Origin: Luteimonas huabeiensis HB2
GTDB lineage: Bacteria > Pseudomonadota > Gammaproteobacteria > Xanthomonadales > Xanthomonadaceae
Direction: 5' to 3'
Assembly (NCBI RefSeq): GCF_000559025.1
Contig: NZ_JAAN01000024.1
Span: forward strand, 1-64,000
Length of the DNA stretch: 64,000 bases
Part shown: piece by piece, positions 1-64,000 of the stretch
Position numbering within the stretch: the stretch's first letter is position 1
How the letters are laid out: each line of letters begins with the position of its first letter
The notes under the pieces: generated by a model
Database searches by the model: none
What the model saw: the letters and a program-made list of their open reading frames with translations, nothing else
Told to the model about the DNA's origin: nothing
Position numbers and translations under genes: made by a program

Positions 1-30
1 TGCGGCGTGCCCCCATCCGCCTTCGGCACC

Positions 31-144
31 TTCCCCCGCTTGCGGGGGAAGGGAAAGAGAGCATGGCCCCCGCTTGCGGGGGAAGGAAAAACAAGATGCG
101 CCCCCGCTTGCGGGGGAAGGGAAAAACAGAATGCTCCCCGCTCG
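31..144. repeat. 34-bp tandem palindromic intergenic repeat, three copies plus a remnant
   Basis: The 16-bp palindrome CCCCCGCTTGCGGGGG occurs at 33-48, 67-82 and 101-116, an exact 34-bp period. A degenerate fourth half-copy at about 135-144 abuts the stop codon of the autotransporter gene. The linkers (GAAGGGAAAGAGAGCATGG type) are also similar between copies. Each copy could fold as a short hairpin at the 3' end of the leftward transcript. A related cluster lies at 14790-14955. This resembles REP-type extragenic palindromes; no mobilising gene is visible. Confidence 0.8.
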
Positions 145-2994
145 TCAGCGGAAGCCGCGGACGTAGCGCAGCGAGAGCATGCGGTCTTCCCCGCGCGGGC
201 CGAAGCGCTGGTCGTAGCCGAAGCTCACGGTGGCGTCTCGGCCGGCCCAGGCGTCGATGCCGAGGCCGAACAGCCCGCCGGAGCGGCCCGGCTGCAGGCC
301 GCCGAGCGAGGACCAGGCCTCGGCGCCGACGAAGGACGCGTCGAGGTCCAGCCCGTCGGCCGACAGCGTCTGCTGCCACTCGGCGTAGCCGCGCAGCGTC
401 CACAACGCGCCGAGTTCCCAGCCGCCGCGCAGGCCGGCGATGGCCTGGCTGCGGCTCGAGGTCCAGGCGTCGGCGCGCAGGCCGAAGCCCTCGGCGCCCA
501 GCTCCTGGAAACCGTCGCTGTCCAGCCGCGTGTACTCCGCGCCCAGGTAGGGCATGAGGTGCGCATCGGCGCCGATGCCGAGGCGATAGCCGCCCTCGAC
601 CGCGGCGTTGAACACGTCGCCCGAGTAGGCGCTGTGCACGCCGGACCAGCGCGCGCCGGTGAACAGGTCGCGCCGCAGGTCGCGCTCGAAGCGGCCCACG
701 CCGAGCTGCGCGCTCAGGTGCGCATCGCCCAGCGCCTTGCCGGCATACAGCTGCGCCTGCAGCTGGCGGTCGCGGCCGCGATCGCCGCTGCCCTCGCGAC
801 GGCTGTCGGCGTGGACCTCGCCGAAGGCGAAGCCGGCGAGCGTGCCGTCGGCGAGGCGGACGTCCTGGCCGATCATCCAGCCGTCGAGCGCGGACTGCCC
901 GGTGGCGAAACCGCCCTCCCCGCCCGCGCCCAGGCGCCGCTGCCAGCTGCGCGTGGCCTGCGGCCGGTCCAGGGACTCGGCCAGCTGCGAAGAAAGCGCG
1001 CGGCGGCCGATGTCGACGGTGTCGAAGGCGATGCTGGACGCCACCGCGTGCAGTTCGCCGGAGAGGCTCGACAATGCGGTCCGCGCGGCCTCGGCATCCG
1101 GAATCCGCTGGAACTCGCCGGCGGTGCGGATGAAGCCCTCGGCCACCGGGCCCCGGCCCTGGTCGAGCTGATCGTCGATCCGCCGGAACGCGCCTTCGAC
1201 GCGCTCGGCCGCCGCCAGCGAAGCCGGGGTCGCAACGCCCAGCGCCGCCGCGGTGGAGCGCACGTCGAGGCGGACGATGTCGAGCCAGGCGGTCTGCGTG
1301 CCGTAGCGGATCGAACCGTCGAAGAAGATCCGGTTTTCGTCGTAGGTGAGCTGGCTGAAGCGGCCGCTGCGGGTGCCGTCCACGCTCAGGATGTCCTCGC
1401 GCCCGCGGCGCACGTAGCCCGGCCGCACGCCGGCCACGTGCAGGGTGCCGTCGAGGCTGGCGTCGCCCTGTACGTGCAGCAGGCCGTGGCCGATGGTGAC
1501 CGACAGCCGGCCGCTCGCGCCCTGCACGTAGTCGCCGCCGATGGTGAAGCCCTCGCCGGCGTCGAGCGCGAGCGTGCCCTGGTTGGACACGTCGCCGCCG
1601 ACCCGGCCGCCGCCGCCCAGCGTGCCGCCGGCGGCGATGGCGACGTCGGAATTGCGCAGCGTGCCGGTCAGGTGCAGGCTGCCCTGCTCCACCCGCGTCT
1701 GCCCGGAGTAGCTGTTGTCGCCGGAGAGCACCAGCCGGCCGTCGCCGCGCTTGGTCAGCCCGCCGGCGCCGGCGATGTCGTTGGACCACTCCGATTCCAG
1801 GCCGTCGAAGTCCACCGTCACCCGGCCCCAGTCGAAGCGGGCCGGACCCTGGATGGCGCGACCCACGTCGAGCAGGCCGTAGCCGAACACCTCGTCCACG
1901 CCGGGGGCGCCGATGTCGGTGGCGGTGCCGAGCAGGGTCTGGCGGACGAGGTCGTTGTCGAAGTACGGGAACGCTTCCCACACCAGCGCGGCGGCGCCGG
2001 AGACCTGCGGCGCGGCGAACGAGGTGCCGCTCCACTGCCAGTACTCGGGCGCGTCCGGCGCGTCGTCGGTACCGGTCACCACCACGTCGCCGGGCGCGGC
2101 GAGGCAGTAGCTCATGGCGTAGGCGCAGGTGCGCGAGTACTCGGCGAGCTGGGTGGGCGCATCGGTATCCACCGCCACCACCGCCAGCCAGCCGCGCTCC
2201 AGGTCCGCCGCCGGCGTGCTGCCGCCGGGACCCTGCTGGCTGGGCAGACCGGCCATGTCGGTCAGCGCCAGCGCGTCGCCGGGCTCGCGGTTGCCCGCGG
2301 CGAAGACGACCAGACCGCCGTGGTCGACGATGAAGGGCCGGTACTCGGCGGCGATCGGCGCGGTGGCGTTGGCGTCGTCCCAGTACAGGCCGCCCCAGGA
2401 ATTGTTCATCACCCGCACGCCGCGCTGGATCAGATCCTGGTGGACCGGGGCCAGGCCCAGCGCGCCGCCGACGGCGTTGCCGTCGCCGCTGCCGTCGTCG
2501 TCCGGCGGCTCGTCGTTGATGATGCGCGCCGAGACGAGGGTCGCCCCCTGGGCGAGGCCGCCCGGCCACTGCCCGAACGGGGTGCCGGCGATCGTCTGCG
2601 CGACCGCGGTGCCGTGGCCGACCTTGTCGTCGACGCTGAGGTCGTTGCCCTGGCTGCCGATGTAGATCAGGTTCGCGCTCACCCGCCCGCTCAACGCGGG
2701 GTGCTTGCGGTTGACGCCGCTGTCGACCACCCCCACCACCACGCCCTTGCCGGTCAGCCCGGCGTCCAGCGCCGGGTAGGCGTTGGTCAGCTCCAGGTGG
2801 CGGCTGTAGGCGGGGTTCGGCGGCTCGACGACGGTCGGCGGCGGGGACGGCGGCGGCGGGGGAGACGGCGGCGGCGGTTCGGCGCGGTTGCCGCCGCCGC
2901 CCCCGCCGCAGGCCGCCAGCACCGCACTCACGGACCCGGCCAGCAGCGACCGGCGCAGATGGCGCCAGCCGGCGCCGCGCATCGTCTTCGTCAT
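145..2994 (-). CDS. S8 (subtilisin-like) serine protease autotransporter with lipobox
   Basis: A 949-residue surface protease. The catalytic triad of family S8 is visible: Asp91 (VVDSGVN), His127 (GHGTAVA) and Ser325 (GTSFAAP), with oxyanion Asn235 (FAAGN). A passenger-associated repeat follows (GRLVLSGDNSYSGQT), then a beta-helical stretch, then a C-terminal autotransporter beta-barrel of roughly 280 residues ending YVRGFR. The N-terminus has a basic/hydrophobic signal ending VLAAC with Cys29, followed by poly-Gly and a Pro-rich linker, so it reads as a lipoprotein signal, unusual for an autotransporter. The start was chosen at the ATG preceded by GGGAGAAGG six bases upstream; the frame stays open far upstream but that part overlaps the thiolase on the other strand. 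A TATAGA -10-like box lies at 3043-3048 on this strand. The family secretes proteases to the outer surface; the substrate is unknown. Confidence 0.9.
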   Translation of the reverse strand: MTKTMRGAGWRHLRRSLLAGSVSAVLAACGGGGGGNRAEPPPPSPPPPPSPPPTVVEPPNPAYSRHLELTNAYPALDAGLTGKGVVVGVVDSGVNRKHPALSGRVSANLIYIGSQGNDLSVDDKVGHGTAVAQTIAGTPFGQWPGGLAQGATLVSARIINDEPPDDDGSGDGNAVGGALGLAPVHQDLIQRGVRVMNNSWGGLYWDDANATAPIAAEYRPFIVDHGGLVVFAAGNREPGDALALTDMAGLPSQQGPGGSTPAADLERGWLAVVAVDTDAPTQLAEYSRTCAYAMSYCLAAPGDVVVTGTDDAPDAPEYWQWSGTSFAAPQVSGAAALVWEAFPYFDNDLVRQTLLGTATDIGAPGVDEVFGYGLLDVGRAIQGPARFDWGRVTVDFDGLESEWSNDIAGAGGLTKRGDGRLVLSGDNSYSGQTRVEQGSLHLTGTLRNSDVAIAAGGTLGGGGRVGGDVSNQGTLALDAGEGFTIGGDYVQGASGRLSVTIGHGLLHVQGDASLDGTLHVAGVRPGYVRRGREDILSVDGTRSGRFSQLTYDENRIFFDGSIRYGTQTAWLDIVRLDVRSTAAALGVATPASLAAAERVEGAFRRIDDQLDQGRGPVAEGFIRTAGEFQRIPDAEAARTALSSLSGELHAVASSIAFDTVDIGRRALSSQLAESLDRPQATRSWQRRLGAGGEGGFATGQSALDGWMIGQDVRLADGTLAGFAFGEVHADSRREGSGDRGRDRQLQAQLYAGKALGDAHLSAQLGVGRFERDLRRDLFTGARWSGVHSAYSGDVFNAAVEGGYRLGIGADAHLMPYLGAEYTRLDSDGFQELGAEGFGLRADAWTSSRSQAIAGLRGGWELGALWTLRGYAEWQQTLSADGLDLDASFVGAEAWSSLGGLQPGRSGGLFGLGIDAWAGRDATVSFGYDQRFGPRGEDRMLSLRYVRGFR

Positions 2995-3050
2995 GACGTT
3001 CCTTCTCCCTAGAACCCCTCGCGCCCACCGCGCGTCCGGCACTCTATACC

Positions 3051-3074
3051 GGCTGGCGCGCGCGCGCGCCAGCC
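3051..3074. promoter_or_regulatory. 24-bp perfect palindrome between divergent genes
   Basis: GGCTGGCGCGCG followed by its exact reverse complement, centred at 3062/3063, lies between the autotransporter (leftward) and the thiolase (rightward). It covers the position where the -35 of the leftward promoter would fall (TATAGA at 3043-3048 on the minus strand), so a regulator-binding site is plausible. The CG-alternating core could also arise by composition, so function is inferred only. Confidence 0.45.
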
Positions 3075-3107
3075 TCGTGCGCATTCTCGCGCGCTCGGCC
3101 CGGGCGT

Positions 3108-3137
3108 TTGCCGCGCCCCCCGGCGCGGCGGGATAAT
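3108..3137 (+). promoter_or_regulatory. Putative sigma70-type promoter of the thiolase gene
   Basis: TTGCCG at 3108-3113 and GATAAT at 3132-3137 are separated by 18 bp, 43 bp upstream of the ATG at 3181. A GGAG ribosome-binding site sits about six bases before the start. Confidence 0.5.
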
Positions 3138-3180
3138 CGGCGTTCCCGCTGCCCGCCCGGGCCAGACTCCGGAGTCCGCC

Positions 3181-4356
3181 ATGCAAGATGTCGTCATCGT
3201 CGGCGCCAAGCGCACCGCCATCGGTTCCTTCCTCGGCCAGTTCACCGGGGTGCCCACGCCGACGCTGGGCGCGGCCGCCATCCAGGGCGCGCTGGCACAC
3301 GCGGGGCTGGGCGCCGACCAGGTCGATGAGGTGATCCTGGGCTGCGTGCTGCCGGCCGGCCTCGGCCAGGCGCCGGCGCGGCAGGCCTCGCGCGCGGCAG
3401 GCATCCCCGACGCGGCCGGCTGCACGACCGTCAACAAGGTCTGCGGCTCGGGCATGAAGTCGATCATGTTCGGCCACGACCTGATCCGCGCCGGTTCGTC
3501 GTCGGTGGTGGTGGCCGGCGGCATGGAATCGATGACCAACGCGCCGCACCTGCTCAACGGCTCGCGCACCGGCGTGCGCTACGGCAGCGCCGAGTTCCTC
3601 GACCACATGGCCTGGGACGGCCTGACCAACCCCTACGACGGCCTGGCCATGGGCGTGTTCGGCGACCGTACCTGCGAGGCGTACGGCTTCAGCCGCGAGG
3701 ACCTGGACGCGTTCTCGGCCGAGAGCGCGCGCCGCGCCCAGGAGGCGGTGGCGGGCGGCGCGTTCCGCGACGAGGTGGTGCCGGTGACGGTCAAGGGCCG
3801 CAAGGGCGAGACCGTGGTCGATACCGACGAGGAGCCCGGCAAGATCGACCTCGCGCGCATCCCCACCCTGCGCGCCGCGTTCGGCAAGGAGGGCCGGCTG
3901 ACCGCCGCCTCGTCCTCGAAGATCTCCGACGGCGCCGCCGCCACCGTGCTGATGAGCGCCGACGAGGCGGCGCGCCGCGGCCTGGCGCCGCTGGCGCGCA
4001 TCGTCGCCCACGCCGGGCATGCGCAGGCGCCGGAGTGGTTCACTACCGCGCCGGTCGCCGCGATCCGCACCGTGTTGCAGCGCGCGGGCTGGTCGGTGGA
4101 GGACGTCGACCTGTTCGAGGTCAACGAGGCCTTCGCCTGCGTGGCCATGGCGCCGATGAAGGATCTTGGAATCCCCCACCAAAAGCTGAACGTCAACGGC
4201 GGCGCGTGCGCCCTGGGCCACCCGATCGGCGCCTCCGGCGCGCGCCTGGTGGTGACCCTGCTGCACGCCTTGAAAGCGCGCAACCTCCGGCGTGGAATCG
4301 CTTCCCTGTGTATCGGCGGCGGCGAGGCGACGGCGATCGCGGTGGAACTCGCCTAA
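3181..4356 (+). CDS. Acetyl-CoA C-acetyltransferase (thiolase II)
   Basis: A 391-residue thiolase, the usual length of the biosynthetic/degradative acetoacetyl-CoA thiolases (AtoB/PhaA type). The nucleophile Cys88 is in NKVCGSGMKS. The C-terminal catalytic motifs are His347 in GACALGHPIGASGAR and Cys377 in SLCIGGGEA. It condenses two acetyl-CoA or cleaves acetoacetyl-CoA in the cytoplasm. The leucine-degradation genes starting at 5721 release acetoacetate and acetyl-CoA, so this thiolase could complete that pathway once acetoacetate is activated; no CoA-transferase is in the window. It is separated from liuB by two lipoprotein genes with terminators, so it is transcribed separately. The precise chain-length preference cannot be read from sequence. 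Confidence 0.93.
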   Translation: MQDVVIVGAKRTAIGSFLGQFTGVPTPTLGAAAIQGALAHAGLGADQVDEVILGCVLPAGLGQAPARQASRAAGIPDAAGCTTVNKVCGSGMKSIMFGHDLIRAGSSSVVVAGGMESMTNAPHLLNGSRTGVRYGSAEFLDHMAWDGLTNPYDGLAMGVFGDRTCEAYGFSREDLDAFSAESARRAQEAVAGGAFRDEVVPVTVKGRKGETVVDTDEEPGKIDLARIPTLRAAFGKEGRLTAASSSKISDGAAATVLMSADEAARRGLAPLARIVAHAGHAQAPEWFTTAPVAAIRTVLQRAGWSVEDVDLFEVNEAFACVAMAPMKDLGIPHQKLNVNGGACALGHPIGASGARLVVTLLHALKARNLRRGIASLCIGGGEATAIAVELA

Positions 4357-4398
4357 AAGGGGTTAACGAGCTCTTTACGAAAAAAATCAAGCGCCCGC

Positions 4399-4426
4399 TT
4401 GACAGTCTTCTTGGGCTTGTCATGAT
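4399..4426 (+). promoter_or_regulatory. Promoter of the Ala-rich lipoprotein gene
   Basis: A consensus TTGACA at 4399-4404 is followed after 16 bp by CATGAT (4421-4426) with a TGT extended -10 (4418-4420). It lies in an unusually AT-rich patch (a run of A at 4380-4387) about 57 bp upstream of the ATG at 4483. This is among the best promoter matches in the window and suggests strong expression. Confidence 0.7.
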
Positions 4427-4482
4427 GTAGCCCGGCGCGCACTTCTGGCGCGTTTGTTCAACTACGACGAGGAAATACACCG

Positions 4483-4824
4483 ATGTCCATCAACAAGGCT
4501 CTGCTCGCTCTGGCCATGGGCTTCGCCCTGGCCGCGTGCTCGAACCAGGAGTCCGCCCAGGACGCCGCTGCCGACGCCGCCGACGCCGCCGCCGAGGCGC
4601 AGGCCCAGGCCGACGCCGCTGCTGCGCCGCTCGACTCCGCCGCCCAGGAGGCCGCCGACACCGCCGCCGTGGCCGCGGAGACCGCTGCCGCCGCCGCGAG
4701 CGACGCGACCGCCGCTGCGACCGACGAGGCCGCCGACGCCGCTGCCGACGCCGCCGAGGCCGCGGCCGACGTCGCGGAAGACGCCGCCGACAACGCCGAG
4801 CAGGCCGCCGACGAGCAGCCGTAA
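4483..4824 (+). CDS. Small Ala-rich lipoprotein, predicted coiled coil
   Basis: A 113-residue protein with a lipoprotein signal ending LAAC (Cys19). The mature part is almost entirely Ala with Asp/Glu/Gln (repeated AADAA-type units), predicted as one long acidic alpha-helix or coiled coil. It has no enzymatic motif. The composition recalls small abundant outer-membrane lipoproteins such as Lpp and other Ala-rich entericidin-like xanthomonad proteins, but no family can be named with certainty. It has its own strong promoter, a GAGGAAA ribosome-binding site, and a canonical terminator just downstream, so it is a monocistronic and probably highly expressed unit. A similar but distinct lipoprotein follows at 5124. 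Confidence 0.85.
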   Translation: MSINKALLALAMGFALAACSNQESAQDAAADAADAAAEAQAQADAAAAPLDSAAQEAADTAAVAAETAAAAASDATAAATDEAADAAADAAEAAADVAEDAADNAEQAADEQP

Positions 4825-4870
4825 CGGCCATCGCGTCGCGGGCGTTGCGCCCGCGCCGATGTTGCGATGG

Positions 4871-4900
4871 AAACCGCCGCTTTTGCGGCGGTTTCTTTTT
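4871..4900 (+). terminator. Rho-independent terminator
   Basis: A 10-bp perfect stem AAACCGCCGC / GCGGCGGTTT with a TTTT loop is followed by CTTTTT, 46 bp after the stop of the Ala-rich lipoprotein gene. Confidence 0.9.
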
Positions 4901-5123
4901 GTCCGCTCCGGGAGCGGGATACTCGCTGCGGTATTCGACTGGCGAATGGTCCGCGCGCGCGAGCGGTGCGCCGGAGCCGCGACGGACGGGCTGCCTCCCG
5001 CAAGACGCCCGGCGCCCGGCCGGCCCGCGGGTGCGGGACGCGCCCTTCGACGCCTCCTTCACCGCCGCCTGCCAAACTGCGCCGGTCTTGACCACGCCCG
5101 TTCGCGGGCACCTGGAGAAACCG

Positions 5124-5516
5124 ATGAACCAGAAACTGCTCATGCTCGCCGTCGCCTGCACCCTGGCCCTGTCGGCGTGCAATCGCACCGACGATGCCGC
5201 CGCCCGCCAGGATGCCGCCGAGGCCGAGGCCGCCGCCGAACGCGCCGGCGACTCCGCGCGCGATGCGCTGCGCGAGACCGGGCAGGCGATCTCGGCCGGG
5301 GCCGATGCCGCCGCCGCGCGCACCGCCGAGGCGACCGAGGAGGCCCGCGAGGCCGCGCGCCGCGCCGCGGAGCGCAGCGAGGCCGCGGCCCGCGAAGCCG
5401 CCGCCGAGACTTCCGCGGCCGCGGCGAAGGCCGCGCGCAACACCGCGGACGCGCTCGACCGTGCCGCCGAGCGTGCCGACGACACCGCCCAGGATGCGCG
5501 CACCGACGACCACTGA
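5124..5516 (+). CDS. Second small Ala-rich lipoprotein, predicted coiled coil
   Basis: A 130-residue protein. The signal peptide ends LALSAC with Cys19 as lipidated residue. The mature region is rich in Ala, Glu, Arg and Asp with heptad-like spacing and no Pro, so a long mixed-charge helix is likely; it carries more Arg than the acidic paralogue at 4483. The ATG has a GGAG ribosome-binding site seven bases upstream. A perfect hairpin terminator follows. Architecture and neighbourhood suggest a tandem pair of periplasmic helical lipoproteins, possibly envelope spacers; function is not established. Confidence 0.85.
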   Translation: MNQKLLMLAVACTLALSACNRTDDAAARQDAAEAEAAAERAGDSARDALRETGQAISAGADAAAARTAEATEEAREAARRAAERSEAAAREAAAETSAAAAKAARNTADALDRAAERADDTAQDARTDDH

Positions 5517-5540
5517 TCGTTCGCGTCGCGCTCCCACCGA

Positions 5541-5575
5541 AGGCCCGCGCCCGCCGCGGGCCTTCTTGTTTTTCG
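5541..5575 (+). terminator. Rho-independent terminator
   Basis: A perfect 10-bp stem AAGGCCCGCG (5541-5550) / CGCGGGCCTT (5556-5565) with a 5-nt loop is followed by CTTGTTTTT. It ends the second Ala-rich lipoprotein transcript. Confidence 0.85.
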
Positions 5576-5720
5576 CCGCGCCGATCCGGCGGGCCGCTGG
5601 CACGCCGGCGAGGCCCCGGGATCGCGGCGAGCGGTGCGCGGTGCGGTCCCCGGAACGCGCGTCGCCCACGCGCCCGCAGCCGCCCGGGTATCCTGTCGCC
5701 TTTCAGCGCCCTGCCCGCCC

Positions 5721-7328
<1,608 letters not shown>

Positions 7329-7544
7329 GCCGCGCGCCTGCGGCCGCCGTGCAGGCGGCGTGCACGCAGCGCAGCCTGCGGCTCAACAGCCCCGCGTAAG
7401 GCATTGAGCGCAAGGGAGATTCGGTGAGGCCGGTCACAACGGGCCGGACCCATCCGCATGCTAGTCTCGGCCGGCAGATCTCCTGCCGTGGCGCCCTTTC
7501 GCGCTTTCTCGTTCCGCTCAAACGCTCTGCCGAGGAGTCTTACG

Positions 7545-8102
7545 ATGGCCATCTTCACCCCGCCCGGTTCCACGAAGAAAGACACGCCCTCCTTCGCCCA
7601 GGATCCCGCCCCGTCCGTGCGCGACAACCCGCCGCCGGCCCCGCCCGCCGCCGCCGACTTCCGCCCGACCCAGAGCGCACCGCCCGTGCAGGCCCAGCGC
7701 GCGCCCGCCGCGCCCCAGGTCCAGGAATCGCTGATCGCCTCGAACCTGACCATCGAGGGCAAGATCGAGGGCACCGGCCACGTGCGCATCGCCGGCAGGT
7801 TCAAGGGCGACGTCAACGTGCAGGGCGACCTGACCATCGAGCGCGGCGCCAAGCTCAACGGCGGGGTGCGCGCCGACAAGGTGATCGTGGCCGGCGATCT
7901 GGAAGGCAACATCGAGTCCGCGCAGCGCGTCGAGCTGCTGGACAGCGCGGTGCTCAGCGGCGACCTCAAGGCCGGCACCCTGACCGTCGCCTCCGGGTCC
8001 AAGATCCGCGGGCACGTCGAGTGCGGCTGGGAGAGCGCGCCCGCGGCCGCGGAGAAGCCGGCTCGCGCCGCGGCCAAGGCGGACGCCGAACTCGCCTCGT
8101 GA
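7545..8102 (+). CDS. Bactofilin family cytoskeletal protein
   Basis: A 185-residue protein with a disordered Pro/Ala-rich N-terminal tail (about 1-55), a central bactofilin domain (about 60-160) made of short beta-helix rungs such as GKIEGTGHVRIAGRFKGDV and GDLEGNIES, and an Ala/Lys tail. Bactofilins polymerise without nucleotide into filaments that localise cell-wall or polar machinery. The start at MAIFTPPG has a GAGGAG ribosome-binding site seven bases upstream. Its stop overlaps the start of the zinc-ribbon gene (GTGA), so the two are translationally coupled and probably act together. The gene sits inside the leucine-degradation region without metabolic connection. Confidence 0.9.
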   Translation: MAIFTPPGSTKKDTPSFAQDPAPSVRDNPPPAPPAAADFRPTQSAPPVQAQRAPAAPQVQESLIASNLTIEGKIEGTGHVRIAGRFKGDVNVQGDLTIERGAKLNGGVRADKVIVAGDLEGNIESAQRVELLDSAVLSGDLKAGTLTVASGSKIRGHVECGWESAPAAAEKPARAAAKADAELAS

Positions 8103-8473
8103 GCCCTTCCCGGCCCGGCGCGGCGGGCGCGACCCGCACCTGTCCGCACTGCAAGACCACGATCCTGCAGAGCGCGACGATCTGTCCGTCGTGCCGGCAC
8201 TACCTGCGCTTCGACGCGCCCGCCAGCGTGGCGGGCGCGAGCAGCAACGCGCTGCAGGTGGAGGGCACCATCCGCCACCCGGCCGAGGGCGGCGCCTGGG
8301 AGTACGCGGTGGTGCTGGTGATCCGCGACGAGGACGGCAAGGAGATCAATCGCCAGGTGGTGGGCGTGGGCGCGCTGTTCGGCGGCGACGTGCGCACCTT
8401 CAGCCTGACCGTCGAGGTCACCCCGACCCACGACACCCGGCGCCCGCCGAAGCGGCCCGGGCTGCGGCACTGA
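8099..8473 (+). CDS. Zinc-ribbon protein coupled to bactofilin
   Basis: A 124-residue protein starting at a GTG that overlaps the bactofilin stop by four bases. Near the N-terminus CPHCK and CPSC, separated by about 11 residues, form a four-cysteine zinc ribbon. The rest (about 40-110) looks like a compact beta-sandwich: alternating hydrophobic strands such as WEYAVVLVIRDEDG and TFSLTVEVTP. There is no signal peptide, so it is cytoplasmic. I do not recognise a named family; the tight coupling suggests a bactofilin partner. Confidence 0.8.
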   Translation: MSPSRPGAAGATRTCPHCKTTILQSATICPSCRHYLRFDAPASVAGASSNALQVEGTIRHPAEGGAWEYAVVLVIRDEDGKEINRQVVGVGALFGGDVRTFSLTVEVTPTHDTRRPPKRPGLRH

Positions 8474-8701
8474 AGCCCGCTCCGGGACTCCCGCGCCGGC
8501 GGACCGTCCGATGCCCGTCCCTGCCGCCCTCCGCCCGCGCCCGACCTTCGATCCGGGCGCGTCCGCGGCGCGCGGGGCTCGACCGCCCGGCCCCGGGCGA
8601 TCCGGTGGCCACGACGTGCTGGCGACGCTCGGGCCCTGGCCGCGGGCGGCCCGGCCCGCGGCACCGATGCAGCCCGGATCGGTGCGGCCGGGGGATCGCG
8701 C
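8474..8701. other. Intergenic region between convergent genes, with a hairpin
   Basis: These 228 bp separate the rightward zinc-ribbon gene from the leftward efeB. GCACCGAT (8661-8668) and ATCGGTGC (8678-8685) form an 8-bp stem with a 9-nt loop just past the efeB stop; there is no T-run. It could act as a termination or processing hairpin for either strand. No credible gene was seen. Confidence 0.4.
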
Positions 8702-9985
8702 TCAGCCCGCGAACAGGCCCTGGCCGAGGTACCCGTCGGCCTCGGGCACGCCGGGCAGCGCGAACCAGTAGCCGCCGCCGACCGGCTTGACGTATTCCTC
8801 CAGCGGCTCGCCGTTGAGCCGCGTCTGCGCGGCGACGAAGCCCTGCGCCAGGTCCGACTGGTAGCACACGAACAGCAGGCCCATGTCGAGCTGGCCGGAA
8901 CGGGTGGCGCCATTGGCGTAGTTGAAGGCACGGCGCAGGATCCGCCGGGTACCCGGCGTGCGCGGGTTGGCCAGCCGGATGTGCGCGTCGAGCGGCGTGA
9001 TCGCGCCGTCGGGATCGGCGGCGTAGTCGGGCGCGTCGTGTTCGCGCCGCATGCCCAGCGGCGCGCCGCTGTCCTTGTGCCGGCCGATGATGCGTTCCTG
9101 CTCGCGCAGCGGGGTGCGGTCCCAGAATTCGACGAAGTTGCGGATGATCCGCACCACCTGGTAGCTGCCGCCGGTCGCCCAGGCCGGTTCGCCCTGCCCC
9201 GGCTGCACCCACACCAGGCGCGCCATCAGGCCGGCGTCGGCGGCGTCCGGGTTGGCGGTGCCGTCCTTGAAGCCCATCAGGTTGATGATCGAGTCGCGGC
9301 CGAGCTTCTGCACGGTGTGCGGCGGCAGGAAGCCGCCCTGCGTCCAGCGCAGCCCGACGAAGCCCGACAGGTGTCTGACGATGTCGCGCAGCGCGTGCAG
9401 GTTGGTCTCGGCGGTGTTGCTGCAGATCTGCAGCAGCAGATCGCCGTCGCAGCGCGCGGCGTCGAGCGCATCGTTGGGGAACGCCGGCATCTCCACCAGG
9501 TGCCGCGGCTTCAGCGCGGCCAGGCCGAAGCGGTCGTCGAACAGCGAGGCGCCGACGCCGACGGTGACGGTGAGGTTGTCCGGGAACACCTGCGGGCCGA
9601 GCAGGCCGGAATCGGCCGGCGGCAGGCGCGGGTCGAGCGCGGGCACCGGGCCGCCCTGGGTCAGGAAGGCGATGCGTCCGGTCAGGCGCCGCAGCAGCTC
9701 GCGCAGGCGCTCGCGGTCGCGGCCGAGCACGTCGAATGCGGCGACGAGCGCGGCGGCCTGGGTGGGGGTGACGATCCCGGCCTGGTGCGGCCCGTGGAAC
9801 GGCTGCCGCTGCCGGGTGCCGTCGTCGGCGGCGGTGCGGGTCGCGGAATCGCCGTCGCCGCGCGCGCAACCGCCCAGGCCGGCGAGCGTGGCGGCCGCCC
9901 CCAGCGCGACCCCGCCGCGCAACAATTGCCGGCGGGAGATCGGGCAGCCGCCGCGGCCGCCCTCGCCGTCTTCGTCGCCGGCCAT
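8702..9985 (-). CDS. efeB: Tat-exported Dyp-type peroxidase / deferrochelatase EfeB
   Basis: A 427-residue dye-decolorizing peroxidase. A twin-arginine signal (SRRQLLRGG at 18-26, then a hydrophobic stretch to about residue 40) predicts Tat export of the folded haem enzyme. The Dyp signature GFKDGTANP (distal Asp241) is present. EfeB oxidises substrates or extracts iron from haem in the periplasm as part of ferrous/haem-iron uptake. It lies 10 bp downstream of efeO and shares its Fur-boxed promoter. The usual permease EfeU is not adjacent. Confidence 0.93.
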   Translation of the reverse strand: MAGDEDGEGGRGGCPISRRQLLRGGVALGAAATLAGLGGCARGDGDSATRTAADDGTRQRQPFHGPHQAGIVTPTQAAALVAAFDVLGRDRERLRELLRRLTGRIAFLTQGGPVPALDPRLPPADSGLLGPQVFPDNLTVTVGVGASLFDDRFGLAALKPRHLVEMPAFPNDALDAARCDGDLLLQICSNTAETNLHALRDIVRHLSGFVGLRWTQGGFLPPHTVQKLGRDSIINLMGFKDGTANPDAADAGLMARLVWVQPGQGEPAWATGGSYQVVRIIRNFVEFWDRTPLREQERIIGRHKDSGAPLGMRREHDAPDYAADPDGAITPLDAHIRLANPRTPGTRRILRRAFNYANGATRSGQLDMGLLFVCYQSDLAQGFVAAQTRLNGEPLEEYVKPVGGGYWFALPGVPEADGYLGQGLFAG

Positions 9986-9995
9986 GCGCGCGCTC

Positions 9996-10871
9996 CTAGC
10001 CCAGGCGCAGCGCGCCGCGCAGGCGCGACAGCGACTCGGCCAGCGCCGCGCTCGCGCCCTTCAGCTCGTTGCGATCGGCGGCGCCGACCCGGTCGTAGCG
10101 GGCCCAGCCCTCGCCTTCGCGATAGCGGCCCAGCAGCGCGTCGAAATGCGCGAAGTCCGCATCGACCTGCGCCAGCAGCGCCGGATCGGCGGCGGCCAGC
10201 GACTCGCGGAACAGATCCACGATCCGCCGCGCGCCCTCGAGGTTGGCGTGGATGTCCCACAGGTCGGTGCCGGCGTAGCGGTTCTCCTCGCCGCCGACCT
10301 TGGTGGCCGCCACTTCCTCGATCAGCTCCGCGGCCCCGGCCACCACCGTCTCGGCGTCGAAGCGCAGCGCGGCGACCTCCTCGCGCAGCTGGCGGGTGTC
10401 GGCGACCAGCCGCGCGGCCACCGGCCCGAGGCCGTCGACGTCGCGCTGGACGAAGATCGCGTATTCCAGCCGGTGCCAGCCGCCGAATTCGGGCGAGGCC
10501 TCGGCCTGCTTGAAGTCGTCGGCGCGGGCGTCGATGCCGCGGTCCAGCGCCGGGTACAGGCCGGCGACCGGCTCGATCCGCTCCCAGGCCTGGCGCGAAG
10601 GCGCGTATAGGCGCGCGGCGGCGTCCAGCTCGCCGCTGTTGACCGCCTCCACGAAGGCGACGGTGTCGCGCTCCAGTTGCTCGATCTGGGCCAGGACCCA
10701 GGCCCGGTAGGCGTCGAGCTGGGCGCGGTAGGCGGGCGGCGCTGCGGCGTCGGCGGGCTTTGCCGCATCCGCGGCCTGCGCCGCGGGCGCCTCCGGCTGG
10801 CGGGCGCAGGCGCTGAGCAGCAACAGCGAGGCGACGGCGCCCAGGGTGGGCAGTCGGCGGCGAACGGACAT
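9996..10871 (-). CDS. efeO: EfeO/EfeM-type iron-uptake lipoprotein (imelysin-like, M75)
   Basis: A 291-residue protein with a lipoprotein signal ending LLLSAC (Cys22). The helical imelysin/M75-like domain carries the characteristic HxxE metal motif, His133-Arg-Leu-Glu136 in GWHRLEY. The N-terminal cupredoxin domain of classical EfeO is absent, so the length fits the shorter EfeM type. It is a periplasmic iron-binding component working with EfeB. It is the first gene of the efeO-efeB pair, with a Fur-box-like sequence about 40 bp upstream. Either the permease is encoded elsewhere or this pair works with another transporter. Confidence 0.88.
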   Translation of the reverse strand: MSVRRRLPTLGAVASLLLLSACARQPEAPAAQAADAAKPADAAAPPAYRAQLDAYRAWVLAQIEQLERDTVAFVEAVNSGELDAAARLYAPSRQAWERIEPVAGLYPALDRGIDARADDFKQAEASPEFGGWHRLEYAIFVQRDVDGLGPVAARLVADTRQLREEVAALRFDAETVVAGAAELIEEVAATKVGGEENRYAGTDLWDIHANLEGARRIVDLFRESLAAADPALLAQVDADFAHFDALLGRYREGEGWARYDRVGAADRNELKGASAALAESLSRLRGALRLG

Positions 10872-10909
10872 GGGAACTCCAGGATCGGTGGCGGTTGCCC
10901 GGCGGCAAC

Positions 10910-10928
10910 GGGAATGGTTCTCATTGTA
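10910..10928 (-). promoter_or_regulatory. Putative Fur box upstream of efeO-efeB
   Basis: On the efeO strand the sequence reads TACAATGAGAACCATTCCC, matching the 19-bp Fur consensus GATAATGATAATCATTATC at about 12 positions, including most of the AATGA half-site. It sits about 40 bp before the efeO ATG. Iron-dependent repression fits the known biology of efe genes. It shares ATGAGAACC with the palindrome upstream of fpr at 33811. Confidence 0.65.
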
Positions 10929-11027
10929 GGCCCGCCGCGGGCATGGCGGTGGGCCGCGGGGCGCGGAGGGGCGCGGAGGGGCGAGGCGCTATCATGGCGG
11001 GCCTTCCTGCCGGAGCGTCCCGCGCGC

Positions 11028-11828
11028 ATGACCGCCTCCCTGCAGATCCTCCGCGACGGCGCCGCGCTGCGCCTGCGCCTGGCCCGCCCGCAGTTGCACA
11101 ACGCCTTCGACGCCGCGCTGATCGCGGAACTGACCGCGGCGCTGGAAGGCGCCGCCGCCGATCCCGCGATCCGCGCGGTGGTGATCGAAGGCGCCGGGGC
11201 CTCGTTCTCGGCCGGCGCCGATCTCAACTGGATGCGCGCGATGGCCGGCGCGAGCGAGGCCGAGAACCGCGACGACGCGCTCGCCCTCGCCCGCCTGATG
11301 CGCACCCTGGACGAACTGCCGAAGCCCACCCTCGCCCGCGTGCACGGCGCGGCGTTCGGCGGCGGCGTCGGGCTGGTCGCCTGCTGCGACATCGCCATCG
11401 GCGTGCCGGAGGCGAAGTTCGGGCTCACCGAGAGCCGGCTCGGGCTGCTGCCGGCGGTGATCTCGCCCTACGTCATCGCCGCGATCGGGCCGCGCCAGGC
11501 GCGCCGCTGGTTCGCCACGGCCGAGGTGTTCGACGCCGGCCGCGCGCTGGCCATGGGCCTGCTGCACGAGGTCGTGCCCGCCGAGGCGCTGGATGCCGCG
11601 GTCGAGCGCCAGATCGCGTTGCTGCTCAAGGCCGGTCCGTTCGCGGCCGCCGACGCCAAGCGCCTGGTGCGCGACGTGCTGGCGCAACCCGACCGCGACC
11701 GCCGCGACCACGACAACGCCGCGCTCATCGCCGCGCTGCGCGTCTCCGCCGAAGGCCAGGAGGGACTGTCGGCCTTCCTCGACAAGCGCGCGCCCGCCTG
11801 GGCGGCCGGCCCCGAAGGGAAAGGTTGA
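11028..11828 (+). CDS. liuC: Methylglutaconyl-CoA hydratase (enoyl-CoA hydratase family)
   Basis: A 266-residue crotonase-family protein. The oxyanion-hole segments are ASFSAGADLNWM and GAAFGGGVGLVACCD. In leucine degradation it hydrates 3-methylglutaconyl-CoA to HMG-CoA. The specific assignment comes from position: it ends 4 bp before liuD, and HMG-CoA lyase follows. A generic enoyl-CoA hydratase would look similar. The ATG at 11028 gives the family length; the frame is open further upstream. Confidence 0.9.
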   Translation: MTASLQILRDGAALRLRLARPQLHNAFDAALIAELTAALEGAAADPAIRAVVIEGAGASFSAGADLNWMRAMAGASEAENRDDALALARLMRTLDELPKPTLARVHGAAFGGGVGLVACCDIAIGVPEAKFGLTESRLGLLPAVISPYVIAAIGPRQARRWFATAEVFDAGRALAMGLLHEVVPAEALDAAVERQIALLLKAGPFAAADAKRLVRDVLAQPDRDRRDHDNAALIAALRVSAEGQEGLSAFLDKRAPAWAAGPEGKG

Positions 11829-11832
11829 CCGA

Positions 11833-13832
<2,000 letters not shown>

Positions 13833-13836
<4 letters not shown>

Positions 13837-14726
13837 CGGATGCGGTGCGCATCGTCGAGGTCTCGCCCCGCGACGGGCTTCAGAACGAATCCGCGATCGT
13901 GCCCACCGCGGTGAAGATCGAGCTGATCGACCGGCTCTCGCGCACCGGCCTGCGCACGATCGAGGCGACCAGCTTCGTCAGCCCGAAATGGATACCGCAG
14001 CTGGCCGACGCCGCCGAGGTGTTCGCCGGCATCGAGCGCCGCCCCGGCATCGCCTACCCCGTGCTGGTGCCCAACGAGACCGGCTACGAGCGCGCCCGCG
14101 CGGTGGGCGTGGAGGAGATCGCGGTGTTCACCGCCGCCTCCGAGGCCTTCAACCGCCGCAACATCAACGCGAGTATCGACGAATCGCTGCAGCGCTTCGC
14201 GCCGGTGATGGCGCGCGCGCGCGCCGACGGGGTGCGCGTGCGCGGCTACGTCTCCACCGTGCTCGGCTGCCCCTACCAGGGCGAGGTGCCGCTGGCCGAC
14301 GTGGTGCGGGTGGCGCGCGCGCTGCACGCGATGGGCTGCTACGAGGTGTCGCTGGGCGACACCATCGGCGTCGGCACGCCGGCGAAAGCCGCGGCGATGC
14401 TGCGCGCGGTCGCCGCCGAAGTGCCGGTGCAGGCGCTAGCGCTGCACTTCCACGACACCTACGGGCAGGCGCTGGCCAACGTGCTGGCCTGCCTGGACCT
14501 GGGCGCGCGGGTGATCGACGCGGCCGTGGCCGGCACCGGCGGCTGCCCGTACGCGCGCGGCGCCAGCGGCAACCTCGCCACCGAGGACGCGGTGTACATG
14601 CTGCACGGGCTGGGACTCGAGACCGGCGTGGACCTGGCGGCGCTGTCGGAGACCGGCCGCTGGCTGGCCGCGCGCCTGGGACGCGAAACCGGCAGCCGCG
14701 TCGGCCGCGCCACCGCGCCAGGCTAG
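13833..14726 (+). CDS. liuE: Hydroxymethylglutaryl-CoA lyase
   Basis: A 297-residue TIM-barrel HMG-CoA lyase. The N-terminal motif SPRDGLQNE is at 11-19, followed by a SLGDTIGVGTP segment and a C-terminal CPYARGASGN motif containing the catalytic cysteine loop. It cleaves HMG-CoA to acetyl-CoA and acetoacetate, the last step of leucine degradation. It starts at a GTG overlapping the liuD stop by four bases (GTGA), so it is translationally coupled. The stop is followed within about 60 bp by a palindromic repeat cluster. Confidence 0.94.
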
Positions 14727-14789
14727 GCCGGATCCACATTCGGCGCGGGAAAGGCCCTCTTTCGCCGCGCGCGGGGAGCATCCCGCTTT

Positions 14790-14955
14790 TCCCTTCCCCG
14801 GCAAGCGGAGGCCATCCTGTTCTTCCTTCCCCCGCAAGCGGGGACCATCCTGTTTTTTCCTTCCCAAGGGACGAGATGCGCCCGCTCGCGGGAGAAGGGA
14901 CGACATGGACCCGCTTGCGGGTGAAGGGACGGCATGGCCCCCGCTTGCCGGAGAA
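14790..14955. repeat. Cluster of palindromic repeats in two opposite orientations
   Basis: The 304-bp gap between liuE and gyrA has no gene. Copies related to the 1-144 repeat occur first in one orientation (CCGGCAAGCGG near 14798 and CCCCCGCAAGCGGGG near 14830, 33 bp apart, each followed by a CCATCCTGTT linker). They then occur in the opposite orientation (CCCGCTCGCGGG at 14881, CCCGCTTGCGGG at 14910, CCCCCGCTTGCCGG at 14939, about 29-30 bp apart, with GAAGGGACG.CATGG linkers). The cluster separates two convergent transcription units, so bidirectional termination or mRNA stabilisation is possible. The short unequal linkers rule out CRISPR. Confidence 0.75.
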
Positions 14956-15030
14956 CGAACAGCTCGCGTGACGGTAGGCGTGAACGGGCCCTGGGACGGC
15001 CGCCGGACGGCCCGGGCCGTGCGCCGGCGG

Positions 15031-17736
<2,706 letters not shown>

Positions 17737-17846
17737 CGAGAGGGCTTGCATCCTGGCTGCGCGGCGCGGCGCGGGACGGACGGCCGCGCCGGAAGCCGGG
17801 CGGCCCGCGCGCCGGCCGCCGGCAACGCGTGGGAAAAAGACATCGA

Positions 17847-17876
17847 ATCATACCACGCCGGCCCCGTTCATCCCAA
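17847..17876 (-). promoter_or_regulatory. Putative gyrA promoter
   Basis: On the minus strand, TTGGGA (17871-17876), 18 bp, then TATGAT (17847-17852) preceded by TGG (extended -10). It is about 110 bp upstream of gyrA. The rest of the 383-bp gap (17737-18119) between gyrA and the divergent ankyrin gene shows no gene; the ankyrin promoter was not identified with confidence. Confidence 0.55.
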
Positions 17877-18119
17877 ACCGATCCAGCGTAAAAACAAGCA
17901 CTTAGCCGGACATCGCGCCCACGCACCGCCACCGGCGCGGGCGCCGGTGGCCCGCGCCGCGCCAAGCGCGACCGCTCGTCGGGAACCGGCGCGCATCGCG
18001 GAGCGTGCAACTCCGGTCACATTCCCGCAGTCCACTCGACCCGTTCAGCCTGCTAGGCTGCGCCCCATGCCATCCGGACCGGGCCGCCCCCGCGCGGCCC
18101 GCCCGTCAGGAGACGCGAA

Positions 18120-18866
18120 TTGAACAGGACCACCCGACATCTGGGGGCCGTGGCGCTCGGCATGGCCGTCGTCGCCTCGGCCGGCATCCCCACCGGCGCA
18201 AAGGAGCCCGCACGCGTGACCACCACGGACATCAGCCAGGTTTTCCCTCCCGAGGTGGCCGAACTGGCCGAGGCGATCCGGCGCGGCGACGAGGCGCGCG
18301 TGCGCGAGCTGGCGCCGCGCTCCGACCTGTCCGCGCGCGGCGACCAGAACGTCACCCTGCTGGAATGGGCGATCTGGCACCAGCAGCCCGGCGCGTTCCG
18401 CGCCCTGCTCGACGCCGGCGCCGACCCCGCGCAGATCGGCATGGACAACGAGACCGTCGCCCACATGGCCGCGGCGATCGAGGACCCGCAGTACCTGGCG
18501 ATCCTGGTCGAGCGCGGCGCGCCGGTGGACGAGCCCGCCGTCGACACCGGCCGCACGCCGATCTTCAAGGCGGTGCAGAACGACCGCCGCGCGCAGATCG
18601 ACCTGCTGGTCGACGCCGGCGCCGACCTGCGGCGCACCGACCGCACCGGCAACTCGCTGCTGCACGTGGCCGGCAACCACGCCGGCACGATCCTGCGGCT
18701 GCTGGAGGCGGGCGTGGATCCCCGGCACGAGAACGCGCAGGGAGCCACGTTCCAGGCGTACTTCTACATGACGCCGGAGCGGATCATGAACCCGCAGGGC
18801 AAGGCGGGGCGGCGCGAGGTCACCGAATGGCTCGCCCGCAACGGGATACCGCTCGAAGCGAAATGA
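18120..18866 (+). CDS. Exported ankyrin-repeat protein; candidate immunity protein
   Basis: A 248-residue protein starting at TTG with an AGGAG ribosome-binding site seven bases upstream. A signal-like N-terminus (RHLGAVALGMAVVASAG) precedes about four ankyrin repeats (roughly 40-230), with typical pieces such as ALLDAGADP, TPIFKAVQND, LLVDAGADL and LLHVAGNHAGTILRLLEAG. Ankyrin repeats bind proteins. The gene lies 61 bp upstream of a lipase-fold gene in the same direction. Periplasmic ankyrin proteins next to secreted lipases are known as immunity or partner proteins in interbacterial competition, which makes that a reasonable hypothesis here. The pair sits between gyrA and mtnA, consistent with an inserted accessory module. 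Confidence 0.85.
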   Translation: MNRTTRHLGAVALGMAVVASAGIPTGAKEPARVTTTDISQVFPPEVAELAEAIRRGDEARVRELAPRSDLSARGDQNVTLLEWAIWHQQPGAFRALLDAGADPAQIGMDNETVAHMAAAIEDPQYLAILVERGAPVDEPAVDTGRTPIFKAVQNDRRAQIDLLVDAGADLRRTDRTGNSLLHVAGNHAGTILRLLEAGVDPRHENAQGATFQAYFYMTPERIMNPQGKAGRREVTEWLARNGIPLEAK

Positions 18867-18927
18867 CCACCGCCCCGGCGGCGACCGCCGGGCCGAACAG
18901 CGTTGACGATCCAAGGGAGTCGAGACG

Positions 18928-19938
18928 ATGGCAGGGAACCAGGCACAGGCGATCCAGGACGGCGGCTCGTTCTCGGAGCGGATGCGGGGCACCGAGCCGC
19001 GGGCCGAGGACGTGCAATTCCCCGGGTTGGTGCAGGACCTCTACGACGTCGCCGACGCCCGCCGCGCCGGGCAGCCGTTCCCACCGCCCGACGACGTGCC
19101 GGCCGGCTGGTCGCGGATCCCCGACGACGAACTGCGCGCCACCGGCATCGACCCGGCGCTGCTGCGCAGCGACCGCAACGGCTTCGACGCCGGCTTCTAC
19201 CGCGGCGAACACGGCCAGGTGGTGCTGGTCATGGCCGGCACCAACGAGGGCCAGGACTGGAAGCACAACTTCCGCCAGGGCCTGGGCCTGACCAGCGACC
19301 AGTACGAACAGGCCTTCGAAGTCGCGCGCAAGGCCCGCGCCGCCTACGGCGACGACCTGGTGCTGACCGGCCATTCGCTCGGCGGCGGCCTGGCCGCGGC
19401 CTCGGCGATGATCACCGACACCCCCGCGGTCACCTACAACGCGTCCGGCGTGCACGACCGCACGCTGGAGCGCGAGGGCGTCGACCCGGCCGCGGCCAAG
19501 GAGTACGCCGGCGAAGGCCTCGTCCGCACCTACAAGGTCAGGAACGAGGTGCTGACCCACCTGCAGGAAGACGCGTTCCTGATCAACCGGCTGATGCCGG
19601 ACGCGCCGGGGCATGCGATCCAGCTGCCCGATCCCGACCCGCTGTCCTTCGGCCAGCGGCTGATCCCCGGCAAGATGCTGATGCACCGCGTGGACCTGCA
19701 CTACATCGAGGCGGTGATCGACGCCCAGCGCGCCGCCGGCCTGCACGAGCGCTTCGGCGACCCGGCGCGCGAATCCGCCGTGCAGGGCGCCGCCGCGCAG
19801 CCGCCGGCCCTGCCGGGCCTGGAGATCTCGCCGGAGCGGCAGGCGCAGTGGGACGCCCGGGTGCAGGCGCATCGCCAGGCGCTCGATCAGCCGTCGCCGC
19901 AGCAGGCGCAGGAACAGGACACCGCCTTCGCCCGCTAG
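18928..19938 (+). CDS. Class 3 lipase-like alpha/beta hydrolase; candidate secreted effector
   Basis: A 336-residue protein. The nucleophile elbow GHSLGGG is at 148-154 (Ser150) and VMAGTNEGQDW at 101-111 resembles the oxyanion region of class 3 lipases. Candidate His residues follow in the HRVDLHYIEAV region. No Sec, Tat or lipoprotein signal is present, which is odd for a lipase but normal for type IV or VI secretion effectors. The last 60 or so residues are Pro/Gln-rich (SPQQAQEQ near the end). Xanthomonad type IV antibacterial effectors also end with Gln-rich tails, but I cannot identify a complete XVIPCD domain. A strong AAGGGAG ribosome-binding site precedes the ATG. It is probably cotranscribed with the ankyrin gene. 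A housekeeping intracellular lipase is the alternative. Confidence 0.85.
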   Translation: MAGNQAQAIQDGGSFSERMRGTEPRAEDVQFPGLVQDLYDVADARRAGQPFPPPDDVPAGWSRIPDDELRATGIDPALLRSDRNGFDAGFYRGEHGQVVLVMAGTNEGQDWKHNFRQGLGLTSDQYEQAFEVARKARAAYGDDLVLTGHSLGGGLAAASAMITDTPAVTYNASGVHDRTLEREGVDPAAAKEYAGEGLVRTYKVRNEVLTHLQEDAFLINRLMPDAPGHAIQLPDPDPLSFGQRLIPGKMLMHRVDLHYIEAVIDAQRAAGLHERFGDPARESAVQGAAAQPPALPGLEISPERQAQWDARVQAHRQALDQPSPQQAQEQDTAFAR

Positions 19939-19988
19939 GCCGCAGGCTGCCCGGCCGGCCGGATCGCCCGTTCCGTCCGCGCGGGTGC

Positions 19989-20030
19989 GATGCGCCGCCG
20001 GCCCGCGTGGCCGCGCCGGCGCGGCGCATC
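19989..20030. terminator. GC-rich hairpin between convergent genes
   Basis: GATGCGCCGC (19989-19998) pairs perfectly with GCGGCGCATC (20021-20030) between the lipase gene and the convergent mtnA; the stem can extend inward with a 2-nt bulge. No T-run is present on either side, so termination is only suggested. Confidence 0.45.
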
Positions 20031-20048
20031 GAGGGGCCGCGCCCTCCC

Positions 20049-21122
<1,074 letters not shown>

Positions 21123-21154
21123 GCGCCCATTCTATGCCGGGCGCGGCGGCGCGC

Positions 21155-21661
21155 TCAGCGCGCCAGGAACTCCGCCGCGCAACCGCCGTTGACCCAGATG
21201 CCGCCGCGGTCCCAGCCCCAGTTCTGGCGCTGCACGCAGCGGGTCTCGGACAGCTGGCGGGTCAGGATCACGCTGTCGGCCACCACCACGTTGCAGCGGG
21301 TGGTCCGGGTACCGCGCGATTCGCAGCGCACCTTCTGCGGCGGCGCGCGCCCAGCCAGGTCCACCGGGCCCTCGATGAAGTCCGCGCTGCAGCCGCGCGC
21401 GACCCACACCGCGCGGTCGTCGTAGCTCCAGGTACTGCCCTGCACGCAGGGGTGCGAGGAGTTCTGCTGCAGCAGGCGCACGCCGCGGCGGGTATCGGCG
21501 GGGCAATAGTTGCGGCGGTTGTCGCGCGATTCGCAGCGGAACACGCGCGGCTCGCCCGGCGCGTCGGCGGCGGGCTGGCGTTCGCCCAAGCCCAGGCGCG
21601 CGGTCAGCCCGCAGCCTCCGCAGGCCAGGGCGACCAACGCGATGACGGCCCGTCGCAACAT
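21155..21661 (-). CDS. DUF3011-domain secreted protein (probable lipoprotein)
   Basis: A 168-residue protein with two DUF3011-type repeats. Each has the pattern of a Cys-containing strand (VFRCESRDNRRNYCPAD and VRCESRGTRTTRCNVV), a CVQ segment with a Trp-Asp pair, and a WV..GC.A.F ending (WVARGCSADF, WVNGGCAAEFL). The signal sequence contains Cys14 and Cys17; Cys14 after ALA is a weak lipobox, so lipidation is uncertain. The repeats probably form disulfide-linked beta units in the periplasm. Molecular function is unknown. The ribosome-binding site GAGGGGAAGG supports this start. Confidence 0.85.
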   Translation of the reverse strand: MLRRAVIALVALACGGCGLTARLGLGERQPAADAPGEPRVFRCESRDNRRNYCPADTRRGVRLLQQNSSHPCVQGSTWSYDDRAVWVARGCSADFIEGPVDLAGRAPPQKVRCESRGTRTTRCNVVVADSVILTRQLSETRCVQRQNWGWDRGGIWVNGGCAAEFLAR

Positions 21662-21753
21662 GCCTTCCCCTCGTGACTGCGAACCCGGCCCAAATCTACA
21701 CGCTGACGGTGACGCCTGCAGTCGACGGGGGGTCGGCGCCGCGCCGCCGCCGT

Positions 21754-22740
21754 TCAGGCGCGGGCGAAATCGAAGGCGACGACGTCGGCGATGCGCGGGG
21801 TATCGAGCATCGCCATCAGCAGCCGGTCCACGCCCAGGGCGACCCCGGCGCAATCCGGCAGGCCATGCGCGAGCGCATCGAGCAGGCGCTCGTCGACCGG
21901 CGGCATGGGCGCGCCGCGGCGCGCGCGCTCGGCCAGCTCGCGCCCGAAGCGCGCGCGCTGCTCGCCGGCGTCGGCCAGCTCGTGATAGCCGTTGGCCAGC
22001 TCCAGCGGGCCCAGGAACAGCTCGAAGCGCTCGGCCACCGGCACTGGATCGTGGGCGTCGCCGTCGTCGTCGCGCACGCGGGCCAGCATGCACTGCGAGG
22101 CCGGGTAATCGTGCAGCACCAGCAACTGGTCCGGCGGGAATCCGGGCTGGATGCGGTGGGTCATCAGCAGGTCCAGCCAGTCGTCGCGCGACAGCCCCTC
22201 CCCGTCCACCGCCACCTCGCCCAGCGCCTCGCGCAGCGCCGGCAGGTCGGCACGCATCGGGTCCAGGCCCAGCGTCTCTCGATACAGTTCCCGGTAGCGC
22301 ACGCTGCGCAGCCGCGCCCGGCGCCCGACCAGGCCCAGCGCCGCCTGCACCAGTTGCGCGCACTCCTCGGCCAGGCGGCGGTGATCCCAGCCCACCCGGT
22401 ACCACTCCAGCATGGTGAACTCCGGGTTGTGGCGCCCGCCCGCCTCGCCGTCGCGGAACACGCGGCCGAGTTCGTAGCAATCGCCCACGCCGGCGGCCAG
22501 CAGGCGCTTGAGCGGATACTCCGGCGAGGTGCGCAGCCAGCGGCGGGCGGCGCCGGCATCGCGGTGGCCGCTGAACTCGAGCGAGAACGAGGCGATGTTG
22601 GGCTCGGTGTTGCCGGCCTGCGACAGCACCGGGGTTTCCACCTCCAGCACGCCGCGCTCGGCGAAGAAGGCGCGGATCTCGGCATTGAGCCGCGCGCGCA
22701 GGCGCAGCGCCGCGGGCGCGGCCGAGGGGCGCCAGCTCAT
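21754..22740 (-). CDS. epmA: Elongation factor P--(R)-beta-lysine ligase
   Basis: A 328-residue class II aminoacyl-tRNA synthetase-like protein lacking the anticodon-binding domain of lysyl-tRNA synthetase. The motif 2 region FRDGEAGGRHNPEFTMLEWY and motif 3 region GVALGVDRLLMAML are present. EpmA (GenX/PoxA) attaches beta-lysine to the conserved lysine of EF-P. efp and epmB are not in the window. The short length and absence of an OB domain separate it from LysS. It lies 28 bp downstream of ligA and is probably cotranscribed with it. Confidence 0.93.
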   Translation of the reverse strand: MSWRPSAAPAALRLRARLNAEIRAFFAERGVLEVETPVLSQAGNTEPNIASFSLEFSGHRDAGAARRWLRTSPEYPLKRLLAAGVGDCYELGRVFRDGEAGGRHNPEFTMLEWYRVGWDHRRLAEECAQLVQAALGLVGRRARLRSVRYRELYRETLGLDPMRADLPALREALGEVAVDGEGLSRDDWLDLLMTHRIQPGFPPDQLLVLHDYPASQCMLARVRDDDGDAHDPVPVAERFELFLGPLELANGYHELADAGEQRARFGRELAERARRGAPMPPVDERLLDALAHGLPDCAGVALGVDRLLMAMLDTPRIADVVAFDFARA

Positions 22741-22768
22741 GCGCGCGCGGCCCGCGCAAGCGCGCGCC

Positions 22769-25267
<2,499 letters not shown>

Positions 25268-25308
25268 TTACCCGCTATGCTTGCGCCGCCCGTGAGCCGG
25301 AGACGACC

Positions 25309-25767
25309 ATGCACAGGCTTTTCCTTCTTGCGGCCGCCCTGCTTCTGGGCGGCTGCGCGCAGGCCCCGCTCGTGGACGACGGCGCCTCGCGCTGCGCATC
25401 CGGCGGCTGCCGGGACCTGACCCTCCACGATCTGGTCGCCGATGCGCGCGATCGGGACGAAGCGCCGGCGTTCCTGCCGGAGCCCGCGCTGCGGATTCCG
25501 GGCGATCGAATCGAGCAGGCGATCGTCGACGTGGACGAGGACGGGCGCCCGCTGCTCGACGTAGTGCTCGACGAGGACAGCGGCCGCGAACTGCAAGCGC
25601 TCAGCAAGTCCCGCATCGGCAAGCGCATGGCGGTCGTGATCGACGGCGAGCTGCTCGTGGCGCCCTACATCAACGGCCCCTTCGGTCCGCGGCTGCGGAT
25701 TTCCGGCTTCGAGCACCTGCCGGCGGCCAAGCGCGCACGGGCGCGGCTGCTGGGCATCGCCGACTGA
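25309..25767 (+). CDS. Lipoprotein with a SecD P1-head-like domain
   Basis: A 152-residue protein with a lipoprotein signal ending LLLGGC (Cys16). Residues about 70-145 resemble the periplasmic P1 head segment of SecD: a strand (LLDVVLDEDSGRELQAL), a GKRMAVVIDGELLVAPYI segment, and a closing RISGF strand. In SecD the corresponding segment has the form GK.LAIVLDG.V.SAP.I. No membrane part of SecD is present, so it is a stand-alone periplasmic lipoprotein of unknown role. It is transcribed opposite to the flanking ligA and zipA. The ATG has a GGAG ribosome-binding site. Confidence 0.75.
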   Translation: MHRLFLLAAALLLGGCAQAPLVDDGASRCASGGCRDLTLHDLVADARDRDEAPAFLPEPALRIPGDRIEQAIVDVDEDGRPLLDVVLDEDSGRELQALSKSRIGKRMAVVIDGELLVAPYINGPFGPRLRISGFEHLPAAKRARARLLGIAD

Positions 25768-25797
25768 AACCAGCGTCCGTGCGCGACCGCGCCCGGG

Positions 25798-26553
25798 TTA
25801 CCAGCGCGGGCTGCGCGTCACCGGCGGCACCTCGCGCTCGCGGTCCCAGGCGCGCAGCTCGTCGCGGATGTGGGCCACGCGCTGGCGGCCCAGGGCGTTG
25901 CGCTGTTCGTCGAGCAGCACGCCGTCGAGCAGCTCGGCCATGCGCTGGGCGGTGGGCAGCATCATCTCCCAGGCGTCGAGCGCCGGCGTGGGCGCCGGCA
26001 AGGTCAGGAAGAACGCGATCGCCGGGGTCTCCAGCGACTGGATCTCCGACATCTCGAAGCTGCCCGGCTTGCGGATGTTGGCCACGCTGAAGATCGGCCC
26101 GCGCTCGGGGTGGCCCTCGACCAGGCGGTGGAAGACATTCATGTGGCCGTAGGTCAGCCCGGCCTTCTCGGCGGCGACCACGATGTCCGGACCGCGCAGG
26201 ACCTGACCGGCGCGGGCGGCGATGTAGAGCGTGACGATCTTGTCGAAGTCGTCGCTGACCCGGCGCCCGAGCTCCGAGTTGGGCGTGGCCGGCTCGCCGA
26301 CCGCGTCGTCGAACAGGTCCAGTTCCGCATGGCGCTCCGGTTCGTCCGCGGCCTCGCCGGCGGCATCGAGCTCCTGCTCGATCTGCGCGCCCAGCGTGGG
26401 CTCCATGCGGTCGCGCTCGCCGCTGCTGTCCCCCGCGCGTACCCGGCGGCCCTGCCCGCCCTGGCGCGGCCGGGTCCCGAAGTACCAGATCGCCGCGAGC
26501 AGGATCGCCCCTGCCACTGCGATGCCGATCCGCATCAGCCACATGTCGGTCAT
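25798..26553 (-). CDS. zipA: Cell division protein ZipA
   Basis: A 251-residue protein with an N-terminal membrane anchor (RIGIAVAGAILLAAIWYF, about 8-25), a charged and disordered linker, and a C-terminal FtsZ-binding domain (about 105-230). The conserved segments are KIVTLYIAARAGQVLRG, GLTYGHMNVFHR and SEIQSLETPAIAFFLTLP. It tethers FtsZ to the inner membrane at the division site. Position between smc and ligA supports the call. Confidence 0.94.
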   Translation of the reverse strand: MTDMWLMRIGIAVAGAILLAAIWYFGTRPRQGGQGRRVRAGDSSGERDRMEPTLGAQIEQELDAAGEAADEPERHAELDLFDDAVGEPATPNSELGRRVSDDFDKIVTLYIAARAGQVLRGPDIVVAAEKAGLTYGHMNVFHRLVEGHPERGPIFSVANIRKPGSFEMSEIQSLETPAIAFFLTLPAPTPALDAWEMMLPTAQRMAELLDGVLLDEQRNALGRQRVAHIRDELRAWDREREVPPVTRSPRW

Positions 26554-26623
26554 CGAAACACTCCCTCGAGTTCAGTGGGCGCGCCGGCGCGCGATGGCGC
26601 CGGCCGCGGGCGATCCGCGGCGC

Positions 26624-29600
26624 TCATGCCGCGCCGGCCAGGCGGGCGGCCTCGGCCAGATCCACCGAGACCAGCCGGCTGACGCCGGGTTCGCGCATGG
26701 TAACGCCGCTGAGCTGGTGCGCGGCCTCCATGGTCGCCTTGTTGTGGGTCACGAACAGGAACTGCACCTTCTCGCTCATCTCCGACACCATCGCGGTGAA
26801 GCGACCCACGTTGGCCTCGTCCAGCGGCGCGTCGACCTCGTCGAGCAGGCAGAACGGCGCCGGGTTCAGGCGGAAGATCGCGAACACCAGCGCCACCGCG
26901 GTCATCGCCTTCTCGCCGCCGGACAGCAGCGAGATGTTGGACACGCGCTTGCCCGGCGGGCGCGCCATGATCGCCACCCCGGTGTCGAGCAGATCCTCGC
27001 CGGTCAGTTCCAGGTAGGCATGGCCGCCGCCGAACAGGCGCGGGTAGAGTTCCTGCACGCCGGCGTTGACGCGATCGAAGGTGTCCTTGAAGCGGCCGCG
27101 GGTCTCGCGGTCGATCTTGCGGATCGCCTCTTCCAGCGTCTCCAGCGCGGCGTTGAGATCGGCGTCCTGGCTGTCCAGGTACTCCTTGCGCTGCGCGGCC
27201 TCGGCGTGCTCCTGGATCGCGGCCAGGTTGACCGGCTCCAGCCGCCGCAGCTTGGCGTCGAAGTCGGCGACGGCGCGCTCCCACGCCGCCGGGCTGGCGT
27301 CTTCCGGCACGTTCGCCAGCACCGCCTCCATCTCGAAGCCGGCCTCGGCCACCGCGGCGGCGAGCTGCTCGGCGCGGATCACCAGCGCCTGCTGGTCGAT
27401 CCGGCGCTGGGCGATGGCCTCGCGCTGCGCGATGGCGTGGGCGTCGCGCTGCTGGCGGGTCTGCTCGAGCTGCCGCAGTTCGGCCTCGATCCCGTCCAGC
27501 GCCGAACGCGCGGCGGCGAGGTCGCTGTCGGCCAGCACGCGCTGTTCCAGCGCCGCCTGCCGCTCGGCCTCCAGGTCGCCGACCGGCGCGTCGCCGTCGG
27601 CGAGCTGGCCGGCGATCTCCTCCAGCCGCGCATCGAGCTGGCCGCGCTGGTGCCCCATGCGCTCCAGCGACTGCTCCAGCGCCACCACCTGCGCGCGCTG
27701 CGATTCCAGCGACAGCGCCAGCGCGTGCGCGGCGTCGCGCGAGGCGCGGGCGGCGTCGCGGGCGGCGTCGCGGGCCTGCACCAGCGCCGCGCGCTCGGCT
27801 TCCAGCTCGCGGCGCGCCTGCTCGTACTCGGCCATCCGCGACACCGCGTCGTCGAGCCGGCCGCGCGACTCGCGCGCCTGCGCGCCGGCGCTGTCGATCG
27901 ACTCGATCAGTTGCTCCAGCTCGGCGTCGATGCGTTCGATGCGGTGGCGCGCCGAATCCAGCCGGCCCTGCTGGCTCTGCAGCTGGCCGGCCAGCTCGGA
28001 CACGCCGCGGTGGGCCACGTACAGCGCGCGCTGGGCCTCCTCGCGCGCCTGCTCGGCGGCCAGCAGGCGCTCGCGGCGCTGCGCGGCGGCCGCCTCGAGT
28101 TCGCCCTCGCGTTCCTGCAGGGCCTCGATGCCGGCGCGCAACTGCTGGATCTCGCGCTCGCGCAGCAGCGCGCCCTGCTTGGCCGCGCCCGAGCGCAGCA
28201 CCCGCACCCAGCCGGCGCCCAGGCGCTCGCCGCCGCGGGTGATGACCGAATCGCCCTCCGGCAGCCGCGCCTGCAGCGCCACCGCCTCGGCCAGGGTCTC
28301 GGCCACGTGCAGGCGCGCCAGCAGCCGGCGGATCGCCAGCGGCCCGCGCACCCGCGCGGCCAGCGAGGTCGGCGCGAACGCCGCCTCGCCCTCCTCGGCC
28401 GAGACCAGCGCCAGCCGGCCCTCGCCGAGGTCGCCCAGCGCCTCGACCAGGGTCTCCGGCGCCTCCACCAGCACGCCCTCGATGAGCTGCCCCAGCGCGC
28501 CCTCGACCGCGTTCTCCCAGCCCGGCTCCACCTGCAGCCGCTCGCCCACGCGCGCGGCCGAATCCAGCCCGCGGCGGCGCAGCCATGCCACCGCCGCGCC
28601 CTGCTCCTGCCCGAGCGCGGCGTGCTGCAGGGTCTCCAGCGAGGACAGGCGCCCGCGCGACTCCTGCGCGCGCTTGCGCACGTCCGACAATTCCTCCTGC
28701 GCGGCGCGCTGCTCGTCCTGCAGCGCCAGCGCCTCTTGCTTGCGCGCCTCCAGGTCCTCGGTCAGCAGGTCGAGCCCGGCGCGCTGCTCCTCGTGGCGTT
28801 GCTCGATGGCGGCGAAGCTTTCGGCCAGCGCGTCGAGGTCGAGCCCGGCGCGCTCGGCGAGCAATTGCTCGCGGCGGCGATCGGCGTCGAGCGACTGCCG
28901 GTCGAGGTAGTCCACGCGGGTGCGCTCCACCTCGGCCGCGCGCGCGGCCTCCGCCGACTCGCGACCATGCGCCTCCCAGCGCTGCTGCCAGTCGGCCAGC
29001 GCCGCTTCCGCCTCGCGCAGCGCCTCCTGGCGCGCCTCGTCCTCGGCGCGCAGCGACTCCAGCCGGGGCCCGGCCTCCAGGATCGCGGCCTGCAGCGCTT
29101 CCAGCCGCGCCCGGTCGCCGCTGATGTGCGCGCCGATCTCGGCCAGCGCGTTGGCGGTCTCGTCGCGGGCGCGGTGCAGGCGCGCGGAGAGGTCGCGCTG
29201 GTGGGCGATCTGCTGCTCGATGCGGGCCAGCGCGCCGGCCACCTCGTAGACCGCCGCCTGCGCACGGGCCAGCGCCTCGCCGGCCTCCTGCTGGCGCACG
29301 CGCCCGGTCTCGATGCGGCGCTCGGCCTCGCGCTGCTCGGCCACCAGCTGCTCCAGCCGGGTCGATTCCTGCGCCAGCCCCTCGCGCAGCGCCTGCAACT
29401 GGCGATCGAGCGCGCGGAATTCCAGCGCCTTCCATTCCGCATCGCGGATCTTGCGCTCGGCCTGGATCGCGGTGTACTGCTCGGCCTGGCGCGCCTGGCG
29501 CTTGAGGTGGTCGAGCTGCTTGCCGACCTCCTCGCGCAGGTCGCTCAGGCGGTCCAGGTTCTCGCGGGTGTGGCGGATGCGGGTCTCGGTCTCCTTGCGC

Positions 29601-30127
29601 CGCTCCTTGTACTTGGAGATGCCGGCGGCCTCCTCCAGGTGCACGCGCAGGTCCTCGGGGCGCGCCTCCACGATCTGGCTGATCATGCCCTGCTCGATGA
29701 TCGAGTAGCTGCGCGGCCCCAGGCCGGTGCCCAGGAACAGATCGGTGATGTCGCGGCGGCGGACCTTGGTGCCGTTGAGGTAGTAGGCGCTCTGGCCGTC
29801 GCGGCTGACCGTGCGCTTGACCGAGATCTCGTTGAACGAGGCGTACTCGCCGGTGATGGTGTGGTCGCTGTTGTCGAAGATCAGCTCCACCATCGCCTGC
29901 GACACCGGCTTGCGGGCGGTGGAGCCGGAGAAGATCACGTCGGTGAGCGAATCGCCGCGCAGGCGGCTGGCGGTGCTCTCGCCCATCACCCAGCGCACCG
30001 CGTCGATGATGTTGGACTTGCCGCAGCCGTTGGGACCGACCACGCCGGTCATGTTGGTCGGCAGGTGCAGCGTGGTGGGATCGACGAAGGACTTGAATCC
30101 GGCGAGCTTGATCGTGGACAGGCGCAT
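26624..30127 (-). CDS. smc: Chromosome segregation protein SMC
   Basis: A 1167-residue SMC ATPase, the usual length. Walker A GPNGCGKS is at 31-38. Two long coiled-coil arms flank a hinge (about 500-640). The C-terminal ABC signature is LLSGGEKAMTA and the Walker B region PFCLLDEVDAPLDEANV. It condenses and resolves chromosomes, normally with ScpA and ScpB, which are not in the window. The start MRLSTIKLAGFKSF is the conserved family N-terminus; no good ribosome-binding site is seen before it. A promoter and a perfect hairpin lie in the roughly 140-nt leader. Confidence 0.97.
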   Translation of the reverse strand: MRLSTIKLAGFKSFVDPTTLHLPTNMTGVVGPNGCGKSNIIDAVRWVMGESTASRLRGDSLTDVIFSGSTARKPVSQAMVELIFDNSDHTITGEYASFNEISVKRTVSRDGQSAYYLNGTKVRRRDITDLFLGTGLGPRSYSIIEQGMISQIVEARPEDLRVHLEEAAGISKYKERRKETETRIRHTRENLDRLSDLREEVGKQLDHLKRQARQAEQYTAIQAERKIRDAEWKALEFRALDRQLQALREGLAQESTRLEQLVAEQREAERRIETGRVRQQEAGEALARAQAAVYEVAGALARIEQQIAHQRDLSARLHRARDETANALAEIGAHISGDRARLEALQAAILEAGPRLESLRAEDEARQEALREAEAALADWQQRWEAHGRESAEAARAAEVERTRVDYLDRQSLDADRRREQLLAERAGLDLDALAESFAAIEQRHEEQRAGLDLLTEDLEARKQEALALQDEQRAAQEELSDVRKRAQESRGRLSSLETLQHAALGQEQGAAVAWLRRRGLDSAARVGERLQVEPGWENAVEGALGQLIEGVLVEAPETLVEALGDLGEGRLALVSAEEGEAAFAPTSLAARVRGPLAIRRLLARLHVAETLAEAVALQARLPEGDSVITRGGERLGAGWVRVLRSGAAKQGALLREREIQQLRAGIEALQEREGELEAAAAQRRERLLAAEQAREEAQRALYVAHRGVSELAGQLQSQQGRLDSARHRIERIDAELEQLIESIDSAGAQARESRGRLDDAVSRMAEYEQARRELEAERAALVQARDAARDAARASRDAAHALALSLESQRAQVVALEQSLERMGHQRGQLDARLEEIAGQLADGDAPVGDLEAERQAALEQRVLADSDLAAARSALDGIEAELRQLEQTRQQRDAHAIAQREAIAQRRIDQQALVIRAEQLAAAVAEAGFEMEAVLANVPEDASPAAWERAVADFDAKLRRLEPVNLAAIQEHAEAAQRKEYLDSQDADLNAALETLEEAIRKIDRETRGRFKDTFDRVNAGVQELYPRLFGGGHAYLELTGEDLLDTGVAIMARPPGKRVSNISLLSGGEKAMTAVALVFAIFRLNPAPFCLLDEVDAPLDEANVGRFTAMVSEMSEKVQFLFVTHNKATMEAAHQLSGVTMREPGVSRLVSVDLAEAARLAGAA

Positions 30128-30238
30128 GCGTAGGGACGTTAGCCTCGCGGCGCAGCGCCAGGGCGCGGCCGCTCCAAGGTGAGGGCCCGGATCTCCGGCC
30201 CCGGCATCGGCGACAGATAAGTCGTTGTTTTCATTGAG

Positions 30239-30300
30239 CGACGGCGCCACCCAGGGCGCCGTCGTCCGGCAGTATAGCCGCCCGCCCCGGCACCGGTCAG
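30239..30300 (-). promoter_or_regulatory. Putative smc promoter with a 5'-leader hairpin
   Basis: On the minus strand CTGACC (30295-30300), 18 bp, TATACT (30271-30276). The predicted start falls near 30264, exactly where a perfect 10-bp stem begins: CGACGGCGCC (30239-30248) and GGCGCCGTCG (30255-30264) with a 6-nt loop. The transcript would therefore begin with a stable hairpin, about 110 nt before the smc start codon. No T-run follows, so it is not a normal terminator. Confidence 0.5.
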
Positions 30301-30360
30301 GCCATCGCGGCCGGTGGCGCGCTCACGGCGTCGCGCACGCATTCATGCAGAATTCCCCGG

Positions 30361-32229
30361 ATGGCCGCCGCCCCCAGCCCCACGCCCGCCCGCGCCCAGC
30401 CCAGTCTGCGCGAGCGCTTCGCCGCGATGCGCAACCTGCCGCCGTTCCTGCGCCAGGTCTGGGCCACCAGCCCCGCGCTCACCGCCGCCAGCCTGGGCCT
30501 GCGCCTGGTCCGCGCGGTGCTGCCGGTGGCGATGCTCTACGTCGGCAAGCTGATCATCGACGAGGTCGTGCGGCTGGCCGGTGCCGGGCCGGGCGCGCCC
30601 GACCTGGCCGCGGCCTGGCACGCCGGCCGGCTGGACCCGCTGCTGTGGCTGGTGCTGGCGGAGTTCGGCCTGGCGGTGCTGTCCGACCTGCTCGGCCGGC
30701 TGGTGGCCTATGCCGAGTCGCTGCTGTCGGAACTGTTCACCAACGCCACCAGCGTGCGCCTGATGGAACACGCGGCCACGCTCGACCTGGAGGACTTCGA
30801 GGACCCGGAACTGCAGGACAAGCTCGACCGCGCGCGCCGCCAGACGATGGGGCGGATGAACCTGCTGGGGCAGTTGTTCGGCCAGGCGCAGGATGCGGTG
30901 ACCGTGGTGAGCTTCGCCGCCGGCCTGGTGATCTATGCGCCCTGGCTGATGCTGCTGCTGGCGGTGGCGCTGGTGCCGGCCTTCGTCGGCGAGTCGCACT
31001 TCAACGCGCTCGGCTACTCGCTCAACTTCCAGTGGACGCCCGAGCGCCGGCAACTGGAGTACGTGCGCCAGACCGGCGCCAGCGTCGAGACCGCCAAGGA
31101 GGTGAAGATCTTCGATCTGCACCGCTTCCTGATCGAGCGCTACCGGCGCCTGGCCGAGGGCTTCTACCGCGCCAATCGCGCGCTGGCCCGGCGCCGCGCG
31201 CTGTGGGGGGCGCTGCTGGCCGCGTTCGGCACCCTGGGCTACTACGTCGCCTACGCCTACATCGTCTGGCGCACCCTGCGCGGCGACTTCAGCATCGGCG
31301 ACCTGACCTTCCTGGCCGGCAGCTTCCTGCGCCTGCGACAGCTGCTGGAAGGCCTGCTGATTGGTTTCTCGCAGGTGGCGGGCCAGGCGCTGTACCTCGA
31401 CGACCTGTTCTCGTTCTTCGCCATCGAGCCGGAGATCCGCTCGCGCCCCGGCGCGGTCCCGGTGCCGCGCCCGATCGAGCGCGGCTTCGTGTTCGAGAAC
31501 GTCGGCTTCCGCTACCCCGACGCCGAGCGCTGGGCGGTGCGGCACCTGGACTTCGAGCTGCGCGCCGGCGAGGTGCTGGCGCTGGTGGGCGAGAACGGCG
31601 CCGGCAAGACCACGCTGGTCAAGCTGCTGGCGCGGCTGTACGACCCCGACGAGGGCCGCATCCTGCTCGACGGACGCGACCTGCGCGACTACGACCTGGA
31701 CGACCTGCGCGCCAACATCGGGGTGATCTTCCAGGACTTCGTGCGCTACCACCTGAGCGCGGCGGAGAACATCGGCGTGGGCCGGATCGAGGCGATGCAC
31801 GATCGCGAACGGATCCGCGACGCCGCCCGGCGGGCGATGGCCGACGAGGTGATCGAATCCCTGCCCGGCGGCTACGAGCAACTGATCGGGCGCCGCTTCA
31901 AGACCGGCGTGGACCTGTCCGGCGGGCAGTGGCAGAAGCTGGCCATCGCCCGCGCCTACATGCGCGACGCGCAGGTGATGATCCTCGACGAGCCCACCGC
32001 CGCGCTCGACGCGCGCAGCGAATACGAGGTGTTCGGCCGCTTCAAGGAGCTCTCGCACCGGCGCACCGCGGTGCTGATCTCGCACCGCTTCTCCAGCGTG
32101 CGCATGGCCGACCGCATCCTGGTGCTGGAGCAGGGCCGGATCGAGGCCAGCGGCACCCACGAGGAACTGATGGCCGCCGGCGGGCGCTACGCGGAGCTGT
32201 TCGAGCTGCAGGCGGCCGGCTACCGCTGA
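30361..32229 (+). CDS. ABC transporter, fused permease and ATPase (exporter type)
   Basis: A 622-residue half-transporter. The N-terminal membrane domain (about 45-370) has several hydrophobic spans, for example VVSFAAGLVIYAPWLMLLLA and YYVAYAYIVW. The ATPase domain has Walker A GENGAGKT at 410-417, signature LSGGQWQKLAIARA, and Walker B VMILDEP followed by SHR. There is no C39 peptidase domain. It probably works as a homodimeric exporter of a lipid, peptide or drug; the substrate cannot be read. It lies 129 bp upstream of a thioredoxin/Cys-rich-peptide pair, which makes peptide export an interesting possibility, though a separate promoter may lie between. The start codon has only a weak ribosome-binding site. 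Confidence 0.88.
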   Translation: MAAAPSPTPARAQPSLRERFAAMRNLPPFLRQVWATSPALTAASLGLRLVRAVLPVAMLYVGKLIIDEVVRLAGAGPGAPDLAAAWHAGRLDPLLWLVLAEFGLAVLSDLLGRLVAYAESLLSELFTNATSVRLMEHAATLDLEDFEDPELQDKLDRARRQTMGRMNLLGQLFGQAQDAVTVVSFAAGLVIYAPWLMLLLAVALVPAFVGESHFNALGYSLNFQWTPERRQLEYVRQTGASVETAKEVKIFDLHRFLIERYRRLAEGFYRANRALARRRALWGALLAAFGTLGYYVAYAYIVWRTLRGDFSIGDLTFLAGSFLRLRQLLEGLLIGFSQVAGQALYLDDLFSFFAIEPEIRSRPGAVPVPRPIERGFVFENVGFRYPDAERWAVRHLDFELRAGEVLALVGENGAGKTTLVKLLARLYDPDEGRILLDGRDLRDYDLDDLRANIGVIFQDFVRYHLSAAENIGVGRIEAMHDRERIRDAARRAMADEVIESLPGGYEQLIGRRFKTGVDLSGGQWQKLAIARAYMRDAQVMILDEPTAALDARSEYEVFGRFKELSHRRTAVLISHRFSSVRMADRILVLEQGRIEASGTHEELMAAGGRYAELFELQAAGYR

Positions 32230-32296
32230 CGGCGCCCCGGCACGGCGCATCGCGCCCGTTCATGCCGAAACTGGGCTGCGCGTCCGCTAAATCGCG

Positions 32297-32324
32297 TTGA
32301 CGCGCGCGCGTCGCCGCCGATAGC
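32297..32324 (+). promoter_or_regulatory. Possible promoter of the thioredoxin/Cys-rich peptide pair
   Basis: TTGACG (32297-32302), 16 bp, GATAGC (32319-32324), 35 bp before the ATG at 32359. The -10 is weak. A strong GAAGGGAGGCGG ribosome-binding region follows. It suggests the pair can be expressed independently of the ABC gene. Confidence 0.35.
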
Positions 32325-32358
32325 GTGGCCGAAGACGACGAAGGGAGGCGGCGAGGCC

Positions 32359-32952
32359 ATGCGGCGGATTCCGTACCTGCAGATCGCGCTGGGCCTGGCG
32401 CTGGCCCTGGTGGCCGTGCTGGGCTGGCAGAACCACCGCCTGCGCGCCGACAACGACTGGCTGCTGCAGCGCGCCACGGCGCCCTACTACGGCATGTACG
32501 TGCCGGTGGTGGAGGTCGCCGCGCTGGACGGCGAGCGCCTGCGGCTGGGCGCGCCGGAGGGCGGCTTCCAGATCCTCTACTTCTTCGATGCGCACTGCCC
32601 GTATTGCCTGGAATCGGCGCCGAGGGTGCGCGAACTGGCGCGCCGCGCAGCCGGCCTCGGCGGCACCGTGCGCATGATCGGCCTGGGCAAGGGCGAGGAC
32701 GCCGAGATCGCCGCCTACGCCCGCGAACACGGCTTCGACTTCCCGGTGGCCGCGGTGCGCGATCGCCGCCTGCTGGCGCTGTACCGCGGCGACAGCGTGC
32801 CGCTGGCGATGCTGATCGGCCCGGACGGGCGCGTGCAGCACGCGCACCCCGGCCCCCTCGACACCATGGACCAGGTCGGTTCCCTGCTGGCCGCGATGCG
32901 CACGGACGCGCCGCCCGCGGCCGCACCCCAAGCCCAGGAGTCATCGCCATGA
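32359..32952 (+). CDS. Membrane-anchored TlpA-like thioredoxin with CPYC motif
   Basis: A 197-residue protein. One N-terminal membrane segment (IALGLALALVAVLGW) anchors it, with the rest outside the cytoplasm. The thioredoxin-like domain (about 45-185) has the redox motif Cys80-Pro-Tyr-Cys83 in YFFDAHCPYCLES and a likely cis-Pro segment (VPLAMLIGPDG). TlpA-type proteins reduce or oxidise disulfides of specific partners. The last codons overlap the ATG of a six-cysteine secreted peptide (ATGA), so the peptide is the obvious candidate partner. Confidence 0.88.
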   Translation: MRRIPYLQIALGLALALVAVLGWQNHRLRADNDWLLQRATAPYYGMYVPVVEVAALDGERLRLGAPEGGFQILYFFDAHCPYCLESAPRVRELARRAAGLGGTVRMIGLGKGEDAEIAAYAREHGFDFPVAAVRDRRLLALYRGDSVPLAMLIGPDGRVQHAHPGPLDTMDQVGSLLAAMRTDAPPAAAPQAQESSP

Positions 32953-33149
32953 AGCAGTCCAGGTTCTCCCCGCGCAAGGCGCTCCTCGCCGCCGGCTTCC
33001 TCGGCGTCATGGCCTTCGGTGGCGTCCAGGCCGTGGCCAGCGGCACCGCCTCGCAGTCTCAGGCGCGCCAGTGCAGTTCCATCTGCGAGCCCGATTGCCA
33101 GGGCTTCGGCGGCACCTACCGCGCCGGCGTCTGCTGGTGTTGCGGGTGA
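32949..33149 (+). CDS. 66-residue Cys-rich secreted peptide
   Basis: A 66-residue protein translationally coupled to the thioredoxin gene by a 4-bp overlap. It has a basic N-terminus and a hydrophobic signal or anchor (ALLAAGFLGVMAFGGVQAVA, 11-30). The short mature part has six cysteines at 42, 46, 50, 62, 64 and 65 (C-x3-C-x3-C-x11-C-x-CC) and ends CWCCG. Three disulfides or metal binding are possible. I do not recognise the family. The arrangement, TlpA-like protein plus a tiny signal-bearing Cys-rich peptide, recalls NVEALA-type peptides of Bacteroidetes, although that motif is absent here. Possible roles are bacteriocin/toxin-like peptide, signal, or metal trap. Confidence 0.75.
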   Translation: MKQSRFSPRKALLAAGFLGVMAFGGVQAVASGTASQSQARQCSSICEPDCQGFGGTYRAGVCWCCG

Positions 33150-33205
33150 TGCGATGAAGCCGCGGCGGGACGGGCGCCACGCCGCGCCCGTCCCGACGCG
33201 CGCGC

Positions 33206-33763
33206 TCAGCCCGGGAACAGCGCGCCCTGGTCGCCGGCCGGCGCGCCGTAGTCCAGGCGGCCGTCCACGATCCGCGCCGCCGCCGTGTACGGATGGAGCT
33301 GCGCCTTGCCGGGCGCCATCAGGTGCACGACCTCCCAGCCGCGCGCCTTGAAGTCGTCGGCGATCAGGCTGCGGTGGCAGCTCCACCACATCGCCTCCGC
33401 GCACATCACCGCCGTCGGACGTTCCAGCGCCGCATCCCCCAGGCGCGCCCGCGCGGCGGCATAGGCGGGCGTGTCCATGTAATCGGCGTAGCCGCGAAAG
33501 GCAGCGTTGCGCCAGGCGGTGTGCGGAGAATCCTCGCGCGGCCGGCGGCGGCCACCGAGTTCGGGCATCGGCAGGTAGCCGATCCCCGCGCCGGGCAGAC
33601 TGGCGGCCAGCGCCTCCGCCGCGTACTGCGGGTTGCGGCGCGAGCCGGGATAGCGCCGCACGTCGGCCACCGTAAAGATGCCGGCCTCGGACAGCATCCC
33701 CAGGAACACCTCCAGGGGGCGGGTGGAATGGCCGATGGTCCAGAGACGGGGTGCGCCGCGCAT
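33206..33763 (-). CDS. DUF488 family protein
   Basis: A 185-residue protein of the DUF488 family. It begins LWTIGHSTRPLEVFLGML, continues with VADVRRYPGSRRNPQY, and has the family signature AVMCAEAMWWSCHR, in which the C-E and C-H-R residues are conserved and suggest a nucleotide- or metal-related active site. The biochemical function is unknown. It diverges from fpr across a 106-bp gap holding a Fur-like palindrome. The start at 33763 fits the family N-terminus; the frame extends upstream into the fpr promoter. Confidence 0.88.
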   Translation of the reverse strand: MRGAPRLWTIGHSTRPLEVFLGMLSEAGIFTVADVRRYPGSRRNPQYAAEALAASLPGAGIGYLPMPELGGRRRPREDSPHTAWRNAAFRGYADYMDTPAYAAARARLGDAALERPTAVMCAEAMWWSCHRSLIADDFKARGWEVVHLMAPGKAQLHPYTAAARIVDGRLDYGAPAGDQGALFPG

Positions 33764-33810
33764 GCCGCTACCCTGCCACGGCCGTCGTGGAGGGCGCGCG
33801 CACCGCCTCC

Positions 33811-33838
33811 GATGAGAACCGCTCTCATCGTCTACAAT
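33811..33838 (+). promoter_or_regulatory. fpr promoter with Fur-like palindrome
   Basis: GATGAGAACCGCTCTCATC (33811-33829) has perfect 7-bp arms GATGAGA/TCTCATC. It differs at three central positions from the gammaproteobacterial Fur-box form GATGAGAATCATTCTCATC. The -10 TACAAT follows at 33833-33838, so the palindrome covers the -35/spacer and would repress when bound. The fpr ATG is 31 bp beyond the -10. Confidence 0.6.
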
Positions 33839-33869
33839 AGGCGGGTTTTCTCCCGGATCTGGCCCGCGC

Positions 33870-34664
33870 ATGTCCTCCGCATTCGGCACCGAGACGGTGC
33901 TCGACGTCCGCCACTGGACGGACGACTACTTCAGCTTCACCACCACCCGCGACGACGGCTTCCGCTTCGACAACGGGCAGTTCGTGATGATCGGCCTGGA
34001 GACCGAGGGCAAGCCGCTGCTGCGCGCCTACTCGATCGCCAGCGCCAACTGGGAGGAACAGCTGGAGTTCTTCAGCATCAAGGTGCCCGACGGCCCGCTG
34101 ACCTCGCGGCTGAAGAACATCCGTCCCGGCGACCGGATCGTGGTCGGGCGCAAGCCCACCGGCACCCTGCTGATCCACGACCTGCACCCGGGCCGCAACC
34201 TGTATCTGCTCGGTACCGGCACCGGGCTCGCGCCGTGGCTGTCGATCGTCAAGGACCCGGAGACCTACGAGCGCTTCGAGCGGGTGATCCTGTGCCACGG
34301 CGTGCGCCGCACCGCGGACCTCGCCTATCGCGACTACTTCGTCAACGAGCTGCCGCAGCACGAGTTCCTGGGCGAGCAGATCGCGGCGAAGCTGCGCTAC
34401 TACCCGGCCGTCACCCGCGAGCCCTTCGTCTTCGGCGGCCACGATCACCAGGGCCGGCTGACCGCGCTGATGGAGAGCGGTCGCATGATGGAGCACCTGG
34501 GCATCGAGCCGCTGGACCCGGAACACGACCGCGCGATGATTTGCGGCAGTCCGCAGATGCTGGCCGACTTCCGCGCCCTGCTCGACGCCCGCGGCTTCTC
34601 GCCGGCGCCGCGCATCGGCACGCCCGGCCAGTACGTGTTCGAGCGCGCGTTCGTCGAGCGCTGA
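33870..34664 (+). CDS. fpr: Ferredoxin--NADP reductase
   Basis: A 264-residue flavoprotein of bacterial FPR type. The FAD-binding motif RAYSIASANW is near residue 50, the NADP-binding segment LLGTGTGLAPW is near 113, and the C-terminus ends VFERAFVER, matching the subclass that lacks a terminal aromatic. It transfers electrons between NADPH and ferredoxin or flavodoxin and supports oxidative-stress defence and iron-sulfur metabolism. It is monocistronic by spacing, with a Fur-like promoter palindrome. Confidence 0.94.
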   Translation: MSSAFGTETVLDVRHWTDDYFSFTTTRDDGFRFDNGQFVMIGLETEGKPLLRAYSIASANWEEQLEFFSIKVPDGPLTSRLKNIRPGDRIVVGRKPTGTLLIHDLHPGRNLYLLGTGTGLAPWLSIVKDPETYERFERVILCHGVRRTADLAYRDYFVNELPQHEFLGEQIAAKLRYYPAVTREPFVFGGHDHQGRLTALMESGRMMEHLGIEPLDPEHDRAMICGSPQMLADFRALLDARGFSPAPRIGTPGQYVFERAFVER

Positions 34665-34757
34665 CCGCGGGCGACGCGCGGCGTCCGCGTTCCCGCCGCG
34701 CGGTCCGCGATCGCGGGCGCGGCCTGGGGCGCCGTTCCACAGTGCCTCGGCGGCGTC

Positions 34758-34763
34758 TACAAT
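34758..34763 (+). promoter_or_regulatory. -10 element of the uspA-like gene
   Basis: TACAAT in the context GTCTACAAT, the same nine bases as at the fpr promoter. It lies 27 bp before the ATG at 34791, with GGGAGAA as ribosome-binding site. No convincing -35 was found. Confidence 0.45.
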
Positions 34764-34790
34764 CCGGACAGTTTCCGGGAGAACCGCCAC

Positions 34791-35210
34791 ATGAAGATCG
34801 TCGTCGCCGTGGATGGCAGCGAAATCAGCCAGCGCGCCGTCAAGTTCGCGATCAAGCTCGCGCGCGCCACCGCCAAGGCCCGGATCACCGTGGTCGCGGT
34901 GAACCCGGAGCTGTTCCCGGGCGTGGAGCGCAAGATCGGCGCCGAAGCCGCCGCCCGCCACCACGCCGAATCGCACGACGCGCTGCTGGGCCCGGCGCTC
35001 AAGACGCTGGCCCGCGCCAAGGTCGAGTTCACCGAGCGGCGCGAGATCGGCGACATCGCCGCCACCATCCTCGACGTGGCGCACAAGAGCCGCGCCGACC
35101 TGATCGTCATGGGCTCGCACGGCCGCGGCGCGGTCAAGGGCATGCTGCTGGGCTCGGTCTCGGGCAAGGTGCTGGCGCAGTCCGACGTGCCGGTGACCAT
35201 CGTCCGCTGA
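34791..35210 (+). CDS. Universal stress protein (UspA family)
   Basis: A 139-residue single-domain Usp. The ATP-binding signature G-2x-G-9x-G-S is present in GSHGRGAVKGMLLGSVS (108-124), and the N-terminal KIVVAVDGSE strand-loop is typical. ATP-binding Usps help survival under stress and energy limitation. It lies in a redox/stress neighbourhood (fpr, glutathione peroxidase) with its own promoter. Confidence 0.93.
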   Translation: MKIVVAVDGSEISQRAVKFAIKLARATAKARITVVAVNPELFPGVERKIGAEAAARHHAESHDALLGPALKTLARAKVEFTERREIGDIAATILDVAHKSRADLIVMGSHGRGAVKGMLLGSVSGKVLAQSDVPVTIVR

Positions 35211-35235
35211 AGCCGCGCCGGTCCGCCGCCGGCCC

Positions 35236-35736
35236 TCAGGCGCCCGGCGGCGGCTGCGCCAGCGCGCGCTCCAGCGCGCCCGCGAGGGCTTGCGGGCGCC
35301 GCGCCGGACCATAGCGGCGCAGCGGCCGGCCGTCGCGGCCGATCAGGAACTTGGTGAAGTTCCACTTGATCGCGCGCGTGCCCAGCACGCCGCGGCGCGC
35401 GTCCTGCAGCCAGCGCCACAGCGGGTGCGCGCCCGGCCCGTTGACCTCGACCTTGGCGAACATCGGGAAATCCACCCGGTAGCGCAGGTCGCAGAACGCG
35501 CGGATCGCCTCCGCGTCGCCCGGCTCCTGCGCGCCGAACTGGTTGCACGGAAAGCCCAGCACGACCAGGCCCCGCTCGCGGTAGCGCGTCCACAGCGCCT
35601 GCAGCCCGGCGTACTGCGGGGTGAAGCCGCAGGCCGAGGCCACGTTCACCACCAGCGCGACCTGGCCGCGATAGCGCGCCAGCGGCGCGGGGCCGCCTTC
35701 GAGGTCGACGGCATCGAAGTCGTAGAGGGTCGGCAT
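35236..35736 (-). CDS. Glutathione peroxidase (cysteine type), cytoplasmic
   Basis: A 166-residue GPx. The peroxidatic residue is Cys36 in NVASACGFTPQ, with Gln66 (GFPCNQFGAQ) and Trp125-Asn126 (KWNFTKF) completing the tetrad. It reduces hydroperoxides using thioredoxin or glutathione. No signal peptide is present. The start at MPTLYDFDAV is the conserved N-terminus; the frame is open upstream. It is convergent with the uspA-like gene. A second GPx with a changed motif is at 56739. Confidence 0.93.
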   Translation of the reverse strand: MPTLYDFDAVDLEGGPAPLARYRGQVALVVNVASACGFTPQYAGLQALWTRYRERGLVVLGFPCNQFGAQEPGDAEAIRAFCDLRYRVDFPMFAKVEVNGPGAHPLWRWLQDARRGVLGTRAIKWNFTKFLIGRDGRPLRRYGPARRPQALAGALERALAQPPPGA

Positions 35737-35891
35737 GGCGGGTTGCGGGCGGGCGGCCCAGTCTATCCCGCGAAGGCGCGCCCGTGCGCCCCCGCGGAGG
35801 CCCGCCCCGGTACCGCCTGTGCCGATGGTCACGGGCCCCGGCCCCGGCCGGCGGGGTATTCTTCGGGGTTCCGCCGTTCCAGGATTCGCCG

Positions 35892-38123
35892 ATGAAGCAT
35901 CCGCTCAGCCTGGCGCTCGCCGCCGCCATCGCCGGCCTCAGCGCCCCCGCCCTCGCCCTTGCCCAGGACGCCGCGCCCGCGCAGGCGGCCGCGCCCGCGC
36001 AGGCGCAGCAGGACAACCCCTTCTTCCAGGCCAGCCCGCTGGATCTGCAGTACCCGCAGTTCGACCGCATCCGCGACGAGCACTTCGCCCCGGCCTTCGA
36101 CGCCGGCATGCGCGAGAACCTGGCCGAGATCGAGCGCATCGCCGCCAATCCCGAGCCGCCGACGTTCGACAACACCATCGTCGCGCTGGAGAAGTCGGGC
36201 CAGTTGCTCGGCCGCGCGCTGCGCGTGTTCTACAACCTGGTCGGCGCCGACACCAACGACGCGCGCAAGCGGCTGCAGGCCGAGTACTCGCCGAAGCTGG
36301 CCGCGCACCGCGACGCGATCTCGCTCGACCCGCGGTTGTTCGCGCGCATCAAGACCCTGTACGACACCCGCGCCTCGCTGGGCCTCGACGCCGAGGGCAC
36401 GCGCCTGGTCGAGCAGTACTACAACGATTTCGTACGCGCCGGCGCGCAGCTCGACGAGGCGCAGAAGGCGCGCCTGAAGGAGATCAACGCCGAGCTCGCC
36501 ACCCTCGGCACCACCTTCAGCCAGAACGTGCTGGCCGAGGTCAACGATTCGGCGGTGGTGGTCGATACCCGCGAGGAACTGGACGGCCTGACCGAACAGC
36601 AGATCGCCGCCGCCGCCGAGGCGGCGAAGTCGCGCGGGCTGGCGGGCAAGTACGTCATCACCCTGCTCAATACCACCGGCCAGCCGCCGCTGTCGCAGCT
36701 GACCGACCGCGACCTGCGCCGCCGCATCCACGAGGCCTCGGTCGCCCGCGGCGCGCGCGGCAACCAGTGGGACAACACCGCCATCGTCTCGCAGGTGCTG
36801 CGCCTGCGCGCGGAGCGCTCGCGGATGCTGGGCTTCCCCACCACCGCCCACTACGTGCTCGCCGACGAGACCGCCAAGACCCCGGAGGCGGTCAACGACA
36901 TGCTCGGGCAGCTCGCCCCGGCCGCGGTGGCCAATGCGCGCCGCGAGGCCGCCGAGCTGCAGCGCATGATCGACCAGGAGCAGGCCGCTAAGGGCGAGCC
37001 GAGCTTCGAGCTGGCCGCCTGGGACTGGGCTTTCTATTCCGAGAAGGTGCGCCAGGCCAAGTACGAGTTCGACGAGGCCCAGCTCAAGCCCTACCTGGAG
37101 ATGGTGAACGTGCTGGAGAACGGCGTCTTCCACGCCGCCAATCAGTTCTACGGCATCAGCTTCAAGCAGCGCACCGACCTGCCGCTCTATCACCCCGACA
37201 CCCGCGTCTACGACGTCTTCGACGCCGACGGCAGCCAGCTGGCGATCTTCATCTTCGACCCCTACGCGCGCGAGTCCAAGCGCGGCGGCGCCTGGATGAA
37301 CTCCTACGTCTCGCAGTCGTCGCTGATGGGCACCAAGCCGGTCGTGGCCAACCACCTCAACATCCCCAAGCCGCCGGCCGGCGAGCCGACGCTGCTGACC
37401 TGGGACGAGGTCACCACGATGTTCCACGAGTTCGGCCATGCGCTGCACGGCATGTTCTCCGACGTGACCTATCCCTACTTCAGCGGCACCAGCGTGCCGC
37501 GCGACTTCGTGGAATTCCCCTCGCAGGTCAACGAGATGTGGGCGGACTGGCCGAGCATCCTCGCCAACTACGCCAAGCACTACGAGACCGGGGAGCCGAT
37601 GCCGCAGGCGCTGCTGGACAAGGTGACCGCCGCCGCCCAGTTCAACCAGGGCTTCGCCACCACCGAATACCTGGCCGCGGCGATGCTCGACCAGCGCTGG
37701 CACCAGACCCCGGCCGAGCAGATCCCCGACGCCGACGGCGTGGTCGCCTTCGAGGCGCGCGCGCTCGCCGCCGACGGCATCGACTACGCGCCGGTGCCGC
37801 CGCGCTACCGCACGCCCTACTTCAGCCACATCATGGGCGGCTACGCGGCCGGCTACTACGCCTACATCTGGTCCGAGGTGCTCGATGCCAACACGGTGAA
37901 GTGGATCGAGGAACACGGCGGCCTGACCCGCGCCAACGGCGACCGCCTGCGCGCGACGCTGCTCTCGCGCGGCGGCAGCCGCGACGCGCTGCAGCTGTTC
38001 CGCGATTTCGCCGGCCACGAGCCGGACATCCGGCCGCTGCTGGTCAAGCGCGGCCTGGTCGCCACCGCCGACGACTCCGCCGCGCCGGAATCGGCCGAGC
38101 CCGTGCCCGGCAACGACGACTGA
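35892..38123 (+). CDS. dcp: Periplasmic M3 family peptidyl-dipeptidase (Dcp/OpdA type)
   Basis: A 743-residue M3 metallopeptidase with a Sec signal (MKHPLSLALAAAIAGLSAPALA) and an Ala/Gln-rich linker. Zinc ligands are His512 and His516 in HEFGH, with catalytic Glu513 and third ligand Glu541 (DFVEFPSQ). Late residues HIMGGYAAGYY... match substrate-binding segments of Dcp. It cleaves dipeptides or short peptides in the periplasm. The last 20 or so residues are an acidic tail. Oligopeptidase A is the alternative, but the signal peptide favours an exported Dcp-type enzyme. Confidence 0.93.
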   Translation: MKHPLSLALAAAIAGLSAPALALAQDAAPAQAAAPAQAQQDNPFFQASPLDLQYPQFDRIRDEHFAPAFDAGMRENLAEIERIAANPEPPTFDNTIVALEKSGQLLGRALRVFYNLVGADTNDARKRLQAEYSPKLAAHRDAISLDPRLFARIKTLYDTRASLGLDAEGTRLVEQYYNDFVRAGAQLDEAQKARLKEINAELATLGTTFSQNVLAEVNDSAVVVDTREELDGLTEQQIAAAAEAAKSRGLAGKYVITLLNTTGQPPLSQLTDRDLRRRIHEASVARGARGNQWDNTAIVSQVLRLRAERSRMLGFPTTAHYVLADETAKTPEAVNDMLGQLAPAAVANARREAAELQRMIDQEQAAKGEPSFELAAWDWAFYSEKVRQAKYEFDEAQLKPYLEMVNVLENGVFHAANQFYGISFKQRTDLPLYHPDTRVYDVFDADGSQLAIFIFDPYARESKRGGAWMNSYVSQSSLMGTKPVVANHLNIPKPPAGEPTLLTWDEVTTMFHEFGHALHGMFSDVTYPYFSGTSVPRDFVEFPSQVNEMWADWPSILANYAKHYETGEPMPQALLDKVTAAAQFNQGFATTEYLAAAMLDQRWHQTPAEQIPDADGVVAFEARALAADGIDYAPVPPRYRTPYFSHIMGGYAAGYYAYIWSEVLDANTVKWIEEHGGLTRANGDRLRATLLSRGGSRDALQLFRDFAGHEPDIRPLLVKRGLVATADDSAAPESAEPVPGNDD

Positions 38124-38145
38124 CGCCCGCGGACTGGTGTCGCGG

Positions 38146-38175
38146 CAGGCCGTCCGGGGCGACCCGGGCGGCCTG
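38146..38175 (+). terminator. Hairpin downstream of the M3 peptidase gene
   Basis: CAGGCCG (38146-38152) and CGGCCTG (38169-38175) form a stem with further inner pairing (CCGGG/CCCGG), 23 bp past the stop; TCGCGTTTCG follows. It lacks a real T-run, so its strength is doubtful. Confidence 0.4.
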
Positions 38176-38853
38176 TCGCGTTTCGGGGCCCGCTCGATCG
38201 TCCGCCCCCCCCGACCGGGCCGGCGCGAACGCGCGGCCGGCCCGTTCGTCGGGCGCGGAAGCCCTCGCACGCCTTGCGACGCCCGCCGGACGTTGACCCG
38301 ACCGGTCTCCTGGGATAGAAGTGCGGGCAGGCAGCGACGCGCGGTTGCCTGCTGAATGGGCCGACGCCGTCGCCGAGAAGCTGGAGACTTCGATCTGCGA
38401 GGCCGTCCGATGGACATGGACAACGGCGACGCACGCCCGCTCGCCCCTCCGGACGGCGCCGTCGCGAGCGACCGGCGCTCCGGACCGGGACCCGAAACCG
38501 CGCCGCTAGCGGCCCGGCGCGATACCGGGTGGACCGTGGCGGCCCGCCGCCCGTGCGGCCGATCCGAGGCCGCAGCGACCCGCCCCGTATCGCCTGCGCT
38601 CCGGTGGCGTCGTGCCCGGCGCCATGCGCGCCGTTTCTCGACAGTCCCCCCGCCGCGCCACGATCCGACGAACGCGCCGACGGTGCGCCCGACCGGGCGA
38701 TCGCCGGCGCTTCTCCATGGCATCTCGACCGCCGCCGCTGCGCGCGCGATGCCGCACCGTCCTCGGCGCGGGCGGGCATCCATCCGTCGGCCCCATGGGA
38801 GCAGCACCCCGGTTTGACTCGAGATTCCAGGACCGAATCGCAAGGAGACCGCA
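38176..38853 (+). other. Long non-coding leader before the methyltransferase fusion
   Basis: About 680 bp with no convincing gene, the longest gap in the window. A possible promoter is TTGACC (38293-38298) with GATAGA (38314-38319) at 15 bp, about 535 bp before the fusion start. A 12-bp perfect palindrome GCCGCTAGCGGC lies at 38502-38513. A rightward open frame from about 38356 to 38817 encodes an Arg/Pro-rich product without recognisable features and is probably fortuitous. The region may be a long 5' leader, hold a small RNA, or be debris from an insertion. Confidence 0.4.
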
Positions 38854-41343
38854 ATGGCCAGCGTCGCGCAGCAAGCTTGCAAGACCGTATCGGATCAGGA
38901 ATGGTCCCTGAGCACCTACATGGAGTTCTACGAGCGGGTCCTCGGCCCCCGCCTCTTCAAACCGTACGGAGAACTCCTGGTCCGGGAAATCCGACAAGAC
39001 ATCCGTCCCGACGCGCCCCCTCGCGACGTGCTCGAGGTCGCATGCGGGACCGGCCGCATCACCACGCATCTTTACGAGGATCTGGCCAAGCCGCTGAACC
39101 TGCGGCTCGTGGCCACGGACCTGTCGAAGATCACCATCGAGATCGCGAAGAAGGCCGTCAGCGAAGAGCTTCGGCGCAACGTCGTCTTCCGCGCCGACGT
39201 GGACATGGCCGACATGCCCTTCGAGGACGACAGCTTCGACGTCATCGTCTGCGGCTTCGGCCTGATGTTTCCTCCGGACAAGGCACGGGTCGCGCGGGAA
39301 TTCAGGCGGGTGCTGCGCCCGGGAGGCCGCATCTACGGCACCGTGTTCCAGTACAACGAACTGTTCGAGCTGACCCGCCAGCTCTCCCGGGAGCGCTTCG
39401 GGACCCCGTCGGCCATCATGAACGCGGCCCTCAGCCTGGCCGATCCTGCTCCCATCATCCAGGCGTTCTCCCTGGAAGGGCTGTGCCGGGGCATCGACGA
39501 GGTCGCGACCTCGCATCCCCTGACCTTCCACCTGGACGACGACGACACGCGCGAGTTCCTCTTCAACGCCTGCATCCTCCTGGAAGAATTCAACCAGTGC
39601 GACGCGGCTGCCCGGCAGCGCTACCTCGATCTGATGCTCGGCGAACTGCATGCGCACGTACCGTCCCGCCACTACCGGGTCAGCGCCTGGCTGCTTCGCG
39701 CGCAGGTCGACGAGGCCGCCAAGGAGGCGGTGGCCGTGCCGAGCCGGGCGCCCGACTTCTCGGAACTGAGCGCCTTCATCCGGCTCGCGCCCGAGCGCGC
39801 CGAGAGCGGGGAGGACGAGGCGCTGCCGCCCGAGGACGCCCGATCGCTGCAGCCCTACCGTGCCCTGAAGGCGGCCTTCCTCGCCGAATGCCCGACCTAC
39901 CCCTACGCCGAGGCGGAGGCGCTGCGCAACGGCGAGTTTTCGCGGCTGGACGCCCACCAGGTCGCCTACCTGGATCACGTCGGCGCCGCCCTGCCCCCGG
40001 AGTGTCTGCTCGAGGACGACTATCGGGCGCTCCGGCGCGACATCCTGGGGAACCCGCACAGCGGCTCGAAGCCCTCCGCCGCAGCCCTGGAAAGGGCCCG
40101 CACGGCGATCTACCGCTTCTTCGGCTGCACGCCGGACGAATACGAAATCGTGTTCACGCCCAACGCAAGCGGCGCCATCCGGCTGGTAGCGGAATCCTTC
40201 CCCTTCGAGCCCGGCTCGGAGCTGCTGCTCGCCAAGGACAACCACACCTCGGTCCACGGCATCCGCGAATACGCGCGCGCCAAGGGGGCCTCGGTGAAGT
40301 ACGTCCCGTTGGACCAGCAACTGCTGATCGTCGAGGCCTCGATGCAGCGCGCGCTCGAGACGCTGCCGCCGGGCCGCCCGCATCTGCTGGCCTACCCCGC
40401 GCAGTCGAACGCCACCGGCGCCAGGCACGATCTGAAGTGGATCCGGCTCGCCCAGGAACGCGGCGCCATGGTGCTGTGCGACGCCGCGGCGTTCGTGCCC
40501 CAGTGCAAACTGGACTGTTCGGTGCATCGTCCGGACTTCGTGCCGGTCTCGTTCTACAAGATATTCGGCCATCCCACCGGTGCCGGGTGCCTCCTCGCGA
40601 GGAGATCGTCCCTGCGCAAGCTGACGCCGCCGTCCTTCGCGGGCGGCGCCGTGTGCTACTACTCCGGCCCCTGGTCGCCGACGGACCGGCTGCTCTACCA
40701 CGACGACTGGAAGCGCTTCGAGGTCGGCACGCCCAACTACGCGTCCTTCCACGCCATCGCCCAGGGCTTCGAGTTCGTCTCCCGGCTGGGGCTCGAGCGC
40801 ATCGGCGCGCGCTCGGCGACGCTGGCGAGATGGCTGGAACGGCAGCTGGCGGAGCTCCGGCACGACGTCCGGAGCCGATCCCCGCTGTGCTGCATCTACG
40901 GCCCCCCGGCCGAGCACAAGGGCGCGACGGTCATGCTGAACTTCTTCGATTGCGACAACGCCCCCATCCCGCACGCGCTGATCAAGCGGCTCGCCGAGCC
41001 CTTCGGCATCGTGCTGCGCAACGGGTGCTTCTGCAATCTGGGCGCGGTGCAGCACGCCACCTACGTCTCGGCCGGAACGGAATACTGCGAGCTCGACAAG
41101 ACCGAGAAGATCCTCGACTGCGCCGCCTTCGACGAAAAGATTCTCGAAAAGGGCGACTGCGGCGCCGTCCGCGTCTCCTTCGGGCTCGGCTCGAACTTCA
41201 GGGACGCCTACCGCTTCTATCTTTTCGCCAGGTGCCTGCTGAACGTCGAGGTCGCGCGGCTGGCCGATGCGCGGACGCCTGGGCGCGCGGACCGACCGCC
41301 TCCCCCCAGCGCCCTCCCGAACGATCAGCGCGCAGCGACGTAG
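38854..41343 (+). CDS. Fusion of SAM-dependent methyltransferase and Moco-sulfurase-like PLP cysteine desulfurase
   Basis: An 829-residue two-domain protein with an excellent ribosome-binding site (AAGGAG, seven bases before the ATG). Residues about 20-290 are a class I methyltransferase: motif I VLEVACGTGRIT (59-70), acidic ATDLS (87-91), and FDVIVCGFGLMFP. Residues about 365-800 are a class V aminotransferase fold closest to the N-terminal domain of molybdenum-cofactor sulfurase: YLDHVGAALPP, NPHSGSKPS, DNHTSVHGIREYA, PAQSNATGARHD, PLP-pairing Asp543 (LCDAAAF), PLP Lys569 (SFYKIFGHPTGAG), FEVGTPNYASF, and GCFCNLGA with Cys725 and Cys727, the site of the persulfide cysteine in Moco sulfurases. 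The MOSC domain is absent. It could mobilise sulfur from cysteine and methylate the sulfurated product, but the substrate is unknown. Base composition looks slightly less GC-extreme than its neighbours, hinting at transfer. Confidence 0.85.
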   Translation: MASVAQQACKTVSDQEWSLSTYMEFYERVLGPRLFKPYGELLVREIRQDIRPDAPPRDVLEVACGTGRITTHLYEDLAKPLNLRLVATDLSKITIEIAKKAVSEELRRNVVFRADVDMADMPFEDDSFDVIVCGFGLMFPPDKARVAREFRRVLRPGGRIYGTVFQYNELFELTRQLSRERFGTPSAIMNAALSLADPAPIIQAFSLEGLCRGIDEVATSHPLTFHLDDDDTREFLFNACILLEEFNQCDAAARQRYLDLMLGELHAHVPSRHYRVSAWLLRAQVDEAAKEAVAVPSRAPDFSELSAFIRLAPERAESGEDEALPPEDARSLQPYRALKAAFLAECPTYPYAEAEALRNGEFSRLDAHQVAYLDHVGAALPPECLLEDDYRALRRDILGNPHSGSKPSAAALERARTAIYRFFGCTPDEYEIVFTPNASGAIRLVAESFPFEPGSELLLAKDNHTSVHGIREYARAKGASVKYVPLDQQLLIVEASMQRALETLPPGRPHLLAYPAQSNATGARHDLKWIRLAQERGAMVLCDAAAFVPQCKLDCSVHRPDFVPVSFYKIFGHPTGAGCLLARRSSLRKLTPPSFAGGAVCYYSGPWSPTDRLLYHDDWKRFEVGTPNYASFHAIAQGFEFVSRLGLERIGARSATLARWLERQLAELRHDVRSRSPLCCIYGPPAEHKGATVMLNFFDCDNAPIPHALIKRLAEPFGIVLRNGCFCNLGAVQHATYVSAGTEYCELDKTEKILDCAAFDEKILEKGDCGAVRVSFGLGSNFRDAYRFYLFARCLLNVEVARLADARTPGRADRPPPPSALPNDQRAAT

Positions 41344-42446
41344 CCGCCCGGCACGCCGCCGGGCGAAAGCACCAGCTGCCAGAGCTGGATCGAGCGTGCG
41401 CGGAAGCTGGCCATGGAGCCGGCCAGGTAGAACAGCCACATGCGCCGGAAGCGCTCGTCGTAGCGCGCCGGCAGCCGCGACCATGCCGCTTCGATGTTGT
41501 CGCGCCAGGCCTGCAAGGTGCGATCGTAGTCGGCGCCGAAGTTGTGCCAGTCCTCGATCACGAAACGCCCTTCCAGCGCGCGCGTGACCTGCGCCGCCGA
41601 CGGCAGCATCGAATTGGGGAAGATGTACCTGGCGATCCACGGATCGGTGCGACTGCGGGAACGGTTGCCGCCGATGGTATGCAGCAGGAACAGGCCGTCG
41701 GGCGCCAGGCAGCGCCGGGCGACGCGGAAATAGGTACGGTAGTTGCGCACCCCGACGTGTTCGAACATGCCGATCGACACGATGCGGTCGAAGCGCTCGT
41801 CCAGCGCGCGGTAATCCTGCAGGCGGATCTCCACCGGCAGCCCGGCGCACAGCGCGCGCGCGTACTCGGCCTGCTCGCGCGAGACCGTCAGCCCCACGCC
41901 TTCAACGCCGTAGCGCTCGGCCGCGTACTTCAGCATCTCGCCCCAGCCGCAGCCGATGTCGAGCAGGCGCATGCCGGGCCGCAGGCCGAGCTTGCGGCAG
42001 CAAAGATCGAGCTTGGCCTCCTGCGCGGCGTCGAGATCGCGGGCCTGGCGCCAGTACCCGCAGCTGTAGACCAGCCGCGCGCCCAGCATCGCGGCGTAGA
42101 GATCGTTGCCGAGGTCGTAGTGGCGCTCGCCGACCTCGAAGCTGCGCCGGCCGGCCTGCGGATTGCCCCAGCGCGCGCGCAGCGCGTCGGCCAGTTCGCC
42201 GGCGCCGCGCACCCGCTCGCCGAGACCGGACCGGATCAGCCGCAGCAGCAGTTCGTCGAGCGCCTCGGTGCGCCACCAGCCGTCCATCCAGCTCTCGCCC
42301 AGGCCGAGCGAGCCCTGCGCGAGCACGCGCCGGTAGAAGCGTTCGTCTTCGACCCGCAGGTCCCATGGGCGGTCGCCGTCGACGCGCACGTCGGCTTCCG
42401 CCAGCAGGGCCTCCACGCGTCGCCGGAAACGGTCTGCGCTGGCCAT
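41325..42446 (-). CDS. cfa: Cyclopropane-fatty-acyl-phospholipid synthase
   Basis: A 373-residue SAM-dependent enzyme. FEVGERHYDLGNDLY (about 103-117), Y-S-C-G-Y-W (127-132), SAM motif LLDIGCGWGEM (161-171), and SIGMFEHVGVRNY are hallmarks of the family. It adds a methylene group from SAM across unsaturated acyl chains of membrane lipids. Its 3' end overlaps the convergent methyltransferase fusion by 19 bp. The C-terminal helical region WLFYLAGSMASFRARSIQLWQ is typical. Confidence 0.94.
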   Translation of the reverse strand: MASADRFRRRVEALLAEADVRVDGDRPWDLRVEDERFYRRVLAQGSLGLGESWMDGWWRTEALDELLLRLIRSGLGERVRGAGELADALRARWGNPQAGRRSFEVGERHYDLGNDLYAAMLGARLVYSCGYWRQARDLDAAQEAKLDLCCRKLGLRPGMRLLDIGCGWGEMLKYAAERYGVEGVGLTVSREQAEYARALCAGLPVEIRLQDYRALDERFDRIVSIGMFEHVGVRNYRTYFRVARRCLAPDGLFLLHTIGGNRSRSRTDPWIARYIFPNSMLPSAAQVTRALEGRFVIEDWHNFGADYDRTLQAWRDNIEAAWSRLPARYDERFRRMWLFYLAGSMASFRARSIQLWQLVLSPGGVPGGYVAAR

Positions 42447-42519
42447 GGTACGACCCGGAAGCGGCCGGCCCTTGCCCGGCCCGGCGCCAGTCTACGCCAT
42501 GAACGGGCGCCGGTGCGCC

Positions 42520-43383
42520 TCAGGCGACCGGCGCGGCGGCGAACAGGTCGCGGTACTCGTCGGCCACGTGCGGCAGCAGCACCTCGGCGGGGACTTCCAC
42601 GCTCTGGGTGCCGTCGGCGTACGGTCCCACCTGGTAGGGCGGGAACACGAACCGCAGCGCCTCGATACGGCCGCCGGCGCCGAGCACCGGCTCGAACAGC
42701 TCGAACTTGTCCGCGGCCGGGGCCGATCCCTCGTCGATCATCCGGCCGCCGGTACGCAGCAGCTGGCTGCGCTCGACCGGCTCCAGCTCCTCGGCGTCGA
42801 TCCGCTGCGACAGCGCCGCGTACAGCGCCTCGCGCACATAGGCCGAAACGTCGCGCCAGCCGGCCTCGTCGGCAATCAGCTCGCGGGCCTGCAGCATCCG
42901 CGACTGCGCCGGCAACCAGACGAAGCGCGCGACCAGCGGGTTGCCGTGCGCGCCGCCGGTGTAGCTGCTGCCGTCGGCGGCCACCGCGACCAGCCGCGGG
43001 GTCTCGGCCAGCATGCGGAACTCCAGCGAGAGATCGTACAGGGCGCCGCCGGTGCCCTCGCCGGCCGCGGCCGCGGCCTGCAGCAGTTCCTCGCGCGCGG
43101 CCTGCGCGTAGCGCTCCAGCTCGGCCGCCAGGCCCGGATACTTCTTCGCCTCGGGCGGATAGCTGATGCCCACCACGTAGCGCGGCGTGCGCTCGATGAC
43201 ATCTTCCAGCGCCGGCGGCGCCGCCGGCCCGTCCGCGGGCGTTTCCGCAGGCGCGGCCGGTGTCGTCGCATTCCCGGCGACAGGCGCCGGTTCCTCTTCG
43301 CGCCGGCAACCGGCCAGGGCCAGGACCAGGACGAACGCCGGTGCCAGCACCGGTGCGATCGGGCGCAGCCGCCACAGCTTCAT
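42520..43383 (-). CDS. DUF3298/RsiV-like periplasmic lipoprotein
   Basis: A 287-residue protein with a lipoprotein signal ending LALAGC (Cys26), a Pro/Ala linker, then an N-terminal DUF4163-like part (SLEFRMLAETPRLVAVAA) and a DUF3298-type C-terminal part (SSYTGGAHGNP near 143-153, then FVFPPYQVGPYADG near the end). In RsiV-type anti-sigma factors and PdaC proteins this region binds lysozyme or cell-wall ligands. Here there is no sigma factor nearby, so the role is unclear. The start at 43383 gives the signal peptide. Confidence 0.85.
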   Translation of the reverse strand: MKLWRLRPIAPVLAPAFVLVLALAGCRREEEPAPVAGNATTPAAPAETPADGPAAPPALEDVIERTPRYVVGISYPPEAKKYPGLAAELERYAQAAREELLQAAAAAGEGTGGALYDLSLEFRMLAETPRLVAVAADGSSYTGGAHGNPLVARFVWLPAQSRMLQARELIADEAGWRDVSAYVREALYAALSQRIDAEELEPVERSQLLRTGGRMIDEGSAPAADKFELFEPVLGAGGRIEALRFVFPPYQVGPYADGTQSVEVPAEVLLPHVADEYRDLFAAAPVA

Positions 43384-43523
43384 GTTCGGTAGTTCCCCAT
43401 CGATGCGTGATGCCGCGAGGCTAGCCGCGGCGGTGTGAGGATGCCATGCAAGGCGCCCGCGCGCGAACGCCCGACGCCGCCGCGGCACCGCCGTCTCCAT
43501 CGCCGGCCCGTGCCGTGGCCACG

Positions 43524-43550
43524 AAAAAGCCCGGCCGAATGGCCGGGCTT
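43524..43550 (-). terminator. Rho-independent terminator of cspA
   Basis: On the minus strand a perfect 10-bp stem AAGCCCGGCC / GGCCGGGCTT with a 4-nt loop is followed by a T-run (the A-run at 43524-43528 on the plus strand). It lies 24 bp past the cold-shock gene stop. Confidence 0.9.
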
Positions 43551-43573
43551 CTCGTTCCGCCTTGCGGCAGGAA

Positions 43574-43783
43574 TTACAGCGGCTGGACTTCGTCCGCCTG
43601 CAGGCCCTTCTGGCCCTGGACGACCTTGAAGGAAACCTTCTGGCCTTCCTGCAGCGACTTGAAGCCGGTGCCCTGGATCGAACGGAAGTGGACGAAGACG
43701 TCCTGGCCGCTCTCGGGGGTGATGAAGCCGAAGCCCTTGGCGTCGTTGAACCACTTCACGGTGCCGGTCTGACGATCGGACAT
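43574..43783 (-). CDS. cspA: Cold-shock protein (CspA family)
   Basis: A 69-residue cold-shock domain. RNP1 KGFGFI (16-21) and RNP2 VFVHF (29-33) are intact. It binds single-stranded nucleic acid as an RNA chaperone. The ribosome-binding site AAGGAG is strong and the gene has its own terminator. The 245-bp region upstream (43784-44028) contains no gene and is AT-richer than the surroundings, consistent with a structured cold-shock mRNA leader. The exact paralogue type (CspA, CspD, etc.) cannot be decided. Confidence 0.95.
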
Positions 43784-44028
43784 TGGTGTTACTCCTTGGA
43801 ACTAACAGTGTTTTGGATTGGACACGGCCCGCGGTGCGAACCGAGACTGTCGAGCAAGGGGTAACGCGAAAGCGATGGAGCGGATCCCCGGCCGGGGTCA
43901 CCGGACCGTACAGCGTCGATCTACCGCATCGGAGCCACGATGTACCGTGATCCCGGCTTTGAACAGTGGTTGCACAATACCCTACTTCTGCGCTCGTGTG
44001 TGAATAGGGGGCGCGAGATGCGGCGGGC

Positions 44029-44298
44029 TCAGGCCAGCAGGTCCGCCGCCTCCGGGTGGCGGCGGAACCAGGCCTGGGCGTACGCGCAGCGCGGTTCCAC
44101 CTTGAGCCCCTCGGCCCGCGCGTAGTCGAGCGCGGCCTCGGTCAGCGCCCCGGCGATGCCGCGGCCGCCGACGGCCTCGGGCACGACCGTGTGCAGGATC
44201 GCCAGGCGCCCGTCCTCGCGCCCGTATTCCAGATGCGCGCGAACGCCCTCGACCACGGTCTCGAACAGGCCCCGGCGCGGATCGTGCTCGATGCGCAT
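44029..44298 (-). CDS. Small GNAT-type N-acetyltransferase (YidJ/YjdJ-like)
   Basis: An 89-residue minimal acetyltransferase. HTVVPEAVGGRGIAGALTEAAL holds the R/Q-x-x-G-x-G/A-type acetyl-CoA loop (GGRGIAGAL) in the compact form used by the Acetyltransf_CG family. The C-terminal CAYAQAWFRRHPE is also characteristic. The substrate is unknown. It begins one base after the stop of the Lys/Ala-rich protein gene, so the two are cotranscribed; lysines of that protein are a conceivable target. Confidence 0.85.
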   Translation of the reverse strand: MRIEHDPRRGLFETVVEGVRAHLEYGREDGRLAILHTVVPEAVGGRGIAGALTEAALDYARAEGLKVEPRCAYAQAWFRRHPEAADLLA

Positions 44299-44299
44299 C

Positions 44300-45241
44300 T
44301 CACTCGTCTCCCGGCGCGCGCCGATGGTCGCGGCGGCCCTGGTTGAGCCGGTCGCGGGTGCTGTTGCTGCCGTGGATCGCCGGCAGTCGCGCCTCCGCCT
44401 CGTGCAACTGCTCGGCGCGCCGGGCCGCGGCATCGGACTGGTAGCCCGGCTGCGCCGCGCCGCCCTCGCCGTGCGCGACCGCCTCCCAAGGCTTGGGCTC
44501 GCGATCGCGGGCCTGCTTGGCCTCCAGCAGCGCGCGGGTGCGCTCCAGCGCCTGCTCTGGCGTGATGCGGGCACGGCGTGTCGCGCCCTTGCGCGGCACC
44601 GCGGCGCCGCCGGCGGATCCCGCGGCGGCCCGCTTGCGCCCGCTCGCGGCCGGCTTGCTTCCGCGGCTGGCCTCGCCGGCGGCCTTTGCGGCAGTCTTCG
44701 CGATCTTGCGGCCGGCCGCGGTCGCGCCAGCCGCCGTCTTCCCGGCCGTCGTCTTCGCGGCTGTCGTCTTCGCGGTCTTCCCGGTCGTCTTCCTGGCGGT
44801 CTTCTTCACGGCGGTCTTCTTCGCAGCCGCTTTCTTCGCGGTGCCCGAACGCCCGGTCGTGGATGGCTTCGCCGCCGCGCCGCGCTTGGCCGGCGCCTTG
44901 CGTGCGGCCGAAGCCGTCGCCGTCCTGGCGACGGCGCGACCGACCTGTTTGCGCTGATCCTCGAACCGCGCCAGCACGTCGGCCAGCAGCTCGGCCTTGT
45001 CCTTGCTGCGCTGGTTGGCCGCGCCGCTGGCGCCGCGCTTGCTGCCGGTGCGATCGCGCGAGGCGAGCTTCTGCCGCTGCACCAGGTCACGCGCGCGGTT
45101 GCGCGCCTCGCGCGCCCGCACGATGCGGCTGTCCAGCGCCTTGGCGTCGAGCTTGCGCAGGACGTTGACGCGGCTGTCGTCGTACAGCGCCATCTCCCTC
45201 TGGTTGAGCAGGGCGCTGGCGCGCGCGCGGGTGATCGGCAT
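44300..45241 (-). CDS. Lys/Ala-rich histone H1-like protein
   Basis: A 313-residue protein in three parts. The N-terminal 100 residues are charged and helical with a conserved look (LYDDSRVNVLRKLDAK, KAELLADVLARFEDQRK). Residues about 101-226 are low-complexity Lys/Ala/Thr (repeats such as AAAKKTAVKKTA) resembling eukaryotic H1 tails and bacterial AlgP/HctB-type nucleoid proteins. A 90-residue C-terminal segment (ITPEQALERTRALLEAKQ to the end) is non-repetitive. The basic core probably binds DNA or other polyanions. Flanking structured parts suggest a specific partner. It is followed directly by a GNAT. Confidence 0.8.
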   Translation of the reverse strand: MPITRARASALLNQREMALYDDSRVNVLRKLDAKALDSRIVRAREARNRARDLVQRQKLASRDRTGSKRGASGAANQRSKDKAELLADVLARFEDQRKQVGRAVARTATASAARKAPAKRGAAAKPSTTGRSGTAKKAAAKKTAVKKTARKTTGKTAKTTAAKTTAGKTAAGATAAGRKIAKTAAKAAGEASRGSKPAASGRKRAAAGSAGGAAVPRKGATRRARITPEQALERTRALLEAKQARDREPKPWEAVAHGEGGAAQPGYQSDAAARRAEQLHEAEARLPAIHGSNSTRDRLNQGRRDHRRAPGDE

Positions 45242-45316
45242 CGGCTCGTCTCCGGTGATGGGGTGGCCGCGAGGAGTAGCACAGCCCCCATGCAGTCCGG
45301 GTGAGCGCTGGCGCGA

Positions 45317-45931
45317 TCAGAACGACGGATTCGCGAGCCGGCCGAGGAAGCTGCCGATCACCCTGGGCTCCATCATCACCGTGAAGAGGACGCCGTAGCC
45401 GGCGCCCCACAGGTGCGCGCTATGGTTGACGTTGTCGCCGCCGCGGCGATCCATCCAGATCGAGTAGCCGACGTAGGCGACCGCGTAGAGGATCGCCGGC
45501 ATGGGGATGAAGAACACGAAGATCAGCGACCACGGGCTGAGCAGCACGAACGCGAACAGCACCGCCGAGACCGCGCCCGAGGCGCCGAGGCTGCGGTAGT
45601 GCGGGTCGTGCCGATGGCGCAGGTAGGTGGGCAGGATCGCCACCAGGATCGCCGACAGGTAGAACAGCACGAAGCCCAGCTTGCCGATGTAGGGCTCGAA
45701 GGCGCGCTCGATCAGGCCGCCGAAGAAGAACAGCGTGATCATGTTGAACAGCAGGTGCTGCCAGTCGGCATGGATGAAGCCGTGGCCGATCAGGCGGTCG
45801 TACTGGCGCTGGCGATCGATCGCCGGCGGCCACAGGATCAGCCGCTCCAGCAGCCGCGGGTTGTTGAACGCCTGCCACGACACCAGCACGGTGATCGCGA
45901 TCAGGATCATGGTCACGGGACCGGAAATCAT
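45317..45931 (-). CDS. Rhomboid family intramembrane serine protease
   Basis: A 204-residue polytopic protein with six predicted membrane segments. The catalytic dyad is Ser118 in LGASGAVSA and His173 in NHSAHLWGA. The conserved HxxxN of the second helix is present in HADWQHLLFN. It cleaves substrate membrane helices. The natural substrate is unknown. The next gene in the same direction is the POT transporter, 21 bp upstream, so they may be cotranscribed. Confidence 0.93.
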   Translation of the reverse strand: MISGPVTMILIAITVLVSWQAFNNPRLLERLILWPPAIDRQRQYDRLIGHGFIHADWQHLLFNMITLFFFGGLIERAFEPYIGKLGFVLFYLSAILVAILPTYLRHRHDPHYRSLGASGAVSAVLFAFVLLSPWSLIFVFFIPMPAILYAVAYVGYSIWMDRRGGDNVNHSAHLWGAGYGVLFTVMMEPRVIGSFLGRLANPSF

Positions 45932-45952
45932 CGGGCGGTGTCCTCGCTGGGG

Positions 45953-47584
45953 TCAGGCGGTGCGGTAATTGTCCTGCATGGGATAGCGCCGCGCGTAGAG
46001 CGCGAACGCGGCCGCGGCGAGGAAGGCGAAGCCGGCGAAGAAGAACATCAGGAACGCGTTCTCGCTCAGCCCGCTGCCGGCGATCCAGGCAGTGGCCGCG
46101 TCGCTGCGCACGCCGGCGTTGGTCAGCAGCACCCACAGGCTGCCGAAGGTGCTGGTGAGGTACCAGAAGGCCATGATCACGCCCTTCATCGCGTGCGGCG
46201 CCTGGCTGTAGGCGAACTCCAGCGCGGTGGCCGAGACCAGCACCTCGCCGAAGGTCAGCAGCAGGTAAGGCAGCGCCTGCCAGCTCAGCGAGACCTGCTC
46301 GCCGTCGTCGATCCAGAGCTGGATCGCGCCGGCCGCGATCCAGGCCACGCCCGAGAACGCGATGCCCCAGCCCATGCGCCGCAGCGCGGTGGGCTCGAAA
46401 CCGAGACGGCGCAGCGCCGGGTACAGCACCAGGTTGTTGAACGGGATCAGCAGCATCACCAGCAGCGGGTTCAGCGCCTGCATCTGCGCCGCGTCCTGGA
46501 TCAGCCAGCTCGGCCACCAGGCGGCCTCGTGCGGGATCACCATCTCGCGGCCCTGGATGATCCAGGTCGAGGCCTTCTGGTCGAACAGCGACCAGAACGG
46601 CGTGACCAGCGCGAACACGATCAGCACGCGCAGCACCGCGCGCACGCCGTCGACCGCCGCGTCCGGGTGCAGGCCGCGCGCGCGCTCGAGCTGCATCGAG
46701 GCGCCGACGCCGCCGGCGACGATGATCGCGCCCAGCGCCAGGCAGGCCGAGATCACGAAGTTGAAGGATTCCGCCCAGGCGGCCGGGACGATCCCCAGCA
46801 CGGACAACGCCCACAGCGCGAGCAGCAGCACGGCCACCGCGATGCCGAACAACGCGACCAGCAGGCCGGGCCGGCCGGCGCCCGCCCGCTCGGCGCGCAG
46901 CGCGGTCTTGACCACCTCGAAGAACGCATGCGGATCGCGCCGGGCCGGCGGCACGTTGACGTAGTGCCTGCGGCCCAGCCAGAACACGAAGGTGGCGATG
47001 AACATCAGCACGCCGGGAATGCCGAATGCGACCGCCGGCCCGTAGTGGCGCAGGAACAGCGGCGCCAGCAGCGAGGCGAAGAAGGAACCGAAGTTGATGA
47101 TCCAGTAGAACGCGTCGAAGACGACCTTGGCCTTGTCCTTGTTGCTCTGGTCGAACTGGTCGCCGCAGAAGGACACCACCAGCGGCTTGATGCCGCCCGA
47201 ACCGAGCGCGATCAGGAACAGGCCGGTGTAGAAGCCGGTGGCGTTGTTCTCGAACAGCGCCAGGCAGGCGTGGCCGGCGCAGTAGATCAGCGAGAACCAC
47301 AGGATGGTGTGGTACTTGCCGAAGAAGCGGTCGGAGAGCCAGCCGCCCAGCAGCGGGAAGAAGTACACGCCGATGACGAAGGTGTGGAAGACGTCCTTGG
47401 CGGCGCCGTCGCGATCGCCCTCGGGCAGATAGGCCAGCAGCACCGAGCTGATCAGGAACGGCACCAGGATGTTGCGCATGCCGTAGAAGCTGAAGCGCTC
47501 GCAGGCCTCGTTGCCGATGATGTAGCCGATCTGCCGGGGCATGCGGCCGGACGGGTTCGGGAGTGCGGGACTGGGCTGGGACAT
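45953..47584 (-). CDS. Proton-dependent oligopeptide (POT/PTR) transporter
   Basis: A 543-residue MFS protein of the POT family with about 12-14 membrane spans. The proton-coupling motif ExxERFxxYG is present (NEACERFSFYG), followed by GGWLSDRFFG and the signature-like segment FDAFYWIINFGSF. It imports di- and tripeptides. It fits functionally with the peptidases in the window (M3, M14). The ATG at 47584 gives the normal short cytoplasmic N-terminus. Confidence 0.93.
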   Translation of the reverse strand: MSQPSPALPNPSGRMPRQIGYIIGNEACERFSFYGMRNILVPFLISSVLLAYLPEGDRDGAAKDVFHTFVIGVYFFPLLGGWLSDRFFGKYHTILWFSLIYCAGHACLALFENNATGFYTGLFLIALGSGGIKPLVVSFCGDQFDQSNKDKAKVVFDAFYWIINFGSFFASLLAPLFLRHYGPAVAFGIPGVLMFIATFVFWLGRRHYVNVPPARRDPHAFFEVVKTALRAERAGAGRPGLLVALFGIAVAVLLLALWALSVLGIVPAAWAESFNFVISACLALGAIIVAGGVGASMQLERARGLHPDAAVDGVRAVLRVLIVFALVTPFWSLFDQKASTWIIQGREMVIPHEAAWWPSWLIQDAAQMQALNPLLVMLLIPFNNLVLYPALRRLGFEPTALRRMGWGIAFSGVAWIAAGAIQLWIDDGEQVSLSWQALPYLLLTFGEVLVSATALEFAYSQAPHAMKGVIMAFWYLTSTFGSLWVLLTNAGVRSDAATAWIAGSGLSENAFLMFFFAGFAFLAAAAFALYARRYPMQDNYRTA

Positions 47585-47701
47585 CGGCACGGTTCGCGGC
47601 GGAAAGACGCGCAAGCGTAGCCGATCCGGCGGCCGTGTCGCCCGCCGGATCGGGGGGCGCCCCTCGGTTACCATGCCGGCTGCCCGTCCGGATGCCCGCC
47701 G

Positions 47702-49462
47702 ATGCCGTTTCGCCTGCCGCTGTTCGCCCTGCTGGCGCTGTGCCCCGCCCTCCTGTCCGCCGCCGACCTGACTACCGTGGCCGAGCGCAGCGGCTTCGTC
47801 GAGACCGGCCGCTACGACGAGACCATCGCGCTGTGCGAGGCCTTCCAGCGCGCCGAGCCCGAGGCGGTGCGCTGCTTCGATTTCGGCGTCTCGCCCGAGG
47901 GCCGGCCGATGAAGGCGCTGGCGGTCTCGCGCAGCGGCGCGCTAACCCCGGAGGCGGCGCGCGCGCGCGGGCTGCCGGTGGTGCTGATCCAGGGCGGGAT
48001 CCACGCCGGCGAGATCGACGGCAAGGACGCCGGCTTCCTGGCGCTGCGGCAGGTGCTCGCGGGCGAGGCCGCGCCCGGCGCCCTGGACGCGCTGGTGTGG
48101 GTGTTCGTGCCGGTGTTCAGCGTCGACGGCCACGAGCGCTTCGGCGCCTGGAACCGCCCCAACCAGCGCGGCCCGCGCGAGATGGGCTGGCGCACCACCG
48201 CGCAGAACCACAACCTCAACCGCGACTACGCCAAGGCCGACGCGCCGGAAATGCAGGCGATGCTGCGCCTGGTCGAAGCCTGGGACCCGCTGGCGGTCGT
48301 GGACCTGCACGCCACCAACGGCGCGCAGTTCGAGCACGACATCTCGATCCAGGTCGAACCGCTGCACGCCGGCGACGCGGCGCTGCGCGAGGCCGGGCGC
48401 GCGTGGCGCGACGGCACCCTCGCCGACCTCGCCGCGCAGGGCTCGCTGCCGCTGCCGTTCTACCCCTCGTTCGTGGTCGAGGACGACCCGGCCTCCGGCT
48501 TCGAGGACGGCGTCGCGCCGCCGCGCTTCTCCACCGGCTATTTCCCGCTGCGCAACCGCCTGGTCATGCTGGTCGAGACCCACTCCTGGAAGGCGTACCC
48601 GGTGCGGGTGCGGATTACCCGCAACACCATCGTCTCGGTGCTGGAGCGCATCGCCCGCCACGGCCGCGAATGGCAGCGCATCGCCCGCGAGGCCGACCGC
48701 CGCGCCGCCGCCCTCGGCGGCACCGAGGTGCCGCTGGACTACCGCGCGACCGACGCCGCGCGCACCATCGAGTTCCGCGGCTACGCCTACACCCGCACGC
48801 CGTCCGAGGTGTCCGGGGCGACGATGACCCGCTACGACGAGACCACGCCGCAGGTCTGGCGCGTCCCGCTGCGCGACACGATCGTGCCCGCGCGTACCGC
48901 GGTCGCCCCGCGCGGCGGCTATCTGGTGCCGCCCGCGCACGCCGCCTGGGTGGCCGAGCGACTGGACCTGCACGGCATCGCCTACCGCCGCCTGGAGCGC
49001 GCGCTGCCGGCCGCGCCGGTGCGGACCTTCCGCGCCGCCAGCGCGGCGCTGGCCGCCGCGACCGTCGAGGGCCACCAGCGCCTGACGCTCGAAGGCGAAT
49101 GGCGCGACGAGCCGCGCGACGTGCCGGCGGGCGCGCTGTTCGTGCCGATCGCGCAGCCGGCCGCACGGCTGGTCGTGGCCCTGCTCGAGCCGCAGGCGCC
49201 GGACTCGTTCGCCGCCTGGGGCCGCTTCAACAACCATTTCGAGCGCAAGGAATACATGGAGGCCTACGTCGCCGAGGACGTGGCGCGCGAGATGCTGGCC
49301 GCCGATGCCGCGCTGGCGGCCGAATTCCAGCGCCGCCTGCGCGAGGACGCGGACTTCGCCGCCGATCCGCGCGCGCGCCTGGACTTCTTCTATCGCCGCC
49401 ATCCGGCCTGGGACGAGCGCTATGGGCTCTACCCGGTCTTCCGCCTGGAGTCCGCGCCTTGA
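47702..49462 (+). CDS. Secreted M14 family zinc carboxypeptidase
   Basis: A 586-residue protein with a Sec signal (FALLALCPALLSAAD). Zinc ligands are His101 and Glu104 in GGIHAGEIDGKD and His203 in VVDLHATNG. A catalytic Glu is likely in MLVETHSWKAY. It removes C-terminal residues or trims peptidoglycan-type peptides in the periplasm or outside. The C-terminal about 200 residues form an extra domain of unknown role. Its stop overlaps the TTG start of the EEP gene, an operon. Confidence 0.9.
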   Translation: MPFRLPLFALLALCPALLSAADLTTVAERSGFVETGRYDETIALCEAFQRAEPEAVRCFDFGVSPEGRPMKALAVSRSGALTPEAARARGLPVVLIQGGIHAGEIDGKDAGFLALRQVLAGEAAPGALDALVWVFVPVFSVDGHERFGAWNRPNQRGPREMGWRTTAQNHNLNRDYAKADAPEMQAMLRLVEAWDPLAVVDLHATNGAQFEHDISIQVEPLHAGDAALREAGRAWRDGTLADLAAQGSLPLPFYPSFVVEDDPASGFEDGVAPPRFSTGYFPLRNRLVMLVETHSWKAYPVRVRITRNTIVSVLERIARHGREWQRIAREADRRAAALGGTEVPLDYRATDAARTIEFRGYAYTRTPSEVSGATMTRYDETTPQVWRVPLRDTIVPARTAVAPRGGYLVPPAHAAWVAERLDLHGIAYRRLERALPAAPVRTFRAASAALAAATVEGHQRLTLEGEWRDEPRDVPAGALFVPIAQPAARLVVALLEPQAPDSFAAWGRFNNHFERKEYMEAYVAEDVAREMLAADAALAAEFQRRLREDADFAADPRARLDFFYRRHPAWDERYGLYPVFRLESAP

Positions 49463-50325
49463 ACCGCATCCTGCCGGCCGTGCTCGCGCTGGCGGCCGCG
49501 GCGCTCGCCGCCTGCGCGCCCGCGCCCCGCGCGGCGCCGAGCGCGCAGCAGGCGGAAGCCGCGCGCGTGTCGCTGGTCACGCTCAACCTGTACCACGACC
49601 GCGACCGCTGGGAACGCCGTCGGCCGCTGGTGATCGAGGGCCTGCGCGCGCTGGACGCGGACGTCGTCGCGCTGCAGGAGGTGCTGCAGCACGACGCCCT
49701 GCGCAACCAGGCCGAGGACATCGGGCAGGCGCTGGGCTACAGCGTGTTCTTCGTCTCCGCCGATCCCGAGGGCCAGGCGCGCCGCTACGGCAACGCGCTG
49801 CTGACCCGGCTGCCGGTGCTGGCGCGCAGCCAGCGCCGGCTGGCGCCGCTGGACGACGGCCGCACCGTGGCCCACCTGCGCGTGCAGGCCGGCGGCCGCG
49901 CGCTGGACGTGTTCGCCACCCACCTGCACTGGACCGACGAGGGCGGCGCGATCCGCGCGCGCCAGTTGCAGGACGTGCTCGCGCACGTGCGCGCCCAGGC
50001 CGGCGACGGCCCGAGCGCGATCGTCGGCGACTTCAACGCCGAGGCCGGCGCACCGGAGCTCGCCGCCCTGCGCGAGGCCGGCTACGTGGACGTGCTGGCC
50101 GCCATCGATCCCGCCGCCGCGGCCCGGACCACGCTCAACCCGCACTACTTCGAGCGCGGCCGCCGCATCGACCACGTGTTCGCGCGCGGCGCGGGCCTGC
50201 GCGCCGTCGCCGCGCAGCGGGTCCTGGACCGGCCCGGCGCCGACGGCACCTGGCCGTCCGATCATTTCGGCGTGCGTGCCGAGTTCGAGCTGGGGCCGGC
50301 ATCCGGCGGCGATGGCGGGCGTTGA
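49459..50325 (+). CDS. Lipoprotein of the endonuclease/exonuclease/phosphatase family
   Basis: A 288-residue protein starting at TTG overlapping the upstream stop (TTGA). The signal ends ALAAC (Cys19). EEP motifs are in order: VTLNLYHD, VALQEV, GDFNAE and WPSDHFGV. Members hydrolyse phosphodiester or phosphomonoester bonds in nucleic acids, lipids or inositides. A lipid-anchored periplasmic position suggests phospholipid or nucleotide scavenging. It is translationally coupled to the M14 peptidase. Confidence 0.9.
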   Translation: MNRILPAVLALAAAALAACAPAPRAAPSAQQAEAARVSLVTLNLYHDRDRWERRRPLVIEGLRALDADVVALQEVLQHDALRNQAEDIGQALGYSVFFVSADPEGQARRYGNALLTRLPVLARSQRRLAPLDDGRTVAHLRVQAGGRALDVFATHLHWTDEGGAIRARQLQDVLAHVRAQAGDGPSAIVGDFNAEAGAPELAALREAGYVDVLAAIDPAAAARTTLNPHYFERGRRIDHVFARGAGLRAVAAQRVLDRPGADGTWPSDHFGVRAEFELGPASGGDGGR

Positions 50326-50385
50326 CCCCCGGCTCATGCCCTCAGCGCTAGGCTCGGGGCCGGATCATCCCGGAAGGAGCGCGCG

Positions 50386-50790
50386 ATGGGCGCAGGTTGG
50401 ATGGCGGCCTGCCTGGCCGCGATGGCGCTGACCGGCTGCCACGGCGTCCCCGCCGCACCGGAGCCGGCGCCTTCCGGGGCCGTGGTCGAGGGCAGCGCGA
50501 CGTTCTACGAGAAGCTGATGATGCCGGCCGGGTCGGTGCTGACGGTCGAACTGGTCGACCTCGACGGCGGCCAGGCCTATGCGCGCAGCGAGTTCCCGTC
50601 CCTGCCCGGCCCGCCCTACGCTTTCGCCCTGCGCTACGACCCGGGCCGAGTGCCGCCCGGCCGCCGCCTGGGCGTGCATGCCTCGCTGCGCACGCCCGAG
50701 GGTGAGCGCATGTTCGCCACCGCCGCGCCGGTGCCGGTCGAGGCCGGACGCGCGGGCACGGCCCCGTTCCGCATGCTGCGCACGCCCTGA
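50386..50790 (+). CDS. YbaY/YscW-type lipoprotein
   Basis: A 134-residue lipoprotein with signal ending LTGC (Cys18). The single beta-sandwich domain shows GSATFYEKLMMPAGSVLTVELVD, similar to the G-x-A-x-Y-x-E-x-x-x-L-P-P-G-A pattern of YbaY family proteins. Members are envelope lipoproteins or secretin-pilot-like. No secretin gene is nearby. A GGAAGGAGC ribosome-binding site supports the ATG. Confidence 0.85.
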   Translation: MGAGWMAACLAAMALTGCHGVPAAPEPAPSGAVVEGSATFYEKLMMPAGSVLTVELVDLDGGQAYARSEFPSLPGPPYAFALRYDPGRVPPGRRLGVHASLRTPEGERMFATAAPVPVEAGRAGTAPFRMLRTP

Positions 50791-50834
50791 GCGCCGCGCG
50801 GCCGACATTCCGTAACCCCCATAGGAGCACGACG

Positions 50835-51239
50835 ATGAAGACGACTTCCTTGCGCCTGCTGCCGCTGGCCGCGCTGGTGCTGGCCCTGTCCGCCTGCGGC
50901 GACCGTTCCGGCCCCGACCCGGCCGCCACGCCGCCGGTGGACGACGCGCTGCCGGCGCCGGCCGCGAGCACGACGCCGGACGCGGCCGCCGGCGAGCAGC
51001 CCGCCGCCGGGGCCACCTCCACCTGGACGTGCGCCGACGTCACCGTCAGCGTCGCCTACGATCCGGTGGCCGACACCTACACGCTGAACCACCCCGGCGG
51101 CACGCTGACCCTGCAGCACCAGATCTCGGGTTCCGGCGCGCGCTACGCCGACGACGCCGGCAACGAGTTCTGGGACAGCGGCGACGAGGCGCAGCTGACC
51201 CTGGCCGGCGAACCGCAGCGCAACTGCGTCAAGCGCTGA
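50835..51239 (+). CDS. MliC-like lysozyme-inhibitor lipoprotein
   Basis: A 134-residue lipoprotein (signal ending LALSAC, Cys21), a long Pro/Ala linker, then a C-terminal domain of about 75 residues with the MliC features: a WTCADVTVSVAYD strand, GNEFWDSGDEAQL (the loop inserted into the lysozyme active site in MliC/PliC), and a closing Cys near the end forming the disulfide. It probably protects peptidoglycan from host or predator lysozyme. Confidence 0.87.
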   Translation: MKTTSLRLLPLAALVLALSACGDRSGPDPAATPPVDDALPAPAASTTPDAAAGEQPAAGATSTWTCADVTVSVAYDPVADTYTLNHPGGTLTLQHQISGSGARYADDAGNEFWDSGDEAQLTLAGEPQRNCVKR

Positions 51240-51269
51240 CGCCGACCGCGCCCGGCAGCGCACGCCCCC

Positions 51270-51941
51270 TCAGCCGGCCAGTTCCAGCGGGCCGACCCGG
51301 GCCAGCGTGCGCCGCCACGCCTCGCGCGCCTGCGCGCGCCGCAGCCAGTCCTGCAGGTGCGGCCAGTCGTCGATGCCGCCGCGCGCGGCCAGCGCCTGGA
51401 CCGCGAAGCTCATCTGTACGTCGGCGGCGCTGAAGGAGGCACCGGCGAACCACGGATCGGCCGCCAGCGCCTGGTCCATGTACTGGCCGTTGGCGCGCAG
51501 CTGCGGCGCCACCAGGCTGGCGGTGACGCGGTCGGCGATCGTGCGCGCGACCGGCCGGGCGAAGAACGGCATGCGCGCCTCGCGCACGCGCTTGAGGATC
51601 AGCGAGATGAGCAGCGGCGGCATCGCGCTGCCCTCGGCGAAGTGCATCCAGTAGTGCCAGCGCACGCGTTCCGGGGTGCCCACCGCCGGCGCCAGGCGCG
51701 ATTGCGGGTCGTAGCGCTCCAGCAGCGTCTCCACGATCGCGCCGGACTCGGCCAGCGTGTCGCCGCCGTCCACCACCACCGGCGAGCGCCCCAGCGGATG
51801 CACGGCGCGCAGCTCCGGCGGCGCGAGCAGGGTGTCGGGATCGCGGCGGTAGCGCACCACGTCGTAGTCGAGGCCCAGTTCCTCCAGCAGCCAGACGATG
51901 CGGTGGGCGCGCGATTTCTCCAGATGGTGGACGACGATCAT
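51270..51941 (-). CDS. Glutathione S-transferase
   Basis: A 223-residue GST. The N-terminal thioredoxin fold begins MIVVHHLEKSRAHRIVWLLEEL and has cis-Pro and ESGAI segments (VHPLGRSPVV, LAESGAIVE). The helical C-terminal domain includes FSAADVQMSFAV. The Ser in the first loop may activate glutathione. The substrate is unknown. A TTG two codons upstream is an alternative start. Confidence 0.92.
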   Translation of the reverse strand: MIVVHHLEKSRAHRIVWLLEELGLDYDVVRYRRDPDTLLAPPELRAVHPLGRSPVVVDGGDTLAESGAIVETLLERYDPQSRLAPAVGTPERVRWHYWMHFAEGSAMPPLLISLILKRVREARMPFFARPVARTIADRVTASLVAPQLRANGQYMDQALAADPWFAGASFSAADVQMSFAVQALAARGGIDDWPHLQDWLRRAQAREAWRRTLARVGPLELAG

Positions 51942-52013
51942 GCGCAACCCCGGCAGGCGGAAAGCGCGGATTCTAGGAAGTCGCGCGTCGAGACGAGGTG
52001 CGCCGGCGCGCGC

Positions 52014-53888
<1,875 letters not shown>

Positions 53889-53961
53889 CGGCGCATTGTA
53901 GCGGCGCGCCGCCGGCCGCAGCCGCGCGGGCTCATGGCGCGCGGCCGCACGGCGCGCGCGC

Positions 53962-54546
53962 TCACCACACCAGGTCGTCGGGCACCCGGTACTTCGGGTC
54001 GGCGTAGGGATCGTCGTCGGCGGGCGCCTGCGGATCCACCTTGAGCGCCACCGCCGGCGCGAACACCTGCTCGGCCTCGGCCAGCAGCGCGGCGGTCACC
54101 AGCAGGTAGCGGCCGTCGATCTGCAGCACCCCCAGTTCGCCCGCGTTGAGCGCGCGCAGTTGCTCCGCGGTCACGTACACGCGCTTGATCTTGCCGCCGT
54201 ACTCGAAATGCCGGGCGATATCGGCATCGTCGCGGTTCAGGGTCTTGCCCTTGACCAGCGCGGCCAGGCGCGCCCGCGCCTCGCGGCGCTGCCGCGCCTC
54301 CTCCTGCTTGCGGCGCTCGGCCTCGATCCGCTCGTCCTTTTCCTTCTGCGCGCGGATCGCGTAGGCCTTGGCCAGGTCGATGTCCTCGCGCGGGCGCGGC
54401 TTGCGCCCCTTGCCGGGCGGCGCGGCGTCCTTGCGCGGCGGGCGCGCGTCGCCGCCGGCGCGTTGCGGCCGCGGCGACGGCTTGCGCTCGGGGCGCGAGG
54501 CCTTGAAGCCCAGGTTCAGCAACTGGTCGCGCAGGGAGTCGGTCAT
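53962..54546 (-). CDS. DUF2058 family protein (YaiL-like)
   Basis: A 194-residue protein. The N-terminus MTDSLRDQLLNLGFK and the Arg/Pro-rich then Lys/Glu-rich coiled region (about 60-100) precede a conserved C-terminal domain (RHFEYGGKIKRVYVTAEQ, LGVLQIDGRYLLV). It is described in other bacteria as nucleoid- or RNA-associated, but function is unproven. It lies 10 bp downstream of slyX. Confidence 0.9.
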   Translation of the reverse strand: MTDSLRDQLLNLGFKASRPERKPSPRPQRAGGDARPPRKDAAPPGKGRKPRPREDIDLAKAYAIRAQKEKDERIEAERRKQEEARQRREARARLAALVKGKTLNRDDADIARHFEYGGKIKRVYVTAEQLRALNAGELGVLQIDGRYLLVTAALLAEAEQVFAPAVALKVDPQAPADDDPYADPKYRVPDDLVW

Positions 54547-54556
54547 CGTCGGTCGT

Positions 54557-54772
54557 TCAGTAATGGGGCGGCGGCGGCTCCTCCGCCGGATCGGCGTAGA
54601 ACGCGCCGCGCGCCTGCTTGAGCTCTTCCAGGCTATGGCGCAGCAGTTCCGCGTTCTGCGCGGCCTGCAGGCGCACCTGCGCCAGCGCGTCGCTCAGTTC
54701 GTTGAGGGCGTGTTCCTGGAACGCGACCCGCGTCTCCAGTTCCACCACCCGCTGCTCGAGTTCCTGGCTCAT
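54557..54772 (-). CDS. slyX: SlyX family protein
   Basis: A 71-residue coiled-coil protein with the family pattern LEQRVVELETRVAFQEHALNEL at the N-terminus and a Pro-rich end (PPPPHY). Function is unknown in all species. In E. coli slyX is near the FKBP-type gene slyD; here FKBP genes lie immediately upstream, which supports the identification. The start uses GAGGG just before the ATG. Confidence 0.88.
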   Translation of the reverse strand: MSQELEQRVVELETRVAFQEHALNELSDALAQVRLQAAQNAELLRHSLEELKQARGAFYADPAEEPPPPHY

Positions 54773-54875
54773 CCCTCGCTCTCCACGCCGCGCGACCGCC
54801 CCTGCGGCCGCGCGCGCAGGCGCGGCCGCGGTGCCGTCGCCGGATCGGCGCGCCGGCCTGCGACCGGCGCCGCCA

Positions 54876-55646
54876 TCATTCGCCGCCGGCCGGCAACACG
54901 TCCAGCAGCTCGACCTGGAAGTCGAGCGCGGAATTCGGCGGGATCGGGCCGCCCGGGGTGCCCTGCTCGCCATAGGCCAGCCGGCTCGGGATCCAGACCC
55001 GGTACTTCGCGCCCGGCTGCATCAGCTGCAGCGCTTCCTGCCAGCCGGGGATGATCTCGGACAGGGCGAACTCCACCGGCTCGCCGCGCTCGATCGAGCT
55101 GTCGAACACCGTGCCGTCCAGCAGCTTGCCCTCGTAGTGCACGCGCACCCGGTCGCTGGGCTTGGGCGACTGGCCGCTGCCGGCGGTCAGCACCTGGTAC
55201 TGCAGCCCGGACTCGGTGGTCTGCACGCCTTCCTTCGCGCCGTTCTCGGCGAAGAACTTCTCCGCCTGCTCGGCGCGCGCCTTGGCCTCGGCGGCCTGGC
55301 GCTCCTGCATGCGGGCGGACAGGCCCTGCATCACCTGCATCACCTGCTCGTTGCTGAGCTTGGGGTCCTTGTCGTCGAGCACGTCGCGGATGCCGTCCAG
55401 CATGGCGTCGAGGTCGACCTCCTCGTGGATCGGCTTGATCGAGTTGCCGAGATCCAGGCCGATGGCGTAGCCCACCTGCTCGCGGTTGGTCTTCAGGCCC
55501 TCGACCTGCACCGCGGGTGCGGCGCCGTCGGCGGCGGCATCGGCGGCCGGCGCCTGGCCGTCCTCGATCTTCTTGCAGGCCGACAGGCCCACGGCGGTGG
55601 CGAGCGCGAGCGCGGACAGGGTCAGGGCGCTGCGGGAAATCTTCAT
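54876..55646 (-). CDS. FKBP-type peptidyl-prolyl isomerase lipoprotein (Mip/FkpA-like)
   Basis: A 256-residue protein with lipobox LSAC (Cys24). An N-terminal FKBP_N dimerisation domain (QVGYAIGLDLGNSI to about 140, helical) precedes the FKBP domain (about 145-250) with VHYEGKLLDGTVFDSS, GWQEALQLM and PPNSALDFQVELLD. It folds envelope proteins by proline isomerisation and chaperoning. A related gene is immediately upstream in the same direction, 59 bp away. Confidence 0.93.
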   Translation of the reverse strand: MKISRSALTLSALALATAVGLSACKKIEDGQAPAADAAADGAAPAVQVEGLKTNREQVGYAIGLDLGNSIKPIHEEVDLDAMLDGIRDVLDDKDPKLSNEQVMQVMQGLSARMQERQAAEAKARAEQAEKFFAENGAKEGVQTTESGLQYQVLTAGSGQSPKPSDRVRVHYEGKLLDGTVFDSSIERGEPVEFALSEIIPGWQEALQLMQPGAKYRVWIPSRLAYGEQGTPGGPIPPNSALDFQVELLDVLPAGGE

Positions 55647-55705
55647 GGGGAAACTCCTGGGGGAATCCTGCGGGGGATGGACGCGGCCGGGGAGCGCGCG
55701 GTCGA

Positions 55706-56644
55706 TCAGAGGATGTCGAGCAGCTCGACGTCGAACACGAGCGTGGAATTGGGCGGAATGCCCTGGGTGCCCTGGGCGCCGTAGCCGAGGTGGCCAGGGA
55801 TCCAGAACCGGTACTTGCTGCCGATCGGCATCAGCGCGACGCCCTCGGTCCAGCCCGGGATCACCTGGTTCAGCCCGAACTCCGCCGGCTGCGCGCGCTC
55901 GTAGGAGCTGTCGAAGACGGTGCCGTCGAGCAGCTTGCCCTCGTAGTGCACGCGCACCCGGTCGCTGGGCACCGGGCGCCGGCCGGAACCTTGGCGCACC
56001 ACCATGTACTGCAGGCCCGACGCGGTCGCCTGCACGCCGGCGCGGGTGCGGTTCTCGGCCAGGAACGCCTCGCCCTCGGCGCGGTTGCGTTCGCCGGCCC
56101 GCGCGGCCTCGGCCTCCATCTCCTTCTGTACCCGCGCCGAGAAGGCCTGCCGCAGGGCGTCGGCGCGCGCCTGGTCGAGCAGCGGCTCGCCGCCCTCCAC
56201 GCGCGTGCGCAGGCCCTGGATCAGCACCGGCAGATCGAACTCGCCCCGGATCGGCAGCAGCGAGCGGCCGATGTCGGCGCCGACCATCAGGCCGACCTTC
56301 TCGCGGTCCACCTCCGGCGGCGGCGTGCCCGGCGGCATGCCGGGCGGCGTCTGCCCGTTGCGCAGCGCCACGCGCTGCATCAGCGCCTGCGCGGTCTGCG
56401 CCACCTCCTGCTCCGACAGCAGCGGCTCGCCGCCCTCGAAGGCGTTGCGGATGCTGCGCTCGAGCGCGGCGTAATCGATGTCGGGACCGACCGGGGCGAT
56501 CGACTGGCCGACATCCATGCCCACCATGTAACTGACCTGCGCCCGCTCGCCTTCCAGGCTGCTCACCTGGGCCAGGGCGGGGACGGCGACGGCGCAGGCC
56601 GCGGCCAGACACAGCGCGGCGGCGCCGCGCATCGCGTTCTTCAT
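55706..56644 (-). CDS. FKBP-type isomerase with duplicated N-terminal domain
   Basis: A 312-residue periplasmic FKBP with a Sec signal ending PALAQ. Two copies of the FKBP_N-like element follow, SYMVGMDVGQSI (about 38-49) and GLMVGADIGRSL (about 117-128), separated by a Gly/Pro-rich linker (GMPPGTPPPE). The C-terminal FKBP domain (VHYEGKLLDGTVFDSS) ends at VFDVELLDIL. Typical Mip/FkpA proteins have one such element, so this is a tandem duplication. The catalytic domain is very close to that of the neighbour at 54876, suggesting gene duplication. Confidence 0.9.
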   Translation of the reverse strand: MKNAMRGAAALCLAAACAVAVPALAQVSSLEGERAQVSYMVGMDVGQSIAPVGPDIDYAALERSIRNAFEGGEPLLSEQEVAQTAQALMQRVALRNGQTPPGMPPGTPPPEVDREKVGLMVGADIGRSLLPIRGEFDLPVLIQGLRTRVEGGEPLLDQARADALRQAFSARVQKEMEAEAARAGERNRAEGEAFLAENRTRAGVQATASGLQYMVVRQGSGRRPVPSDRVRVHYEGKLLDGTVFDSSYERAQPAEFGLNQVIPGWTEGVALMPIGSKYRFWIPGHLGYGAQGTQGIPPNSTLVFDVELLDIL

Positions 56645-56738
56645 CGTGGAAAACTCCGGGCAGGTAGGTGACGCCGCAACCGCGGCGCGACGGGCCGCTA
56701 TTGTCGGGGCTGCCGCGGCCGCGGGCAATCGCGTGCGT

Positions 56739-57299
56739 TCAGCGCGGCGCGGGCTGCGCCAGCGCGCGCTCGATGGCGTCCACGATCGCCGGATCCTCGG
56801 GGTCGGTGCGGCTGCCCCAGTCGGCCAGCACCCGCCCGTCGCGGCCCACCAGGTACTTGTGGAAGTTCCACTGCGGCACCGACCCGCCGCTGCCCGCGGC
56901 CAGGTCGCGGAACAGCGGGGTGGCCCGCTCGCCGATCACGTGCACGCGCTCGAACATCGGGAAGCGCACCCCGTAGGTCAGGGTGCAGAATTCCTGGATC
57001 TGCGCCTCGTCCTCGAACTCCTGCTCCTTGAAGTCGCCGGAGGGGAAGCCCAGCACCGAGAACCCCTGCGGGCCGTAGCGCGCGTGCAGGCGTTCGAGCG
57101 CCTCGAACTGCGGCGCCAGGCCGCACTTGCTCGCGGTGTTGACCACCAGCAGCACCTGGCCGCCGTAGGTCGCCTGCAGATCGACCGGCTCGCGGCCGGC
57201 GAGCGGGCGGTAGCGGTGCTCCAGCACGCTTTCGGATGCTTGCGCGCAGGCGCCGACCACCATCAGCAAGAACAAGCAACACATTGATTTGATTGACAT
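56739..57299 (-). CDS. Glutathione peroxidase-like lipoprotein with altered Gln motif
   Basis: A 186-residue protein. The signal ends VVGAC (Cys18), predicting a lipoprotein. The peroxidatic Cys59 (NTASKCGLAPQ) and Trp144-Asn145 (QWNFHKY) are present. The usual FPCNQF motif reads FPSGDF (85-90), so the catalytic Gln is replaced by Asp89. It may use thioredoxin-like partners or be altered in activity. Start codon choice is uncertain: ATGs at 57311 and 57323 are in frame; 57299 has GGGG at a suitable distance. Confidence 0.85.
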   Translation of the reverse strand: MSIKSMCCLFLLMVVGACAQASESVLEHRYRPLAGREPVDLQATYGGQVLLVVNTASKCGLAPQFEALERLHARYGPQGFSVLGFPSGDFKEQEFEDEAQIQEFCTLTYGVRFPMFERVHVIGERATPLFRDLAAGSGGSVPQWNFHKYLVGRDGRVLADWGSRTDPEDPAIVDAIERALAQPAPR

Positions 57300-57357
57300 C
57301 ACGATCCCCATCTCGAGTGGCATCGCAGGACAGGCCGGGACTGGCCTGGGGCAACGC

Positions 57358-57398
57358 TTGACCGCCGCCGAACTGGTGTTATAGTTACATACAACACC
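57358..57398 (+). promoter_or_regulatory. Promoter and operator of the GntR/ABC operon
   Basis: TTGACC (57358-57363), 16 bp, TATAGT (57380-57385): a strong promoter. An inverted repeat with arms GGTGTT (57375-57380) and AACACC (57393-57398) and further partial symmetry (GTGTTrTA in each arm) overlaps the -10. It is the expected place for autorepression by the YtrA-type GntR protein encoded at 57849. The first gene starts 38 bp after the -10. Confidence 0.7.
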
Positions 57399-57423
57399 GA
57401 TCAACCAGGGCAGGAGGTTCGGC

Positions 57424-57846
57424 ATGAACCGCAAGCTCCACCACACGATACTGGCTTTCTCCCTCGCCGGCCTGGCCGCGCTGGCCGGGCTGCTGGCCCT
57501 CCGACCGGCACCGCCGGCGGCCGACCCCGCGGCCGCGGCGCGGAGCGCCCCGGTGCCGCCGACGACCGAGGCGGCCATCGATGCCCAGGCCGAGCGGCTG
57601 GAGCGCGCGCTGGCCGAGGCGACGTCGCCCGCCGAGACCGCGTCCGTGATCGGCGGCTTCGTGGCCGCGGCCGCCGCGCTCGGTGCGTTGGCGGCGCTGG
57701 AAGGCGAGGACGCCCCGCCCCCCCCGGACGGCGCCCGCCCCGGCGAGACCGATGCCGAGCCGGCACGGCGCGCCCGCGCCAAGCGGCGGGCCATCGCCAT
57801 GCCCTACTTCTCCTTCTCCCACGGCGCCCGCCAGGGACGGAGCTGA
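57424..57846 (+). CDS. Small two-span membrane protein, first gene of the GntR/ABC operon
   Basis: A 140-residue protein with hydrophobic segments at about 8-26 (TILAFSLAGLAALAGLLAL) and 75-93 (VIGGFVAAAAALGALAALE), separated by an acidic/Pro-rich loop. It ends in a basic tail. No family was recognised. It is only 2 bp from the regulator gene and probably forms part of the same envelope-stress or transport response. Confidence 0.7.
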   Translation: MNRKLHHTILAFSLAGLAALAGLLALRPAPPAADPAAAARSAPVPPTTEAAIDAQAERLERALAEATSPAETASVIGGFVAAAAALGALAALEGEDAPPPPDGARPGETDAEPARRARAKRRAIAMPYFSFSHGARQGRS

Positions 57847-57848
57847 CC

Positions 57849-58220
57849 ATGGCCAACATCCAGTGGAACGAGGGCGCGCCGATCTACCGGCAGCTGAAGG
57901 AACGCGTCATCGCGATGATGCTCGACGGCGTCCTCAAGCCGGGCGACGCGCTGCCCTCGGTGCGCCAGGTCGCCGCCGACTACCAACTCAACCCCATCAC
58001 CGTCTCGCGCGCCTACCAGGAACTGGCCGACGAATCGCTGGTGGAAAAACGCAGGGGCCTGGGGATGTTCGTGACCGAAGAAGCGTCGAAGAAGCTGCTC
58101 GCCAGCGAGCGGGAGCGGTTCCTGCGCGAGGAATGGCCGCAGGTGCTCGAACGCATCCAGCGCCTGGGCCTGAGCCTGGACCAGTTGATGAAGCCGGTAC
58201 GCAACGGAGGTGGGGAATGA
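57849..58220 (+). CDS. GntR family regulator, YtrA subfamily
   Basis: A 123-residue protein. The winged-helix DNA-binding domain (about 8-75) shows APIYRQLKERVIAMML, LPSVRQVAADYQLNPITVSRAY and GLGMFV. A short helical C-terminal dimerisation tail replaces the large effector domain of other GntR proteins, typical of YtrA. It regulates adjoining ABC genes, probably through the palindrome over the promoter. Its stop overlaps the ABC ATPase start (ATGA). Confidence 0.9.
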   Translation: MANIQWNEGAPIYRQLKERVIAMMLDGVLKPGDALPSVRQVAADYQLNPITVSRAYQELADESLVEKRRGLGMFVTEEASKKLLASERERFLREEWPQVLERIQRLGLSLDQLMKPVRNGGGE

Positions 58221-59086
58221 ACGCGCACGGCAACGTGATCGAGGCGCGCGATCTGCGCAAGACCTACAGGAACACGGTGGCGCTCGACGGCGCCAGCTTC
58301 GAGATCGCGCCCGGCCGCATCGTCGGGCTGATCGGCCCCAACGGCGCCGGCAAGACCACCGCGCTCAAGGCGCTGCTCGGCCTGATCCGGGTCGACGGCG
58401 AGCTGCGCGTACTGGGCCTGGACCCGGGCCGCGAGCGCGACCGGCTGATGAACGACGTCTGCTTCATCGCCGACGTGGCGGTGCTGCCGCGCTGGTTGCG
58501 GGTGGGCCAGGCCATCGACTACGTGGAGGGCGTGCACCCGCGCTTCGACCGCGCGCGCTGCGAGCGCTTCCTGGCGGGTACCAAGCTCAAGCCCGGCGCC
58601 CGGGTGCGGGAGCTGTCCAAGGGCATGATCGTGCAGCTGCACCTGGCGCTGGTGATGGCCATCGACGTGCGCCTGCTGGTGCTCGACGAGCCGACCCTGG
58701 GCCTGGACATCCTGTACCGCAAGGAGTTCTACCAGCGCCTGCTGGAGGACTACTTCGACGAGCAGAAGACCATCCTCATCACCACCCACCAGGTCGAGGA
58801 GATCGAGCACATCCTGACCGACGTGATGTTCATCCGCGACGGCAAGGTGGTGCTGGACGCCTCGATGGACGAAGTCGGCGAGCGCTTCGTGGAGCTGCTG
58901 GTGGACGCCGCCCACGCCGACGACGCCCGCGCCCTGGGCCCGATGAGCGAGCGCGCGCTGCCGTTCGGCAAGACCGTGATGCTGTTCGACGGCGTCAGCC
59001 AGGCCGGCCTGGCGCCCTACGGCGAGACGCGCACGCCCGGCCTGGCCGACCTGTTCGTGGCCCAGATGAAGGGGACCTACGCATGA
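58217..59086 (+). CDS. ABC transporter ATP-binding protein (YtrB type)
   Basis: A 289-residue ATPase. Walker A GPNGAGKT is at 40-47, the signature is degenerate (ELSKGMIVQ), as in YtrB-type ATPases, and the Walker B segment is LLVLDEPTLGLD. The C-terminal extension (about 215-289) follows. It pairs with the permease overlapping it by four bases. The exported substrate is unknown; related systems respond to cell-wall antibiotics. Confidence 0.92.
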   Translation: MNAHGNVIEARDLRKTYRNTVALDGASFEIAPGRIVGLIGPNGAGKTTALKALLGLIRVDGELRVLGLDPGRERDRLMNDVCFIADVAVLPRWLRVGQAIDYVEGVHPRFDRARCERFLAGTKLKPGARVRELSKGMIVQLHLALVMAIDVRLLVLDEPTLGLDILYRKEFYQRLLEDYFDEQKTILITTHQVEEIEHILTDVMFIRDGKVVLDASMDEVGERFVELLVDAAHADDARALGPMSERALPFGKTVMLFDGVSQAGLAPYGETRTPGLADLFVAQMKGTYA

Positions 59087-60144
59087 ACGCGCACACCGAA
59101 ACCCGCCCCGCCCGCGCGCCGGCGCCGGCGCCGCGGCCGCTGCGGCGGCATCCCTTCGCGATGCTGCTGCGACGGGAGTTCTGGGAACACAAGGGCGGCT
59201 TCCTATGGGCGCCGGCGGTCGCCGGCGCGATCTCGCTGGGCCTGACCGCGATCTTCGCCGTCGTCGCGCTGGTCGCCGCGCGCCGGGCCGCCGCCGACGG
59301 CGGGATCGTCATCGACGGCGTGACCGTCAACGGGCTCGACCTCAGCCTGCTGATGCAGCAGCTCAGCCGCGAGGACCTGCGCGAGCTCCTGGCCACGCTG
59401 GACATGAGCCTGATGATGGCCTCCAGCTGGCCCTTCATCGTCATGGCCTTCGTGGTGTTCTTCTACTGCCTGGGCGCGCTGTACGACGACCGCAAGGACC
59501 GCAGCGTGCTGTTCTGGAAATCGATGCCGGTCTCCGACCGCGACACCGTGCTGTCCAAGGTGGCGAGCGCGCTGCTGGTGGCGCCGGTACTGGCCACCGT
59601 CGCGGCGCTGGCCACGATGCTGCTGTTCGCACTGCTGCTGACCGCGCTGGTCGCCAGCCACGGCGGCGACGCCTTCCAGCTCGTGTGGGCCGGTGGCGCG
59701 CCGTTCAAGCTGGCGCTGTACTTCGTCGCCGCGATCCCGGTCTACGCGGTCTGGGCGCTGCCCACCGTCGGCTGGCTGCTGCTGTGCTCGGCCTGGGCGC
59801 GCAACAAGCCGTTCCTGTGGGCGGTGCTGGTGCCGGTGCTGCTGGGCCTGTTCGTGTGGTGGTTCAACGCGATGCAGCTGTTCGGCGCGGAGACCGCATG
59901 GTTCTGGAAGAACATCGTCGGCCGCCTGCTGCTGGGCGTGGTCCCGCTCGGCTGGCTGGACAGCGTCGACGTCGAGGCGCTCGCCGCCGCGGGCCGGGTC
60001 GATCTGCAGGGCGTACGCGGCTTCTGGAGCCTGGGCATGCTGTACTCGAGCTTCCTGTCGCCGAAGATGTGGGCCGGCGCCATCGCCGGCGCCGCGATGA
60101 TCGCCGGCGCGGTGCGCCTGCGCCGCTGGCGGGACGAGGGCTGA
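59083..60144 (+). CDS. ABC transporter permease
   Basis: A 353-residue membrane protein with about six spans, a large periplasmic loop after the first span (about residues 70-115), and the segment YDDRKDRSVLFWKSMPVSD typical of ABC-2-like permeases. Its start overlaps the ATPase stop (ATGA). It belongs to the same GntR-controlled operon. Confidence 0.9.
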   Translation: MNAHTETRPARAPAPAPRPLRRHPFAMLLRREFWEHKGGFLWAPAVAGAISLGLTAIFAVVALVAARRAAADGGIVIDGVTVNGLDLSLLMQQLSREDLRELLATLDMSLMMASSWPFIVMAFVVFFYCLGALYDDRKDRSVLFWKSMPVSDRDTVLSKVASALLVAPVLATVAALATMLLFALLLTALVASHGGDAFQLVWAGGAPFKLALYFVAAIPVYAVWALPTVGWLLLCSAWARNKPFLWAVLVPVLLGLFVWWFNAMQLFGAETAWFWKNIVGRLLLGVVPLGWLDSVDVEALAAAGRVDLQGVRGFWSLGMLYSSFLSPKMWAGAIAGAAMIAGAVRLRRWRDEG

Positions 60145-60147
60145 ACG

Positions 60148-61002
60148 ATGGCTCGCCCCTCCTTTCCCGTTCGACTGGCCCCCGCGCTCGCCCTCGCCGC
60201 GGGCCTCGCCCTGCCCTTCGCCGGCGGCGCGCAGGCGCCGCACTGCCGCCACGCCGAGCCGCGCCAGCTGCAGCTCGACCTGGCCGGGGCGAAGACGATC
60301 CTGTTCGAGATCGGCCGGCACACCCTGCGCCTGGACGCGGCCGCCGGCGCCGACGGCGCGCTGCAGGGCCGCGCCTGCGCCTCCAGCGCCGGCCTGCTCG
60401 ACGGCCTGGTCCTCGCGCAGCGGCGCGACGGCGACAAGCTGGTGGTGACGCTCGCCGAGGATCGCCCGCGCGGGTTTTCCCTGGGCCGGCGCTACGCCTA
60501 CCTGGACATCGCCGGCAGCGTGCCCGACGGCGTGCTGGTGCAGCTGAAGGTGGGCTCCGGCGACGCCCGGCTGAGCGGCGCCGCCGCCGCCAGCGCCGAC
60601 GTCGGTTCGGGCGACGTGGAACTGCGCAACATCCGCGGCCGGGTCACCGCCAAGGTCGGCTCGGGCGACCTCGGCATCGAGGACGCCGGCGCGCTGGAAG
60701 TGCTGTCGCTCGGCTCCGGCGACCTCGTCGCCCGGCGCCTGGCCGGTCCGGTCCGCGTCGGCAACGTCGGCTCCGGCGATCTCGAGCTGCAGGGCGTGGA
60801 CGGCCCGGTGGAGATCGGCGCCATCGGCTCCGGCGACGTCTCGGTGGCCGACGTGCGCGGCAGCGTGACGGTCGGCTCGCTCGGCTCGGGCGACCTCGAC
60901 GTGCGCAACGTGCGCGGCGATCTGCGCCTGCGCGCCAAGGGCAGCGGCGACGTCGACCACGACGGAGTGACCGGCGCCGTCGAGCTGCCGCGCCGGCGCT
61001 GA
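60148..61002 (+). CDS. Secreted GSGD-repeat beta-helix protein (DUF2807/DUF4097-like)
   Basis: A 284-residue protein with a Sec signal (LALAAGLALPFAGGAQA). From about residue 130 there are eight regularly spaced GSGD turns, 17-19 residues apart (VGSGDARL, VGSGDVEL, VGSGDLGI, LGSGDLVA and so on), as in right-handed beta-helical head-domain proteins of the DUF2807/DUF4097 class. Two cysteines lie before the repeats. It starts 3 bp after the permease stop and so is in the same operon. These proteins are common next to GntR/ABC systems but functionally undefined. Confidence 0.85.
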   Translation: MARPSFPVRLAPALALAAGLALPFAGGAQAPHCRHAEPRQLQLDLAGAKTILFEIGRHTLRLDAAAGADGALQGRACASSAGLLDGLVLAQRRDGDKLVVTLAEDRPRGFSLGRRYAYLDIAGSVPDGVLVQLKVGSGDARLSGAAAASADVGSGDVELRNIRGRVTAKVGSGDLGIEDAGALEVLSLGSGDLVARRLAGPVRVGNVGSGDLELQGVDGPVEIGAIGSGDVSVADVRGSVTVGSLGSGDLDVRNVRGDLRLRAKGSGDVDHDGVTGAVELPRRR

Positions 61003-61034
61003 GCGCCGGCGTCCCCAGGGCGATCGACCGCGCC

Positions 61035-61724
61035 ATGCGCGCAAACGGGGAGAACGGCGCATTGGAAACCGAACTGCAGACGCGCCTGCGGCGCCTGGAG
61101 CGCGCCCATCGCCGCCTCGCGGGCGGGCTGGCGCTGGCCTCGCTGCTGCTGGCGGCCGCGATCGCCGCGATCGCCTGGCTCGCGACCCGCGCGCCCGAAG
61201 ACAGCCTGCGGGTGAGCGAGCTGGTGGTGACCGACCCGCAGGGCGTGGCGCGGGTGCGCATCGGCGGCGACCTGCCCGACGCCGTCATCGAAGGCCGCCG
61301 CGTACCGCGCGGCAGCAAGGCGGCCGGCGTCGTGCTGTACGACCGCAGCGGCCAGGAACGCGGCGGCTACGTCACCTGGGACGAGGGCGACAACATCGGC
61401 CTGACCCTGGACGGCCGCCGCGGCCAGAACGCGCTGTTCGTGGCCGGCCCCGACGGCTCGGCCGCGCTGCAGCTCTGGCACGGCGACGGGCTGATCGAGC
61501 TGCGCGCCGACGGCGACGGCGCCCGCCTGAGCCAGAGCGTCGGCCAGCGGGTCGCGCTGCAGCAACCGGCGATCGCCCGGATCGGCGCGCGCACCTGCGC
61601 GCTGTTCCGCGACGGCCTGCGCAGCGAGGTGCCCGACGGGCTGGACCCGGCGCAGGTCCGCGGCATCTGCCTGCGGCGCTTCGCCGAATCCGCCTGCGCC
61701 GCCTGCCTCGACGACGCACCCTGA
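61035..61724 (+). CDS. Single-span membrane protein of unknown function
   Basis: A 229-residue protein: a cytoplasmic N-terminal helix (about 8-28), one membrane span (LALASLLLAAAIAAIAWLA), then an extracytoplasmic beta-rich domain (about 55-190; segments ELVVTDPQGVARVRIGGDLP and GVVLYDRSGQERGGYVTWDE). The C-terminus is Cys-rich (GICLRRF, ESACAACLDD). No named family was recognised. It lies 32 bp after the GSGD-repeat gene and may be the last gene of that operon. It is convergent with fumC, 7 bp away. Confidence 0.75.
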   Translation: MRANGENGALETELQTRLRRLERAHRRLAGGLALASLLLAAAIAAIAWLATRAPEDSLRVSELVVTDPQGVARVRIGGDLPDAVIEGRRVPRGSKAAGVVLYDRSGQERGGYVTWDEGDNIGLTLDGRRGQNALFVAGPDGSAALQLWHGDGLIELRADGDGARLSQSVGQRVALQQPAIARIGARTCALFRDGLRSEVPDGLDPAQVRGICLRRFAESACAACLDDAP

Positions 61725-61731
61725 GGGGCGG

Positions 61732-64000
<2,269 letters not shown>

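Follow-up and report, generated by a model that had tools for sequence, protein, structure and literature searches.

A methyltransferase fused to a class V PLP domain of cysteine desulfurase type in Luteimonas huabeiensis HB2 and ten other genomes

The window, that is, the whole analysed stretch of 64,000 nucleotides from Luteimonas huabeiensis HB2, carries between dcp and cfa a gene that joins a SAM-dependent methyltransferase domain to a class V PLP domain in one polypeptide. The gene, its domains and its upstream region are located as follows.

38124-38853, no strand: 730 bp without a predicted gene, 5' of the fused gene (codon-usage gene picks)
38842-38847, + strand: ribosome-binding site AAGGAG, read from the sequence and ending 6 nt 5' of the ATG
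38854-41343, + strand: methyltransferase / class V PLP fusion gene, 829 aa (ORF list, Pfam, full-length homologues)
39028-39336, + strand: class I SAM methyltransferase core, aa 59-161, with motif I LEVACGTG at aa 60-67 and acidic D89 (Pfam)
39967-41040, + strand: class V PLP domain of cysteine desulfurase type, aa 372-729 (Pfam, SufS alignment)

The frame is single and unbroken, with no internal stop in its translation, and Pfam recognises both domains within the one product, Methyltransf_25 at E 3.5e-19 (aa 59-158) and Aminotran_5 at E 8.8e-40 (aa 372-729). A preliminary description of this DNA had proposed a genuine two-domain polypeptide on the basis of the motifs VLEVACGTGRIT, DNHTSVHGI, PAQSN, SFYKIFGHPTGAG and GCFCN, all of which were recovered, and the architecture is borne out. 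Its statement that a MOSC domain is missing agrees with Pfam, where MOSC (at E of at most 0.001), rhodanese, EgtD-type and metallopterin domains are absent from the 10 families listed for the protein. The ribosome-binding site is present as it had described. The gene-free region that it placed upstream holds as far as codon-usage gene picks are concerned, but short frames do occur there in the mechanical ORF list. A crude scan of these 730 bp gave no match to a sigma-70-like promoter. At its 3' end the frame and the convergent cfa gene share 19 bp (41325-41343), and the C-terminal tail of the protein (aa 801-829) is unconserved in the alignment of fused and stand-alone proteins. The genome holds one full copy of the fused gene; its six other matches are all partial, at 28-38% identity.

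Motif I and the acidic residues of a class I SAM-dependent methyltransferase are present in the N-terminal half, and E61, G65, T66, G67, D89 and D117 are invariant in all six fused proteins that were aligned. Membership of the EgtD family is not suggested by its sequence. Among solved structures its best matches are methyltransferases of mixed function that act on N or O, so homology does not indicate the acceptor atom. When this half was searched alone in a 250-genome sample of the order, relatives of at most 45% identity over about 140 residues were found in 11 genomes, in addition to two genomes with the fusion.

The PLP half is of the cysteine desulfurase type, as the preliminary description had proposed. 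In a comparison with SufS structures, its K569, D543, H464 and C727 align with the Lys, Asp, His and loop Cys of SufS, and these four residues have catalytic roles in SufS. Judged by this alignment, the half holds the PLP lysine, Asp, His and persulfide-forming cysteine of a SufS-like class V desulfurase.

40558-40560, + strand: PLP lysine K569, aligned with the SufS lysine and invariant in 19 proteins
41026-41028, + strand: C725 of GCFCN, opposite a His in SufS and invariant in 19 proteins
41032-41034, + strand: C727, opposite the loop (persulfide) cysteine of SufS and invariant in 19 proteins

The active site had been placed at Lys569 and Cys725; the lysine stands as the PLP lysine, but the persulfide cysteine of SufS aligns with C727, and C725 takes the position of the His. 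All five residues (K569, D543, H464, C725 and C727) are invariant across 10 fused and 9 stand-alone proteins, and the loss of a catalytic residue in close homologues, named beforehand as a ground for abandoning the proposal, was therefore not seen. The closest solved relatives of the PLP half are cysteine desulfurases, with best E values of 1.4e-27 and 7.5e-31 in two PDB comparisons; the aminotransferase-like protein FGM3 is a weak match (E 7.4e-8). Identity to desulfurases was about 24-28% in the searches of plasmid and phage records. The best NCBIfam match is the SufS model TIGR01979, which scores 122.9 bits against a curated cut-off of 475.1, and no model among the best 25 of 42 passes its own cut-off. 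Because of this score, the protein is classed here as desulfurase-type and not as SufS. It is like SufS-type desulfurases in the fold predicted from sequence and in the four aligned residues, and differs from them by the N-terminal methyltransferase, the GCFCN loop and many added cysteines, besides the score below the cut-off.

The cysteines are a distinctive feature of the fused proteins, which have 13-16 of them in the PLP region (aa 356-800) against 5-10 in the nine stand-alone proteins. Twelve cysteines are invariant in the PLP half of the fused clade; only C725 and C727 are also invariant among the stand-alone proteins, and nine of the twelve are never Cys there. Three fusion-specific ones lie in a C-terminal stretch.

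41086-41160, + strand: stretch with C745, C756 and C769, invariant in 10 fused proteins and never Cys in the 9 stand-alone ones

Of the 829 positions, 411 are invariant among the 10 related fused proteins, so that any one invariant cysteine is poor evidence by itself and the number of cysteines tells more. These residues might form a sulfur relay or a metal site, as far as sequence goes.

A full-length homologue is encoded by 7 of the 395 genomes in the family sample (the window genome included), by 4 of 20 in the genus to which G116 belongs and by 6 of 91 in genus g29. In total 11 genomes in three genera carry the fusion, among them Lysobacter antibioticus HS124 and L. enzymogenes ATCC 29487, and the ten others are 63-76% identical to the window protein. 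The fused proteins of G116 and G217 are identical, so that 10 distinct fused proteins were used in the comparisons. The search of domain architectures that had been suggested returned the complete fusion as well as stand-alone relatives of either half, and a stop or frameshift between the domains, another ground on which the proposal might have failed, is contradicted by ten further loci with open frames and no stop inside. Samples of the order (299 genomes), phylum (398) and class (369) added no fusion to those already known and gave PLP relatives only, with the class sample yielding a match in G1133 (35% over 300 residues). None of the 318 plasmid records with a match spans 80% of the fused protein, nor does any of the 17 phage records with distant desulfurase-type matches; scans of viral sequences with the protein and with the PLP alignment confirmed no relative.

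In the tree, the PLP halves of the 10 distinct fused proteins fall into a single clade with a support of 100/100, so that an artefact is no explanation of the fusion. The stem of this clade is 1.49 changes per column long, a long branch that, according to a warning on the tree, meets the Embleya row. Along such a stem a shift in chemistry may have taken place.

Outside the fused clade, the PLP half is closest to stand-alone proteins of about 38-44% identity, including two on plasmids (Embleya and Gemmatirosa) and one more from the class sample. Eight of the ten stand-alone loci (L030-L036 and L038, from genomes of the order and the Gemmatirosa plasmid) possess the same array, in the order two-domain rhodanese, two Sulf_transp halves, rhodanese-like protein and PLP protein. 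The array is absent from Embleya (L037) and from a 7.2-kb contig (L114). We take the Sulf_transp family to include the YeeE/TsuA thiosulfate importers, and the array as a whole is a candidate operon for sulfur import and transfer. Its presence beside the stand-alone relatives lends independent support to sulfur chemistry. YeeE (TsuA) and thiosulfate are the subject of PMC11073785. The rhodanese-like protein matches Rhodanese in L030 and L038; that of L031 has no Pfam match and was named by its 38% identity to the L030 counterpart. The PLP frames of L034-L036 measure 596-597 aa and probably have wrong starts, because their first part overlaps the preceding rhodanese-like gene. No gene of the array was found near the 11 fused genes, within 30001-50000 of the window and within 13-19 kb around the ten others.

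The site of the fused gene was compared across the genus by means of cfa. A close cfa match was present in 32 of 52 genomes; 30 of the 33 matches were recovered as loci, 29 of them besides that of the window. Within at most 1.5 kb to either side, the fused gene is in none of these 29, and in 11 of them the tail of dcp lies beside cfa, at a spacing of about 70-320 bp in eight, as measured by the ends of homology. The nearest congener, G1008 (L040), matches the window at 93% in cfa and at 97% over the last 115 residues of dcp, with flank homology ending at 38193 and restarting at 41327.

38194-41326, no strand: segment of about 3.1 kb that the nearest congener lacks between dcp and cfa (comparison with G1008)

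As the segment is missing at the site in 11 comparable congeners, it was either gained in the window genome or lost elsewhere. The preliminary description had regarded the gene as lying in acquired DNA; the absence from the 11 congeners is in favour of this, but composition gives no support, with GC3 of 0.90 in the fused gene, 0.97 in dcp and 0.91 in cfa. At the position of the fused gene, G1008 has a gene that Pfam assigns to the Sir2 family, and frames between cfa and dcp in L052 and L054 resemble it by eye, the site being variable in the genus. A sirtuin remnant in the 730 bp upstream of the fused gene was considered and rejected, since the matches cover query residues 10-138 and the Sir2 part spans residues 208-410. 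Within the window-specific segment, a 31-bp match to G1008 (38451-38481, E 4e-4) and weaker ones (E of at least 0.005) were taken as chance similarities of GC-rich DNA.

The surroundings of the gene also differ between hosts. Once the fused gene is masked, its flanks in the window have no DNA match to any of the 10 other fused loci, and the DNA upstream of the window gene has one 25-bp match (E 7e-4) to seven of them. Five loci of genus g29 have common flanks and the sixth (L019) shares none. Altogether the gene occurs in six different surroundings across 11 genomes, a pattern as of a mobile or repeatedly relocated gene, and no partner gene is common to all hosts.

The fused gene of L. antibioticus HS124 (as of G217) and that of L. 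enzymogenes ATCC 29487 each lie next to a gene for a single-module NRPS of the architecture AMP-binding / carrier / NAD_binding_4 (thioester reductase), hereafter A-T-reductase. Such an architecture yields an aldehyde. The gene is on the same strand as the fused gene in the former strain and divergent from it in the latter, and the two proteins are 50% identical. Four A-T-reductase genes were located, of which three adjoin a fused gene.

L014, 3808-6873, - strand: single-module A-T-reductase NRPS gene
L015, 11182-14247, - strand: single-module A-T-reductase NRPS gene
L017, 11249-14335, + strand: single-module A-T-reductase NRPS gene
L098, 8076-11414, - strand: single-module A-T-reductase NRPS gene

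Among the matches listed, near-full-length relatives (at least 49% identity) occur in four of 32 chosen genomes. One genome, G263, has the A-T-reductase gene and no fused gene was found in it by the search of the genus of G116. A universal partnership was rejected: three of the 11 fused genomes have the gene and eight, that of the window included, are without it among the matches listed. The A-T-reductase NRPS is a lineage-specific lead and not a required partner.

The reading that we favour, at slightly better than even confidence, is a bifunctional enzyme whose PLP half would mobilise cysteine sulfur through K569 and C727 and whose SAM half would methylate the acceptor or the product. We infer the desulfurase activity, the methyl acceptor and the product. 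The class V domain would desulfurate L-cysteine, or a cysteine derivative akin to it, by means of K569, the sulfur would be carried as a persulfide on C727, and methylation of the acceptor or product would give a methylated, probably sulfur-containing small molecule; in some Lysobacter, the enzyme may act beside the A-T-reductase NRPS, which would supply an aldehyde. The long stem of the fused clade, the SufS score far under its cut-off and the sulfur array not found around the fused genes (13-19 kb, or 30001-50000 of the window) weigh against this reading. S-methylation of the sulfur product by the attached methyltransferase is plausible. A more specific form of the proposal is rather doubtful: a one-polypeptide sulfur-methylating synthase, in which the persulfide, perhaps relayed via C745, C756 and C769, is capped with the methyl group of SAM, so that cysteine and SAM would yield a methylthio or methyl-persulfide product.

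Each proposed step has published precedent in another context. The metallopterin-dependent ergothioneine synthase MES has a C-terminal cysteine desulfurase that feeds an N-terminal tailoring domain in one polypeptide (PMC9516567); it combines a metallopterin domain with a NifS/IscS-like desulfurase, whereas the fused protein combines a SAM methyltransferase with a SufS-related domain. A natural desulfurase-rhodanese fusion is described from Pseudorhodoferax (PMC8931425), where the acceptor domain is a rhodanese and not a methyltransferase; rhodanese genes adjoin the stand-alone relatives in this study. GnmP is a hydropersulfide methyltransferase that acts after the chemistry of a PLP SH domain (PMC8479088), and thus resembles the proposal in PLP sulfur chemistry followed by SAM-dependent S-methylation, but the proteins are separate and the thiocysteine lyase domain lies inside a PKS. 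No description of a methyltransferase-cysteine desulfurase fusion was found in open-licence PMC full text. Cysteine desulfurases occur in fusion with sulfur-accepting domains (MOSC, rhodanese, metallopterin), to which a SAM methyltransferase would be an addition. The conserved fusion would directly link sulfur mobilisation to methylation, in a compact enzyme that may make methylated sulfur metabolites.

Both domains may instead be active in separate steps, with the methyl group placed on something other than the sulfur-bearing product and the fusion merely co-localising them. The desulfurase step is common to this and the favoured reading, so the two are not exclusive, and we consider it possible without being probable. 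The linker (aa 301-350) is weakly conserved, with a mean top-residue fraction of 0.47 when gapped columns count as 0, and no structure shows contact between the two sites; an AlphaFold2 model of the fusion from three sequences has a mean pLDDT of 33.8. Against it speaks the persistence of the fusion in three genera and six surroundings, unsplit in 11 of 11 genomes. Genomes with the PLP half only and those with the methyltransferase half only do not overlap either, in two samples that are possibly of different genomes.

It is unlikely that the PLP half, as part of a natural-product pathway, has switched to another class V reaction (such as decarboxylative carbon-carbon coupling, transamination or that of a C-S lyase), with the methyltransferase as an ordinary O-, N- or C-tailoring enzyme. 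The long stem of the fused clade and the weak match to FGM3 would suit such a change, as would the A-T-reductase neighbour in two Lysobacter, whose aldehyde would fit PLP carbon-carbon chemistry. However, K569 and the C727 loop are invariant, the best desulfurase match stands about 20 orders of magnitude above FGM3, the stand-alone relatives adjoin sulfur genes, and the A-T-reductase gene is missing, among the matches listed, from most of the fused genomes (8/11).

A Moco sulfurase serving enzymes of the xanthine oxidase family is highly improbable. GCFCN and the other motifs of the PLP half presumably resemble the motif series of eukaryotic Moco sulfurases, and such a shared series would favour the idea. 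Like the fused protein, MOCOS/ABA3 has a desulfurase domain joined to a second domain (PMC2997495), and ABA3 carries a persulfide on the conserved Cys430 (PMC3916724). The fused protein has an N-terminal methyltransferase in place of MOSC, and no molybdoenzyme was found among the neighbours scanned with Pfam and NCBIfam. A chance or assembly fusion of two genes is refuted, to near certainty, by 10 other genomes, three of them assembled into a single contig, in which the whole frame is open and its product 63-76% identical.

Besides the favoured bifunctional enzyme and its rivals, a few neighbouring genes deserve mention. A sigma-54 activator gene is common to L016 (13662-15398, +) and five g29 loci (e.g. 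L018:15454-16809, -); as a partner it was rejected, lying 2-4 kb off and having no match in the remaining fused loci at the threshold used, and it was taken as a common regulator type. Genes for a FAD-binding oxidase and an SDR lie farther upstream of the A-T-reductase gene of L014, on the same strand, and in L. enzymogenes a separate methyltransferase gene follows the A-T-reductase gene (L017:14812-15756, +).
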